Made by a program: the position numbers and the translations under genes. Positions 1 through 50,817 of a stretch of 50,817 nt of DNA are shown piece by piece. Numbering within the stretch: the first letter of the stretch is position 1; every line of letters begins with the position of its first letter. Location: positions 1 through 50,817 of the IMG/VR virus record IMGVR_UViG_3300009609_000028; one strand, written 5' to 3'. The notes under the pieces are model-generated. The model made no database searches and was not told the DNA's origin. It was given only the letters and a program-made list of their open reading frames with translations. Source of the stretch: a virus.

Positions 1-552
1 ACCAGCACCTCGGACTAGGTGGGTGCGTACCACAGGTACCCGGCCCGCCCATAGATGCTCGATGAGCTCTAAATAGCCTTGCGCCCAACCCTGCTTAGAG
101 TCCTGGACGATAATCTCATCTGCTGTGATGGTGAACTCGGTAGGGAGTTCAGGAAGCTTCTTGATAATTTGCCGCTCAACACTGAAGCCAACACCTGTCC
201 CACACATGAGAACGTATAGGACTTCAGCAAATGCCTTGGGCTTGTCAATCGGTAGATAAGCACAGTTAAAGATGGAGATATTCTCTCGGCGGGCTGCTTC
301 ACCCGCCGTCATCATGGCTCGCATCGATGGCATGATTGCTAGATTAGAGACCGCATCCATAAGCTCGGAGCGAAGAGTACTGGGAACTTTGTATCGTTGA
401 TGTTCTTCCAACTCTGATTCAAAGTAGTCAAAGTATCGGGTGACAGTTTCGTCCCAGTTTTCCCTTCTTCCCTCGTTATCTAAGAATCTTGCGTAGCGGC
501 TTTTGTGAATGAAATTCTGGTAGTCTGTTGGAAGCTGCTTGAGCAAGGCCAT
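1..552 (-). CDS. nrdJ: Adenosylcobalamin-dependent (class II) ribonucleotide reductase, N-terminal part
   Basis: This gene makes deoxyribonucleotides from ribonucleotides using vitamin B12 coenzyme. Only the first 184 codons are in the window; the frame is open to base 1. It starts at the ATG at 552, behind a GAGAGA ribosome site, with MALLKQLPTDYQNF. Recognisable blocks are PSMRAMMTAG (about residues 74-83), NCAYLPI (about 95-101) and VLMCGTGVGFSVER (about 110-123). These match monomeric NrdJ-type reductases. The Cys of NCAY is expected to be the first redox-active cysteine that reduces the substrate. The finger-loop cysteine and C-terminal cysteines lie outside, so completeness cannot be judged. 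It follows the large terminase gene after 109 bases that contain a promoter-like site. Its presence fits a phage that builds its own dNTP pool. The assignment is by recalled family motifs, not by a search. Confidence 0.88.
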   Translation of the reverse strand, partial: MALLKQLPTDYQNFIHKSRYARFLDNEGRRENWDETVTRYFDYFESELEEHQRYKVPSTLRSELMDAVSNLAIMPSMRAMMTAGEAARRENISIFNCAYLPIDKPKAFAEVLYVLMCGTGVGFSVERQIIKKLPELPTEFTITADEIIVQDSKQGWAQGYLELIEHLWAGRVPVVRTHLVRGAG

Positions 553-627
553 CAGTGGTCTCTCTTCTCTGGCATGGGGGCTGATCCAGGGCCAGCTACT
601 TCACACAGCCCCATTCTCTAACCCTGT

Positions 628-657
628 ACCTTAGCCCATATTACCCTCGTAAGACAA
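628..657 (-). promoter_or_regulatory. Candidate promoter upstream of the reductase gene
   Basis: On the minus strand TTGTCT (652-657) is followed after 18 bases by TAAGGT (628-633). The 109-base gap between terminase and reductase also holds a 7-bp stem GGGGCTG/CAGCCCC in the leader. The site resembles those at 3165-3193 and 23337-23365. The assignment rests on sequence pattern only. Confidence 0.4.
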
Positions 658-661
658 GGGC

Positions 662-2098
662 TTAGGCACCTATGAGCGGGCGGGTAGACCGACGTACACC
701 ACGATCGGTGTACTGATTTATGAGCTGGGAGAAAGCATCTGGGATATCATCATGTGCCGCACCTGGAAAGGTGAGCATCTCTTCAAGAAAGCGTGGAACC
801 CAGTCAGCATTTCGTGGTAACAGAACTCGCTTGGCTTCCAAAGCAGGAACCGCTAACTCAAAGCGAGTTTGTTTGTCACCTATTCTTTGAGGGGCAATAG
901 CTATGATGTTTTGCCCTGAAGCAATCTTTAGCACCTGTATGAGCGAGGTCCCAGTACCCTTGCTCTCAATGAGTACCGCATGGGCTTCATGTATCGCGTT
1001 GAAATGAGGGACGTCTCGCATGAGAGTATGGAACTCTGCCTGCTTGCGGTACATTCCCTTGAGGTAGAACTTGCGATCCTTCATACCCAATGCCGCAGCT
1101 AGACCGACAGTATAGTCAGCTCGTTCACTCACGGTGCCAGCAGTATCCCATGATACGATGTTCATGTACTGCTGGTCGTCAGGAAGACGAGTGTAGTATT
1201 CAAACCATTCGCTCTTTACTTCACCAGTCTCGGCAGGCTTGGGTCGCTGCTGATATAGGGCTTCCCACTCATCAAGGATACCCTCACTAGTCATGCCGCC
1301 TTTGATGTCTGCCAATTTGGAGAGAGGATACATCTCAGGCCAAAGGGCTTCACCGTATTTCCTGCCTAATTCTATCTCCACTTGTGCGTTAGGATCTTCA
1401 CACAGAGCAGGTAAACTGATGAGCTCATAATGCTCCACTTCGCCCTTGGCAGACTTCTTAAGGATCTCTCCTGTCAAGTCATCTTCATGCCAGCGGGTCG
1501 CAATAATAACAATCACACCGCCTGGGAGAAGGCGCGGCACCACGTCAACGAAGAACCATTCAGATATCTTCTTTCGCTCAGTAGCTGAATAGGCAACCAG
1601 CTTAGACTTGTAGGGATCGTCAATGAGGATAAGGTTAGCGCGACGTCCAACGACTGAGCCACCGACGCCTGTTGTGAAATAGGTGCCGCCCTCAGTAGTC
1701 TCCCATCGTGCAGCCGCCCGCTGGTCAGGAGCGATCTTGACACCCTCAAAGAGCTGAGTATAGAGAGGATTATTGACTAGGTTACGAACCTTGCGCCCCA
1801 TATCCTCAGCGAATGGCTGAGTGTGTGAAGCCGCGATGATCTTATCTTTGGGGTGGTTACCGAGCCAGAAGGCAGGAAAGTTATGAGACGTATAGACAGA
1901 CTTAGCGTGAGCAGGAGGGGCGGCAATGATGAGGCGTTTCTTGTGACCTCTGACAGCAGCGTCTAGAGCACGACATATAATCTCATGGTGAGGTGCCGGT
2001 ATATGATCACCCTCTGTCACATAAGGAACAAAGTTCCCCATGTGAATCTTGGCTTCTTCTCTACGAAGGAGCTCTTGGAGGAGTGCCGCTTCATTCAT
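662..2098 (-). CDS. terL: Terminase large subunit (DNA packaging ATPase-nuclease)
   Basis: This is the packaging motor that translocates phage DNA into the prohead and cuts it. At 478 residues it is normal length for the family. The N-terminal ATPase domain has a deviant P-loop, IIAAPPAHAKS (about residues 58-68), a Walker B LILIDDPYK (about 156-164) and the coupling motif IIATRWHEDD (about 198-207). The C-terminal RNase H-like nuclease domain has its first acidic residue in NIVSWDTA (about 313-320) and a late one in AAHDDIPDAF (about 449-458). It overlaps the small-subunit stop by four bases (ATGA), indicating translational coupling. The stop is TAA. The start is ATG at 2098. Downstream is the reductase gene. 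The call is firm; the type of packaging (cos or headful) cannot be read from the sequence. Confidence 0.95.
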   Translation of the reverse strand: MNEAALLQELLRREEAKIHMGNFVPYVTEGDHIPAPHHEIICRALDAAVRGHKKRLIIAAPPAHAKSVYTSHNFPAFWLGNHPKDKIIAASHTQPFAEDMGRKVRNLVNNPLYTQLFEGVKIAPDQRAAARWETTEGGTYFTTGVGGSVVGRRANLILIDDPYKSKLVAYSATERKKISEWFFVDVVPRLLPGGVIVIIATRWHEDDLTGEILKKSAKGEVEHYELISLPALCEDPNAQVEIELGRKYGEALWPEMYPLSKLADIKGGMTSEGILDEWEALYQQRPKPAETGEVKSEWFEYYTRLPDDQQYMNIVSWDTAGTVSERADYTVGLAAALGMKDRKFYLKGMYRKQAEFHTLMRDVPHFNAIHEAHAVLIESKGTGTSLIQVLKIASGQNIIAIAPQRIGDKQTRFELAVPALEAKRVLLPRNADWVPRFLEEMLTFPGAAHDDIPDAFSQLINQYTDRGVRRSTRPLIGA

Positions 2099-2592
2099 AC
2101 AAGATGGAGATTCACATCATCGGAGTCCTCATCTTCCTCCGGGGCTGGAAGTTCTTTCTGGGGAATGGTAGCACCGATAGCCTTAGCCAGACGACGACGT
2201 AGTTCCTCAGTTGTCAGGGTTGTTGGGTCAATAGCATCAGGATTATCACTGTCATCACCCAAAGGCTTAGGATCATAAAGACCAGCAGCCTTCCCAATTT
2301 GTATCTCAGATGCAAGAGCAACCTTCCAATTCTCATCATCCAATGCGGAATTACGAATCTCCTTTAGCTTCATCATATGATCATGAAGTGTGTAGTCACT
2401 CCTAAGCGATCGCTGAAACTCAACGATGAAACGTCGCACCAGAGGATGCATGAGTAGGTTGAGATCGAACGAGTCGATCTGTAACAGTTGAGCAATCCTG
2501 GGAGGATCTTTCTCGCCACGAATATAAGCAGAAGCTATATCTCGGGCTTGTTCCTCAGACAGGGTTGCTGACGAGAACGCGATAGAGTTCAT
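2095..2592 (-). CDS. terS: Probable terminase small subunit
   Basis: The small subunit recognises the packaging site and regulates the large subunit. I start it at ATG 2592 (MNSIAFSSATLSEEQA) because GAGGG lies six bases upstream; an ATG at 2649 is in frame but would lie deeper inside the exonuclease gene. The protein is about 165 residues. Residues about 10-65 look like a DNA-binding helix-turn-helix region (ARDIASAYIRGEKDPPRIAQ, then HPLVRRFIVEFQ). A central part (SEIQIGKAAGLYDPKP) is typical of phage small terminases, and a highly acidic C-terminus (PAPEEDEDSDD) follows. It overlaps the exonuclease end by 38 bases and the large subunit start by four, so all three are one operon. The call rests on position, size and domain pattern; sequence conservation in this family is low. 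Confidence 0.75.
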   Translation of the reverse strand: MNSIAFSSATLSEEQARDIASAYIRGEKDPPRIAQLLQIDSFDLNLLMHPLVRRFIVEFQRSLRSDYTLHDHMMKLKEIRNSALDDENWKVALASEIQIGKAAGLYDPKPLGDDSDNPDAIDPTTLTTEELRRRLAKAIGATIPQKELPAPEEDEDSDDVNLHLV

Positions 2593-3124
2593 ATGTAGCC
2601 CTCGCATCAGCCATAGCATCGTGTGCGCCGGAAAATCCGCGCTGGTCAATTAGAATCGTATAGGCCTCCTGAAGAGAAGGCCACTTAAAAGTTCCAGGTC
2701 GCTTAGGATTAGGAAGCTTGCAATGCTGGACTGCTTCCTTCATCGTGCAGAAGCGTGGCTTCTTCAATGATTCACCCTTCCCACCCTCACGAAGAGTGGC
2801 AGTCATCATGATGCCAATATCAAAGTCAATGTTATGACCGACAAGAACATCTGCCTTGCGAGCGAAGCTATCCAAGAGCTGACAGGCACGAAGCCTGGAG
2901 ATACCAACGCGAGCTGTCATTGCTCGATCAATCCGGTGAACCGCGTAGGCTGCTTCCGGAATTTCCGAGTCACTATGAACGAAGACATTTATGGCTGAGT
3001 AAACCTTGTCTTCATCACAGAGCATGGCGCAAAGTTGAACTACATCAGGCTGATGATCGGCACTTGCTGGTGCTCTATAATCATAGATCCCTGTAGTTTC
3101 AGTGTCAAATAGACAGGCTAGCAT
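2555..3124 (-). CDS. DEDDh-type 3'-5' exonuclease (DnaQ/RNase T superfamily)
   Basis: This is a 189-residue single-domain exonuclease. Motif ExoI is LFDTETTGIYD (residues 5-15, with the Asp and Glu), ExoII is VGHNIDFDIG (about 96-105) and ExoIII is GAHDAMADARATYELY (about 166-181), which has the His and Asp of the DEDDh type. Members act as proofreading subunits or process DNA or RNA 3' ends. Here it is the first gene of the exonuclease-terminase small-terminase large operon, behind a promoter-like site and the terminator of the preceding cassette. The DNA polymerase at 9938-12025 carries its own 3'-5' exonuclease, so proofreading for that enzyme is not an obvious role. Trimming DNA ends before packaging or degrading host nucleic acid are alternatives. 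Start ATG 3124 has AGGAAGTGAG upstream. Confidence 0.85.
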   Translation of the reverse strand: MLACLFDTETTGIYDYRAPASADHQPDVVQLCAMLCDEDKVYSAINVFVHSDSEIPEAAYAVHRIDRAMTARVGISRLRACQLLDSFARKADVLVGHNIDFDIGIMMTATLREGGKGESLKKPRFCTMKEAVQHCKLPNPKRPGTFKWPSLQEAYTILIDQRGFSGAHDAMADARATYELYRVLVSNPV

Positions 3125-3164
3125 CGAATACTCACTTCCTAGTCTTTTAAGTCTAGAATGAGGT

Positions 3165-3193
3165 ACCGTAGCTCCAATCTATTCAGTTGACAA
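3165..3193 (-). promoter_or_regulatory. Candidate promoter of the exonuclease-terminase operon
   Basis: On the minus strand TTGTCA (3188-3193) is separated by 17 bases from TACGGT (3165-3170). It lies just downstream of the strong terminator at 3208-3238 and 41 bases before the exonuclease start, exactly where a new transcription unit should begin. Assigned by pattern. Confidence 0.5.
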
Positions 3194-3207
3194 GTGAAAA
3201 AATTACA

Positions 3208-3238
3208 AAGAAAAGGGGCCGTACCGAAGTACGACCCC
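3208..3238 (-). terminator. Intrinsic terminator with UUCG tetraloop (copy 1)
   Basis: Read on the minus strand, a 10-bp stem (GGGGUCGUAC / GUACGGCCCC, one U-G pair) is capped by UUCG closed by C-G, followed by UUUUCUUU. This is a textbook strong intrinsic terminator after the exported-protein gene at 3308-3697. The same hairpin recurs at 5067-5099. Confidence 0.9.
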
Positions 3239-3307
3239 TTCCCCTTTCATCCAGAACGAATTGCGTGGGGCGCACCCGTTCCGACTGGTCCCCTTTCGGG
3301 TTAAGTC

Positions 3308-3697
3308 TTACTGGACGAAGAGCCAGACGCCAACGAGCTGATTGCTCGCCGAGCTGGAGCCGGCGCCGAACGCGAAGTTGCTGTTCTGCGAACCAGCGAG
3401 ACCCAGCGAAGCCGAGTTGCCCGTCTGGAGCGTTTCGCTCTGATGCACCGAAGTGCTGGACTGGTCATTGCCGTCCATGATCGAAACGGCCGAACCGCCC
3501 GAAGCCGCGAGGCTCTGCGAGGTCTGGGTCGTTGCACCAGCGATGAGGCTGGCAGACGAACCCTGCGAACCAGCAACAGCCGTCGAGCTGGACGAGCTGG
3601 AACCGGCGCCGATCGCGAGACCGAAGTCAACAGCCGCCGCCGGAGTGGCGAGGACCGTGGCAGCGAGCATACCGGCAAGTGCGAAGATCTTCTTCAT
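3308..3697 (-). CDS. Exported Ser/Ala/Gly-rich low-complexity protein
   Basis: This 129-residue protein has a clear Sec signal peptide: MKK, a hydrophobic core, and TPAAA before the likely cleavage site (about residue 22). The mature part is almost entirely Ser, Ala, Gly, Gln and Asn. It has imperfect internal repeats: GAGSSSSSS with AGSQGSSAS near its start, and AGSQNSNFAFGAGSSSAS near its end. It has no cysteine, charged residues are very few, and the tail is hydrophobic (VWLFVQ). I start at ATG 3697 because GGGAG lies seven bases upstream; ATGs further upstream have poor spacing. The gene is visibly GC-richer than the packaging genes next to it. It is flanked by hairpins and ends at a strong terminator. 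No function is recognised. The composition recalls extracellular fibre-forming or surface-coating proteins, but that is inference. Confidence 0.8.
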   Translation of the reverse strand: MKKIFALAGMLAATVLATPAAAVDFGLAIGAGSSSSSSTAVAGSQGSSASLIAGATTQTSQSLAASGGSAVSIMDGNDQSSTSVHQSETLQTGNSASLGLAGSQNSNFAFGAGSSSASNQLVGVWLFVQ

Positions 3698-3717
3698 ATT
3701 CATACTCCCATTCATTT

Positions 3718-3862
3718 CCCCGGAAGTTGCTAGCAATAGGGTTTCCGGGGTCCCCCTATCTTTGAAACTTTGGAGCGCGGTATTTCTGCCGGGGGGCGAG
3801 CGATACCGCGCTCCGTGATGCGAGTTGTGGACGGGCTGACCAGAGGAGCCGTGACTCGCATC
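3718..3862 (-). repeat. Three perfect inverted repeats between two exported-protein genes
   Basis: The gap between the two exported-protein genes holds three hairpins in transcription order. The first is a 9-bp stem (3854-3862 with 3817-3825, 28-base loop). The second is a 12-bp stem (3803-3814 with 3772-3783, GC-rich, 19-base loop). The third is an 8-bp stem CCCCGGAA/TTCCGGGG (3743-3750 with 3718-3725), which ends about 20 bases before the next start codon. None is followed by a U-run, so they look like mRNA processing, stabilising or attenuating structures rather than terminators. No convincing promoter is seen in this gap. Confidence 0.75.
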
Positions 3863-3872
3863 AGAAGGTTAC

Positions 3873-4790
3873 TTACCTCGGAGGTTTAGAGGCAGCAACC
3901 TGTTCTGCTTGAACCGCGTTCTGGGCGGTGGCGTTATTCTGCGCCAATGCCCGATGCGCGGCTTCCGGCGTGATCTTGCCGTTACGCGCAATACGCGGAT
4001 TCGGGGTTTCGCCTGGAGCGGGCTGCGCTACTCGGTTCTGAACCGAGCCCAATAGCAGAAGCTGATTGCAAGCGTCGGCCGTTGATTTCTCAACGTCGGG
4101 TCCGCTGGAATCGCTCGTGCAAATCGACCAGATCATCATGCTCATGAGTTTGCCGGACAGTTCCAACTGGCCCATGTTCGCCGCGTTGACTGCCGCCATG
4201 CCGAATTTCTCGGCGCGACGCAGTGACTGGCAGCTCTTGTCGAACTTCGTGCCAGCGCCGCCGACGGAGATGCCCAACGGAGCCGCGCTTACGCCGCCGC
4301 TGACTGAACCGCCGCAGTAGTCGCTGGAGAAGCTGCTGGAGCTCGTGAGAGGCACCGCATTATTCGTGCGAATTTCTGTGGTTTTTCGGTTCTTGGTGTT
4401 CCAGGTCTGGTTGACCGTCACACCCTGCTGATTGGCTTGGCTACTGTCAAGCGCCTGATCCTGCGACTGGCCCTGATTCTGCGACTGGCCCTGATCCTGG
4501 CCCTGATCCTGGCCCATTGACTGACCCTGTTGCTGGTCAGAATTTGAGCCTGAAATGCTTTCGCTGTTGGAGCCGGAGATCGCACCTGACGAGCTGTTGC
4601 TCGTATTGGTGTTTTCGCTGACGCCGATATTGCCAACCTGTGCGTTGACGTTATCGTTATTGGACTGCGCGCCCGAGACTGAACCCGAATTCGCTTCCGC
4701 TCCCGAACCGGACGTACTCGTGAGAGTATCCTGTGCGTAAACGGGCGTCGCACCGCAAAGCAGAAGTGCGACGAGCATAGTTCTTTTCAT
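3873..4790 (-). CDS. Exported Ser/Asn/Gln-rich protein with conserved-looking cysteine domain
   Basis: This 305-residue protein begins with a Sec signal peptide (MKRTMLVALLLCGATPVYA, cleavage about residue 19). Residues about 20-85 are Ser/Asn/Gly-rich. Residues about 85-112 are a Gln-Asp-Gly tract of short repeats (GQDQGQDQGQSQNQGQSQDQ). The C-terminal half looks folded: four mature-part cysteines (DYCGG, DKSCQS, SICTSD, DACNQ), a Gly-rich SVGGAG segment, and helical segments with RRAEKFGMAAVNAANMGQ. The paired cysteines fit disulphides in the periplasm or outside the cell. I start at ATG 4790 because GGAGGGGG precedes it; a GTG at 4811 is in frame. Upstream is a promoter that is nearly duplicated before the next exported gene. 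No family is recognised with confidence. A periplasmic or surface role such as superinfection exclusion, or a virion-associated role, are both open. Confidence 0.8.
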   Translation of the reverse strand: MKRTMLVALLLCGATPVYAQDTLTSTSGSGAEANSGSVSGAQSNNDNVNAQVGNIGVSENTNTSNSSSGAISGSNSESISGSNSDQQQGQSMGQDQGQDQGQSQNQGQSQDQALDSSQANQQGVTVNQTWNTKNRKTTEIRTNNAVPLTSSSSFSSDYCGGSVSGGVSAAPLGISVGGAGTKFDKSCQSLRRAEKFGMAAVNAANMGQLELSGKLMSMMIWSICTSDSSGPDVEKSTADACNQLLLLGSVQNRVAQPAPGETPNPRIARNGKITPEAAHRALAQNNATAQNAVQAEQVAASKPPR

Positions 4791-4853
4791 GCTGAAACCC
4801 CCTCCATACACGACAGCAGGATGCTGCCGATCAATAGGTTAGCAGTCCTGAGA

Positions 4854-4919
4854 GGGGTCTACCCTTGCCCTGACCCTGCCTACCTTTGTTTGTAGGCTGC
4901 AACAGTTCAAAGCGCAAGC
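4854..4919 (-). repeat. Duplicated promoter-leader block, copy A
   Basis: About 66 bases that align end to end with 5482-5548. On the minus strand both copies run from GCTTGCGCT through a CAGC-CTACA element to GGTAGG, AGGGTCA, GGCAA and ACCCC. The likeness extends past the -35/-10 region into what should be the transcribed leader, which suggests a duplicated regulatory unit. Confidence 0.75.
4889..4917 (-). promoter_or_regulatory. Candidate promoter for the 305-residue exported protein
   Basis: On the minus strand TTGCGC (4912-4917), 17 bases, then TACAAA (4889-4894), with AT-rich DNA immediately upstream of the -35. It lies about 100 bases before the start codon and inside a block repeated at 5482-5548. 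Confidence 0.6.
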
Positions 4920-5066
4920 ACTAATTTTATCAGATATTAATCGCGGATAGGGATGATTTCAGGGGCGTAACGACGATTTGAACGCCAGCCAGAGGAGTGG
5001 TCACCTCCTGCGCCGGGGTATCGCTGACCCGACAAACCGTCTTACGCCACTCTCTGCGACCGCACA

Positions 5067-5099
5067 AAGAGGAAAGGGGCCGTACCGAAGTACGACCCC
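5067..5099 (-). terminator. Intrinsic terminator with UUCG tetraloop (copy 2)
   Basis: This has the same 10-bp stem and UUCG loop as the terminator at 3208-3238, here followed by UUUCCUCUU. It sits 24 bases after the stop of the 43-residue exported peptide. The 24-base hairpin core is identical in the two copies while the flanks differ. Confidence 0.88.
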
Positions 5100-5122
5100 T
5101 TTGTGGTCCTGGGGAGGATCAC

Positions 5123-5254
5123 TTACTTGAGGAATCCGCAGACCTGCGGCCCAAGGAATTGCTTGCAGAAGAACCAAGCTTCACTCGGTTTCGCTGCTGA
5201 AGCACTGGAGGCGAGAAAAGCGGTCGCTAGAACGAACCCTGCAATTTTCTTCAT
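5123..5254 (-). CDS. Small exported peptide (43 residues) with two cysteines
   Basis: This open frame is short but well supported: ATG at 5254 behind GGGGGAA, a perfect signal peptide (MKKIAGFVLATAFLASSASA, cleavage at ASA about residue 20), a TAA stop and then a strong terminator. The predicted mature part is only about 23 residues, starting AKPSEAWFFCKQ and ending QVCGFLK. It is aromatic, has a net positive charge, and has two cysteines nine residues apart that could form one disulphide. Upstream is a 230-base leader and a promoter shared in sequence with the neighbouring exported gene. The function is unknown. Size, charge and export would fit a periplasmic peptide acting on the host envelope, such as exclusion or inhibition of an envelope process, but nothing in the sequence decides this. 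Confidence 0.75.
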   Translation of the reverse strand: MKKIAGFVLATAFLASSASAAKPSEAWFFCKQFLGPQVCGFLK

Positions 5255-5517
5255 GGCAATTCCCCCAGAATAAGGCGGAGGGGTCGGGTGACTTATCAAG
5301 AATCAAGGGTAAACCCGAGGTCCTTGGAACTATTGAGTGATCGATTGAGTCCGGTCGTCCGAAGACAGTTAGAAACAGTCGCTCACCGCGTCACGCACAT
5401 TGTTCGTCGAAAGCTACTTCGTTCACCAAGAGTACCGAAGTACCCAGGATCGGAAGAGGAAAACCGCTAGCCCGAGGGCTGGGGGTTGACCCGTTGCCTT
5501 GACCCTTCCTACCTATA
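5255..5517 (-). ncRNA. Long structured leader of the small exported peptide mRNA
   Basis: From the predicted start near 5510 to the ATG at 5254 lie about 250 bases without a plausible minus-strand gene. The stretch contains a stem AGCCC/GGGCT near 5470-5481 and a UUCG-capped hairpin GGGTAC-UUCG-GTACTC (5430-5445). The 12-base core of that hairpin, GTACTTCGGTAC, is identical to both terminators of the cassette. It may be a regulatory leader or a small RNA. A 60-codon plus-strand frame at 5288-5470 lacks a ribosome site and is probably chance. Confidence 0.4.
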
Positions 5518-5548
5518 GGTGTAGCTGGCGTTTGCTCATAGCGCAAGC
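5482..5548 (-). repeat. Duplicated promoter-leader block, copy B
   Basis: This is the second copy of the block at 4854-4919. On the minus strand it runs GCTTGCGCTATGAGCAAAC, then CCAGCTACACC, TATAGGTAGG, AAGGGTCA and GGCAA, ending ACCCCC. It precedes the 43-residue exported peptide. Confidence 0.75.
5518..5546 (-). promoter_or_regulatory. Candidate promoter for the small exported peptide
   Basis: On the minus strand TTGCGC (5541-5546), 17 bases, TACACC (5518-5523). The spacer starts TATGAGCAAA, a motif also found in the promoters at 15109, 17676 and 18335. An AT-rich palindrome sits just upstream of the -35. Confidence 0.6.
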
Positions 5549-5549
5549 G

Positions 5550-5573
5550 TTATTTTGTTCAAAAGCAAAATAA
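5550..5573. repeat. AT-rich palindrome upstream of the promoter
   Basis: Eight-base perfect arms TTATTTTG (5550-5557) and CAAAATAA (5566-5573) around an eight-base centre. It lies between the tRNA end and the -35 element, so it could be an operator, an UP element, or the stem of a weak terminator after the tRNA. Confidence 0.5.
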
Positions 5574-5580
5574 TTACTCA

Positions 5581-5655
5581 TGGCGGCCAAGCTCAGAATC
5601 GAACTGAGATCATCGGTTTTAGAGACCGGAGCATTACCATTATGCTGACAAGGCC
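5581..5655 (-). tRNA. tRNA with CUA anticodon (putative amber suppressor), slightly irregular
   Basis: The minus strand folds as a 75-base tRNA with encoded CCA and G73. The D stem is GCAT/ATGC around AATGGTA. The T arm is CTCAG-TTCGATT-CTGAG, a perfect five-pair stem. The anticodon stem is CCGGT/ACCGA with loop CTCTAAA, giving U33 and anticodon CUA, which reads UAG. Irregularities: two U-U oppositions in the acceptor stem (GGCCTTG with CTTGGCC), a C-A opposition at the base of the anticodon stem, and three rather than two bases between acceptor and D stem. The general shape and G73 recall tRNA-Gln. It lies nine bases after the stop at 5665 and is probably co-transcribed with that gene. A decayed tRNA is the alternative. 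Confidence 0.72.
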
Positions 5656-5664
5656 AGCCACGAG

Positions 5665-6192
5665 TTAGGCCTCCAAACGAACTGGATCGGCCGGTACGAT
5701 ACGAAGACCAATAGCCCGACGTCGCCGTTCAGCAGCAGCGAGTTTGGCATTCCACCGAGCATTAAGCATAGCCTGAGCAGTCTCCTGGAGTCGCTCAAGA
5801 TGCTTCTTGGAAAGAGCACCTAGATGCTCACAAGCGGTTTGATTATTCCCAGGATTGAGCTTGAACCAGAGCTCTTCCTGCCTCGCGTTCAGGCGCGGGA
5901 AGGTTGTGGTCTTACGATATTTCTTATGGTGGCGGATGATCATGCTCAGGTGGCGATAGATCTCTTTCCATCCCTTGACCCAAGCGAGATATTTCTGGCG
6001 ACCATCCATTCCTTTGAGCTGGTCATGCTCAGTATGACCAACAACTTCAACGTGTTTCGCACTCGGGCAGCCGAGATCAAGGCTGGCGATATAGTTGCGA
6101 GTAAGTTTGTGGAATTGTTCCAGCTGAGTGTCCGAGTACTGCACGGACTCAAAGTTAAAACTGGTTAGATAAGGACGATTAATAGCGGTCAT
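5665..6192 (-). CDS. Uncharacterised basic helical protein
   Basis: This 175-residue protein belongs to no family that I recognise. It is mainly helical and rich in Lys, Arg and His (for example MIIRHHKKYRKTTTF about residues 83-97 and AAAERRRRAIGLRI near the C-terminus), which suggests nucleic-acid binding. It lacks cysteines suitable for a zinc site: only two, widely separated. It has no signal peptide or membrane segment. Start ATG 6192 overlaps by 14 bases a short open frame at 6179-6319. It is the last protein gene before the tRNA, in the replication operon that begins upstream. Function unknown. Confidence 0.75.
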   Translation of the reverse strand: MTAINRPYLTSFNFESVQYSDTQLEQFHKLTRNYIASLDLGCPSAKHVEVVGHTEHDQLKGMDGRQKYLAWVKGWKEIYRHLSMIIRHHKKYRKTTTFPRLNARQEELWFKLNPGNNQTACEHLGALSKKHLERLQETAQAMLNARWNAKLAAAERRRRAIGLRIVPADPVRLEA

Positions 6193-6319
6193 TGGTTTGC
6201 TCCCAGACTAGAATTGGCTTTTGTCTGGGAGCTCTGGCGGAGCGCGAATCTGCTAGGTCATTGGCCTTCTCCTTAAGGGTCTTATCCTTAAGCGTCAACT
6301 GTACCGCAGGACTGTTCAT
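6179..6319 (-). CDS. Possible small protein (46 residues)
   Basis: This is an ATG-started frame (MNSPAVQLTLKDKTLKEKAN, then DLADSRSARAPRQKPILVWE and QTNDRY) filling the otherwise empty gap between the genes at 5665 and 6333. It overlaps the next start by 14 bases, as many neighbouring genes do. The protein is basic and hydrophilic with a Trp near its end. The ribosome site is weak (GGGG eight bases before ATG). No family is recognised. If it is not a gene, the 140-base gap has no other assigned content except a promoter-like TTGCAT-N17-TACAGT. Confidence 0.5.
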   Translation of the reverse strand: MNSPAVQLTLKDKTLKEKANDLADSRSARAPRQKPILVWEQTNDRY

Positions 6320-6332
6320 AATGCAAGCCCCA

Positions 6333-6902
6333 TTATAAGTCATGTTCCCAGCCTAACTCTTGGTAGAATAGTATTCGTGTTCCAGGATCATGTAGGTTGT
6401 AGATCTTAATTTTCTTGTCTTCAGCGATGCGGAGAGCTTGACCTGTACCACCAATCGCTTTACCATTGCTAGTCCAGCAGACTACGAATTTAGAAGGGGT
6501 TGCACAATCACGCCCTAGAATCTGCATTGTGTTACGAGTGTGCAGCTTTTTCGCACCTTCGGAACAAGCCAACCAATTCGGATGATATTTCTCAGCGATG
6601 CTTCTGGCTACGCCAAGTTCCGTCGGGGTGAGATGAAGAAGATCGGGCTTGCCGTTGAAGCGATTCCACGGGAGAAAGATCTCCATGGTCGCCATCACTG
6701 GAGTCCCCTGTTCGAATGCTTCGTCAGCTCCCGGTGCGCCACCTGATCGGAGAACATAGCCCCGGTCGTACAGCATACGAGCAATCCCCCGCATCAAGTG
6801 ACAGATATTGTCGGGAGTCTCCTTTGAACCGATGCCAGCGTAAGCGACATAGTCCTTGACCTTGGGAAATGGCTGAATAGGATATGGGGGACGAGGACTC
6901 AT
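6333..6902 (-). CDS. SLOG/DprA-like Rossmann-fold protein
   Basis: This 189-residue protein has the signature of the SLOG superfamily: a first strand with YAGIGSKETP (about residues 20-29), a glycine-rich nucleotide loop LRSGGAPGADEAFEQG (about 51-66), and a late loop GGTGQALRIA (about 153-162). SLOG domains bind nucleotides or their derivatives and occur in DprA, LOG phosphoribohydrolases and bacterial conflict systems. Phage members are common but mostly uncharacterised. The start ATG overlaps the stop of the Dda-like helicase by four bases (ATGA), so it is translated with the replication genes. Possible roles are processing of a modified or signalling nucleotide, or DNA binding in recombination. 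The SLOG call is fairly sure; the function is open. Confidence 0.7.
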   Translation of the reverse strand: MSPRPPYPIQPFPKVKDYVAYAGIGSKETPDNICHLMRGIARMLYDRGYVLRSGGAPGADEAFEQGTPVMATMEIFLPWNRFNGKPDLLHLTPTELGVARSIAEKYHPNWLACSEGAKKLHTRNTMQILGRDCATPSKFVVCWTSNGKAIGGTGQALRIAEDKKIKIYNLHDPGTRILFYQELGWEHDL

Positions 6903-8311
6903 CTGACAAGATCACAGTGCTGTTGGGCGCGGGTCAATCCTGTATAGAGCCATCGGTCGTGTCCGTCTCCCGGCCAGTCGTCGCACACGATTGTTCGGGG
7001 CCATTCGGATCCCTGGGATTGATGACAGGTAATGGCGTATCCCCACCAGAATTTTCCGAATTGATCGTCGAGGAAATCGGTGAAACTTCTACCCCCGAGG
7101 CCTTTGATCCATACATCAACCGGCTCAATAACCCGACCGTACGGATCAATGATGGAGAGTCGTGCAACAGTACCATTACGAATCACCTCACTACTACGAA
7201 CAGTATAGATCTCACCATTCATTATTCCTCGCTTCTTGTCGTTATAGACAGAAACGACTTTTTCACCCGGCTGAGGGTGGGCGGTGGTATGTCCCATTTT
7301 CGCTCGGACAAAGCGGCAAAGGCGCTCGCGAGTTTTGTGAGTTCCACAGATAATTTGATCTGTGCTTGTCCAAGCTGCGTCAGGGAGTGAATTGCGGTGG
7401 TGAATGCTGACGCTTTCATTTGCGGAAATTTCTTCTCCATTGCGTAGCCTTTCACCTGCAAGAGGAATTCCGGCACCAATACCTTTCTGGCGTTCAATCT
7501 TGGTCAGCACCGATTGAGGCGACAGGTTATGCCAATAGGGCTTCGCCTTGACGGGTGGTAGCTGAAATGGGTCCCCAACTAGAATCGTCGGGATACCGAA
7601 GGAGATAATGTCCTTACCATGAGTCTCATTGACCATGGAAGACTCGTCTATCATAAAGAGGCTGTACTTGGCGATGACTTCCAGCGGCTCTTTCTTACGC
7701 ACTGGAAGATCCTCAGACATAAGATCAATGATAGCTTGCTTGTGCAGTGCGATCTTTTCCTTGCGGATGGTGACGAAGATCTCCTGCCTAGCATTGGGAT
7801 CGGTAGGCAATTCCAAACCTTCAAACTTGAGGATAGTCTCACCACGTTGAGCACAGAATTCCTTGAATTCGGCTTCGTCAAAAGCGAGACCATCTTCTGC
7901 TAGTAGAGCACGGTACTCCATTTGGAGATCCTGCCCTGACTGAGTGATAAGAGCCTCACTGAGCTCGTTAAAACTGACAGCCTCATCCCACATGCGAAGT
8001 CGTTCACGCTGGAAATTGATTTCTTCCGACAGTGTGAGGTAGATTAACTTGTGAACTGTTTGCGTGAACAGACCCGTCTTGTTTGCGAGAACCTTAGCAG
8101 CACGATTAGTAGGGGCTGCTAATGCTACGCGCGAGAGAGCCACGCGAAGTCGGTTAAGTAGAATGCGAATGAGGGTAGTCTTACCTGTTCCGGCATAGCC
8201 CTGAAGGATGTACGGCTTGGAGTGGTCGCCTGATAAGAACCAACGTACGATGTCATCCACCGCAGCTTTCTGTTGGTCATTCAGGTCTTCATAAGTGAGT
8301 TCAATCGTCAA
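6899..8311 (-). CDS. Dda/RecD-like superfamily 1B DNA helicase
   Basis: This 5'-3' helicase probably assists replication start, fork progress or recombination, as T4 Dda does. With a TTG start at 8311 it has 470 residues and begins MTIELTYEDLNDQQKAA, closely matching the beginning of Dda-type proteins; GGGGAT lies just upstream. An ATG at 8377 would overlap the preceding gene by 77 bases. Motif I is GYAGTGKTT (about residues 37-45), motif II FMIDESSMV (about 218-226), motif III VGDPFQLPPVK (about 242-252), and the late motifs are TCHQSQGSEW and YTGLTRAQQ close to the C-terminus. A helical insertion between motifs Ia and II (about residues 80-200) is longer than in Dda. It sits downstream of the 84-residue gene and is coupled to the SLOG gene. 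Confidence 0.9.
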   Translation of the reverse strand: MTIELTYEDLNDQQKAAVDDIVRWFLSGDHSKPYILQGYAGTGKTTLIRILLNRLRVALSRVALAAPTNRAAKVLANKTGLFTQTVHKLIYLTLSEEINFQRERLRMWDEAVSFNELSEALITQSGQDLQMEYRALLAEDGLAFDEAEFKEFCAQRGETILKFEGLELPTDPNARQEIFVTIRKEKIALHKQAIIDLMSEDLPVRKKEPLEVIAKYSLFMIDESSMVNETHGKDIISFGIPTILVGDPFQLPPVKAKPYWHNLSPQSVLTKIERQKGIGAGIPLAGERLRNGEEISANESVSIHHRNSLPDAAWTSTDQIICGTHKTRERLCRFVRAKMGHTTAHPQPGEKVVSVYNDKKRGIMNGEIYTVRSSEVIRNGTVARLSIIDPYGRVIEPVDVWIKGLGGRSFTDFLDDQFGKFWWGYAITCHQSQGSEWPRTIVCDDWPGDGHDRWLYTGLTRAQQHCDLVR

Positions 8312-8555
8312 GGTCCATCCCCATTCTTCTACGCGACCAGAAGTTTTCTTCCTGCCTACGTTGTGCTGTGACAACACGGCCGAACTCTTTTAGTTGCGGC
8401 TTCACTAGCGTAGTATGATCTCCCTTAACCCCTAGCTGAAGCGGCCACTTGAGAACACCCTTCAAATGCCACACCAAATCTTTTTCAGTAACGTGTTGAG
8501 GGACGCTACATTCAACTACTGCCCTGATAATTTTATGCCGGGTCTGCCTCGACAT
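8301..8555 (-). CDS. Small basic protein of unknown function
   Basis: This 84-residue protein (MSRQTRHKIIRAVVECSVPQ...) overlaps the end of the 5' nuclease gene by 23 bases and the start of the helicase by 11. The start at ATG 8555 is decided by AAGGAGG nine bases upstream. It is basic, rich in Arg, Lys and Gln, with an acidic tip MDLDD. The N-terminal half looks like a small helical DNA-binding domain (TEKDLVWHLKGVLKWPLQ, then a KPQLKEFGRVV helix), possibly a winged helix. No family is recognised. Its place between nuclease and helicase implies a replication accessory role. Confidence 0.7.
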   Translation of the reverse strand: MSRQTRHKIIRAVVECSVPQHVTEKDLVWHLKGVLKWPLQLGVKGDHTTLVKPQLKEFGRVVTAQRRQEENFWSRRRMGMDLDD

Positions 8556-9396
8556 CGGGGGAAGCCTCCTTGTATGGTGAAACCCACAACGGGAAATTCT
8601 TAAGCATACTAGCAAAGCCAAACTCTTCTAGCAAACTCTTTACCCTCCACTCGTCAAAGTTGCCGAAGTGAATGTCCAACCCGTCAATAGATCTTATGTC
8701 ACGAAGATCTATAAGCTGGCGATTGCGAAGATAGAGTGGGTCACCTGCAAAGAAATCGTCTAAGATTTTCTGCTTATTCGGACTGATTCGTACTCCCATG
8801 AGATAAGCCTTCAGTGTCCCTGGACCGATGCCGTCAATACCATCAATCCGATCTACCCCATCGCCCATCGCGCAGAGAGCTTTGACAAACTCTTCAGGAT
8901 TGCCATATCCGGTGAGTTCAGCAAAGTTTTCAGCCTTGATCTCTTTCTTCTCAGCCTTCCGACCCTCAAGCCGAACCTTCTGGTACAGTGAGATTCCTGG
9001 ACGCACAAGTTGAATCCAGTCTTTGTCATTGCTGACTAAGACGGCAGACTCCAGCGTGTTAGCGAGCATAGCCCCGATGTCATCAGCTTCATAGCCCGGA
9101 GCCTTGAGTTGGTCAATACCAGCGAAGTGGAGGAACGTACAGACATCAGCATGATACTTGCGTAGAGTATCATTCATCTTGTGAGGGCGATCAGCTTTGT
9201 AACCGGGATGAATCGCTAGGCGCTTGTCATAGCCCATGTCCCAGCAGACAAAGATACCTTTCGGCTTGAACTTCTTGACAGCAGACGTGAGCTGAACCAC
9301 GAAGCTGTAGGTGTAACCATTGGTCAGCATCGCGGCTGGCCCTGCGACAGTATGGAAGACAGACATGCCATCTACGATCATTGCTGGGCGGCTCAT
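8533..9396 (-). CDS. 5'-3' exonuclease / flap endonuclease (PIN-FEN family)
   Basis: This 287-residue nuclease of the polymerase I N-terminal domain type removes RNA primers and 5' flaps. The first metal site is MIVDGMSVFHT (residues 6-16). The arch region has FVCWDMGYDKRLAIHPGYKADR (in part, about 49-70). The metal cluster is PGYEADDIGAML (about 99-110) and LVSNDKDWIQLV (about 120-131). The helix-hairpin-helix DNA-binding motif is GIDGIGPGTLKAYL (about 186-199), with MGDGVDRIDGI before it. All acidic clusters are present. It is coupled to the dUTPase gene by ATGA. The DNA polymerase at 9938-12025 lacks this domain, so the two genes together supply the polymerase I set of activities. Confidence 0.92.
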   Translation of the reverse strand: MSRPAMIVDGMSVFHTVAGPAAMLTNGYTYSFVVQLTSAVKKFKPKGIFVCWDMGYDKRLAIHPGYKADRPHKMNDTLRKYHADVCTFLHFAGIDQLKAPGYEADDIGAMLANTLESAVLVSNDKDWIQLVRPGISLYQKVRLEGRKAEKKEIKAENFAELTGYGNPEEFVKALCAMGDGVDRIDGIDGIGPGTLKAYLMGVRISPNKQKILDDFFAGDPLYLRNRQLIDLRDIRSIDGLDIHFGNFDEWRVKSLLEEFGFASMLKNFPLWVSPYKEASPDVEADPA

Positions 9397-9938
9397 TGTC
9401 CTGTACTCCCGAATCCACCAGTGCCACGATCACTATCTTCAAGCTCGGCAGATTCTGTCCAGCTAGCCCTATAGGTCGGCCGAAAGACTACCTGTGCGAT
9501 CTTGGTTCCCTTGAGAATACGCTGCTCTGCATAAGGAGAGACATTGCGTAGAATAACCTTCCACTCACCACGATAGTCAGGATCAATCACCCCGGTAAGA
9601 ACGACAAGACCATTAGTTGCAAAGCCTGATCGAGACTCAATACGCCCATGAATCTGTATGGGCATCTCAGTAGCGAAACCAAGAGGAATCAGTAAGGTCT
9701 GTTGGCGACCGATTACAAAATCCTCAACGCAGAAGAGATCATAACCAGCCGAGTGAGGTGAACCTTGCTTGGGGACGATCGCTGCTGGATGCAGAAGCTT
9801 AATCTTTAAGTTAGCACAAGGCATCATCTCTTCAGGGGAAGGCATCCTAAGTGTAGTATCTTCATAAGTGAAAGTACCCGTAACACTCAGATCTGGGTCG
9901 TTGATGAAATCGGTCGGCTTCTCAGGTTCTTCTGGCAT
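9393..9938 (-). CDS. dut: dUTPase (trimeric type)
   Basis: This enzyme hydrolyses dUTP to dUMP and pyrophosphate, which keeps uracil out of DNA and feeds thymidylate or hydroxymethyl-dUMP synthesis. All five trimeric motifs are visible: HSAGYDLFC (1), GRIESRSGFATNG (2), GVIDPDYRGEW (3), RILKGTKIAQVVF (4) and the C-terminal DRGTGGFGSTGQ (5). Motif 2 has SRSG in place of the more usual PRSG. The start is ATG 9938 (MPEEPEKPTDFIND), overlapping the polymerase stop as TGATG, giving 181 residues. An acidic N-terminal extension of about 45 residues precedes the core and is unusual for a minimal dUTPase. It is coupled on both sides within the replication operon. Confidence 0.95.
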   Translation of the reverse strand: MPEEPEKPTDFINDPDLSVTGTFTYEDTTLRMPSPEEMMPCANLKIKLLHPAAIVPKQGSPHSAGYDLFCVEDFVIGRQQTLLIPLGFATEMPIQIHGRIESRSGFATNGLVVLTGVIDPDYRGEWKVILRNVSPYAEQRILKGTKIAQVVFRPTYRASWTESAELEDSDRGTGGFGSTGQ

Positions 9939-12025
9939 CACAACTTCCCTTCCAAGAATTTCTGGTAATTTTCTGCGCCTAGCTTCTCCATGGAAGCCTG
10001 TCCCCAATTATGTCCGCTGCCCACATCAACTACAACAGGAATAGTGAGTTCCATCGCATGTTCCATGATGTGCTTCACTTCAGCTACAATCTTCGGGTCA
10101 CCTGCACTGATATCAATCTCATCGTGAACTGTTCCGTGTGGTAGAATTCCAGCCCTATACATATCGCGCATAGCTAGCTTGGTCATATCAGCGGCGCTAC
10201 CTTGGATAAGACGGTTCAATGATTTGTTCAGGAATTTCCAGCCCCGCCCATCTTCTTCCTTGTGGAATCTGAATCGCCTACCCATTGGTGTCCTAATATG
10301 ACCCTTCTGCTTTACAGCATTCTGGGCCTTCTTCGCAAGCTGGCGGATGAACGGTGCAGCTTCATCAAAAATGTCCATAAGCTCTTGGGCTTCTGGCCCT
10401 GCTTTGAGATACTTAAACTCAAAGTCCTCACCGTTCACAATCTTCTTGAAGGATGCTTGGGTGTATGGAAGTCCTAAGGATAGGGCTAGCTTACCGCCTC
10501 CCATCCCGTAAGCAACGCCGAGGTTAATAGTCTTCGCTGACTTACGCTTCTTAGGATCTTTCCACTCTTCTAGTTTCTGCGCCACCATCTTGCGAGTTTC
10601 GTCATGTAAGTCGGTGTTAGGATCTTCCCTGAACCGTTCAGCCATCTGGGCAGCTTTCCAGCAGCCTGTGACCTCTGCGAAATGAACTGTCAGGCGAGGT
10701 TCCTGGGACGAATAGTCCATCACATGAAAGGCTTCACCCTCTTCAGGTAGAATCAACTGGCGAACCATGTAACCTAGTTCGGGATCCTTCTCCGGTGAAG
10801 GCATCTGCTGAAAGTTCGGCTGGCTGGAACTAAACCTGCCAGACAACGCACCACGAACACCAGCCTTGAGTTCCTTTCCTAGGACGCCGCCTGCGCCGCC
10901 TTCATCGTCACGCTTGAGAGGGTTGAAGTTCGGATAGATACGACCGTTCTCTTGGAGATTAAGGAGGGCGTTCTCAAGGAATGTACTGCGAATATTATTT
11001 GTTTTACGTCCACGAAGAATAGCATCAGCGACAGGATGCCCAAGACCACGAAGCCAATCAGCAGTGATGGACGGTTGTTCTGTTTTCTCCGTGAGTCCAT
11101 ACTTAATTCCTAGCTTGTCAAAGACCTTGGAAAGCTCGGCAGCATTGTCCCAGCTACCAACAGTGATACCTGTCTTATCCTTAATGAATAAGCGGGCCTT
11201 GCTCTCTTCTAGAACTAGACCCGCCTGTTCTTTTTCGCATTGGGCAACATCGACCCTTACTCCTCTGAGCCGCATGTCTATCAACATGGGAATAAGATCA
11301 CACTCAAGTTGGTAGACTTCGCCTAGGTTCTCTTCCTCAATCATGGGATTGTATAGATCCCAGAGCTCTCTGGTAAGCGCCACGTCCTCCCGGGCATAGA
11401 CTCCAACGATGTCTGGATGCACCCGCATGAGATGCATCTTAATGTTATCGCTCTTCGTATTCTTGATGCCTAGGTCTGCGGCAGCTTTCGCCAGTAACTT
11501 TTCGTCCTTGCCTCGGCCTAAGTAGTCTTTGCCTAAGCGATCCAGCATGTAGTTTGGACGATGCTCGTCAAGGAGTGGTGCTTGGAATGAGACGTCATGG
11601 ATTGGTCCACGGATTGGGATACCCTCCACCTGGAGCCAGCCAACGTCATACTGTGCGTGGAAGAAGATCTTGGGCTGGAGCTCATCTTTAGTGAGCTGCT
11701 GCTTGAGCCATCCTTTCACCTTTGCAGGATCAAGGTTTCCTTCGGTATGACTGATTGGTAGATATTCGTGGAAGTTGTCGGCGTTTACCGCAATGCCTAT
11801 GATCTTACCACCGTTCTGCCCGTCGCGACCGTAGGCCCATCCTGAACCGCGAGTCTTAAGAAGCGGATCGTGATTTTCAGTATCTAGAGTAATAGGTCCA
11901 TGTAACTCGGGTAAGTCCGAGAACATATCCAGCATGGTAGTATTCTTTCGCTTGCTGCGACTACCCCGAGGTTTAACGGGGCTGTCCAGTAACGCCTGTA
12001 TAACAAGCTGGTTCTCATTGGACAA
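9938..12025 (-). CDS. polA: Family A DNA polymerase with 3'-5' exonuclease, Leu at the 762-equivalent
   Basis: This 695-residue replicative polymerase has no 5' nuclease domain. The proofreading domain starts with ITLDTENHD (about residues 41-49, with the Asp and Glu) and has a YAREDVALTREL motif (about 211-222). Polymerase motif A is MDYSSQEPRLT (about 437-447). Motif B, the O helix, is KSAKTINLGVAYGMGG (about 499-514). Motif C is GTVHDEIDIS (about 631-640). In motif B the position equivalent to Phe762 of E. coli Pol I is Leu, and the Tyr766 equivalent is kept. Motif A has SSQEP where most enzymes have SQIE. In environmental phages this residue has been discussed as a marker of replication style. 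It heads the block dUTPase - 5' nuclease - helicase and is followed by the coupled dUTPase start. Confidence 0.95.
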   Translation of the reverse strand: MSNENQLVIQALLDSPVKPRGSRSKRKNTTMLDMFSDLPELHGPITLDTENHDPLLKTRGSGWAYGRDGQNGGKIIGIAVNADNFHEYLPISHTEGNLDPAKVKGWLKQQLTKDELQPKIFFHAQYDVGWLQVEGIPIRGPIHDVSFQAPLLDEHRPNYMLDRLGKDYLGRGKDEKLLAKAAADLGIKNTKSDNIKMHLMRVHPDIVGVYAREDVALTRELWDLYNPMIEEENLGEVYQLECDLIPMLIDMRLRGVRVDVAQCEKEQAGLVLEESKARLFIKDKTGITVGSWDNAAELSKVFDKLGIKYGLTEKTEQPSITADWLRGLGHPVADAILRGRKTNNIRSTFLENALLNLQENGRIYPNFNPLKRDDEGGAGGVLGKELKAGVRGALSGRFSSSQPNFQQMPSPEKDPELGYMVRQLILPEEGEAFHVMDYSSQEPRLTVHFAEVTGCWKAAQMAERFREDPNTDLHDETRKMVAQKLEEWKDPKKRKSAKTINLGVAYGMGGGKLALSLGLPYTQASFKKIVNGEDFEFKYLKAGPEAQELMDIFDEAAPFIRQLAKKAQNAVKQKGHIRTPMGRRFRFHKEEDGRGWKFLNKSLNRLIQGSAADMTKLAMRDMYRAGILPHGTVHDEIDISAGDPKIVAEVKHIMEHAMELTIPVVVDVGSGHNWGQASMEKLGAENYQKFLEGKL

Positions 12026-12030
12026 GGGCT

Positions 12031-12432
12031 TTACCCTACAGTGAGACTTCCTGCTGCCAGAATGAGCAGCTTAATATGATGCTTAGCTTGCTCCAGTTCA
12101 GCTACAGTTCGCCAAGTGCAAAGGATAGTGATAGCCTCTATCTCATTGACGTTTGTGATCTGGTTTTCTTCAAAGAAGAGATTAAGACAGGACTGTGGGG
12201 TATGACCAGTTGCGCGATAGTCATATTGATAGTAGCACTCAATCAACTTGTCAGTGTAGTGCATCCCCTTCTGAAGATCCTCCACACCGTTCTTATCCCG
12301 CCAGCGAGAAACATACTTAGAACCACAGCCCTCAAGATAGCCGATACGGTTTTCGGCAATCAAGTCCCAGTGCTGATACTTCGCTTTCTTATAGTGAGTT
12401 CCACCGTGCTGGATGTCATTAGCTTTCACCAC
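12031..12432 (-). CDS. DUF3310 family protein
   Basis: This 133-residue protein has the characteristic DUF3310 sequence: HGGTHYKKAKYQHWDLI (about residues 9-25), then IGYLEGCGSKYVSRWRDKNG (about 30-49), then DLQKGMHYTDKLIE. The domain is widespread in phages and sometimes annotated as a nucleotide kinase, but its activity is not established. The tail of about 60 residues after the domain is not recognised. It begins at GTG 12432 or the adjacent GTG 12429, overlapping the stop of the YfbR-like gene. It sits between nucleotide-metabolism genes and the polymerase, so a role in nucleotide supply or DNA synthesis is reasonable. Confidence 0.8.
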   Translation of the reverse strand: MVKANDIQHGGTHYKKAKYQHWDLIAENRIGYLEGCGSKYVSRWRDKNGVEDLQKGMHYTDKLIECYYQYDYRATGHTPQSCLNLFFEENQITNVNEIEAITILCTWRTVAELEQAKHHIKLLILAAGSLTVG

Positions 12433-12992
12433 TTGAAATCTCCCCGCTCGAGCTTATCCATCTCGGTACGAATCTCTGCACGAAGATCCATCATACCCAT
12501 GAGCAGCTCAGTGTCCATTTTCGTAAAGGCAACCTTATGATTATCAAACGTCTGCGTCATTTTATTGTATGAGCGTTCCATGTAGATCATGGCATAGGTG
12601 TTTCCGAGGCGTCGTTCACGCGCCATGCTGATACAGAATTCAGCGCGATCAAAGAATTCAATGACTGCCCATTCACTTTCAGTGGTCGTCTTATAGTCAT
12701 CGCATAAATGCTCAGGCAGCGTGTCCATGATATGCTGCTTCTCAAGCCTATCCATCTCATCCCCAAGGACGGGATTGGCCCACTTAGTCGGCCCCGGCAT
12801 ATCACCAGTGGCTCGCTCTCCACAGTCGTGGATAATAGCCATCTTGATAATATGCTCTGGGACATTAGGCCAAGCACAGATGAGGAGCATGGTCAGACCC
12901 CATGTATGCTCAGCATCATTCTCCGCACGGATGTTCTCCATCGTGTGCTTGCGAACAACCTGTCCATTTCGCCATGCTTCAATGTAGCTCAA
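12426..12992 (-). CDS. HD-domain 5'-deoxynucleotidase (YfbR-like)
   Basis: This 188-residue metal-dependent phosphohydrolase has the HD signature: His in NDAEHTWG (about residues 26-33), the HD pair in AIIHDCGERATGDMPGPTKW (about 52-71) and a final Asp in EFFDRAEF (about 113-120). E. coli YfbR dephosphorylates dNMPs; several phages use relatives to remove canonical nucleotides or make precursors for modified bases. Its start is TTG 12992, overlapping the stop of the thymidylate-synthase homologue as TTGA, so the two are translated together. That pairing suggests control of the dUMP/dTMP or dCMP pool during synthesis of a modified thymidine. The HD family call is firm; the substrate is inferred. 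Confidence 0.85.
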   Translation of the reverse strand: MSYIEAWRNGQVVRKHTMENIRAENDAEHTWGLTMLLICAWPNVPEHIIKMAIIHDCGERATGDMPGPTKWANPVLGDEMDRLEKQHIMDTLPEHLCDDYKTTTESEWAVIEFFDRAEFCISMARERRLGNTYAMIYMERSYNKMTQTFDNHKVAFTKMDTELLMGMMDLRAEIRTEMDKLERGDFKW

Positions 12993-14062
12993 TCTGGTCT
13001 CTCCGCTTCTACTATGGTAATCTTATTCCGGCTATAATTCTCAAGTCTTCGCTGAAACCATGCTTCGCAATTTAGTCCTAGAGCATCAGATCTGCAATGT
13101 TCTAGAGCCGCTAAAGCAAACTCAATCCTCAGCTCAAACTCAATATCAAGACCAGTAAGCATCTTATACTTATAGACTCGATACGCTTCACATATCGGTT
13201 TCGCAACCGTAGTCAGCCAACTTGGGTCAGCAAGGACATCATCTGTGATCTTGTTGTAGTTGACGAAATTCCTATACGGTTCTATTTCAAGAGGGATTCC
13301 GAACTCGCTCAGACTAAGATCTTCCTCTGGAGATTTCGGCCCCTTTTCAATCTCCAGCATATGTTCCCAGCAGTGCTTGGAAGCGGGATTCTCAAGATAC
13401 AAGTGCATATTCTTGGAGATCTGATAGTAGGTCCCAAGTCCTAGCCCTGTATGAAGCGCGATAAATTCATGCAGGAAAGAGAAATGGTAGAGATTGCTAC
13501 CCATCGCACCATAGATAAGATCATTGCTACGGTTGGTGACTGTCATGTCAAGGTAGTAGCCACTGGGATGAATCGTCGTAGGTCGTGTATCAAACAAGAC
13601 CTGTTGATTACAAGCGAAATCTAGACCTTCATCCTTGAATAATTCCTTGGGATCCCACATCTGTAAGACAATGCGACGATCTTCAGGATTCTTCTTCAGT
13701 TTCTCTACAACCTTGAGAATCTGGTCGCCCCATCGCTTTCGCCAACGATATCCGTAAGGTGCTGCGAATGTCACTCCATCATCGGAGTACTGCTTCATCC
13801 CAGAATTATAGAGCTCTAGTGGTGCGACAGTATTCAAACCTGCCAGCATCCACAGAGTCTCAAACATATGAAAGAAAGGATTAGCGTCCCGAATAGGATT
13901 GTCCAGGATTCGGCGCCGAGGGTTTGAGTATTGAAGAGCTACTGGCTCAGGGAAGCGAATGACCGGGCCGTTCCTACTGGTAGTCGTGATGCCATTTTCT
14001 CTCAGCACTCGCATCACACGGCCGAGTCCCTCATTCGGGCAATCAATGTCGAATTCGTACAT
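12989..14062 (-). CDS. Thymidylate synthase homologue, possible dUMP hydroxymethylase
   Basis: This enzyme transfers a one-carbon unit to C5 of a pyrimidine nucleotide. Family features include NPFFHMFETLWMLAG (about residues 61-75), AAPYGYRWR and WGDQI, RRIVLQMWDPKE (about 128-139), the catalytic Cys in FACNQQVLF (about residue 150) and TNRSNDLIYGAMGSNLYHFS (about 175-194). The usual CH after the nucleophile is CN here, and the segment around the nucleotide-binding Asn reads GSN, as in a phage-specific branch. That branch contains both thymidylate synthases and dUMP hydroxymethylases, which I cannot separate by eye; an Asn there favours dUMP over dCMP. At 357 residues it is longer than E. coli ThyA. 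Its neighbours are a glycosyltransferase and a YfbR-like nucleotidase, which argues for making 5-hydroxymethyl-dUMP. Confidence 0.85.
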   Translation of the reverse strand: MYEFDIDCPNEGLGRVMRVLRENGITTTSRNGPVIRFPEPVALQYSNPRRRILDNPIRDANPFFHMFETLWMLAGLNTVAPLELYNSGMKQYSDDGVTFAAPYGYRWRKRWGDQILKVVEKLKKNPEDRRIVLQMWDPKELFKDEGLDFACNQQVLFDTRPTTIHPSGYYLDMTVTNRSNDLIYGAMGSNLYHFSFLHEFIALHTGLGLGTYYQISKNMHLYLENPASKHCWEHMLEIEKGPKSPEEDLSLSEFGIPLEIEPYRNFVNYNKITDDVLADPSWLTTVAKPICEAYRVYKYKMLTGLDIEFELRIEFALAALEHCRSDALGLNCEAWFQRRLENYSRNKITIVEAERPD

Positions 14063-14065
14063 GAA

Positions 14066-14878
14066 TCACCTCATATTGTAGGTGGGATTCCGCGTGCCTC
14101 TCTGGTAGGCTTGCTTCCACTGGACACGGACATCAGTTCTTTTACCAGCGAACCCACCACTTCCCGTCTTTGGCTCCTTCTCAACAACCTTAACCGAAAG
14201 AGGATGTAGTTCCGCGAGGCGATGCGACGCGGCGGCCTGAGTCTCTTTTGTACGGTAATGAGTAAAACCTCCGGGAGCGCCACTCCCCTTACACTGATCC
14301 CAAGCCGCGTCCGTAAGAACAATGTTCTTCTCCCCAACTTCAAAGAGACTGAGGACAACGTGGTAGTCTTCCATCATGTCAACGGCATCATAGCGAATAC
14401 CATAGTGACGGAGTGCTTCAGGGTTCACGCAATGAACAGCGTTCATTCGCTGGATAGTCTGATGCTTGTCGGGGTAGCACCAGTTATTTCCTTGTCGTGG
14501 TGAGAGTCCAGCGTGGACATAACTCATGTTGGAGAAATTCGGCTGAACCATCTCATCTAGCCAGTCCATAATTCGTTCAACGTCGGCTCCCGCCGGACGG
14601 AGATTATGGGCTCGAGGGTCTTTCCTAACAAAGAATGCTAGATCATCGTCAAGCATAATCACGGGCTGACCCGGCGTAGCAAGCTCATCGACTATCCATT
14701 GGCGTACCCCGCTAAGGGGGCCAGCGGGGCGGGCTACCACGTTTCGAGAACGCTCGAGATGGCTCGAGACCTCATCCGCCGGTACCACTAAGCGGGTAGC
14801 CGCTTGCAGCCTAGGAGTGAGATTGTCCCATGTAAATTGAGCATTTACCCTGTCACGAGTAGGAATGAATATTTGCAT
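14066..14878 (-). CDS. TET-associated-type GT-A glycosyltransferase (probable DNA base glycosyltransferase)
   Basis: This 270-residue protein has the pattern I associate with TET/JBP-associated glycosyltransferases (TAGT): an N-terminal IPTRDRVN strand, the metal- and sugar-nucleotide-binding VIMLDDDLAFF (about residues 73-83, DxD type), HAGLSPRQGNNW (about 119-130), MMEDYHVVLSLFEVG (about 166-180), FTHYRTKETQAAA and a basic C-terminal segment ending RTDVRVQWKQAY. TAGT enzymes are thought to add sugars to hydroxymethylated bases in phage DNA. No TET/JBP oxygenase is in the window, so the acceptor hydroxyl would come from the thymidylate-synthase homologue next to it. The start is ATG 14878 with GGGAGAG upstream. 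The stop lies three bases before the next start. The family call is likely; sugar and acceptor are unknown. Confidence 0.72.
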   Translation of the reverse strand: MQIFIPTRDRVNAQFTWDNLTPRLQAATRLVVPADEVSSHLERSRNVVARPAGPLSGVRQWIVDELATPGQPVIMLDDDLAFFVRKDPRAHNLRPAGADVERIMDWLDEMVQPNFSNMSYVHAGLSPRQGNNWCYPDKHQTIQRMNAVHCVNPEALRHYGIRYDAVDMMEDYHVVLSLFEVGEKNIVLTDAAWDQCKGSGAPGGFTHYRTKETQAAASHRLAELHPLSVKVVEKEPKTGSGGFAGKRTDVRVQWKQAYQRGTRNPTYNMR

Positions 14879-14902
14879 GGAACAATCTCTCCCAGTTAAA
14901 GT

Positions 14903-15064
14903 TTATTCTTCCGGATCTTCGTTGGGCTCTTCAGCGACTTCGTTGTTCGGCTCCACCGGAGGCTCATCCTCGGGCGGCTGCTCTTCAGCGGGCTGCTCCT
15001 CGGGCTGCGGCTCTTCGGCTACGGGTTCAACCGGAGCGTCAACGACCTCATTTTCTTCTTGCAT
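14903..15064 (-). CDS. Very acidic Pro/Glu-rich mini-protein (53 residues)
   Basis: The frame runs from ATG 15064 (AAAGGG upstream) to TAA. Of 53 residues about 22 are Glu or Asp and 12 are Pro, in short repeats such as EEPQPEEQPAEEQPPEDEPP. There are no Lys, Arg, Cys or aromatic residues. It must be unfolded and strongly negative, like DNA-mimic or charge-shield tails. It is much richer in GC than its neighbours and has its own promoter-like site at 15109-15138. It lies between two genes proposed to act in DNA base modification. Possible roles are a DNA mimic inhibiting a host DNA-binding enzyme, or a partner for a basic protein. The composition alone cannot decide, and such low-complexity frames can be chance; the promoter and ribosome site argue that it is real. 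Confidence 0.65.
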   Translation of the reverse strand: MQEENEVVDAPVEPVAEEPQPEEQPAEEQPPEDEPPVEPNNEVAEEPNEDPEE

Positions 15065-15108
15065 GACTTACCCTTTCTATGGTTTTACTGAGGAACCCCA
15101 GTCTTATA

Positions 15109-15138
15109 ACCCTAGCAGGTAATTTCTCAAAACGCTAA
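15109..15138 (-). promoter_or_regulatory. Candidate promoter of the acidic mini-protein
   Basis: On the minus strand TTAGCG (15133-15138), 18 bases, TAGGGT (15109-15114). The spacer begins TTTTGAGAAA, shared with the promoter at 18335-18363 (GCGTTTTGAGAAA in both). It lies in the gap after the gene at 15150 and 45 bases before the next start. Confidence 0.5.
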
Positions 15139-15149
15139 TTCAAAATAAC

Positions 15150-16037
15150 TCAGACCGTGTACGGTTTTGCCTTTCGCCAATCGTAACCAGAGCGTGGACG
15201 TCCTTCACCATTCTTGACTCGGAGATATTTGTCTAGTTCACAAAGGCTGAACTGAACATCTGTAACGCCGTAATCAACGCCTGGAGTCGGCATGTATGGT
15301 CGGAGGTGACCTCCTGTGCTGAGCAGCCCGAGAAGGTCTATCATCTCAGCTACAGCCTTCGGTTGAGACAAAGGCGCTTGCAACGGGCGATCATGCAGAC
15401 GGTTCAAGCCACGAATCGCCCCAGGACCTGCGGGACTCCATGTTAGCTTATCGGTTGCATTTTCCAGGAGAGGAGTCAACATCATATCCAGCGCAATCTC
15501 CTTGGACATGAACGGGCCGATCCCCGGCTGCTGCTGAAGAAACTCTGCGACATCTTGCCAGCGATTACGCTGACAGAGCTCTACCACGCGGGCGGCGCGA
15601 AACCTAAGTGGTGTGAGGAACTGACAAACTACGACATTTTGCTTGGGGTCGGTGCTTCCAGCATTCGTAATAATGTAGGCTCCAGTGAATACCTTCTCAC
15701 CCCGGCTGAGTCTATCATTCGCTGTCTGCAAAAGAAACTCGGGATTCCAACTCTGCTGAAAACCGACAGCAGAACAGAATTCAATGCTGCCAAAGTATCT
15801 GGCGAGAGCGCAGTTAATAACGAGCATTTCCAGATCAGCATCGCGGTTAGGATCGTACCAATTCTTCTTCAGCCAGCGGGTAGTGCGATCATCGGAACGT
15901 CGTATGTTTGTGAACTTGTAGCGACCTAAGATTGGGTCAAGTGTCCAGGGACCTGGAGATCCTTCCTCGCGCATCTGGCGAATTTTCTCGCGTTCATTAA
16001 GGTAGAATACGAAAGTCTCAAAATTCTCTTGGTTCAC
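15150..16037 (-). CDS. aGPT-Pplase / 5-hmdU DNA kinase helical-domain family protein (DNA hypermodification)
   Basis: This 295-residue all-helical protein contains WTLDPILGRYKFTNIRRSDD (about residues 30-49), RWLKKNWYDP, and GEKVFTGAYIITNAG (about 113-127). A glycosylase-like helix-hairpin part follows, with QQPGIGPFMSKEIALDMM (about 178-195). These match the family first described computationally as alpha-glutamyl/putrescinyl-thymine pyrophosphorylase and linked to 5-hydroxymethyl-dU DNA phosphorylation or hypermodification. Members occur in phages whose thymidine is replaced by modified forms. I use the GTG at 16037 (GGAGA upstream), since an upstream GTG at 16094 would run through a terminator hairpin and add an unlikely leader. 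With the thymidylate-synthase homologue and glycosyltransferase downstream it forms a putative thymidine modification set. The family call is by recalled motifs; the exact step is uncertain. Confidence 0.75.
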   Translation of the reverse strand: MNQENFETFVFYLNEREKIRQMREEGSPGPWTLDPILGRYKFTNIRRSDDRTTRWLKKNWYDPNRDADLEMLVINCALARYFGSIEFCSAVGFQQSWNPEFLLQTANDRLSRGEKVFTGAYIITNAGSTDPKQNVVVCQFLTPLRFRAARVVELCQRNRWQDVAEFLQQQPGIGPFMSKEIALDMMLTPLLENATDKLTWSPAGPGAIRGLNRLHDRPLQAPLSQPKAVAEMIDLLGLLSTGGHLRPYMPTPGVDYGVTDVQFSLCELDKYLRVKNGEGRPRSGYDWRKAKPYTV

Positions 16038-16049
16038 AGCGAGTCTCCA

Positions 16050-16084
16050 ACGAAAGAGAGGCGAGTGCCAAAGACACCCGCCTC
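16050..16084 (-). terminator. Intrinsic terminator after the gene at 16109
   Basis: On the minus strand GAGGCGGGTG (16075-16084) pairs with CACTCGCCTC (16058-16067), one G-U pair, seven-base loop, followed by TCTTTCGTT. It ends the transcript of the two GC-rich genes upstream and lies just before the GTG start at 16037. Confidence 0.75.
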
Positions 16085-16108
16085 CCAGTCCCACCCACGG
16101 AAGGTGTA

Positions 16109-16744
16109 TTAGGCCTCGGGCGCTTCCTCGGACTCAGCAGCCGCAGCAGCAGCCGCTTCCGCTTCGTTGAGTTTCGCGAGACCAGCGTTGGTGAGATAGA
16201 CGTAGACCGAAGACTCGCCTTCCTCGTTGCCCGGAACAGACTCGGTACGAACGAGCCCTTCCTTCTCCAGAGAAGCAAGCTGCTTCTCAATGGTCTTGGT
16301 CTTCTTGCCCGTCTCCGTGACGAAGTCCTGGACCGTGATCTGGCTGTTATCCAGATCGCCGGCATCCTGGACCTCACCGCGAGTGCGAATGAAGTTGAGC
16401 GCGTCGATCTCAGCCTGTTGGGCCTTGGTCAACTTCTTCGGCGCCTTGGGCTTCGGTTCCGGTGCCGCGATCGAGGCGTATTCGTGACCGCCATTCTCGT
16501 TGGCGAGATGGCCGTAGCGATTGACCGCATCGCGGACATATGCCTTGATGTACGATGCACCGTAGCCCTGCGACTTCTTGGGCTGGAAATTCTCGAGCAG
16601 GTGCTTTTCCAAGTCCTGGTACGAGACGCCCTCGCCTTTGTCAAGATCGCGCACAGCCTGACGGATTGCATCCACCACGGTTCCTTCACGAACCGCTGTC
16701 GGCCCCATGAACAGGGGCTTTTCGGTGTCAAGTTTCGTTGCCAT
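16109..16744 (-). CDS. Two-part DNA-binding-type protein (winged helix), unknown function
   Basis: This 211-residue protein has an N-terminal helical domain (about residues 15-85: AVREGTVVDAIRQAVRDLDK... YIKAYVRDAVNRYGHLANENG), a charged Pro/Lys linker (APEPKPKAPKKLTKAQQA), and a C-terminal winged-helix-like domain (about 115-195: ITVQDFVTETGKKTKTIEKQ then LASLEKEGLVRTESVPG and VYVYLTNAGL). An Ala/Glu tail (EAEAAAAAAAESEEAPEA) follows. The second domain has the layout of bacterial winged-helix regulators (helix-turn-helix, then a two-strand wing). The gene is GC-rich, sits second in a two-gene unit under the promoter at 17676 and ends at a strong terminator, all signs of high expression. It could be an abundant DNA-binding or transcription-modulating protein. 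No named family is recognised. Confidence 0.75.
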   Translation of the reverse strand: MATKLDTEKPLFMGPTAVREGTVVDAIRQAVRDLDKGEGVSYQDLEKHLLENFQPKKSQGYGASYIKAYVRDAVNRYGHLANENGGHEYASIAAPEPKPKAPKKLTKAQQAEIDALNFIRTRGEVQDAGDLDNSQITVQDFVTETGKKTKTIEKQLASLEKEGLVRTESVPGNEEGESSVYVYLTNAGLAKLNEAEAAAAAAAESEEAPEA

Positions 16745-16768
16745 TCTAAACTCCTTCTAGCGCCTGTA

Positions 16769-17632
16769 TTAGAACGCTTTCTCTTCTCCGGCCTCAGCGT
16801 CGGCATCCGGCTCTTCAACCGCTGCCTTCACTTCACCCGCCTTGATCCGCTCGCGCAGTTGCTTGGCGGTACGAAAGATCTCTCGGCCGTTCTCGAGATC
16901 CATCACCTTCGGTCCCTCGTTGATAAGGAAACCGTACCACGAACCTTGGTCGTTAGACTCAGGTACCGTGGTAATTTCGTAGGAGTAGAAGTAAATGGCG
17001 GGGCGAATTAGCTGACCGTCCTTCCGCTCCATACGATTGCCAATAGTGGAAACCCATCCGCGACCCTTGCGGGCTTGGGAAGCTGCGAAGTTGAGAACCG
17101 CAACCTCGAATTCAAAGGTTTCCTTATTGACCAGCATGATGAAGAACTGAAGGGCGTCCGTGAGTTGGTTGCCCTCATCATCAAACCGCTTGCCCTTGTC
17201 CTTGCCCTCAGCGACTGGTTGAGTCGCATTGAACTTGGAGGGGTCGTCGCCCATGTCGTAGGCTGGACCGGCATTATTCGGCAGCCACGCCATGTAACGA
17301 TGATTGAAGCTCACAGGAACAGCGAGGAAACCAGCCTCACCATTGATGAGCTTCCTGGTCGCCGAGTTGACGAACATGCCCTGCTCGGCACCCTTGAGGA
17401 ATTTCGCATGATTTTTCTGGAGCTCCTTTGAGAGCGCCTGGATAATGCGAACATATGGGATGAGATAATCGGTTTGCGAAAAATCCTGCAAGCCCTCACC
17501 CGCATCAGCGAAAAAGTCTTCCTCTTCCGTTTCTGCGAGATCTGTGGATTCCTGAGGTTTTGTCGCTAGATCTGTGCCGCCAGCCTCGGGCTTGGGATCT
17601 ACCGGTTTCTCAGCTTCCGTTTTCTTTTCCGC
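16769..17632 (-). CDS. Phage DNA-metabolism protein, candidate ssDNA-binding protein
   Basis: The start is ATG 17632 (MAEKKTEAEKPVDPK) because GAGGAG lies six bases upstream; the ATG at 17677 lies upstream of any ribosome site. The protein has 287 residues with acidic disordered ends (TEEEDFFADAGEG near 40 and EEPDADAEAGEEKAF at the tail). The central domain (about residues 55-250) contains DYLIPYVRIIQALSKELQ, GAEQGMFVNSATRKLINGEA, and VPVSFNHRYMAWLPNN, a pattern seen in a widespread, mostly uncharacterised phage family. The acidic C-terminus ending in an aromatic residue (Phe) is what phage single-stranded DNA-binding proteins use to contact polymerase and helicase, and no other SSB is in the window. 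That makes an SSB role attractive but unproven. It heads a two-gene unit behind a good promoter. Confidence 0.7.
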   Translation of the reverse strand, partial: AEKKTEAEKPVDPKPEAGGTDLATKPQESTDLAETEEEDFFADAGEGLQDFSQTDYLIPYVRIIQALSKELQKNHAKFLKGAEQGMFVNSATRKLINGEAGFLAVPVSFNHRYMAWLPNNAGPAYDMGDDPSKFNATQPVAEGKDKGKRFDDEGNQLTDALQFFIMLVNKETFEFEVAVLNFAASQARKGRGWVSTIGNRMERKDGQLIRPAIYFYSYEITTVPESNDQGSWYGFLINEGPKVMDLENGREIFRTAKQLRERIKAGEVKAAVEEPDADAEAGEEKAF

Positions 17633-17675
17633 CATTAGACTCTCCTCTATCAACTGGTTTACCACCAGACATATC

Positions 17676-17703
17676 ACTATAAGCTAGTTTGCTCACAACG
17701 CAA
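17676..17703 (-). promoter_or_regulatory. Candidate promoter of the 16109-17632 unit
   Basis: On the minus strand TTGCGT (17698-17703), 16 bases, TATAGT (17676-17681). The spacer starts TGTGAGCAAA, shared with the promoter at 5518. AT-rich DNA precedes the -35. The first start codon is 44 bases downstream. Confidence 0.65.
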
Positions 17704-17720
17704 GTGATATTTTGCTCGGA

Positions 17721-18269
17721 CTACTTTATTACCGCCCGATCTCCGAAGTAGACACCCCATTGAGCAAGAGGGAGTATCTTGCCGTTTTGAATCTGCTCGC
17801 GCGCAAACGCCATAAAGGTCTGAGGGTGAATGTCTAACTTGATAGTGGGGCTGAATCCCATTTCGCGAAGCGCCGCCGCAGCCTGTTCGGCTTGAGAAGT
17901 ATCACCCTTCTGGAATTGAAGAGCAAGGTTCCGCTTGATGATATCGGCGTGACCATTGTCGTCCAGCCATTCGTAGGCAGATTCCTTGGACTCCGCCGGG
18001 ATAGAACCGACAACAAACTTAACGCTGACCTTCAGCCCTTCCAGCGTTGTGATTTCTTTGACACCAGCCTGATGCAACAGCTCCGGGAGCTGCTTGGTCT
18101 CAATATCAATCTTGCGGCGACCGAGCTCCTTCATCTGGGTTTGGAGATCTTCAATGGTGTTGTCAATGTTCCTAACCTCGCGGGCTAGGTTAGTGATCGC
18201 ACCTTTGAATTTGTCGGCACCCTGAGAAGTGTCTTCCTGTTCAAAGAAGTCTACGTCGTCGTCAGCCAT
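17721..18269 (-). CDS. Coiled-coil phage protein of unknown function
   Basis: This 182-residue protein has an acidic N-terminus (MADDDVDFFEQEDTSQG), a heptad-like coiled coil (about residues 25-62: LAREVRNIDNTIEDLQTQMK...), and then an alpha/beta domain with LPELLHQAGVKEITTLEGLK, AYEWLDDNGHADIIK and DIHPQTFMAFAREQIQNGKI. The same order of blocks recurs in many phage proteins located among replication genes, without a known role. It ends in TAG, one of five amber stops in the window. It overlaps the end of the upstream gene by eight bases. The promoter-like site at 18335 would drive it. A role near DNA metabolism is inferred from position only. Confidence 0.78.
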   Translation of the reverse strand: MADDDVDFFEQEDTSQGADKFKGAITNLAREVRNIDNTIEDLQTQMKELGRRKIDIETKQLPELLHQAGVKEITTLEGLKVSVKFVVGSIPAESKESAYEWLDDNGHADIIKRNLALQFQKGDTSQAEQAAAALREMGFSPTIKLDIHPQTFMAFAREQIQNGKILPLAQWGVYFGDRAVIK

Positions 18270-18627
18270 AATCTGCTTCCTTTTCTAAACAAACTTCAAC
18301 AGGAGAATAGAACCCGGTAACAGGTTGCCCATGCCTTATATTACGATTTTTCTCAAAACGCAAAAACCGAAACTTGTTTATGCCTAGATCAATGAGCACC
18401 ATTCCAGTGATGATCGCTGATAGAGGATCCCCTCCAGCCCAGACTATGAAGTCTTCGTTAGGCCGGAAGTCTTTGAGCGCACGACGCAGTTTCTCAAAAG
18501 ACAGCTCGGGATTCGCGCAAGTGCGATCACCTGCTGAGAGGACAAAGCAGATCTCGCCATACACGCCCGCCGCGCTGACGTCGGCCTGGAAGCGGGTGGC
18601 TTGCAGGACAAAGACTTTATTCGTCAT
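18262..18627 (-). CDS. Small conserved-type phage protein, function unknown
   Basis: I start at ATG 18627 (MTNKVFVLQATRFQADVS), eleven bases inside the end of the helicase gene; a TTG six bases earlier is also open. The 121 residues form an alpha/beta pattern with a glycine motif FIVWAGGDPLSAIITGMVLI (about residues 60-79) followed by RFLRFEKNRN and a C-terminal PVTGFYSPVEV. The block resembles a small Rossmann-like or nucleotide-binding fold, but no known family is named here. It is translated with the SNF2 helicase and the coiled-coil gene. Confidence 0.72.
   Translation of the reverse strand: MTNKVFVLQATRFQADVSAAGVYGEICFVLSAGDRTCANPELSFEKLRRALKDFRPNEDFIVWAGGDPLSAIITGMVLIDLGINKFRFLRFEKNRNIRHGQPVTGFYSPVEVCLEKEADYG
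18335..18363 (-). promoter_or_regulatory. Candidate internal promoter within the 18262 gene
   Basis: On the minus strand TTGCGT (18358-18363), 17 bases, TATAAG (18335-18340); spacer begins TTTGAGAAA. It lies inside the coding region of the small gene and 66 bases before the start of the coiled-coil gene at 18269. Confidence 0.5.
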
Positions 18628-20380
18628 CAGCAAAAAGATCCCTTATGTCTATTAGGTTCTCAGCGATAGCCTTCTTATCTTTGAGTACCTTATCTATTCG
18701 GTCATCCACAGTCTTAGGTGCGATAAGATAATGGTAGTTCACAACCTTATGCTGCCCGATGCGATGGACTCGGTCATTAGCCTGGAGTTCATTCTCTAGG
18801 GAGAAGTCTCTCGCATACCAGATGACCTCGGAAGCGACAGTAAGATTGAGACCGAAGAAAGCAGCCTTTGAACCGATGAAGACCTTAACGTCTGGGTCGT
18901 CCCGGAAGCGCCTGATGCTTTCAGCCTTATCCTTAGTTCGGCCGACATAATCCACCCATCCAATCTTCGCTGCGGTGAGCGCCCTTGTGAGAAGATTCCA
19001 ATCACCTTCGAATTTGATGTAGACGATGACCTTACTCTGGGATTCACGGATAATATCTAAGGTACGTTCCACACGGTTGTTATCAAATTCTTGGTAGATT
19101 TCGGGCTCAACAATTTTCCCAGTATCTGGATCCTTCTTTGGGCGCTTCCAAATGAATCCGCCGATTAGCTGTTGGAAACGTATCAAGCGAGTGATTGCCA
19201 TACGAGCTGTGAGGATTCCAGCTTCCAAGTCAAGGAAGAAGTCCTTCTTCATCTTGGCATACATATCTTTCTGCTCTTGGGTGAGCAAGACTTCCTGCCT
19301 AATATAATTTCGCTCAGGCAAATCCAAGCAATCCTCTTTCAGCACGCGGTAGGTGTAGGAATCAATCTTACGCTTGAGTTCGTCTTCGTTGATGTAGCCG
19401 GTGATCTTGTTAAATTTCTTCCTATTCTTCCCAGAACCTACTTCAATCAAGGTAAGCTGGCAGAAATGATTCCGGAAAGCATAGAAGCTATTGTAGCCGA
19501 GGATATGCTTATCCAAGAAGTAGAACTGAGAATAGATATCTTCCACTCCCTGTGAGATCGGGGTGCCCGTCAGAATGCGCCGATATTTCGCTAACTTACC
19601 CAGCTCGCACAGAGTCTTAGTGCGCTTAGAATTAGGATCTTTAATTCGGCTACTCTCATCTACCACGAGCATCGCGTTGCAACTGAGCAGAAGTTCCTGT
19701 AAGAGTTTCTTACCGCTCGTATGACTCATCATGTCAATATGAATAGCGATGATCCTAAGACCATCCTTGAATTCCTTAGCCTTACGAAACTGCCTAGCCT
19801 CATCTAGAGTTGGTGACGCTACTGTGTACCCGCCCGCGTAAGGGATAGACTCAAGAAAGTGCTCGGGCACCTGCTCATTAATCCACTGAGCGTGTACTCC
19901 GTTCGGCGCTACAATAATGAGAGTGTCTATCCGTCCTGCCTCACCGCCGTTGAGATAGATATCCGCAGCATCATCAAGTAGAGTTTTGGTCTTTCCAGTT
20001 CCCTGCTCCATGAAGTAACCGAAGGCGACTTTACCTCTGGCGAGTGAAAATGCTTTAAGCTGATGCTGGTATGGAACAGTCCTGAAAGGGAATTCAACAC
20101 TTTCTGGCTCAAGCCAACGAGCATCCCTAGTGTTCTTCTCGGCGAGACGCATCGCCCGGAATTGCTCCACTAGGTTGGCCGCTGGCCCGCGCCAAGTGAT
20201 GCCCTCCAAACGTATGTCTAGATACTCTAGGTTGCTCCTCGAGAGCTCTATGAAGGGTTTGCCCTGTACATACCGCTTGCGGCCCGGGAGCTCTGCAAGA
20301 ACGTTAAAGACGTGCGGAGGTATGCGGTCATTAATCCACGCCTTCTTATCGTCGGAGTCTATCGTGATTTGTATATTCAC
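18617..20380 (-). CDS. SNF2-family helicase/translocase
   Basis: This 587-residue superfamily 2 ATPase translocates on double-stranded DNA. It starts at GTG 20380 (MNIQITIDSDDKK) with no better ATG nearby. An N-terminal HARP-like stretch (about residues 1-85) precedes the core. Motif I is FMEQGTGKTKTLLD (about 123-136), motif II is LVVDESSRIKD (about 243-253), motif III is RRILTGTPISQG (about 268-279), and late motifs are YIKFEGDWNLL, GLNLTVASEVIWY and NDRVHRIGQHKVVNYH (about 539-554), the last being diagnostic of SNF2 proteins. DESS in place of DEAH is usual for phage members. Related phage genes occur in replication modules with family A polymerase and may act in fork restart or recombination. 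It directly follows the last tail gene with a gap of 12 bases. Confidence 0.93.
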   Translation of the reverse strand: MNIQITIDSDDKKAWINDRIPPHVFNVLAELPGRKRYVQGKPFIELSRSNLEYLDIRLEGITWRGPAANLVEQFRAMRLAEKNTRDARWLEPESVEFPFRTVPYQHQLKAFSLARGKVAFGYFMEQGTGKTKTLLDDAADIYLNGGEAGRIDTLIIVAPNGVHAQWINEQVPEHFLESIPYAGGYTVASPTLDEARQFRKAKEFKDGLRIIAIHIDMMSHTSGKKLLQELLLSCNAMLVVDESSRIKDPNSKRTKTLCELGKLAKYRRILTGTPISQGVEDIYSQFYFLDKHILGYNSFYAFRNHFCQLTLIEVGSGKNRKKFNKITGYINEDELKRKIDSYTYRVLKEDCLDLPERNYIRQEVLLTQEQKDMYAKMKKDFFLDLEAGILTARMAITRLIRFQQLIGGFIWKRPKKDPDTGKIVEPEIYQEFDNNRVERTLDIIRESQSKVIVYIKFEGDWNLLTRALTAAKIGWVDYVGRTKDKAESIRRFRDDPDVKVFIGSKAAFFGLNLTVASEVIWYARDFSLENELQANDRVHRIGQHKVVNYHYLIAPKTVDDRIDKVLKDKKAIAENLIDIRDLFADDE

Positions 20381-20392
20381 GGTTAAGTCTTT

Positions 20393-21217
20393 CTAAGCGG
20401 CAGCTATGTTCTCAAGAGTCCATGTCTGGCTGTGAGTATTATAAGAGTCAAAAGAAATTGTTCTCCCTTCAGTGATCGTACAATAAAATGTCATTTTCTG
20501 TAGGTATTTCGTATCCTCAACATCAAGACAAGCAAGAAATTCTTTCCCGGCACCCCGCCAATAATTGAATTCCCAAGCAAAGTCCATCATCTCAGCTTTA
20601 CTTAAGAAATCCATCTGCACCGAGGCACCGGGGATAGGCGGAATATAATCTAGCACTAACGTCCCACGATCGGTGCGCTCATGGCGCGAAAGATCTAAGA
20701 AGTTAACTTGCGATCCATACTGCCAGCCGTAGGTCGGCTTCCATTTAAGACCGACAAACAACCGCCCAAAGAATGGAAGGACACCACCTGTGTTCGTTGG
20801 AGTAATACGAATATAGCGATAGGTCAATACTGTAGGGGAAACGAACAGCGTCAGATTACGCCTGAGCATATGCTTCTGGTTTTGGACTGTCTGTCCAGCG
20901 ACTGTATGAGCTAAAGCCAGAGTTCCAGCCGCCTGGAGAGTTACCCAAACAGAATTATTCGTGCTGCCTTCCACGAGTATTGTGGCGTCATGCGCTAGAT
21001 TCGTATGGATCAATGAGATCACATCCCAGCTCTTCGCAGCACCTAAGTCCCACGTGATTACCGGGGCAACCTGAGTAGCTAGCATCACCTGCGTAGGATC
21101 GTAAGTGAGAAGATTACTCGCAGGGTATGATGCGTTTGCGTGTGCGCTCGCAGGTACAGTGGTCACCTTGTCATAGTCAGGGTGCTGTTCTATTGGGGCG
21201 ACGAAGAAAATGCTCAC
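20393..21217 (-). CDS. Distal tail protein with discoidin-like carbohydrate-binding fold (probable)
   Basis: This 274-residue protein begins at GTG 21217 behind a strong GGAGG. The first half has the F5/8 type C (discoidin) pattern: ASYPASNLLTYDP, then ITWDLGAAKSWDVISLIHTN, ILVEGSTNNSVW, and YRYIRITPTNTGG (residues about 30-150). The second half is beta-rich (GWQYGSQVNFLDLSRHERTD...). Such modules bind surface sugars. As the last gene of the tail cluster it is likely a distal tail or receptor-contacting component. It ends in TAG; the reading frame then continues for four codons straight into the GTG of the SNF2 helicase, which is in the same frame. Readthrough fusion is possible on paper but functionally odd. 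Confidence 0.75.
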   Translation of the reverse strand: MSIFFVAPIEQHPDYDKVTTVPASAHANASYPASNLLTYDPTQVMLATQVAPVITWDLGAAKSWDVISLIHTNLAHDATILVEGSTNNSVWVTLQAAGTLALAHTVAGQTVQNQKHMLRRNLTLFVSPTVLTYRYIRITPTNTGGVLPFFGRLFVGLKWKPTYGWQYGSQVNFLDLSRHERTDRGTLVLDYIPPIPGASVQMDFLSKAEMMDFAWEFNYWRGAGKEFLACLDVEDTKYLQKMTFYCTITEGRTISFDSYNTHSQTWTLENIAAA

Positions 21218-21220
21218 GTC

Positions 21221-22807
21221 TTATCCTCCTAGAAGAGCGTACAGGCGGTCGCTCATCTGCTGATCAGTAAGCGTTCCAGCCTTCACTCCCAGAAACTTTA
21301 TGATAACGTTCCCGATTGCCACATCAACTCTCATTCTGTTGAGACCTGTGACATCAGTTTGAATATTTGCTGTCGGTGCGCTAAGGACAGTCATCCCATT
21401 GCATCGGACACCGAACTGAAGTGTCTTCGTGGCTTGAACATAAGAGTAAATGAACGAGAATTTGTCCATTGAATTGATGGTTATCCCAGGAAGATAACCG
21501 ATTGCTTGACCACCACTAGCACCTATCACACGGATCTGATTAGTAGTGTTGAGTATCTGAACATAGAACTGCTGAGTAGAAAGCGCAGTGCTTATGAGAT
21601 GGGCAAACCTACGATCGGTAAGGTTCCCTGAATTCTGGATCAGACCCTCAACATAAAAGTCCTCAGTGAGATTTGCTGCTGCGGCCTTCACATCCATGTG
21701 CATAGTACTCGTACTCAACGTGATCGCTGCTGAGGTAGTGCGGATGACTGGACCACCATCAGGATAATTACCATTAAGAAGCTGACCCTGCCATGCGTAG
21801 ATTGTTTGAGCCGAAGAAGCTTGTTGACCTGCGATATTGCTGTGATTACCGACCCCGAACCACCAAGCGAAAGTTGAACCAGTAATAACTTTAGTGAATC
21901 TCTGCCACTCTGTAGTGAGAGTGACAAATACCCCAGTATTAACTACCGTACCTGCGTTCTCCTGATCTAGAACATAGACTTTTTCTCCACCAACTTCACC
22001 TCGCAACCAGATAGAATAAGTATAAGGAACCGCAGTAAGAGTACCGGGAGACTGAGCGAAGAAACAATGCTGGCCGACACTTGTAGCACCCATTACAATC
22101 TTATCAGCAGTTGTAGTCCCGTCGGGAGCTACCGCTTGATCAGCAGTTATAGTGATAGAAGGCCCAGAAGTGTAGGTATTCCACGGAGACGTGCCTATCG
22201 CTTGACTATAGAGTAATGAATTCGTCAGAGCACTGTACGGATGATAACCCAAGCCATTAATCGCTGGGATATTAGCAGCGAAATAATCTACCCCTCCATC
22301 ACGATCTCTAGCACCCTGCTCATTCGTGCGAGTGAATAAGTATCCAGAAAGAGAACTGATCGTACCAGTGACTGCACCAGCCTTCCAGTATTCTTGGTTG
22401 ACGAAGTCCAAAGCGAAAATATGCTGGTCGAAAGCCAGACCCTTCGGGCCGAATAGAACCAGTTCATCAAACAAGAGGCCAGCATCTCTGCGACGTTTCT
22501 TGATAATGAAGTCTGCACCAGAATTAAATCCGTAGCGGGGATAGAATAGCGTTATAGTCTGGCCTACTTCAAGAGTGGGGTAGTTTCCGCGAGTGATCAA
22601 ACAAGCCCATGACCAGCGATCAAATTTTCGGAGAGCTAGAACCTGTCCGCCAAATGCGGTCGCGTCTGCTTCATCACGAAACATAGTGAGATAGTCAAGC
22701 TCAACCGCAAGAGGATGGCGAGCAAGCACCTGCGTATCTTCAATAGGAGCAGTCGTCCTGTACTCTTTCATAGCGAAAGAAATGCGATTGATGTCGGCTC
22801 CAGCCAC
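21221..22807 (-). CDS. Minor tail protein with LamG-like domain (probable)
   Basis: This 528-residue beta-rich protein starts at GTG 22807, overlapping the amber stop of the preceding gene as TAGTG. The N-terminal 130 residues (SFAMKEYRTTAPIEDTQVLA... LTMFRDEADATAFGGQVLAL, LEVGQTITLFYPRYGF) resemble domains in other phage tail proteins. Residues about 210-350 have a carbohydrate-binding-module pattern (YTYSIWLRGEVGGEKVYVLD, TEWQRFTKVITGS). Residues about 365-528 look like a concanavalin/LamG jelly roll (FYVEGLIQNSGNLTDRRFAHLI, QIRVIGASGGQ, FIYSYVQATKTLQFGVRCNG). It probably sits on the tail tip near the hub. The exact structural role is unknown. Confidence 0.75.
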   Translation of the reverse strand: MAGADINRISFAMKEYRTTAPIEDTQVLARHPLAVELDYLTMFRDEADATAFGGQVLALRKFDRWSWACLITRGNYPTLEVGQTITLFYPRYGFNSGADFIIKKRRRDAGLLFDELVLFGPKGLAFDQHIFALDFVNQEYWKAGAVTGTISSLSGYLFTRTNEQGARDRDGGVDYFAANIPAINGLGYHPYSALTNSLLYSQAIGTSPWNTYTSGPSITITADQAVAPDGTTTADKIVMGATSVGQHCFFAQSPGTLTAVPYTYSIWLRGEVGGEKVYVLDQENAGTVVNTGVFVTLTTEWQRFTKVITGSTFAWWFGVGNHSNIAGQQASSAQTIYAWQGQLLNGNYPDGGPVIRTTSAAITLSTSTMHMDVKAAAANLTEDFYVEGLIQNSGNLTDRRFAHLISTALSTQQFYVQILNTTNQIRVIGASGGQAIGYLPGITINSMDKFSFIYSYVQATKTLQFGVRCNGMTVLSAPTANIQTDVTGLNRMRVDVAIGNVIIKFLGVKAGTLTDQQMSDRLYALLGG

Positions 22808-23307
22808 TATTCTACCTCAGGCTCTACAGGAACATCACCCACCTGATCAGGCGATGGTTCTGGTGGCGGGATAAACGGTGCAGTCTTCCCGACGTCCTTG
22901 AAGTCTAATGGGGGCGGCGGTAAATAAACATCCTTCGGCATAGGATCCTCCTCAGGCAGCGGCCAGCTTCCCCCTTCTGGCGGAGCAGCTCCTGCTTCAC
23001 GCATGAGTGCTTGGTAGATACCCTCACCTCTGACACCGTCGTCATCCGCGAAATTGTTGAGCTTCTGGTAGGAAGCACAGGAAGCAACTGAAGCACCGAG
23101 CTCTAAATCTTCTTGAGTGAGTTCACTCATACGCGCATAGATAACTTCAGCAGTCTCCGCAACTCCGTAGGTGAGCGACATTTGAGGGGCCAGAAATCCT
23201 ATTACCCACTCGCGAACATCTGGAGTGAAGGCAAGCGGGTTGTCCATTAGATAATGATAAATCAAGTCCGCGGCATCCTTTGGATTTGCGATAAACTGGA
23301 TCGCCAT
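22807..23307 (-). CDS. Tail-cluster protein with proline-rich tail, unknown
   Basis: I start at ATG 23307 (MAIQFIANPKDAAD) because GGAGAAAAGG lies just upstream; an upstream frame to 23418 would overlap the preceding gene and encode an unlikely Cys-rich leader. The 166 residues form a helical N-terminal part (about 1-100) and a disordered Pro/acidic C-terminus (PLPEEDPMPKDVYLPPPPLD, PPPEPSPDQVGDVPVEPEVE). No family is recognised. It ends in TAG overlapping the GTG of the next gene. A promoter-like site at 23337-23365 lies in the 70-base gap before it, so it could begin a distal tail transcript. Confidence 0.7.
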   Translation of the reverse strand: MAIQFIANPKDAADLIYHYLMDNPLAFTPDVREWVIGFLAPQMSLTYGVAETAEVIYARMSELTQEDLELGASVASCASYQKLNNFADDDGVRGEGIYQALMREAGAAPPEGGSWPLPEEDPMPKDVYLPPPPLDFKDVGKTAPFIPPPEPSPDQVGDVPVEPEVE

Positions 23308-23336
23308 TACCTTTTCTCCGCAAAACGATTTACCAC

Positions 23337-23365
23337 AGTTTAGGCCAGAATTAATCCTGAGACAA
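23337..23365 (-). promoter_or_regulatory. Candidate promoter in the tail cluster
   Basis: On the minus strand TTGTCT (23360-23365), 17 bases, TAAACT (23337-23342), 30 bases before the start at 23307. It is like the site at 628-657 (both CTTGTCT with CTAA at the -10). Confidence 0.45.
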
Positions 23366-23377
23366 GTTACTTTATTC

Positions 23378-23920
23378 TTACAAAGAGATTTTAGGATACT
23401 CTCGTACCTGTTCCGCAAGTTTGATCTGATCTCTTATATTAGCATTCGCTTTGACCATATCAGAAATATTGAGAAGCGGCTGTTCCTGAGGTTCTTCCCC
23501 TTCCCCCATAGGAACCATTACCTTTAGATAGGGTTCCTCCCCAAGGATAATCCTCGCCACATCTGTAGCAATAGCATCAACTCCATGCTCAATTGCGAAT
23601 AAAGCAGGAACAGAATAGGTAAAGGCAGATCCAATGTGCTGGTTTCGAGCAGAGAGTTTGGAGGAGCCATCGTCTTCAATCAATCTGGCAAAAGCATGAA
23701 AGCTGACACCTTCACCATTCGATAACCAGTGAGTCTCCACTCGTAATGCTATGAGATTTCCATCATCTAGCTCAAAGGTTTCCTCACCAGGATAAAGTCC
23801 TGGTGCCACAGAATCATGGTTTCCGAGAATTAATCCATTCTCATTATCTCTTGTTGTTTTAGTCAATAGGAGCTCATCCCGAGCAGGGATCTTCCGATTA
23901 ACTTTGGAGTATCTTGGCAT
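23378..23920 (-). CDS. Tail-cluster protein of unknown function
   Basis: This 180-residue acidic protein starts at ATG 23920 with AGGA eight bases upstream. The N-terminus is basic (MPRYSKVNRKIPARDELLL). The middle is beta-rich (YPGEETFELDDGNLIALRVE, then WLSNGEGVSFHAFARLIEDD). The C-terminal part has helices and a conserved-looking DAIATDVARIILGEE. No family is recognised. It lies between the hub and the proline-rich protein, and its reading frame is the same as that of the hub: the hub's amber stop is followed by only three sense codons before this ATG. Suppressed readthrough would therefore fuse it to the hub's Hint domain. Confidence 0.75.
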   Translation of the reverse strand: MPRYSKVNRKIPARDELLLTKTTRDNENGLILGNHDSVAPGLYPGEETFELDDGNLIALRVETHWLSNGEGVSFHAFARLIEDDGSSKLSARNQHIGSAFTYSVPALFAIEHGVDAIATDVARIILGEEPYLKVMVPMGEGEEPQEQPLLNISDMVKANANIRDQIKLAEQVREYPKISL

Positions 23921-23929
23921 TGTCTGTTC

Positions 23930-26900
23930 CTAGGGCTTTGGATTCTCTATCGGGTTATGTGTGAAGATAGAACGTCCTGGGATATCTCCCGCAGCATAGC
24001 ATAATCCACCTAAGTGAATAAAGGCTACAGGTCTAGGTCCAATCCAAATAGCGTCATGCTTTTCCCACGCCAGTTCTGTCACATAAACTGGAAGTTCTTG
24101 TCCTTTAAGATCACCGGGGTAGACGGATGAACCATCAGAAAGAGTTAGAGGAGTTGATGCAGAACAGCGAAGAGTACTTCCACTAGTACGACTCACTAAC
24201 TGGAAAGACTCCTCCATCTTTATCTCGTTTCCTAAGACGGGAGCCCATTCAGTAAACTTTCGGTCTGCAGAGAGTACCCTGATATAGTCTCCCTCCACAA
24301 TTTCCTTAGCCTGTATGAAACCTTTGTCACGAGTGTCAACCCATGCCTCAGCATCAACACAACCGCCGCCACCCACATCACCGTCACCCCCTCCGGTTCC
24401 TGCCGATGGGAATGAGAAAACAACCGTACCCATAAAGACACGATCATCCGACTGGTAGATAAGCAATGAGTTTGTAGTCTTCAGCAAAGTCTTTGCACCG
24501 CCGACATAGCCAGCATCGTCAAAGTAGAGATAATAAGTAAACGGACCTGTACCAGCCGTCCCACTGATAGTGGTACTCATCGCATTATAAGCGACGGTGA
24601 TATTACCAATCGTAAAAGAGCTGGCCGTGATATTTATCGTGCAGAGTGTGGTAGTCGTCGAGTAGGTGACCGTCCCACCATACTTGAACCCGAGATTAAG
24701 AGCCTTGACCGGGGGCAAGTTACGCTGATCTGCAATCTGCATCCCGGAAGCAACCACAGTTAGCTTATGAGCATAGTTTGTCAGCTGTGATTTATAGATC
24801 TTTCCGTGTGTACCATCAGGTAGTTGATCTATCATTTGGGTCTTACGAACACGGACATAACCGACATCCATCACACCTGAAGTGGCTTGGTAGTTGAGCT
24901 GCATCACAGGTCGTATATAAACAACATTCGTGTGCATCACACCGGGGACATCGATAGTCCCCGCAGTAGCAGAACCTGTACCCGACCTCCCTTTGAAATA
25001 ACCTTTGTAATAAGTCCATCCTGTATTAGGAGTCGCCGCAGCCGCGCATATCCAGTGAGGGGTCGTATATGAATTAGTACCTGTTCGGCTTACAAGAGTC
25101 ACCTTGTCATCAGCAAGACCCTCTAACCCGAGATTGACCTTACCATCTCCCGACGGACGGCGAATAGCGATCTCAACTTCGTAAGAAGCTGCTGGATCAA
25201 AAGGAACAGGCTCGCCGACATAGCTCAACCAGATATCCCCGGGAGCAGTCTGCATTATAGAGATATTGTCAAAGTCAGCATAACGACCAGAGATGGTAGC
25301 GACAGCAACACAGCGAATATAATGGGTGGTTTGTGTCGCTACGAAAGTAGAAGTATATACACTACTTCTTTCAGTGGTATCGCTATATACCGTTGAAGTT
25401 CCTGCCGAATCATTTGCAATTTGAAAGATAACACTAGTGGCAATCCGCTCATTATTTTCATAGGAGACAGAATATGTCTTACCTACGACACAAGTAATCG
25501 CTTGATAGGCATAGGCACTCACAGTAGAAGTAGTTGTAACTCGTAATGCCTGAGCACCGATAGATAATGTCGTATTAGGACCAGCAGTCCATCCTGTAGT
25601 AGCCGTCGGAAAAGTTCCGTTAGTAACTAATTCCACTGGAACAGTGGGACTAGTTATTCTTAGATATGCTCCACCCTGTACACCTTTATCTTTTTGATCA
25701 TAATTGATAATGCCTTCGCCTTCACGAACCAGCCAACGCTTCGCGAATTTGGTAGAGTTCTTATACTCCATCTCATCAATAAGAACTTCACTCAGCGGCT
25801 TGCCATAAACTGTCTCATAGTACTCGGCTCCAAAAGTGCCGACAGACTGGCTCCAAGCAGAACCGCTCCAGCGATACAGAGTTTTCGTAGTATCTTGGTA
25901 CCAGAGATCTCCCTGAACAAAACCTCCGGTTGGGGCTGTCGGTGACACATCACTAAAGTAAGTAGTGATCTTGCCATCAGCCGTTGCTTGAGCACCCGCC
26001 GCAGCCGCTAGTGCATCTGTGACTCTAGTATCGGTTATAGAGGACCAACTAATTCCGGTCCAACGATATTGCTTATTCCCGTCATTAGTATCAATCCAAA
26101 CATCATCTACCTGAACACCATCTGTCTCAACAGTCGGGGCATTAGCTTGATAATAGAAAGTAATCGCATCATTAGACGCTGCTAGTGCGGCTAGAGTCGC
26201 AGCAATAGCGGCATCCGTTCCATGCTGAACCATGATGCGCTGCTTCTGATAAACCATATCAACAGAGACAGCAGTCACTTCAATATAGAATACCAAAGGA
26301 GATACAGATACATTCGCTATCGGGATAGTGCCGCCTGTCACTACGACATTCTGGTTAAGATTGTCTTTCGCCGTGACAGTAATCGGCGCAGTAGTATTAC
26401 TTCCTGTCGCAGTTATAGTGATAGTCTGCGCGGGAGGATCCGGTTTATTAAGATCATCAAAGAAGAAGCGATTACTAGATAGCGTCAACGACATTGACTG
26501 TAGTGGTGCAGAAGAATCCCGCACCATAGTAAAGACTTCTTCTACTGAGAACTCCCCAATGCTAGCGCGTACGACAGCACTCGCAGAAGCAACCCCTGAA
26601 TTCGTTACCGTGATGACACCTAAGTTATCAATGGTGATCCACGGTTCATTATTGGGAATCCTAAACTGAACGTCCGAAAGATCGTTCACCTGAACATCAT
26701 TTAAGAAGACTTTATACTCACCGGCATTAGCATAATTCGCAGGAATTTCACCAGAAGAGATATCTACATAATGATAGCGTTTCGTGAGATAACCATTGAA
26801 TGCTTGTACAGGGATAGTGAAATCCCCCTGTGACATGACTGTAGCATTCTTGGCGTATTTCACACGAACCTTATGTAGAGGTTGAGGAGATGCTGCCTTG

Positions 26901-27958
26901 CCAAGATTCATAAGATCTTCAGCGCGTATAGAAGCAGATGAAGGACGGAACCTAAATTGACGGAAAGTGATTAATCCAGTACGACTTACATACCAGAAAG
27001 CATTCATGGAAGAAGCCATAGTCTCCACGAATTGATCGACCTGAAAGTCTGGTTCTGCTAAATAAGCACCCTCAAAATTATAAGGACATTCCCCGGAAGC
27101 TTCAGTGAAAGAAGCAACATCTATATCTGCTGTGACAAGACCTACTCGTGTACTGAGTAGAAATTGCTTCACCATCTCAGGGATATTTGTAGCAGTGTTG
27201 AACTGACCAACGGCATCCACTGTAACGATACCGTAAGGAGGAGCTCCTAAACGAAGATAGCCCTGTGCCAGACAAGTTGCATAATATCCTGGGGCGATCG
27301 TGGCTGCTGCGAGCAGAGCATAGGTGGCATAGTTCGCAGAAAATGTTAAAGGTACACCACGATCATAAACTGCATCCACAGAAGCCAGAGTACCATCGTG
27401 AATCTGTGAAGTGAGAAGAGCTATGTCAATCAGTACCGGAGAAAGATTACGAGTCTTTCCGAATAGCAAGGGTTTCCGGCGATCTCTAAGTTCAACTCCG
27501 CCTTCCTGCGCCCCGGAGCCGAGGAACTTAGTCTTCTGCATCTGTTCAATTAACTTGTAGCTATTATCTTTCAGGGTAAGAACAAGACTGCTGAGATCAG
27601 TAGTAAGTTCAAGAGTGACTCCTACAAACTCAGTAACATAAGTCGCGTAGGCTGCTCCTTCCTCACCACTTTTAATAGTGACTGCACGATTATCCCAGTT
27701 GTAATTGAGAAGATAATCAAACCGACCATCCGTATTTAGAATAACTGCTGAACCGACGGAAGTATTAGTCTGCCCCGGCATATTATCTTCAAAAACAGAA
27801 GTCTCATGTGAGAAGGATCTCTGCAGTCTTACAGGATAAGGATCAGCTGTACCGAGATCTGCTTCAGTGGTAAGGCCCGCTGAAAAGTACGCATTCTTTA
27901 TAGTTCCAGAAGCTGGATCAAGGGGCTTGCACTCAAGCAGATAAACTCTATCAGCCAA
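23930..27958 (-). CDS. Tail tip hub / central fibre protein with C-terminal Hint domain
   Basis: This 1342-residue tail tip protein starts at TTG 27958 (AGGA upstream). The N-terminal third (VYLLECKPLDPASGTIKNAY... FVGVTLELTTDLSSLVLTLK) resembles phage hub proteins downstream of tape measures. Residues about 430-560 include Ig-like strands. Residues about 595-710 hold two GDLWYQDT/DDVWIDTNDGNKQYRW repeats common in J-like central fibre proteins. Residues about 765-885 look like a carbohydrate-binding module (VTNGTFPTATTGWTAGP). After a Gly-rich linker the last 143 residues (from Cys1200) are a Hint/intein-like domain: CVDAEAWVD at its start, GDYIRVL, SASTPL at the block-B position, LCYAAGD, and THN near the end. 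Asn1335 is followed by Pro rather than Cys, Ser or Thr, so autocleavage is more likely than splicing. It ends in TAG. Confidence 0.85.
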   Translation of the reverse strand: MADRVYLLECKPLDPASGTIKNAYFSAGLTTEADLGTADPYPVRLQRSFSHETSVFEDNMPGQTNTSVGSAVILNTDGRFDYLLNYNWDNRAVTIKSGEEGAAYATYVTEFVGVTLELTTDLSSLVLTLKDNSYKLIEQMQKTKFLGSGAQEGGVELRDRRKPLLFGKTRNLSPVLIDIALLTSQIHDGTLASVDAVYDRGVPLTFSANYATYALLAAATIAPGYYATCLAQGYLRLGAPPYGIVTVDAVGQFNTATNIPEMVKQFLLSTRVGLVTADIDVASFTEASGECPYNFEGAYLAEPDFQVDQFVETMASSMNAFWYVSRTGLITFRQFRFRPSSASIRAEDLMNLGKAASPQPLHKVRVKYAKNATVMSQGDFTIPVQAFNGYLTKRYHYVDISSGEIPANYANAGEYKVFLNDVQVNDLSDVQFRIPNNEPWITIDNLGVITVTNSGVASASAVVRASIGEFSVEEVFTMVRDSSAPLQSMSLTLSSNRFFFDDLNKPDPPAQTITITATGSNTTAPITVTAKDNLNQNVVVTGGTIPIANVSVSPLVFYIEVTAVSVDMVYQKQRIMVQHGTDAAIAATLAALAASNDAITFYYQANAPTVETDGVQVDDVWIDTNDGNKQYRWTGISWSSITDTRVTDALAAAAGAQATADGKITTYFSDVSPTAPTGGFVQGDLWYQDTTKTLYRWSGSAWSQSVGTFGAEYYETVYGKPLSEVLIDEMEYKNSTKFAKRWLVREGEGIINYDQKDKGVQGGAYLRITSPTVPVELVTNGTFPTATTGWTAGPNTTLSIGAQALRVTTTSTVSAYAYQAITCVVGKTYSVSYENNERIATSVIFQIANDSAGTSTVYSDTTERSSVYTSTFVATQTTHYIRCVAVATISGRYADFDNISIMQTAPGDIWLSYVGEPVPFDPAASYEVEIAIRRPSGDGKVNLGLEGLADDKVTLVSRTGTNSYTTPHWICAAAATPNTGWTYYKGYFKGRSGTGSATAGTIDVPGVMHTNVVYIRPVMQLNYQATSGVMDVGYVRVRKTQMIDQLPDGTHGKIYKSQLTNYAHKLTVVASGMQIADQRNLPPVKALNLGFKYGGTVTYSTTTTLCTINITASSFTIGNITVAYNAMSTTISGTAGTGPFTYYLYFDDAGYVGGAKTLLKTTNSLLIYQSDDRVFMGTVVFSFPSAGTGGGDGDVGGGGCVDAEAWVDTRDKGFIQAKEIVEGDYIRVLSADRKFTEWAPVLGNEIKMEESFQLVSRTSGSTLRCSASTPLTLSDGSSVYPGDLKGQELPVYVTELAWEKHDAIWIGPRPVAFIHLGGLCYAAGDIPGRSIFTHNPIENPKP

Positions 27959-27970
27959 AATTCCTACTCA

Positions 27971-30900
27971 CTATACGAGATTAACATCTGAACCATATAT
28001 TCCGCCACCACCACCAGAACCTCCACCATAACTGCCGCCTCCACCTGTGGTAGCACTTGTTCCATAAGAACCTCCTGTTCCACCAGTGCTAGCAACTCCA
28101 GTTCCAGTTGGTGGAATATAACCAGCCGGATAACCATTAGTCCCCGTAATCTGACCTAGGAGGGCACCTAAGATACCACCAAATCCATAGTTCAGGGTGT
28201 CAACTACTTGGGTACCACTCTCAACTACAGCCTCACCGACCTGCTCAGTGGCAGCAACCATCTCGGCATTTCTAGCATTGATCTCTGCTACAATAGTATC
28301 AATATCCGGTAGAGCCGGGAGATCAGTGAGACCTGTGCCTCCGCCCGCTCCTCCCGTAGCACTAGAAACTTCCTTCAGGAAATCGGTCACCTCTTGGAAG
28401 ATATCAAAGTACTCAACACTGGAGGCTCCTATCGAGCGCGCAGCGTCTAGATAATTAGTCGCATAAGTGTTGAGTTGATCAACATTCGTGTAGTCCCCAG
28501 AGGATATCTGTGACACTAGTCCACGGAACATCTGTTGAGCATTACCAAAGATTGACTGTGCTGACAACGGGGAAGCACTGGAGGCAGTCAGGCTTGTAAG
28601 GAGATCTTTGGCGATCTTCTTGATGCCATTGTTGGCTTCCTCAGCCATCTGCTTTACGAGTTCCGTGCGCCTCAAGCCGTAGTATTTCTCAACCGCTACG
28701 AGATCACCGCCCACGGCCATAGCATTCTCGACCGTCTCTCTATATTCCCTCTCAAGATCATTGAAAGCAGCAAGCGCGGGATTTTCATAACCTAGAATTC
28801 CCTGGGAGATCTGGTAGTTAAAGTCCTTCTTCATTTGTGCCATCATACGATCACGAGCAGCAGCAAGAGCCTCGGTGTTTAATCCCAGCTCAGCAGCTTG
28901 GCGACTCAGTTTCTTCCACGCATCATTAAGATCCTTAGCCTGTTTGGCAAGATCTGCCATGTGGAAAGAACCCTTGATGAATTCCTCATAGGCTTTACCG
29001 ACCCCAATGTCTTCCTGGAGCTGCTCCATAGTGGTAGCCTTCGTATTAGCAAAGACTTGCTGCATGACATTACTAAGGCCAGTGATCATTCCTTTCCGTA
29101 CTTGCTGGATGAGAGCAAAAGCCTGAACTTCAGTATCAGTACCCTTGATCCAGTCAACACCTTCACGACCGAGAGGCTTACCTTTACTTGATGTGCCTAG
29201 CAAAGAATAGAAAGATTCTGCCGTTGCTCCCTTTTTCTTACTAAACACTCGCTGACCAAATGATCCATACGAACCCGCTGTAAGAGTAGCGTCTAGGTTT
29301 TCTGCGAAATCATTAAACATCTTGGCAGCAGCGTCAGCCATCTGCTTACCAATTTTCTTGGAACCCTTCCCGTACTTTCCAGCCTCACCAACGACAGCGA
29401 TACCATCCTCACCTACGACAATTGAACCATAGGAAGAAGGAATCTTTGGCTTTTTCTTTAAGAATCCAAGAATACCGCCGACAACCGCACCGACCCCCGC
29501 ACCGATCGCACCACCCATTGGACCGAACATGCTTCCCAATTTGTAACCCGCTGCTGCTCCACCGACAACACCGCCGACAACAGCCTGAGTCCGGAACCCG
29601 CCGCCGAGAGCCTTAGCTACTCCTTTACCGACTGCGTTCCCCATCTTCCACATACCATACGCTTCTGCAGCGACTCCAACAACTCCAGAGATAGATCCAC
29701 CGATACCTTTACCAGTCTGAAAACTCTTCTTCATTGCGTCGCCAGCAGCCTTAGCAGACTTAGGATCAAATAATTTCTTAAGACCAGAAATAGCCTTAGT
29801 GAAACCTCCCGATGGAGAAGTTATAGTTTGAAGGGTTTGAATAGCCTGATAACTAGTTCCGGGACCACCCTGAACTAGATTACCATTGATGTCCATCATG
29901 ACTTCGCCGACTTCTTTGCCGATCTCACTCGCAGCTACCTTAGTCTGTGCCGAAGCAGTAGAAGTACTTCCTGTATCACTACCACTCATGAAATTGAATA
30001 GTGAACCCAAATTGAATCCGCCTCCAGCCGAGCCAATAGAGCCGCCTCCGGTAGAGCTTGTGGTAGTCCCTCCTGCTGCTCCTGGAGCAATACCTCCCAT
30101 GACTCCTAAGAGAGAATCCCTAAGGAATTGTTTCAGGGGATTGTAGACATAGGCATCCATGATGATATTCTTGAGGTCTTTGAAGATACCCTTCAATGTT
30201 TTCAGGAAGCCCTGTCCACTCTCTATCCCCTCCTTGAAACCGTTAACAATCGCGTCAGCCATATCAGTAGCAAGCTGAACAAGTTTCTCGTACGCATCCT
30301 CCATCTTCTTCATGACGCGAATTTGTTCTTGCATACCCTGAACAACTTTAACACGATCGGCAATTTCTTTTTCTGTTGCCCCATCACTCGCCATCTTGGC
30401 GCGAAGTTCGACTATCTCCTTTAGATTAGCAACCTGCTCTGGAGTTCCTCCTTGGGCATAAACTCCGGCCATCTGTGTATTAACTGTCTTAGCAACCTCA
30501 AGTTCACGCTGGGCATTTAAGAGTTCAGTCTGGCGAGCAAGTTTTACCTTGGCATCATATTCTTGTTCAATTTTATCTATATTCGCATCACGATAAGCCT
30601 GGGACGCTCCTAAGAGTTGCTGTTCAACATACAAGAGCTTGTTGTAATCTTCCTGAGTTCCTCCGGCTGCAAGAAGAGCGTTGGCTTGCTCTTGAATCTT
30701 ATTCTCCTGTTGCATTCCCGCCAGAGTCTGCGATATCTCCAGATGCTTTTGTGCTTCTGCATTTTGCTTTTGCCGAGCAGAGTAAACATCAAGGATAGCT
30801 TGTTCAGCAGCAGCGGCAGTAGAAATATCAACACCCGCAGCGATCTGATTATTTTTCTGCATATCTTCAGCGAGAGCAACAATACCTTTAGCTTCTTCCT

Positions 30901-33559
30901 CGGTAGTCTTGAAGGTATCCTTGAATGCTTTTAATTGAGTGTTAGCTGCTTGTTCAGCCGCCGCTGCAAAAGGATCCATACCAGCAAGAAGATTTTCAGA
31001 AGCTTTTGCCGCACCTTCAGTTTCTAAGGTGAGATCAGATAATGCTTCTTGGGCAGAACGAATAGAAGTCTTAAGTTTATCAGCCCATTCTTCAGCTGGA
31101 GTCTTACCTCCGGTCTTTGCAGCTTTCTCTATGGGTTCACCAGTGATGCCTCCTCCTTCTGCTGCCGGACCAGCGAAAATTTCTTCGGCTTCTTTCCTAT
31201 GCTGTTCACTCTCATACGAAAGACCCATCATCTTATACGTGGATGGATTGAACTGTTCAAGTCTTCCACCCACCATCTCATAACCCTTCTGGGCTATGGC
31301 TCGCTCAGGCCCAGACAGAGCTCCGAGTTCTCCCTGCACCCCTGCAAGCATCCCCAGTCTACCCGCTGCTCTCTGGTACTCTTTGGGACTTGTCGCTCTT
31401 GCAGCTTCAGCGACGGCTTTCATAAGTTCAGGGTTAGTAATTCTCTCTCCCATAAACATCATGTAGCCTGTCGCTCCGTGTTCTCCAGGCTTGGCAGCGA
31501 TGCGAGTTCCGCCTAGGCGTCCAAAGAGACTTGTAGAAGGTTTATCAACTCCTCCAGTTATTCCTTGGACAGCTTCTCTCCATGTACCTTGAGCAGTAGC
31601 AACCTGAAGACGAATTCTTTCTCGTAAACTTTGATTTCCTCTATCTAGTTGATTAGTATTCTCCATTATTTCTAAAGTAAACTGTTCAACTGCATTCTCC
31701 GCGACTGCACTTGCTCTGCCAGAGGCCCTTAGAGCATCTTCATTTTTATGTAATTCTCTGTTCCAATTCATATAAGCGGCGACTACCGCGACAATAACTG
31801 CTGCAATTATAAGAAATATGTTGGCTTTCATTACAGCATTCAGAGCCATCCAAGCTCTAGTCGTAACAGTAGTCGCGGCAGTGACACTCCCCATGCCCGC
31901 CGCCATCATGAGAGCTGTTCCTCTGAGACCAGCCATCGCATAAGCCGTGAGTTTTACAGTAGTGACTAATCCGAGAAATGCTTTCTGCAAAAGTCCTAGA
32001 GCAGCTACCCATTTGAGAGTAGCAGAAAGAGCAAGGGTTCCCATTGCATAAACAACGAGATTAATATTCTCAGCTACAACTTTCATAGTTTTGCCGAGAA
32101 CCCAAAGAGCATCACTAAGACCTTCAGATTCTAAGAATGCACGCATGGTATCTGCTAAAGCTATAAGAGCTTCATTCATACCACTAGAACCGAGACCAGC
32201 AGCAGCATTCACGAAAGAATTCTTCAGGCGATTAAATGCTGCATCAACAGTCTTAGACATCTTTTCTGCTGAATCTGCAAATTCTACTTCCATAACCGCA
32301 GCGACTTCAATAAGTGCTTTCTTAAGTTTGTCTCCGCTGATAGCTCCTTTCTTAAGAGCTGCATCCAATTCTCCTGGCTTGGTCATATCCAACGCTTTGG
32401 CGAATCTTACGAAAGCACCCGGGAGACGATCACCTAGTTGTTGGCGAAGCTCTTCAGCTTGCAACTTACCCTTGGACATGATCTGGCCAAGAGCACGGAA
32501 AATACCATCAACATCTGATGTGCTGAGTTGAAGGGCACGAGCAGCAGTGGAGAACCCACGGAAAATATCCTGAGTCTCCTTAAAGGTCATTCCAGTGCCT
32601 TTAATCGCGCCGAGGAAGAAGCCATAAGACTTAGCTGTTTCGCGGAAGTCTAATCCTAACCTTTGACTCTGTTCTTGAAGGAATTGGAATTGAATTCTAG
32701 CCTGAGCGGCAGTACCAGTCGCTGCTTCTAGCTGAGCGCGAATCTTAATGATATCGTTAGAGGCATTGACAATCGCTCGTCCAGCGAGAATACCGCCGAG
32801 AGAATTCCAAAGGGTTTGTGTGCGAAGCAGCGCCATCTGCATGAGATTTTGTTGACGTATCAATGAACTAATATTCTTATGCGCTTCTCCCGTGCGAATG
32901 TTCACTGACATCTTAGAATTGGTAGTCACTCTCAGGCGCTGCATAGATCCATTCGCGGCATTCGCCGCAGCAGTGAGAGCATTCAAAGCATTCGTGGCAG
33001 CACGAAGTCCGGTAGGTGCTTTGAATGCTGCCAATGAATTAAGCATCGCTGTGATATTCTTCGCAGCATAGGCACTCGGTCCCTTAAAAGTTGACAGAGC
33101 ATTAAGCGTACTACCCAATCCTCTAGAAACTGAGATTCCACTAGCTCTTTGTAATGCTTTAAGAAGACTTTCCGTATTCTTACCCGCCAGTGGAGTCGGA
33201 CCCTTGAAACCAGCGATGGCTGTTAGGAGATTTGATAGACTGGCAGTTCCCCCGATCTTTAGTCTACCGACTGCGGCTATACCTTGTAGAAATGCGATAG
33301 TGTTACGAGTAGCAGCCTCACTAGGACCTTTGAAATTCTTAAAAACAGCAGAGAGTTCTCGCAACGAATTGATAGCGGATTGACTTACCGGCTTGGCAGA
33401 AGCCATCTGGGCGAAAGCAGCAGAAGCCTTCTTAGCAGCGGCAGTGACGCCACCTTCCATCTTCTCAGCAGCAGCCTTGATAGCATCAAAAGATTTGACA
33501 ATTCTCTGCGAGCCAGATTCCGCACCAGAGCCATCAATTTCTAGTTTGTAGGTAGCCAT
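27971..33559 (-). CDS. Tail tape measure protein
   Basis: At 1862 residues it sets a tail of about 280 nm. Residues about 70-190 contain FKGP-headed helical repeats with spacing near 41 residues, plus a half repeat. Residues about 270-450 are the classical tape measure N-terminal domain (RLGLDFRETAKSYGFFLGAI, LQLSTSDVDGIFRALGQIMS, KGKLQAEELRQQLGDRLPGA). Hydrophobic segments occur around 500-610, including IFLIIAAVIVAVVAAYMNW. Long coiled-coil stretches span about 860-1130. A glycine-zipper membrane-like segment lies around 1420-1480 (AVVGGVVGGAAAGYKLGS, GGAIGAGVGAVVGGILGFL). The C-terminus is Gly/Ser-rich. Start ATG 33559 overlaps the chaperone stop as TAATG. It ends TAG immediately followed by TGA. 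No peptidase or lytic domain is obvious. Confidence 0.95.
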   Translation of the reverse strand: MATYKLEIDGSGAESGSQRIVKSFDAIKAAAEKMEGGVTAAAKKASAAFAQMASAKPVSQSAINSLRELSAVFKNFKGPSEAATRNTIAFLQGIAAVGRLKIGGTASLSNLLTAIAGFKGPTPLAGKNTESLLKALQRASGISVSRGLGSTLNALSTFKGPSAYAAKNITAMLNSLAAFKAPTGLRAATNALNALTAAANAANGSMQRLRVTTNSKMSVNIRTGEAHKNISSLIRQQNLMQMALLRTQTLWNSLGGILAGRAIVNASNDIIKIRAQLEAATGTAAQARIQFQFLQEQSQRLGLDFRETAKSYGFFLGAIKGTGMTFKETQDIFRGFSTAARALQLSTSDVDGIFRALGQIMSKGKLQAEELRQQLGDRLPGAFVRFAKALDMTKPGELDAALKKGAISGDKLKKALIEVAAVMEVEFADSAEKMSKTVDAAFNRLKNSFVNAAAGLGSSGMNEALIALADTMRAFLESEGLSDALWVLGKTMKVVAENINLVVYAMGTLALSATLKWVAALGLLQKAFLGLVTTVKLTAYAMAGLRGTALMMAAGMGSVTAATTVTTRAWMALNAVMKANIFLIIAAVIVAVVAAYMNWNRELHKNEDALRASGRASAVAENAVEQFTLEIMENTNQLDRGNQSLRERIRLQVATAQGTWREAVQGITGGVDKPSTSLFGRLGGTRIAAKPGEHGATGYMMFMGERITNPELMKAVAEAARATSPKEYQRAAGRLGMLAGVQGELGALSGPERAIAQKGYEMVGGRLEQFNPSTYKMMGLSYESEQHRKEAEEIFAGPAAEGGGITGEPIEKAAKTGGKTPAEEWADKLKTSIRSAQEALSDLTLETEGAAKASENLLAGMDPFAAAAEQAANTQLKAFKDTFKTTEEEAKGIVALAEDMQKNNQIAAGVDISTAAAAEQAILDVYSARQKQNAEAQKHLEISQTLAGMQQENKIQEQANALLAAGGTQEDYNKLLYVEQQLLGASQAYRDANIDKIEQEYDAKVKLARQTELLNAQRELEVAKTVNTQMAGVYAQGGTPEQVANLKEIVELRAKMASDGATEKEIADRVKVVQGMQEQIRVMKKMEDAYEKLVQLATDMADAIVNGFKEGIESGQGFLKTLKGIFKDLKNIIMDAYVYNPLKQFLRDSLLGVMGGIAPGAAGGTTTSSTGGGSIGSAGGGFNLGSLFNFMSGSDTGSTSTASAQTKVAASEIGKEVGEVMMDINGNLVQGGPGTSYQAIQTLQTITSPSGGFTKAISGLKKLFDPKSAKAAGDAMKKSFQTGKGIGGSISGVVGVAAEAYGMWKMGNAVGKGVAKALGGGFRTQAVVGGVVGGAAAGYKLGSMFGPMGGAIGAGVGAVVGGILGFLKKKPKIPSSYGSIVVGEDGIAVVGEAGKYGKGSKKIGKQMADAAAKMFNDFAENLDATLTAGSYGSFGQRVFSKKKGATAESFYSLLGTSSKGKPLGREGVDWIKGTDTEVQAFALIQQVRKGMITGLSNVMQQVFANTKATTMEQLQEDIGVGKAYEEFIKGSFHMADLAKQAKDLNDAWKKLSRQAAELGLNTEALAAARDRMMAQMKKDFNYQISQGILGYENPALAAFNDLEREYRETVENAMAVGGDLVAVEKYYGLRRTELVKQMAEEANNGIKKIAKDLLTSLTASSASPLSAQSIFGNAQQMFRGLVSQISSGDYTNVDQLNTYATNYLDAARSIGASSVEYFDIFQEVTDFLKEVSSATGGAGGGTGLTDLPALPDIDTIVAEINARNAEMVAATEQVGEAVVESGTQVVDTLNYGFGGILGALLGQITGTNGYPAGYIPPTGTGVASTGGTGGSYGTSATTGGGGSYGGGSGGGGGIYGSDVNLV

Positions 33560-33954
33560 TATCTACGACTCCCCATGTGAGGAGGAACACCGCCACGGCT
33601 AGGCGTACCCTTAGAAGGATTACGAGCACGGAAATCTGCTAGGAATACACGATCCATTGCCTGTACATGATGAAGGAAATCATCACGCTCATCAGGATCA
33701 TCCATTCTGGTAAGCTCACAGTATGCGAGAATCTCGCCCATCTGAATAGGCTGAGGACTTGACATCCCATATTGACGAGACGAAGTGAGAAGCATGAAGC
33801 CCTCCCAAATCCAAAGCAAGTCCGGAAAGAGTTCCGGTTGATCATTTAGAATTGGGAAATCGGCAGGATCCTCACCTCGAGCCAGTATGTCTTCCCGCAT
33901 TTTCTCCAAGTCGTGAGGCTTGGGCTTTAGCTGCCACTTGAGGCAGGTTTCAAG
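33559..33954 (-). CDS. Tail assembly chaperone, frameshift extension (T part of GT)
   Basis: This frame (131 residues, from LETCLKWQLKPKPHDLEKMR to the TAA at 33559) has no good start of its own: the only early candidate is a TTG inside it at 33909. It is joined to the upstream 135 residues by -1 slippage at 33954-33960, giving a 266-residue GT protein. In lambda-like phages G and GT coat the tape measure during tail assembly, and only a few percent of ribosomes make GT. This part is helical with an acidic and aromatic middle (FPILNDQPELFPDLLWIWEG) and a basic Gly/Arg tail. It is the gene immediately before the tape measure, as expected. Confidence 0.88.
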   Translation of the reverse strand, partial: LETCLKWQLKPKPHDLEKMREDILARGEDPADFPILNDQPELFPDLLWIWEGFMLLTSSRQYGMSSPQPIQMGEILAYCELTRMDDPDERDDFLHHVQAMDRVFLADFRARNPSKGTPSRGGVPPHMGSRR

Positions 33955-34358
33955 TTTTTTTCCGCTTCCTTCCTCTGTTCTTTCTCGAAGGTAGAGCGTT
34001 CCATTGATGCCGTAAGAATGTCGTCCCGGAAGTCTGGAAACTGAGTCATCATCCTGAGGACATTGTCCTCATTATAGGGAAGCATGACATCAGGTTTATC
34101 TGGATCAGGTACACCTTCCCAGTTGACGACGATCGCCTTAGCGATCTGCTTGTTCAGCAATTCTTCCTGGAGAGAATCTGGCATGTCGCGATTGCGGAAC
34201 TGAGAAGAATAAGGCTTCTCCAATTTACGACGCACATCACGAGAGAATCTGGAACTCAGCCTGCGAACTTGGACTTTAACGCCATCACCATAATCAACCC
34301 ACACGCCATCTTCTTCGGCGTTTCGGTCGGTATTGTAACGGTCAAGAAAACCAGCCAT
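33927..34358 (-). CDS. Tail assembly chaperone G
   Basis: This 143-residue protein (ATG 34358, MAGFLDRYNTDRNAEEDGVW) is the zero-frame product. It contains a short beta part (VWVDYGDGVKVQVRRLSSRF), then helices (VRRKLEKPYSSQFRNRDMPD, EELLNKQIAKAIVVNWEGVP) and ends LKPASSGS just after the slippery site. The pattern of position (between tail tube and tape measure), size and overlapping -1 frame is that of siphophage G proteins. It binds the tape measure before tube polymerisation and is absent from the mature tail in known cases. Confidence 0.88.
   Translation of the reverse strand: MAGFLDRYNTDRNAEEDGVWVDYGDGVKVQVRRLSSRFSRDVRRKLEKPYSSQFRNRDMPDSLQEELLNKQIAKAIVVNWEGVPDPDKPDVMLPYNEDNVLRMMTQFPDFRDDILTASMERSTFEKEQRKEAEKNLKPASSGS
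33954..33960 (-). promoter_or_regulatory. Programmed -1 ribosomal frameshift site (A AAA AAC)
   Basis: On the minus strand the zero frame reads GAA AAA AAC TTG; the heptamer A AAA AAC fits X XXY YYZ. Slippage by -1 after the AAC codon (residue 135) leads directly into the open frame ending at 33559. Eight further codons remain in the zero frame before its TAA. Confidence 0.88.
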
Positions 34359-34442
34359 TGTCTTGCTCCTTCTAGATCAGTCTATGGGCTGGCCCCCATA
34401 GCGATGAGGACCAGCCGTACTTCTTAGTCTTATCCGCCGATC
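34359..34442 (-). promoter_or_regulatory. Leader of the chaperone gene with two competing hairpins
   Basis: Two stems share bases on the minus strand. Hairpin 1 is GGCTGG (34411-34416) with CCAGCC (34387-34392). Hairpin 2 is CTATGGG (34395-34401) with CCCATAG (34382-34388). They cannot form together, since bases 34387-34388 are used in both and hairpin 2 lies across the 3' arm and loop of hairpin 1. There is no U-run and no convincing promoter. The structures may tune translation or mRNA stability between the abundant tube protein and the chaperone. Confidence 0.5.
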
Positions 34443-35945
34443 TTACTGCAAATAGTCAAATCGGCAAAGCATAATCGTATAGTCACGATTGGCCGCGAGA
34501 TCCCGCAACGCCTGGAAACCTAGAGCAGTCGTGAGATCGGTATCAATGCCAGGAACCTCCGGGAAACCTGAACTATATTTCAGACGTGGCATATCCCAGA
34601 TCTCGCCCATCAGATTAGCTGCATCACGGAAAGCAATAGTCGTTCCCGATGCCTGAGCAGCGCGCAGCTTATTGAGCAAGACCTCATCACCGAAATAAGT
34701 AGTGAGAGTACCCGTAATGTTCACACGGCCCATACCCAGACCGATTGCCCCCGGCGATCCGATTGCGTTACGAGCACGAAGACCATTGTCAAACGTGAAT
34801 GTGAACCCGCTTACATAATTCGGGGCGCCGAGGACAACACCAGCCTCCATAATCATTGGGACGGAATTGGAGGCATCAAGCACGGTTTTGTTCGAGATCG
34901 GCAAAGTCGCAGCGCCAACATCACGAGTGGCCGATGGGGGAGTAGCATCTGCACCCATCCAAGACTGAGTACCCGTGACAACGCCACGAGTTTCAGCAGT
35001 CAGCGTGAGAGCTGAGGGTTGGTGACCTGAGAAGTATGAGTAACGAACGCCAGCAGCAAGCGTGTACTCTTTCTCAACACGATAAGTGTACTGAGTGATA
35101 CCGTTACGAATAGTATCACCGAAATACACTCGGATCGTTTTGCCAGCTCCAGTATCAGCAGCGAAGATACCCTGTGTCGCATCGAAACTGAGACGGGTGG
35201 CAGTGATTGCGCTGATGCGAGCGTATCCATTGTTTGCCACCGTTGCGAAAGAGTAGGCACCGCCCTCATTGGAGATCTTGACCCACTGGCCGACGATCAA
35301 CCCAAGAGTCGTCCAATTGAGCGCAGTCGTGACGAGAGCTGGCCCACCGGAAATAACTGCGGTGATATCAGCCGCAGCTCCTTCCACGCCGACTACCTTC
35401 ACGCGGGCATTCGTACCCGGAGCAGCGTCAGTCGGACCACCAGCGATTGTGATTGACGTAGCAGCAGAACCGGAGACCTTGTACAATCCATTCAGGTTCG
35501 CAAACCCAGAGAGACTCACAAGCATATTGGCGAGGAACGAAGTACCGGTCGCGTTAATCTGGCTACCAGAAAGAACTGAAGTGGCCGCTAGCGTGACAGT
35601 CGTCGGGGTGCAAGCCGTGATGCGAGTAGCTGACGCACCATACTCCCACGCCGGACCATTCTTCACTTCTGGCGTACGAAGCCAAGGATTGCAGAACATT
35701 CCCTCCATAAAGGAGTCCATGTTCTCAATGGAAAGTTCAAAGGCCATGTCGCCAGCGGCATCACGTCCTGTGTTGATGAGATCAGTAACCTGACGAGTTG
35801 ACTCAATTTCCTGAGTCACCTCGTTAGTGGGCGTGAAAGCCAGCCCATCCGAGGTCCGACGAATCTCTTGATACAGAGGATTGGTCGGGGCTACGCCGAA
35901 GGAGGGTTCCTTGGCGACGCGAAGTGCGGTGCGATTAGAGTCCAT
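34443..35945 (-). CDS. Major tail (tube) protein
   Basis: This 500-residue protein starts at ATG 35945 with MDSNRTALRVAKEPSFGVAP. Features of siphophage tube proteins are the N-terminal EPSFGVAPTNPLYQEIRRTS block, the TQEIESTRQVTDLINTGRDA segment (residues about 44-63), MAFELSIENMDSFMEG (about 67-82) and a late GFTFTFDNGLRARNAIGSPG region with GRVNITGTLTTYFGDE (about 398-430). Between residues about 105 and 275 lie two Ala/Gly/Thr-rich beta modules (ITACTPTTVTLAATSVLSGS... and AVISGGPALVTTALNWTTLG...) that look inserted into the tube fold and may decorate the tail surface. The size is larger than minimal tube proteins of 200-250 residues for that reason. Followed by the G/GT pair, which supports the call. 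Confidence 0.88.
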   Translation of the reverse strand: MDSNRTALRVAKEPSFGVAPTNPLYQEIRRTSDGLAFTPTNEVTQEIESTRQVTDLINTGRDAAGDMAFELSIENMDSFMEGMFCNPWLRTPEVKNGPAWEYGASATRITACTPTTVTLAATSVLSGSQINATGTSFLANMLVSLSGFANLNGLYKVSGSAATSITIAGGPTDAAPGTNARVKVVGVEGAAADITAVISGGPALVTTALNWTTLGLIVGQWVKISNEGGAYSFATVANNGYARISAITATRLSFDATQGIFAADTGAGKTIRVYFGDTIRNGITQYTYRVEKEYTLAAGVRYSYFSGHQPSALTLTAETRGVVTGTQSWMGADATPPSATRDVGAATLPISNKTVLDASNSVPMIMEAGVVLGAPNYVSGFTFTFDNGLRARNAIGSPGAIGLGMGRVNITGTLTTYFGDEVLLNKLRAAQASGTTIAFRDAANLMGEIWDMPRLKYSSGFPEVPGIDTDLTTALGFQALRDLAANRDYTIMLCRFDYLQ

Positions 35946-36002
35946 CAGAAAAGCCTCCTGACCTAGCTATGCCATACCTCACTATGGGGAGAGATACAAG
36001 CA

Positions 36003-36446
36003 TTATTTTTCAACATGCTGATCTCTATAGTAAGGTGCCTCGAAAATAAGTCGGTCCCAATTATCTTCAAGATTTGCCGCCCTCTGTTCATTCAGGGCCA
36101 AAGTACGAGCTGTAGGTGTCCCAAATACAAGAAGCTGCCCATTGCTCATGAGCAGATCCAGCGAATCATATATAGGCTCAAGCTTGTCCGCAATATCTCT
36201 GGACGGCTTTGTTCCTAAGTCTTGAGGAACATAAATATCTATCTGCATCGTGCCGAAATAACGCTTGAAATAATCCACTCCTAAACTCTTGCGAACAGTC
36301 CCACGATCCACTATATTGAAGACGGCGAACTGTGCTTTCTTTGGAGTTTCAAAAGGTTTATTCGGCCAAGCGATAACTCCATCCGCAGGATCCCACGCGG
36401 ATAAGAAATGATCAGATATCGTTTGTCTTTCTAGCTCACGAGACAC
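36003..36446 (-). CDS. Tail terminator protein (gpU-like, probable)
   Basis: This 147-residue protein starts at GTG 36446, inside the end of the previous gene. The sequence has the alpha/beta layout of tail terminators: an N-terminal helix (RQTISDHFLSAWDPADGVIA), strands (FAVFNIVDRGTVRKSLGVDY and YFGTMQIDIYVPQDLGTKPS), a helix (RDIADKLEPIYDSLDLLMSN) and final strands ending NWDRLIFEAPYYRD. Position immediately before the tube protein gene and after the neck genes matches this role. It would cap the finished tail and bind the head connector. Confidence 0.75.
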   Translation of the reverse strand: MSRELERQTISDHFLSAWDPADGVIAWPNKPFETPKKAQFAVFNIVDRGTVRKSLGVDYFKRYFGTMQIDIYVPQDLGTKPSRDIADKLEPIYDSLDLLMSNGQLLVFGTPTARTLALNEQRAANLEDNWDRLIFEAPYYRDQHVEK

Positions 36447-36957
36447 GTTTCAAGAATCCCATCAAATCGTATTCAAAGAGAGTCTCACCTCGACGAGTCA
36501 TGCCACCCGGAGGAGTGCGGGACTTTCTTCCTTGAGTAGAATAAGAACCGAACTCCACCTCACTGAAGTGTGCGAGATTATTTACCAAGTAGATATCTTG
36601 GAACGGGTTGATTCGTATTGCAGCAATGAGCGAAGCAAACTCCGCTTCCACGACCGCCGCATTCGCTGGACGGCGAGGCTCTGAACCGATTGCCATAGCA
36701 CTTGTTGTTCCCGGCCTCGGCGGATCACGTACTGCTGCTCTGGATGACTCAACTGGCGCTCCTAAACTCCACTGGAAATTGACGAGGGTGCGGCCTGTAT
36801 AGACAGGAGTAAGCAAAATTGATTTTTGCATATCCGTCAGACCCATGACCAACAGGCGCGTATAATCCTGTTTGAATTTATTCACCTCACGCGTCGCTTG
36901 TTGCGTGAAGTTCTTTGGTCGCGTGTACTTGACGCGCATCATTGCTTGAGCCGTCAT
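36436..36957 (-). CDS. Neck / minor tail protein (HK97 gp10-like, probable)
   Basis: This 173-residue protein starts at ATG 36957 overlapping the preceding stop (ATGA). The N-terminal helix (VNKFKQDYTRLLVMGLTDMQKS) followed by TPVYTGRTLVNFQWSLGAPV, and a late NLAHFSEVEFGSYSTQGRKS with the tail FEYDLMGFLKRV, is the pattern of HK97 gp10-type proteins, which join the head connector to the tail. Position between the head closure and the tail terminator agrees. The central Pro/Arg-rich loop (RDPPRPGTTSAMAIGSEPRR) is probably flexible. Confidence 0.72.
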   Translation of the reverse strand: MTAQAMMRVKYTRPKNFTQQATREVNKFKQDYTRLLVMGLTDMQKSILLTPVYTGRTLVNFQWSLGAPVESSRAAVRDPPRPGTTSAMAIGSEPRRPANAAVVEAEFASLIAAIRINPFQDIYLVNNLAHFSEVEFGSYSTQGRKSRTPPGGMTRRGETLFEYDLMGFLKRVS

Positions 36958-37331
36958 GCTTTCCTCGCGAACAAGATATGAATGGGTCGTCCAGGAACGT
37001 ACTTATCTACTAATACATTCCAATCAACACCATCCAAAGTGATGACGTCATTTTCTCCCGGTTCTACACCTGGGAGATCTACTGAAGGGACAATGAACTT
37101 GGCGTCGTTAATGGCAACGGGAGAAGCTTCCCGCTCTTCAAGCGAAGCTGCGGTTTGTATATATCGTACGCCACTAATGACCGCTCCAGGGTCTGAAGTA
37201 GTGTCGGTGATAGGATCGTAAACAGCATTGCCAGTTAGCTTTCTATACGTGCCGATCCTTACCCATTCATGGCATACAGCGAATGCCGTTTCAACACCAT
37301 CAAAGGTTGCTTGGAGAAGACTGTCGCTCAA
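36954..37331 (-). CDS. Head closure / head-tail joining protein (probable)
   Basis: This 125-residue protein starts at TTG 37331, overlapping the preceding stop as TTGA. It is beta-rich: YRKLTGNAVYDPITDTTSDP, VISGVRYIQTAASLEEREAS, DAKFIVPSVDLPGVEPGEND, VITLDGVDWNVLVDKYVPGR. This layout (small beta barrel, acidic loops) fits stopper proteins of siphophage necks. It lies between the adaptor at 37328 and the gp10-like gene, in canonical order. The family identity is inferred from order and fold pattern. Confidence 0.68.
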   Translation of the reverse strand: MSDSLLQATFDGVETAFAVCHEWVRIGTYRKLTGNAVYDPITDTTSDPGAVISGVRYIQTAASLEEREASPVAINDAKFIVPSVDLPGVEPGENDVITLDGVDWNVLVDKYVPGRPIHILFARKA

Positions 37332-37858
37332 CCGACTATGACCTTCCTTACATTTGCCCCGTATGCAAACTCTCCGATGCCCATCAATGGCAGTAGTGCG
37401 CGGGGTGGTAGGGCGGTGAAGCTCCCCGACCCTTCATTATTGCCATCGTTATTAAATTCCAACTCGATGACATCTATCTTGAGGCGATCGAGTCCAGCAG
37501 TGCTAGATGGGGCATAGGGATCACCCTTGGAGCTGAAGACAGCCATCTCAAAAGTAGCGATCTTCACTTGTTTCGGTACGACATTAGAAGGTATTACTCG
37601 ACCTTCTTGATCAGTGACTCCAGTACGAGGCCAGCCAAGAGCTTGTGTAGCAGAGACAATATCCCCCTCCCATGTAATCAATACATCAAGCTGGAAGGTT
37701 GAAGACATGAGAAATCGTTCTCGGTCGGGTATGCCGAGATTATCCCAGTTGTCAGAATAATAAGGGTGAGTAGAGAAGTAGTCATTTGCTTCTTCCAGAG
37801 AGGCATAAGAGTTCGAATTGGGAAGTCCAGCCCCAGTTTCTACTGTGAATTCGAACAT
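37328..37858 (-). CDS. Head-tail connector (adaptor; 'DnaT-like' phage family)
   Basis: This 176-residue protein starts at ATG 37858 behind GAGGAG. It shows the common phage adaptor layout: a beta start (FEFTVETGAGLPNSNSYASL), EEANDYFSTHPYYSDNW, then helices FLMSSTFQLDVLITWEGDIV, the ATQALGWPRTGVTDQEG segment (about residues 80-96), IPSNVVPKQVKIATFEMAVF, and a Gly/Ser C-terminus. Databases often label such proteins DnaT-like ssDNA-binding, but neck position argues for the portal adaptor. It is preceded by a good promoter at 37877-37905, so the neck and tail genes may start a transcript here. Confidence 0.78.
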   Translation of the reverse strand: MFEFTVETGAGLPNSNSYASLEEANDYFSTHPYYSDNWDNLGIPDRERFLMSSTFQLDVLITWEGDIVSATQALGWPRTGVTDQEGRVIPSNVVPKQVKIATFEMAVFSSKGDPYAPSSTAGLDRLKIDVIELEFNNDGNNEGSGSFTALPPRALLPLMGIGEFAYGANVRKVIVG

Positions 37859-37876
37859 CGCACTCTCCTCAAGGCG

Positions 37877-37905
37877 AGTATAGCATGGACAGCTCTACTT
37901 GACCA
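37877..37905 (-). promoter_or_regulatory. Candidate promoter of the neck-tail operon
   Basis: On the minus strand TGGTCA (37900-37905), 17 bases, TATACT (37877-37882), within the 65-base gap before the adaptor gene. The -10 matches the sigma-70 consensus at five of six positions and is preceded by GC. Start of transcription expected near 37870. Confidence 0.6.
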
Positions 37906-37923
37906 GCCATTTTACTAATCTAG

Positions 37924-38622
37924 TCATGATCCATCCAATTCCATAGCACAGGCATAGTGGACCCCAGAACTTGTCCCAGACTGCCACGTCACATTGGTTC
38001 CTGAAAGGACACCAGGATTATAGGCATAGCATTTCTGGCCGAAGACTGGGGTGCTGAAACTGCCACCGCTAGCACCGATTGATCCAGCCGGCCCAGTCTG
38101 GGCACTGGATGCCGACTGACAAGCATCGGTGGTGAATACCATGCTCGTGGCGAGCATAGTCACTCCCATGGAGATGTTGGCAGCGGTGCCTGACGCCAGT
38201 GAGTTGCTGGTGACACCTGTACTACGAACAGCAGCTGCTCCTACCTTAGTCATGTTAGTGACTTTGTAGCAGACCATGCCTCCACCTGTGTGAGTCGCAG
38301 AAGGAACGGTGACAGTGGTGCTGACCGCCGAGGTAATCTTACTATCGCGGACAAAAATTCCGATGGCGTCCGAACCACCAGAGCGAGTCAAAGTTACAGC
38401 TCTGGTATAGGTTCCACCCTGATCATCGGAGATCGTTCCAGCATCCGCTGCTCCGGCCTTGCCGACAATCGCCACTACTAGGTCGCCGACCGCCGGAGTG
38501 AAGGTGACATTTTTAGAGGTCGCGTCGGTATTCCAAGTGCTGTCACCGTAGATCGAGACAACTGGAGCCGGGGGAGGCCCAGGAGGAATGCCTCGATTCC
38601 ACATGGCGGCGATCGCTTTCAT
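37924..38622 (-). CDS. Beta-rich structural or fibre-associated protein, unknown
   Basis: I start at ATG 38622 (MKAIAAMWNRGIPPGPPPAP), which overlaps the fibre stop as TAATG; an ATG at 38655 lies inside the fibre gene. The 232 residues are Gly/Ser/Thr-rich and beta-strand rich (VTFTPAVGDLVVAIVGKAGA, GGTYTRAVTLTRSGGSDAIG, VSTTVTVPSATHTGGGMVCY). Such sequences occur in phage fibre tips and decoration proteins. A Pro-rich linker follows the first 12 residues. It is translationally coupled to the giant fibre, so it may cap or assist it. No family is recognised. Confidence 0.7.
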   Translation of the reverse strand: MKAIAAMWNRGIPPGPPPAPVVSIYGDSTWNTDATSKNVTFTPAVGDLVVAIVGKAGAADAGTISDDQGGTYTRAVTLTRSGGSDAIGIFVRDSKITSAVSTTVTVPSATHTGGGMVCYKVTNMTKVGAAAVRSTGVTSNSLASGTAANISMGVTMLATSMVFTTDACQSASSAQTGPAGSIGASGGSFSTPVFGQKCYAYNPGVLSGTNVTWQSGTSSGVHYACAMELDGS

Positions 38623-41600
38623 TATGCCATCACCGACAAAGAGACACAATCCCACACAGAGTCAGCACTATTATAGATCATACCAACGTAGATCGTCTTG
38701 TTAAGAGCAATTGAAGTCGGAAGTGTGATACCTACTGCCCGATAGGCTGCGTTCCACGATACCGCAATGGCGGCAGTTGCCTTGATCCTGACGACATGGC
38801 CGAATCCATTGACCGCTGTGCCTGTCGGTGCTGAGACTGCCAGCGTAACCGTCTGCGTCGTGCGGGTGGTCATGTCATTGGTAGCGACAGGGACTAGAGT
38901 TGCAGCTGAAGTCGAAGTACCGACGCGAGGAGTATCCGGTGCCGCACCGAGTATAGTCATTGCGGCAGCAGCGGTGAGTTCCTCGACCGGACCAGCCGCT
39001 GCCGTGTCACGGCCTAGGAATCGGTTCGTCGCAGCCATTGTCAAACCGGAGGCTGTAGCTAGACCGGCCTTTACAACCTCTACCCCGCCGACGGTAAGAG
39101 ATGTTCCTGCAAATGATCCATTACCCGCGCTAGTGACAGCGAATTGGTCACCGCTGAAATAGACCCGGAAGGTGTCGGCTTGGTTATAGAGAATGGCAGT
39201 ACCACTACCGTCTCGGTCAGTTAAATTGAGACAGGCGCTTGCCCCTCCGGTTGTGAACACCGCCGCTGTTACAGTGCCGACAGCATTGACGTTGCCTGCA
39301 AGAGATAGATTACCACCGCTGCTCAGTGTCAACGGAGGGTTACTGAACGACCAGCTCCAACCGCCAATCTTAAACAGGCCATCTCCATCAAGCGCAAGAT
39401 GCATCGCCACCTGACCTGGACGATGTAATGCGATTGAAGCACATGAAGCACCATCTACTGCTCGTGCCTCAATAGTGGAGGAAACATTCGAACCCGCAAA
39501 AGTTCCTGCACTGTTGATAAATGTTGCACTCTGCCCAGAGATGTTCCCTCCGCTACTGATCGTACTACCGACTACCAGAGTACCGGGGAATGACAGACTG
39601 CCACCGTTGGATAAGTCCATTAAGGTCGCGCCATCACTCTCCCGCTCCCAGTGATGAGCATAGCCACGGAAATTCAACATGGTGGTAGTAGAACTGATTC
39701 GTGCATGTGGTCCCGGCCCGAATAGAATTACCGGGGTTGCACTGGACAAGCTCAGGTTGCTGGCGATACCGACAGTCGTGCTGAATGTAGCTGCTCCGCT
39801 GACAGCTAGTGTGCTGGTGACAGTTGTCCCGCCACCGAAACTTTGACCATTAGCCGAGGCCAGAAGGCCAGAAGTCAAGTTAATGTAGAGCGGGCGCAAG
39901 GTATTCCATGTATCACTCGCCGCAGCACCAGCGTCGGTCAACAGAGTGTAGTAGTTGGCACTATCTACACGATGAAGAACTGTCGGTACGGTACCAGCGG
40001 CCTTGATTCGTATCTGATTGCCACCGCCACTATCAAGCTGAAGCTGACCAACACAGTTGAAGTTACCAGCCGCGCTCTGGACAGTCAGCGATGCACCAGA
40101 CGAAGCTACAAGCACATCACCCTTGTCGCCGTCGGTGAGACCACCGCCACCAGACCCTAGCGTTTCAATTTTATCGTAGACTGCATTCTTAGTCGGTGCT
40201 TCCATTGAGCCGTTCCAGCCAGCGCCATAGGCTTCATCAGGAACAACAAGATCTCCAGTGAGGGTACCACCGAGAGAAGTGATGACATCTGCGGTGCCGA
40301 CCTTAAATTGAAGACCCGATTTAACGATTACCGCACCATCACCAATCTTAAGTTCAGGAGCAGGACCCGACCCAATCTGGAATTCCCAAGTGTTCGGAGA
40401 AGTGAGTTGTACAGCACGAGCCTCAAGCCGAACTAGCTTTACCACCCCAGTAGGAATCTTAAAGGCGAAGTCAACGAGATCAAGACCACTGATACTTTCA
40501 AATTGGGCACCGTGACAGCCAGTGACTGACTGAACAGTTAGGCGAGTTCCGCCATAAGTACCCACAGTCTGTTCTACAACTACATTACCCGAAGCACCTG
40601 TCGCCTGAATTGTATTCGTACCAGCGAATGTCTTAGGAACGTAGTTCGCAAGATCAGTAGTATTCGCTTTGGCGACAACCGCAGTATTCAAAATCTCCAT
40701 CTGGTCATAGACAGCATTCTTGGTCGGCACTTGTGTAGAACCGTTCCAACCGAGACCATAAGCTGCATCTGGCACAGTGATAGGAACAGTCATCGCCAGA
40801 TTAGTAGAATTGAGAACCATGAAATTGGCTGAGCCAGCCCGGTTCTTGAATGAAGTCGTATCACACTGGAAGTAGCACTCAGCTCCTATTCCCTGTAAAC
40901 GCAGACCATCATTCGTGCTAGCTGTTCCGCGAAGATCAAGGACAGTAGAACCGGTGACTGGATTAAGTGTCAGCGCCGCATTAGCGAGACTGACTGTTAC
41001 GTTACCAGTGAGAGTACCACCTGTCTTAAGATACCTAAGCTCCATTTCATCATAGACGGCGTTTTGTGATGGAGCGATGGTTGTGACGCCATTCCAGCCA
41101 GCTCCATAGATAGTATTAGAAATGACTGTTGAAGGTGCAGCAGGAATTGTCGCGATGACAGATTCAATTTTATCATAGACCGCATTTTTGGTAGGGACTT
41201 CCAGCTTTCCATCCCACGCCGCCGCATAAGCTTCATCCGGAACACGGAAAGGCCCTCCAGAGACAACCGTCCCACCAGACGGATTAAGAGTCAGGAAACC
41301 CCCAACGCCTCCCTGAAGCACATCAAGAGCACCCTGCCAGCCATTTCCTCCAACAGCATTGAGATAACCCATATTGAACATATAGCCAGAGGAGAGGCCG
41401 GGTTCCCTCAGCTGTATTTGATCAGTAGCAGTCAGCGATGTTCCTTGCGCCTTTATGTTGACTAGTGATCCGCCAACCGTAACCGTGGTCGTGCTGGTTG
41501 CCGAGCCGATGTTGATAACAGTAGTCGAGCCAGCCAACCCACCTGTGCCGAGGTCAATGGTCTTGGTGTTGCCGGAGGAGGTTGCACCTGCGGATAAGCG

Positions 41601-44600
41601 AAGAGACTGTGTAAGAGTAGAGCGGCCAACCGTGATCAGGCCAGTGCCGCTGACCGCGCCGACGACAATCGGGCCAGTGCCGCTGCTGTTACCGAGATTG
41701 AGTGTGCCTGACGACGGCGAAATACCGATGGTGCTGGCACCAGACGCGACGGTGAGCGCAGCATTGATAGTCTGGTCGCCTACGAAGGTGTTAGCCGCGA
41801 GCACCGCGAAATCACCATCGGTCAGCGCGGTGTTAAATTGGGCTAAAGTCCCGGTGATCCCAACGATACTTGAGGTCGCCGCCGGGATCGTAGCTATGAC
41901 AGATTCAATCTTATCATAGACTGCGTTCTGCGAAGGAGAAACAGTAGTTGCCCCATCCCAACTAGGACCGTAAGCAGTATCCGAAGTAGAACCGCCACCT
42001 CCAGCGCCTAGCGTCTGGATTTTATCGTAGAGTGCGTTCTTAGTCGGAACATCATTTGAACCATCCCAGCTCGCCCCATAGGCTTCATCATTAACAAGAA
42101 GAGTCTTGCCTGCCGCCATGACGATTGCCGTTGGAGCAACCGTGGCAACAGTTCCACCGTTAGCTCTCAACTCAACTGTTGAATTACCATTAAGCTGGAG
42201 ACCTGAACCACGATAGCTAGACAGGACCCCATCAACAGCCTCGCCGCTGCCATCAGCATTGTAGGACTTGAAGTAAAGGTTAGCTACAGCAGTAGTGCTG
42301 CGAAGGTGGAAATTAGCCGTCTGTCCGGCGATGTTGCTCGCACCGACATACACATCAGGCACCTGAGAAGAGATATAGGTGTCCGCAATATGCATCCGCG
42401 ACACGCCATCAGTCAGGAAATTGAGAAGGCCAGTCGTGTCAAAGTTAAGACCCCCATAGGGAGTGATGCTAGATTGCCACGCTGCGCCGTTGATATAGAT
42501 ACCGCCATAGTAACTTGACGCGTCGCCCTGCAAGGTCAATGTCGGGTTAGTTGTAGACAGAGTCAAGTGGCCGGAAACTGTGCCCCCGGATTTGTCAAAC
42601 TTAGAATTCAACGCAGTATTCAAATCAGTCTGAGCCGAAAGCGTACCAGTGATCGCACCCCACACCGCTGCTCCTCCCGCAGCGCCGAGTTGAACATAAG
42701 TAGAACCAGACCAACGATACTGATAGTTGTTGTCCAGGGTAACATAGATTTTACCTGCTTCACCAGTCACAGGAAGAGCAGCGTAATTCGCTACTTCAAT
42801 GACATCATCAACATAGCTCGGTAGATAAGCTGACGCGACCTTTCCAGTACCGTCCAGCGGAGCAACGCCATCAATCGCACCCTTCTGAGTTAGAGGAACG
42901 TAATTAGCAAGATCGCTGAGAAGACTTACAGGTGAGCCATTGACAGTCAACGTACCAGCGACATTCGCTCCGGTATCAGTAAGCAGAAGTCGTTCCGTCC
43001 CCCCACGACGGAAGCTCACGTTATGGTTACTAGAGGTTCCCAAAGCTAGAGTAGAAAGATCCGGTGTGATAGCCCATGATATCGGAGCCTGTTCACCCCA
43101 GATGAGAGGGGCAGACCAAGCCGCACTAGTAGAACCAAAACGAATCGCTTTGTTAGTAGAGATATACAGTTTGTAGTTTGGATCAAGAGTACCTGAGATG
43201 GCCATCCGATCGGCATAAATATCATTGGCTGAGATAAACGGGGTTTCAAAGCCATCAGCGCTGAACATACCATACAGAGTACTTGCATCAGCACTCTGAA
43301 TTACTGTGTAATCAGCGTTGATAGTCTGGTCACCAGTGAAGAGATTACCGCCCTCCAGATTTGCCTTAGCATTCAAAGCAGCAGTAAGATCCGCTTGATC
43401 GGATAGTGTACCTGTGACCGCTCCCCAAGCGACTGTACCCGCTGGAACTGTAGGAGCTTTCCAAGTCCCATCAGCACTTAAGAAATGGGACGCATTCCCA
43501 CCGCTAGCAGGAGCGAAGCCAGCTACAGAACTAGTAAAGTTCGGGTGAGTGTGACCGACTAGGCTGACAGCGACTCCACCCTGTGATAATGTACCAGCGA
43601 CAAGATTAAATCCACTAGAAGCCAGAGTAGCGAACGTAGTGCTATTAGCACGATTAGTAAAAGTCAATGTATCGCTACGAATGAACCCGAATGCCCCGAC
43701 ACCTCCCTGTAGACGCATTCCATCATTCGTGCTAGCTGTACCACGAAGATCAATAACACTCGTTCCAGAAGTAGGATTAAGAGTGACAGCCGGATTAGCC
43801 GAAGAGATGGAGACATTACCAGTTAGCGTTCCACCGGTCGTGAGATAATAAGCATTAAGATCTGTGGTATCAGCCTTTAAATCAAGTGCTGGTTGAAGAT
43901 CAGTAACATCATCAATTACATGCGTGTGAGTTGATGCAGCATAGTCTCCGGCTGGCTGATAAGATCCAGCAGGTTGCTTAGAATCCAATGCAGTTTGAAG
44001 GCCAGTGATATTTGAAATGCTATGAGTATGAACCAAAGGCGCATACGAACCGACCGGCTGCTTTCCATCTAGTTGAGTCTGTAGATTAGTAACATCCGCA
44101 ATCACATGAGTATGAGTCAGAGGTGCATAACTTCCCGCTGCTTGCTTCCCATCCAAAGCAGTCTGGAGTCCTGTGACATCTGCAATCACGTGAGTGTGGA
44201 CTAGTGATGCTTTACCAGCAAGAGCGGTAGATATCAATTCAATCTTGTCATAAACCGCATTCTTTGCTGGGACATCAAGGCTACCATCCCAACTCGCACC
44301 ATAGGCTTCGTCATTGACAAGTAAAGTCTTGCCCGGTTGCATTTGCATTCCGGCCGGACTGATGATTGAAATAATCTCGTTGTTCGCCCGAAACTGAACG
44401 GTCGAATAACCGTTCACCTGCAAGCCTGTTCCGAGATAGCTGGTGATGGTGCCGACAAGATAATCGACACTGGAATAAGTGTTGCGGAAATTAAGGTTAG
44501 TAGTGAAGCCATCGCCCCATAGATTAATGGCTGGGTCAGACGTACGAACAGTCTGGTCGCCTGTGAAGGTATTACCTCCAGCGAGATTAGCTTTGGAATT

Positions 44601-47600
44601 CAGTCCGCTTTGGAGACCGGTCACATCTGCAATTATGTGAGTATGAACCAGAGGAGCATAACTCCCCGCAGCCTGCTTCCCGTCAAGTGCAGTCTGGAGA
44701 CCGGTCACATCTGCGATCACATGAGTATGACCGACGAGTGAGACATTTACCCCAGCGACTGAAAGATTGCCAGTGACCACATTCAAACCAGCCGCACCCA
44801 GAGTCATATACTGTGTGCTATTCGCCCTGTTGGAGAACGTGGTACTATCTGATCGGAAGAAGACTCCTGATGCCGCAGAAGCCACAAGATTCAATCCATC
44901 ATTACCACCATTGGTCGCACGAAGATTGAAGAAAGCATTCCCTGAAGTCGGATTAATAATGATATTCGGCAGAGCTTTACTGATGGTGAGGTCACCAGTC
45001 AAAGTTCCGCCAGTGAGATCTAGCTTGGCATTCAAGGCATTAACAAGATCCGCTTGATCGGTAAGAGTACCAGTGATAGAACCCCAGATAGCATCGCCGC
45101 CGCCGCCAGTTCCACCTGGAGGGACAGCCCAGTTTCCATCAGCACGAAGGAATGCAGTAGTTCCGCCACCACTGGGAGGAGTAAGACCTTTGACTGTGTT
45201 GTTAAAGAGTGCATCACTCGCTGGAGTATAAGCTAGCGCAGTAATCACATCTCCACTGAGAAGAGATACGGCACCTATACGAGAATTAAAGCTAGTGACT
45301 CCTGCTACTGACGGAGCCGGAAGCTGTTCCGTTGGTACCTTTCCATCTGGACCAAGAGAAGCAACTCCATATGGTTGACCTAGCTGGCTATCATCCAGCT
45401 TTGCAATGAGAGCATCTACCAGACCTTCCACATCGTCCGCGACATGAGAGTGAGTTACACTAGCCTTGCCATCCAATTCAAGCTGAGTCGCAATTGAAAC
45501 AGGCTTATTAAGATCACTCGTATTATCTACATTGATTAAACCAATATCCGCCTTGGTATATGACAAAGTGGTCTTCGCTGCTGCCATATTAGCCGACCCG
45601 AGAAGAGCCAAGCCAAATGTCCCAGCCTGACTATCGTCCAGCTTTGAATCCAACGAAGTTTGTAAATTCGTTACATCGGCAATCACATGAGTATGAACCA
45701 GAGGCGCATAGGATCCTGCGGGTTGCTTACTATCAAGCGCAGCCTGAAGTCCAGTAATTTCTGTGATGGGGTGAACGTGCCCGACTAGCGAATAATTTCC
45801 AACAGGCTGTTTTCCATCAAGGGTAGTCTGCAGATTAGTGATGTCACTAATTGGGTGGACGTGAACTAATGGAGCCTTATTGTTAAGTATATCATCTAAG
45901 CCAGACACATCTGAAATAACATGAGTGTGAACTAGCGGAGCATAAGAACCTAGTGGCTGCTTACCATCTAGAGCAATTTGAAGTCCTGTGGTATCAGCGA
46001 TAACGTGAGTGTGAACCAGCGGAGCTTTATTATCAAGCTCATCCTCAAGACCATTCACATCTGCAAGAGCATGAGTATGAACTAGTGGGGCATAAGATCC
46101 TGCGGGTTGATACCCACCCATATCCGCGCGAATGTCTGCGAGCTGATCCTCAAGACCAATGACGTCAGACATATTATGGGTGTGAACAAGTAAAGCCTTA
46201 CCGTCCAACGCAGCTTGAAGTCCTGTAGTATCGGCAATAACGTGAGTGTGAACTAGCGGAGCCTTACCGTCTAGTTCTGTCTGCAAGCCTACGACTTGAC
46301 TTATTCCATGGGTGTGAGAAACTGGAGCCTTTGCATCAAGAGAAGTCTGTAACCCTACAGTATCAGCAATAACATGAGTGTGAACAAGCGGGGCTTTAAG
46401 ATCCAGCGCCGCCTGAGTATCAACACTAATTGGTTTCGCAGAATCAGAAGTATTATCAGCATTCCCTAAGCCAACGTCATCCTTGGAAATGACAACTGCA
46501 CCAATCTTACCATTAACACTAGAAACAGTTTCCGCGTTATCAATCTTGTCCCAAGTCGCACCGTTACTAACAATCCAATCACCAACTTGCCAATCGGTGA
46601 TACCATCTATATCGGTAGAGCCAGCGACACTGACTTTATAATACCAGCCTTTATTCTCTGGCTCGGCATCTGGGATTGGCGGAGTATTGGTAGAAGCATC
46701 CCATACCGTTTGATAAACAAGTGCTCCGAGAATAGCTTGTTCTACAGAAAGGAATTTAGTATAAAGAGCAGCTTTAGTCGGTAGGGTATTCACACCATCC
46801 CAAGTCGGTCCGAAAATTTCATACGGGACTGCTGCCTGATCTTGAAACTGCTGGATACCTGTGAAGACATTGCCTCCAGCGAGGTTAGCTTTGAGGTTTA
46901 ATCCTGCACTGAGATCAGTAGCATCTGCTTTCCCTGCGAGAGCAGTTTGCACATCAGTGATGTTAGCTTTATCAGCTAGCTGATCATCAACATAGATCTG
47001 ATCTGCTTTGAGTACTAGCTCATTATCTACATAAGTTTGATCTGCCTTAGCTGAAAGTCCAACGTCAACATAAGTGATATCGGCTTTAAGAGCAAGGTCT
47101 GCCTCATCAGCCTTGAGATCCAACGCAGCCTGAACCTGAGCAGCATCTGCCTTGAGTGCGAGATCAGGAACTAGCCAGACTGTGCCGCCATCCGATACGA
47201 CGACATCACCCTTGTCACCATCAGGGATATGACTCCCAGCTTCAATCGCTTGGAGTTTATCATAGAGAGCACCCTTGGTCGGTATCTGAGTAGAATCGTC
47301 CCAGCTCGGGCCATAAGGTTCATCAGGAACAGTGACAGGACCGAGGAAGTCATCTCCGGTGATATTGGCTTTATCGTCAAGATCATCTACATCTGCTTTT
47401 AGTGCGAGAGCAGCATTAACATCACTCGTATTGGCTTTACCAGCCAACTCGGCATTAACAGTCGCTTCATCAGCCTTGAGATCCAAAGCCGCATTGACGT
47501 CTGCTGTCTCAGCTTTTGTCGCTAGTTCAGATTCAACATACGATATATCTGCCTTGAGCACTAACTTTGAATCGACATAAGCCGTGTTAGCTTTCTGGGC

Positions 47601-50120
47601 TAGCTGCTCGTTCGTATAAATAAGATCAGCTTTCTTAGTCAGCTCAGTATCAACATAGATAGTGTCGGCTTTGAGAGCAAGAGCTGCATTAACATCGCCA
47701 GTAGCAGCATAATCGGCAAGATCATCTAGGTCAGCTTTTGTTGCTAATTCCGCATCAACATAGGAGACATCTGCCTTAGATGCCAAACTAGCATCAACAT
47801 AAGCAAGATCAGCCTTTTCATCTAGAGCTGCTAGATCGGCCTTTCCGGCGAGTTCGGTATCTACATAAGTGGTGTCAGCTTTCTCAGCTAGCTCTGAATC
47901 AACATAGATGATGTCAGCTTTCTCAGCTAGTTCAGTATCTACATAAGTAATGTCTGCCTTAAGTGTCAAGTCCGCAGTAGAAGCTTTCTCAGCTAGCTCT
48001 GAGTCAACATATGTGATATCCGCTTTCTCAGCTAGCTCCGAGTCAACATATGTGATATCAGCTTTTCCGGCGAGTTCAGTATCTACATAAGTGGTGTCAG
48101 CTTTCTCAGCTAGCTCCGAGTCAACATAAGCAAGATCAGCCTTTTCAGCTAATTGCGTCGCCACATATGATTTATCAGCTTTAGCATCTAGATCCTCGAC
48201 ATTGGCTTTTGTATCTAGCTCAGGAACCTCCCAGACTTCTCCATTTCCGGAAACAACAACATCACCCTTATCACCATCAGTGATACCGACAATACCACCA
48301 ACACCAGATTCAATGGTTTCAATCTTGTCGTAAAGAGCATTCTTAGTCGGGACGTCAAAATTCTCATTCCAAGCAGGGCCATAGGCTTCATCGGGAACGT
48401 AAATATCACCAGTGAATTGACCACCGGTCTTCGGCATATAATTATCAAGATCTGCTGCATCAGCCTTAGCGTCTAAATCTTCCTGATCAGCCTTCGTCGC
48501 CAAACCAGCATCAACATAAGCAATATCAGCTTTAGAAGCTAAACTAGCATCAACATAGGTGAGGTCGGCTTTTTCGGCTAGTTCAGAATCTACATAATTC
48601 TTATCAGCCTTAACCGCTAGACTTGCATCAACATAGGTGATATCTGCTTTTTCAGCTAGATCTGCTTCTACCTGAGCTTCATCAGCCTTCGTGGCAAGAC
48701 CGATATCTACATACGAGATACTCGCTTTAGTCGCTAATGCCGAAACAGTATCATCATAATCAGCTTTCGTAGCGAGACCTGCATCAACATAAGTGGTGTC
48801 AGCCTTATTGTCCAGCTCAGGGACTTCCCAGACTTCACCTTCGCCACTTACGACAACGTCGCCTTTATCACCATCGGTGACACCAGTTCCTTGCCCAGTT
48901 CCAAGGGTTTCAATCTTATCATAGAGAGCATTCTTAGTTGGGACGTCGGTGTTTCCATCCCACGTTGGACCGTAGGGATCATCAGGGACAGCGATATCGC
49001 CAGTGAATTCCCCTCCAGTAAGGGGCATCGCCGGTTCAGCAATACGAATAATCGCTAGGAGAGTGTCGCGATTATTGACAAATGAATTACTTCCTTCCAG
49101 CCACTCTACCGGAATCTCGGAATAAGTTCCCTTATTTTCTACTGAATCAATGACATTATAACGATGGTTGATAGAGCTGTCAGCCTGATCCTGTAAAAGA
49201 ATATCACTGCCAACTTTAATTGAGGCTAGCATCAATGCCGGATCAAAATTATTGTTAGTCAGGTGATAGACCCAAATCTTAGTGGCGTCACTCGCATTTG
49301 TGACATCAAGACGAATTTGCTTAGAATTCGGAGGCTCCTCCGTATTAGTGCTAAAGTCAAAATCAAAAGTATCAACAGAAGACCCACCGAGTTTCAACGA
49401 TTCAAGTTGATCATAAACGGCGTTCTTGGTTGGGACCTGAGTTGAATCATTCCAAGATGAGCCGTAGGGTTCATCCGGAACAGTGACTGGGCCAGTGAAG
49501 TCATCCCCAACGAGATTAGCCTTGAGAGCCAGCTCATCATCAACGTAGACTTGATCAGCTTTGAGAGCGATAGCAGCATCCTGCTCAGCATTCTCAGCAT
49601 CAACATAGGTGATATCGGCTTTGAGTGCGAGCGCTGCATTAGCGTCGTCAGTATCTACCTTCGTGGCTAGGCCAGCATCAACGTAGGTGATGTCTGCCTT
49701 TTCCGAGAGCTCTGAATCGACATATGTCTTGTCGGCCTTGACCGCTAGACTTGCATCAACATAGGTGATGTCTGCTTTTTCCGCGAGCTCTGAATCGACA
49801 TATGTCTTGTCGGCCTTAAAATCTAATTCAGGAACCTCCCAATTCTCCTCAGGAGAACCAGCGTTGGTGACAATGACATCACCCTTATCCCCGTTCGTGA
49901 CTCCGCCGCCTAAGCTTCCTCTTATGATGACGACTTCAGAAACAGGGTAGTTCTTAATAACTACCTCAGTAAGAGGAACTGTGGTGAAGACGCAAGAGAC
50001 CGGCTCCGTACGAATAAACGTAACCTCGGAGATCACTTCTGTAGTATGGCTAGTAGTGAGTTTCTCCGAGCGAATAATCGTAACTTCGCTTTGCTTGCGA
50101 AGAACTAGTACTTCGCTCAT
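38622..50120 (-). CDS. Giant repetitive tail fibre protein (3832 residues)
   Basis: One gene fills 11.5 kb. The N-terminal 75 residues are beta-strands of alternating Val/Ile/Thr (SEVLVLRKQSEVTIIRSEK). After that the chain is built of modules. (1) KAD-YVD repeats of 13 residues (KADITYVDSELAE) in runs near residues 100-205, 440-560, 635-915 and 980-1080. (2) Twelve DEAYG-W-PTKNAVYDKIE modules along the chain. (3) GDKGDVVVSG-EVWEVPEL modules near the start of runs. (4) Eighteen HxH repeats (LVHTHVIADVTGLQTALDGK), residues about 1240-2195. (5) Beta-rich blocks (NPTSGTSVIDLRGTASTND and relatives) between about 1700 and 3650. The C-terminal 100 residues differ and are a candidate receptor-binding tip. 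HxH motifs coordinate iron in trimeric T4-type fibres. No peptidase or chaperone domain is seen. It lies upstream of the neck genes, an unusual place for a fibre. Confidence 0.93.
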   Translation of the reverse strand: MSEVLVLRKQSEVTIIRSEKLTTSHTTEVISEVTFIRTEPVSCVFTTVPLTEVVIKNYPVSEVVIIRGSLGGGVTNGDKGDVIVTNAGSPEENWEVPELDFKADKTYVDSELAEKADITYVDASLAVKADKTYVDSELSEKADITYVDAGLATKVDTDDANAALALKADITYVDAENAEQDAAIALKADQVYVDDELALKANLVGDDFTGPVTVPDEPYGSSWNDSTQVPTKNAVYDQLESLKLGGSSVDTFDFDFSTNTEEPPNSKQIRLDVTNASDATKIWVYHLTNNNFDPALMLASIKVGSDILLQDQADSSINHRYNVIDSVENKGTYSEIPVEWLEGSNSFVNNRDTLLAIIRIAEPAMPLTGGEFTGDIAVPDDPYGPTWDGNTDVPTKNALYDKIETLGTGQGTGVTDGDKGDVVVSGEGEVWEVPELDNKADTTYVDAGLATKADYDDTVSALATKASISYVDIGLATKADEAQVEADLAEKADITYVDASLAVKADKNYVDSELAEKADLTYVDASLASKADIAYVDAGLATKADQEDLDAKADAADLDNYMPKTGGQFTGDIYVPDEAYGPAWNENFDVPTKNALYDKIETIESGVGGIVGITDGDKGDVVVSGNGEVWEVPELDTKANVEDLDAKADKSYVATQLAEKADLAYVDSELAEKADTTYVDTELAGKADITYVDSELAEKADITYVDSELAEKASTADLTLKADITYVDTELAEKADIIYVDSELAEKADTTYVDTELAGKADLAALDEKADLAYVDASLASKADVSYVDAELATKADLDDLADYAATGDVNAALALKADTIYVDTELTKKADLIYTNEQLAQKANTAYVDSKLVLKADISYVESELATKAETADVNAALDLKADEATVNAELAGKANTSDVNAALALKADVDDLDDKANITGDDFLGPVTVPDEPYGPSWDDSTQIPTKGALYDKLQAIEAGSHIPDGDKGDVVVSDGGTVWLVPDLALKADAAQVQAALDLKADEADLALKADITYVDVGLSAKADQTYVDNELVLKADQIYVDDQLADKANITDVQTALAGKADATDLSAGLNLKANLAGGNVFTGIQQFQDQAAVPYEIFGPTWDGVNTLPTKAALYTKFLSVEQAILGALVYQTVWDASTNTPPIPDAEPENKGWYYKVSVAGSTDIDGITDWQVGDWIVSNGATWDKIDNAETVSSVNGKIGAVVISKDDVGLGNADNTSDSAKPISVDTQAALDLKAPLVHTHVIADTVGLQTSLDAKAPVSHTHGISQVVGLQTELDGKAPLVHTHVIADTTGLQAALDGKALLVHTHNMSDVIGLEDQLADIRADMGGYQPAGSYAPLVHTHALADVNGLEDELDNKAPLVHTHVIADTTGLQIALDGKQPLGSYAPLVHTHVISDVSGLDDILNNKAPLVHVHPISDITNLQTTLDGKQPVGNYSLVGHVHPITEITGLQAALDSKQPAGSYAPLVHTHVIADVTNLQTSLDSKLDDSQAGTFGLALLGSANMAAAKTTLSYTKADIGLINVDNTSDLNKPVSIATQLELDGKASVTHSHVADDVEGLVDALIAKLDDSQLGQPYGVASLGPDGKVPTEQLPAPSVAGVTSFNSRIGAVSLLSGDVITALAYTPASDALFNNTVKGLTPPSGGGTTAFLRADGNWAVPPGGTGGGGDAIWGSITGTLTDQADLVNALNAKLDLTGGTLTGDLTISKALPNIIINPTSGNAFFNLRATNGGNDGLNLVASAASGVFFRSDSTTFSNRANSTQYMTLGAAGLNVVTGNLSVAGVNVSLVGHTHVIADVTGLQTALDGKQAAGSYAPLVHTHIIADVTGLQSGLNSKANLAGGNTFTGDQTVRTSDPAINLWGDGFTTNLNFRNTYSSVDYLVGTITSYLGTGLQVNGYSTVQFRANNEIISIISPAGMQMQPGKTLLVNDEAYGASWDGSLDVPAKNAVYDKIELISTALAGKASLVHTHVIADVTGLQTALDGKQAAGSYAPLTHTHVIADVTNLQTQLDGKQPVGSYAPLVHTHSISNITGLQTALDSKQPAGSYQPAGDYAASTHTHVIDDVTDLQPALDLKADTTDLNAYYLTTGGTLTGNVSISSANPAVTLNPTSGTSVIDLRGTASTNDGMRLQGGVGAFGFIRSDTLTFTNRANSTTFATLASSGFNLVAGTLSQGGVAVSLVGHTHPNFTSSVAGFAPASGGNASHFLSADGTWKAPTVPAGTVAWGAVTGTLSDQADLTAALNAKANLEGGNLFTGDQTINADYTVIQSADASTLYGMFSADGFETPFISANDIYADRMAISGTLDPNYKLYISTNKAIRFGSTSAAWSAPLIWGEQAPISWAITPDLSTLALGTSSNHNVSFRRGGTERLLLTDTGANVAGTLTVNGSPVSLLSDLANYVPLTQKGAIDGVAPLDGTGKVASAYLPSYVDDVIEVANYAALPVTGEAGKIYVTLDNNYQYRWSGSTYVQLGAAGGAAVWGAITGTLSAQTDLNTALNSKFDKSGGTVSGHLTLSTTNPTLTLQGDASSYYGGIYINGAAWQSSITPYGGLNFDTTGLLNFLTDGVSRMHIADTYISSQVPDVYVGASNIAGQTANFHLRSTTAVANLYFKSYNADGSGEAVDGVLSSYRGSGLQLNGNSTVELRANGGTVATVAPTAIVMAAGKTLLVNDEAYGASWDGSNDVPTKNALYDKIQTLGAGGGGSTSDTAYGPSWDGATTVSPSQNAVYDKIESVIATIPAATSSIVGITGTLAQFNTALTDGDFAVLAANTFVGDQTINAALTVASGASTIGISPSSGTLNLGNSSGTGPIVVGAVSGTGLITVGRSTLTQSLRLSAGATSSGNTKTIDLGTGGLAGSTTVINIGSATSTTTVTVGGSLVNIKAQGTSLTATDQIQLREPGLSSGYMFNMGYLNAVGGNGWQGALDVLQGGVGGFLTLNPSGGTVVSGGPFRVPDEAYAAAWDGKLEVPTKNAVYDKIESVIATIPAAPSTVISNTIYGAGWNGVTTIAPSQNAVYDEMELRYLKTGGTLTGNVTVSLANAALTLNPVTGSTVLDLRGTASTNDGLRLQGIGAECYFQCDTTSFKNRAGSANFMVLNSTNLAMTVPITVPDAAYGLGWNGSTQVPTKNAVYDQMEILNTAVVAKANTTDLANYVPKTFAGTNTIQATGASGNVVVEQTVGTYGGTRLTVQSVTGCHGAQFESISGLDLVDFAFKIPTGVVKLVRLEARAVQLTSPNTWEFQIGSGPAPELKIGDGAVIVKSGLQFKVGTADVITSLGGTLTGDLVVPDEAYGAGWNGSMEAPTKNAVYDKIETLGSGGGGLTDGDKGDVLVASSGASLTVQSAAGNFNCVGQLQLDSGGGNQIRIKAAGTVPTVLHRVDSANYYTLLTDAGAAASDTWNTLRPLYINLTSGLLASANGQSFGGGTTVTSTLAVSGAATFSTTVGIASNLSLSSATPVILFGPGPHARISSTTTMLNFRGYAHHWERESDGATLMDLSNGGSLSFPGTLVVGSTISSGGNISGQSATFINSAGTFAGSNVSSTIEARAVDGASCASIALHRPGQVAMHLALDGDGLFKIGGWSWSFSNPPLTLSSGGNLSLAGNVNAVGTVTAAVFTTGGASACLNLTDRDGSGTAILYNQADTFRVYFSGDQFAVTSAGNGSFAGTSLTVGGVEVVKAGLATASGLTMAATNRFLGRDTAAAGPVEELTAAAAMTILGAAPDTPRVGTSTSAATLVPVATNDMTTRTTQTVTLAVSAPTGTAVNGFGHVVRIKATAAIAVSWNAAYRAVGITLPTSIALNKTIYVGMIYNSADSVWDCVSLSVMA
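43535..46410 (-). repeat. HxH repeat region of the fibre gene
   Basis: Eighteen copies of an HTH/HVH/HSH motif in units of about 22 or 28 codons. Units differ by presence of a GKQPAGSYAP insert. Ten copies are nearly contiguous at 45670-46400; the rest are spaced by other modules. Codons vary between units, so this is an old, protein-level repeat and not recent DNA amplification. Confidence 0.85.
47380..48215 (-). repeat. KAD-YVD 13-residue repeat tract
   Basis: A dense tract of 39-base units encoding KADITYVDSELAE and variants. Some adjacent units between 47860 and 48150 are almost identical at DNA level, indicating recent amplification or gene conversion, unlike the flanking, more divergent units. 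Further runs lie near 46880-47170, 48450-48800 and 49500-49810. Confidence 0.85.
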
Positions 50121-50446
50121 TCACCTCTCCGAATTGTCCCACTCCAAAGAGGGATAGGGACGTCAGGATCTGTAAGATCCAGGAGTTGAAACGGATGACC
50201 TTTAGTGGAAAGTATGTCGGCATTCGCTTCAGTGATAACCAAAAGACGACCGAAAACATCATTAGGATTTGGCCCCGGAACTATTTCAAAGCGACCAGCG
50301 ACATAGAAGTTAAGCGGCAGCGATGAGATATCTATTTGTTCAGAGGGTTCATCAGTAGACATTTCCTTAATGGGGATTGTCGCCCCGCCTTCAGCGGGAA
50401 CAGTGATGTTGCCAGCATCATCCACAGGGCCGGGGATGGTGGGCAT
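50117..50446 (-). CDS. Small beta-rich virion-type protein, unknown
   Basis: I start at ATG 50446 (MPTIPGPVDDAGNITVPAEG) because AAGGAG lies about ten bases upstream and just after a terminator; a longer frame to 50806 is the shadow of another gene. The 109 residues begin with a flexible acidic part and continue as beta-rich sequence (LPLNFYVAGRFEIVPGPNPN, VFGRLLVITEANADILSTKG, LLDLTDPDVPIPLWSGTIRR). The stop overlaps the fibre start (ATGA). It may attach the fibre to the virion or be a decoration protein. No family is recognised. Confidence 0.75.
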   Translation of the reverse strand: MPTIPGPVDDAGNITVPAEGGATIPIKEMSTDEPSEQIDISSLPLNFYVAGRFEIVPGPNPNDVFGRLLVITEANADILSTKGHPFQLLDLTDPDVPIPLWSGTIRRGE

Positions 50447-50465
50447 TCCGTCTAGCTCCTTCTTG

Positions 50466-50502
50466 AGAAAACGTCCGCCGCAGCGCGGAACTGCGACGGA
50501 CG
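50466..50502 (-). terminator. Intrinsic terminator before the fibre operon
   Basis: On the minus strand CGTCCGTCGCAG (50491-50502) pairs with CTGCGGCGGACG (50472-50483), one U-G pair, seven-base loop, followed by TTTTCT. It ends the upstream GC-rich gene. No obvious promoter separates it from the next start, so the fibre operon may depend on leaky termination. Confidence 0.85.
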
Positions 50503-50528
50503 TCAAGCTCCGCAGGCTGGCGGAAAAC

Positions 50529-50817
50529 TTACCTTTTGTCGTCGTCCTTCTTGTCACCACCGATTCCACTGGAAGCAGGAGTGCGCTGAGCCGGCATCTG
50601 GGTCGGCTTGCCGCCACGGTCGTCACCGCGAGCACGAGCAGCCGCGCCCTTGTGCTCAACCTTATCGCCCTCTTCGGCCGGAGGCATATTCGCGGCACCG
50701 GAAGCATCCTGCATCGCCGTGTAGCCGACCGCTGGAACGGCACTCGGCTCGCGATTGGCATCGGGACTGTCACCAGCTTCCTTGACCTCGGCAGCGGCAT
50801 CTTCATCGGCAGCCGCT
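50529..50817 (-). CDS. C-terminal part of an Ala-rich charged protein
   Basis: The last 95 codons of a gene that enters from the right edge. The visible part is disordered and low in complexity: acidic and Ala-rich first (AAADEDAAAEVKEAGDSPDA), then Pro/Ala, then basic and Gly-rich (AAARARGDDRGGKPTQMPAQ), ending GGDKKDDDKR. It is GC-rich, and a strong terminator follows, which suggests an abundant product. The position next to virion genes would fit a scaffold or head-associated protein, but the folded part is outside the window. Any function is a guess. Confidence 0.65.
   Translation of the reverse strand, partial: AAADEDAAAEVKEAGDSPDANREPSAVPAVGYTAMQDASGAANMPPAEEGDKVEHKGAAARARGDDRGGKPTQMPAQRTPASSGIGGDKKDDDKR

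Follow-up and report, generated by a model that had tools for sequence, protein, structure and literature searches.

Two adjacent genes whose products carry Sec export signals, g2 followed by g1, form a conserved unit. Strand and gene order are the same in 13 of 13 distinct loci, of which 11 belong to unrelated phage lineages and two to sphingomonad chromosomes, and the leader of g1 contains an H-type RNA pseudoknot that is new here. Sequence comparison supports the view that the pair is self-sufficient, with predicted signals of its own, that it is exported, and that it moves between unrelated phages, which probably infect soil and freshwater sphingomonad bacteria. As to function, the pair is tentatively read as a mobile two-gene export module in which excess g1, assembled with g2 on the envelope, would alter the infected cell and exclude other phages. 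No earlier description of the pair was found.

Exported genes of the window

The window (the whole 50,817-nt stretch of phage DNA analyzed) contains three genes for Sec-exported proteins, a pair of promoter-leader blocks and a terminator core present in two identical copies, and none of these occurs elsewhere on the phage contig. The genes are as follows:

3308–3697, minus strand: g1, open reading frame of 129 amino acids, with relatives 3′ of g2 in 13 of 13 loci
3873–4790, minus strand: g2, open reading frame of 305 amino acids, with relatives in 13 loci and an alignment
5123–5254, minus strand: g3, open reading frame with signal peptide, encoding a 43-amino acid precursor

When 38 candidate genes were scanned for signal peptides by a rule-based method, clean Sec/SPase I signals were restricted to these three, with predicted SPase I sites (cleavage at the stroke) MKKIFALAGMLAATVLATPAAA/VDF in g1, MKRTMLVALLLCGATPVYA/QDT in g2 and MKKIAGFVLATAFLASSASA/AKP in g3. 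A fourth match was a doubtful open reading frame at the contig end; that exception aside, the scan agrees with the original prediction of three exported genes and no others in the window. Its descriptions of two proteins as Ser/Asn/Gln/Gly-rich and of the region as more GC-rich than its neighbors were likewise borne out: S+N+Q+G content is 44% in g1 and g2 and 13–30% in all other window genes, and GC content is 63.6% in g1, 58.2% in g2 and about 49% in the rest. An amber (CUA) tRNA is located at 5581–5655. An alternative genetic code was discarded as an account of the region, because the replication and cassette genes contain zero in-frame TAG codons and most genes end in TAA or TGA.

Transcription units

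The following predicted regulatory elements flank the genes:

5482–5548, minus strand: promoter-leader block of g3, with TTGCGC-N17-TACACC at 5518–5546
4854–4919, minus strand: promoter-leader block of g2-g1, with TTGCGC-N17-TACAAA at 4889–4917
5067–5102, minus strand: terminator after g3, from the terminator scan, with UUCG tetraloop
3207–3246, minus strand: terminator after g1, from the terminator scan, with UUCG tetraloop

The two blocks are 70% identical over 71 nt. The block occurs exactly twice in the window (4868–4919 and 5497–5548; 0 expected), both copies reading TTGCGC-N17-TACAMM on the minus strand, and the 50.8 kb contain exactly two copies of the terminator core GGGGCCGTACCGAAGTACGACCCC (3215–3238 and 5076–5099; 0 expected), so that the duplication of both kinds of element noted earlier holds. 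By their predicted arrangement, these parts are two transcription units, P-g3-T and P-g2-g1-T, and not one cassette; of the self-contained cassette envisaged originally, the possession of its own signals stands and its singleness does not. The promoter and terminator of the pair, independent of its neighbors, are predicted from consensus and repeat evidence only. Among the relatives, a TTGACA-type promoter lies at most 90 nt from g2 in L006, L008, L021 and L038, and a simple scan found a terminator-like hairpin 3′ of g1 in 7 of 10 loci tested.

The third gene, g3, is driven by copies of the same regulatory parts and is probably expressed simultaneously with the pair. A pattern search found it only in same-species contigs of this phage, contrary to the idea that the three genes travel together. 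Its mature peptide of about 23 residues with two cysteines would suit a secreted antagonist, g1/g2 or g3 inhibiting or signaling to neighboring cells. This reading is very unlikely: g3 is not conserved, neither g1 nor g2 matched a toxin family in Pfam or PHROGs, and no accompanying immunity gene was seen.

Features of g1 and g2

The g1 protein consists of a signal peptide and an almost uncharged mature chain that lacks cysteine in all copies. Its invariant residues alternate with a period of two along the mature chain (p ≤ 5 × 10−5), the pattern expected on one face of beta strands. An AlphaFold model of g1 was all-beta with long beta strands, at low confidence; the structure models (two models, mean pLDDT 51 and 39) were too poor for use. 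Fold-search matches of the g1 model to pore-former hairpins (TM about 0.3, rmsd above 11 Å) were treated as meaningless, and a sequence search for relatives of solved structure found none.

The g2 protein has a signal peptide, an S/N/Q/G-rich arm that resembles g1 in its low complexity (residues about 21–120) and a domain in which four cysteines are invariant (C159, C187, C224 and C241); in all 13 loci the mature protein carries four cysteines. Period-two conservation is present in the g2 arm (p = 0.003) and absent from the domain (p = 0.35). No plasmid matched g2, neither gene matched Pfam, and neither found anything at E ≤ 10 among 50,697 phage records.

Remote relatives of g2

That last search agrees with the original statement that no such system was described, which needs qualifying in one respect: the g2 domain is distantly related to phrog_20531 (PHROGs v4), a phage family of unknown function. 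One relative of g2 (L008) matched the family with E 3.8e-6, and hhalign of the 13 g2 sequences against five family members gave a probability of 95.3 and P 2.1e-8 over 36 columns. The link is remote, because other g2 sequences used as single queries gave no PHROGs match at E ≤ 0.01 or 0.1. A constructed motif query gave the first lead to remote g2 relatives and served for nothing else; every later comparison used real sequences. Members are HTVC033P gp46, HTVC202P gp24 and Mosig_00202 in pelagiphages, CRP-207 gp75 and CRP-810 gp53 in roseophages, and proteins of the Achromobacter phages phiAxp-2, AXY1, 2-1 and vB_Ade_ART; those of HTVC202P, Mosig, CRP-810, AXY1 and ART were assigned by reading, without a PHROG scan.

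Like g2, family members have a signal peptide, a polar S/T/N-rich low-complexity arm and several conserved cysteines, and they share the motif SFSxDxC...GG.S...GIS.G...DK.C followed by further cysteines, beyond which similarity is weak. In the four Achromobacter phages the gene adjoins an exported low-complexity gene, but in the reverse order to g2-g1; the phages of this family have no g1 homologue that can be recognized from sequence, and a pseudoknot like that of g1 was not found upstream of the family genes.

Distribution and genomic neighbors

The relatives L005–L008 have no other compared protein in common with the window, terL of the other records is absent or only 33–34% identical, and the pair occupies different genome positions in unrelated phages. 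The region had been called a moron, and as an autonomous mobile unit the pair may keep that name; the classical sense, a prophage gene altering the lysogen, is not supported, since no PF00589 tyrosine integrase was found in the window record and seven relatives, a search of perhaps incomplete records for the tyrosine type only.

An endolysin gene lies directly 3′ of g1 in L005 and L006, and a lysozyme gene lies within a few genes of the remote g2 relatives in HTVC033P, CRP-207 and CRP-810. These neighbors count against envelope alteration in that they suit a lysis role equally well: g2 and g1, exported late, would weaken or open the outer membrane in place of spanins, and the long beta strands of the low-confidence g1 model might fit such a role. 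Accessory lysis is nevertheless unlikely. In the other nine phages no endolysin was identified next to the pair, their neighbors including capsid, portal or DNA polymerase-like genes, and two bacterial chromosomes retain the pair with a regulator. The two faces of g1 have mean hydropathies of −0.35 and +0.28, values too low for a membrane barrel. In two-component spanins the o-spanin has a lipobox and the i-spanin a transmembrane anchor; the pair resembles them as two adjacent exported products of one phage unit, but a lipobox is absent from every copy (0 of 26 g1 and g2 proteins) and the signals are cleavable, and spanin identity was discarded on these grounds.

In L036 the gene 3′ of the pair is capsid-like, and in L084 the pair is flanked by capsid-like and portal-like genes, as might be expected of virion-associated proteins (for example, capsid decoration) whose N-termini resemble signals by chance. 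We give this explanation little credence, because the aligned copies have SPase I-type signals, the four invariant cysteines suit an oxidizing compartment, and the pair has its own predicted promoter and terminator and no fixed place in the genome.

The two chromosomal copies have ordinary genes around them and a divergently oriented LuxR/GerE-type regulator alongside, and regulator and pair are the only substantial stretches that the two loci share. No recognizable phage genes were found nearby except an integrase-like fragment (L028, 2392–3048), and a prophage origin was discarded. A search of 400 further genomes from the family of Sphingomonas sp. IC081 gave no more copies, the weak matches inspected being due to chance.

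Both genes are under purifying selection, with dN well under dS in 5 of 5 pairs compared. Synonymous divergence was lower in g1 than in g2 in all five, and the GC content of g1 is elevated in low-GC phages, both as would be predicted for high expression.

RNA structure upstream of g1

The gap between g2 and g1, whose structure and pseudoknot were absent from the original prediction, contains three predicted elements:

3817–3862, minus strand: first strong hairpin (RNA fold of the gap, z = −3.7)
3772–3814, minus strand: second strong hairpin (RNA fold)
3718–3760, minus strand: H-type RNA pseudoknot, 3′ end 20 nt before the g1 start

Hairpins similar to the second occur in relatives. The pseudoknot (stem S1, GAUAGGG/CCCUAUU; stem S2, CCCCGGAA/UUCCGGGG) is the top-scoring one on the whole 50.8-kb strand. 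Equivalents that end 15–29 nt before g1 were found in 12 of 13 loci, with constant geometry and varying sequence (p about 0.0025–0.01 each), and three later-found loci confirmed them; 3 of 229 control starts reached −24. Nothing comparable was found upstream of the g2 and g3 starts. Because the loop sequences are not conserved among loci, a riboswitch is unlikely and any effect on expression is a guess. At gathering score, Rfam 15 yielded tRNA only in the window and left the g1 leader unmatched; its sub-threshold matches were regarded as noise. With a shape common to a dozen loci whose sequences differ, the leader offers a well-defined RNA element that experiments can address.

Proposed function and comparison with known systems

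In the proposed export module, the phage would transcribe g2, then g1, from their own promoter up to the strong terminator. The gap, with its two hairpins and then the pseudoknot bordering the g1 ribosome-binding site, would split the message, giving more g1 than g2. After Sec had carried both out of the cytoplasm, g1, a beta-rich, uncharged chain, might polymerize or stack, and g2, with its low-complexity arm and disulfide-stabilized domain, could start or anchor g1 at the envelope. We infer that an envelope changed in this way might keep other phages off the infected cell or spare released progeny wasted adsorption. The LuxR/GerE-type regulator of the chromosomal copies favors this reading, as a cell-surface operon might have one. 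A bolder version, which we consider doubtful, is a new, horizontally mobile kind of phage-encoded surface polymer in which cysteine-bonded g2 would nucleate or anchor beta-stacked g1, with a newly seen class of pseudoknot leader setting the ratio, taken over at least twice by bacteria beside a LuxR-type regulator. The same sequence evidence would serve an exported matrix that makes infected cells or debris stick to each other or to surfaces and aids local spread instead of excluding phages, and the regulator recalls biofilm operons by analogy; a matrix takes time that a lytic phage scarcely has, and we judge this role improbable.

Superinfection-exclusion proteins such as T5 Llp, Cor and SieA consist of one small lipoprotein or membrane protein each. 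The Clostridioides difficile surface protein CwpV, in the bacterial cell wall, also stops phages (PMC4737114). The pair resembles all of these as self-contained genes for envelope or surface proteins that would stop phages; it differs in comprising two non-lipidated, beta-patterned proteins of apparently lytic phages. Phages are known to change the infected-cell envelope via single small proteins. A conserved, mobile two-protein export module, if true, would be a second way, found in phages that seem to be lytic and infect alphaproteobacteria of soil, freshwater and, through the remote relatives, the ocean, and it would offer a way into a phage protein family without assigned function.

Curli consist of CsgA and CsgB, with csgD divergent to csgBA. 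The pair is similar in that both products are exported and of low complexity, perhaps as a major and a minor subunit, and in the divergent LuxR-type regulator of its chromosomal loci. Curli membership was discarded: the curlin repeat S-X5-Q-X4-N-X5-Q occurs in 0 of 26 g1 and g2 proteins by pattern, PF07012 was not found in 13 records (E. coli control positive), and CsgG (PF03783) was found neither in the window nor in N. organovorum. What might suggest a functional amyloid is the period-two alternation and the weak all-beta g1 model. The four-cysteine g2 domain and the pseudoknot leader set the pair apart from curli. Sphingomonas sp. IC081 has two PF03783 matches.

Arrangement of the exported genes

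The window (G000), a phage contig of 50.8 kb, encodes terminase, tail, tape-measure, DNA polymerase, helicase and thymidylate-synthase-like products, and nearly all of its genes are on the minus strand. Three genes with Sec signal peptides are sited between the exonuclease gene and orf175:

3308-3697, minus strand: g1, 129 residues
3873-4790, minus strand: g2, 305 residues
5123-5254, minus strand: g3, 43 residues

Signal peptides were assigned by rule and by eye, not with a trained predictor; a scan of the window genes yielded no others of this kind, in agreement with the original prediction. The promoter block and terminator core, described there as duplicated, do each occur in exactly two copies in 50.8 kb. 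Along the minus strand the amber tRNA comes first; g3 follows, with a promoter block before it and a terminator behind it, and then a second promoter block, g2, a structured gap, g1 and a second terminator. The two copies of each element thus argue that g3 and g2-g1 are two transcription units made from the same parts.

The tRNA just upstream of the g3 promoter (5581-5655, minus strand; Rfam tRNA, 51 bits) has anticodon CUA, that of an amber suppressor, and was labeled Pyl by ARAGORN. The replication genes of the window need no recoding. Some window genes stop at TAG with the frame running on into the next gene (23930-27958 into 23378-23920, and 20393-21217 into 18617-20380), which would allow readthrough products.

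Conservation of the pair in phages

Scans of 2.9 million viral contigs, which are metagenomic and may be fragments, used g2 and g1 both as single queries and as alignments; all scans returned the same loci. With three same-species contigs omitted from the lineage count, the pair was present in ten further phage lineages (L005, L006, L007, L008, L021, L036, L038, L076, L077 and L084), always as g2 then g1 on one strand and spaced by 76-231 nt, except in L007, where another gene lies in between. Copies of g2 are 40-73% identical to that of the window, and the aligned g1 sequences 40-87%. The three genes had been proposed to co-occur as a set; g3 was not seen in the ten lineages and a degenerate DNA search recovered it in same-species contigs only, leaving g2-g1 as the conserved unit.

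No match to L005-L008 was obtained with any other window protein compared (terminase was checked over whole records), which argues for transfer of the pair between unrelated phages. Its neighbors vary, with endolysin in L005 and L006 and, as assigned by reading and not by family search, DNA polymerase-like genes in L007, L038 and L077 and capsid-like genes in L036 and L084. The phages are apparently lytic, since no tyrosine integrase was found in eight records (the window and relatives). In three phages, PDQGLP or DNELP repeat proteins without a match in Pfam or PHROG adjoin the pair or lie near it:

L007, 10968-11435
L008, 11591-12043
L021, 8970-9332

Chromosomal copies and host

Among 84,980 species genomes searched, the pair was present, with both genes intact, in Sphingomonas sp. 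IC081 and Novosphingobium organovorum, surrounded by ordinary cellular genes and relics of insertion sequences; the IC081 locus also has an integrase-like fragment. The main other element common to these chromosomal loci (L028 and L029) is a gene for a 78-residue LuxR/GerE-type DNA-binding protein (~70% identical), upstream of the pair and divergent from it:

L028, 5818-6063, minus strand: LuxR/GerE-type gene
L029, ~6779-7015, minus strand: LuxR/GerE-type gene

Such a gene was not found in the phage records with the pair; with the pair, it looks like a three-gene unit common to two sphingomonad genera. The pair is rare in cells (1 of 401 genomes sampled from the family, that one being the query itself). 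On the basis of the two chromosomal copies, sphingomonads are the likely hosts of the phages.

RNA pseudoknot before g1

The g2-g1 gap of the window folds far better than its shuffles (z = -3.7), with two hairpins followed by a pseudoknot stretch at 3718-3760. Pseudoknots were searched by plain stacking energies with loop costs omitted, such that the energies rank structures and do not measure stability. An H-type pseudoknot of uniform geometry (stem 1, 5-11 pairs; loop 1, 1-6 nt; stem 2, 5-9 pairs; loop 2, 0-2 nt; loop 3, 7-13 nt), with its 3' end 15-29 nt upstream of the g1 start codon, was present in 12 of 13 loci, with shuffle p values per locus from 0.0025 (the test floor) to 0.01; under strict geometry, L029 had none before g1. 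The geometry was noticed on the first ten loci and was present in all three found afterward (L076, L077 and L084). A score of -24 was reached by 9 of 10 g1 leaders versus 3 of 229 other start codons of the same loci.

Stem sequences differ among loci (for example, CCCCGGAA/TTCCGGGG, ACCGGACA/TGTCCGGT, AGGGACA/TGTCCCT and CGGCCGA/TCGGCCG), so pairing is retained while the bases change; as stem pairs were picked by the search, this result describes a conserved foldable shape and is not a column-wise covariation test. The g1 leader had no Rfam match. The position, constant shape and free loops of the pseudoknot suggest that it acts mechanically, either at the ribosome-binding site or on the stability of the message, and it may raise g1 over g2.

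Properties of the g1 and g2 proteins

Mature g1 (~107 residues) is cysteine-free and nearly without charge. Its invariant positions alternate in a ten-sequence alignment (autocorrelation at lags 1-7 of -0.36, 0.40, -0.39, 0.39, -0.48, 0.40 and -0.43; permutation p at most 5e-5). By the same test, the low-complexity arm of g2 has this tendency (p = 0.003) and the g2 domain does not. Mainly S, G, A, T, N and Q line the conserved face of g1, with the opposite face just mildly more hydrophobic. This makes a lipid-embedded barrel unlikely and agrees with a beta structure of stacked or solenoid type. The AlphaFold models were poor (g1, pLDDT 51, all beta; g2, pLDDT 39). Every mature g2 copy has four cysteines, as would be expected of a disulphide-bonded exported domain. 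SPase I-type signals and probable disulphides make it unlikely that g1 and g2 are part of the virion.

Both genes are under purifying selection. Synonymous divergence was lower in g1 than in g2 in 5 of 5 pairs compared, and g1 GC is raised even in AT-richer phages, which suggests strong codon bias in g1. This bias would explain in part the GC-rich look originally ascribed to the cassette.

Remote relatives of g2

Neither g1 nor g2 had a fitting Pfam family. Among 50,697 phage records, window g2 had no match at E up to 0.1, and the g1 consensus, the L021 domain and L008 g2 had none at E up to 10. L008 g2 matches phrog_20531, a PHROGs family to which further matches came from proteins of Pelagibacter phage HTVC033P, Roseobacter phage CRP-207, Achromobacter phages phiAxp-2 and 2-1, and a spring-water podovirus. 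Comparison of a g2 profile (13 sequences) with a profile of five phrog_20531-matching proteins (probability 95%, P 2e-8; aligned stretch SSSFSSDYCGGT.SGG.S.AP.GIS.GG....DKSCQ) suggests a remote relationship based on a short core.

In Achromobacter phages phiAxp-2, 2-1, AXY1 and vB_Ade_ART, the g2 relative directly follows another exported G/S/A/N-rich gene, suggesting that a design in two parts has recurred, although no homology between this partner and g1 is recognisable. In HTVC033P, CRP-207 and CRP-810, the g2 relative is within a few genes of lysozyme. In three pelagiphages the g2-type domain has other partners: a large acidic protein, apparently exported and in one case annotated as carbohydrate-binding, comes after the remote g2 relative, and a small coiled-coil-like membrane protein comes after that:

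L105, 2701-4979
L114, 2752-4752
L113, 1250-3915

Proposed function

The functional reading is built on sequence-based evidence. The two exported proteins always occur together and have autonomous signals, the RNA knot is conserved, beta-type alternation and a disulphide-type g2 domain are seen in the proteins, and the pair has moved between phages and is present in two cellular chromosomes. We propose that g1 would be the bulk subunit and g2 the anchor or starter of a product that would coat the infected-cell envelope; for an apparently lytic phage, the most direct gain would be that competitors are shut out or progeny spared. There is precedent for surface polymers and proteins that keep phages away: T7 is reported to be bound in curli layers of E. 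coli biofilms (PMC8346279), and a C. difficile surface protein to protect against phages (PMC4737114). The main rivals to an envelope coat are that the pair is a lysis aid or forms an adhesion matrix.

Other genes of the window

12989-16094, minus strand: thymidylate-synthase-like protein, glucosyltransferase-like protein (phrog_842) and 5-hmdU DNA kinase domain protein (PF18723, E 2e-38), which probably form a pathway to DNA with hypermodified thymidine
38622-50120, minus strand: one ORF of 3832 residues that takes up over a fifth of the contig and has nine matches to the phage tail repeat PF12789
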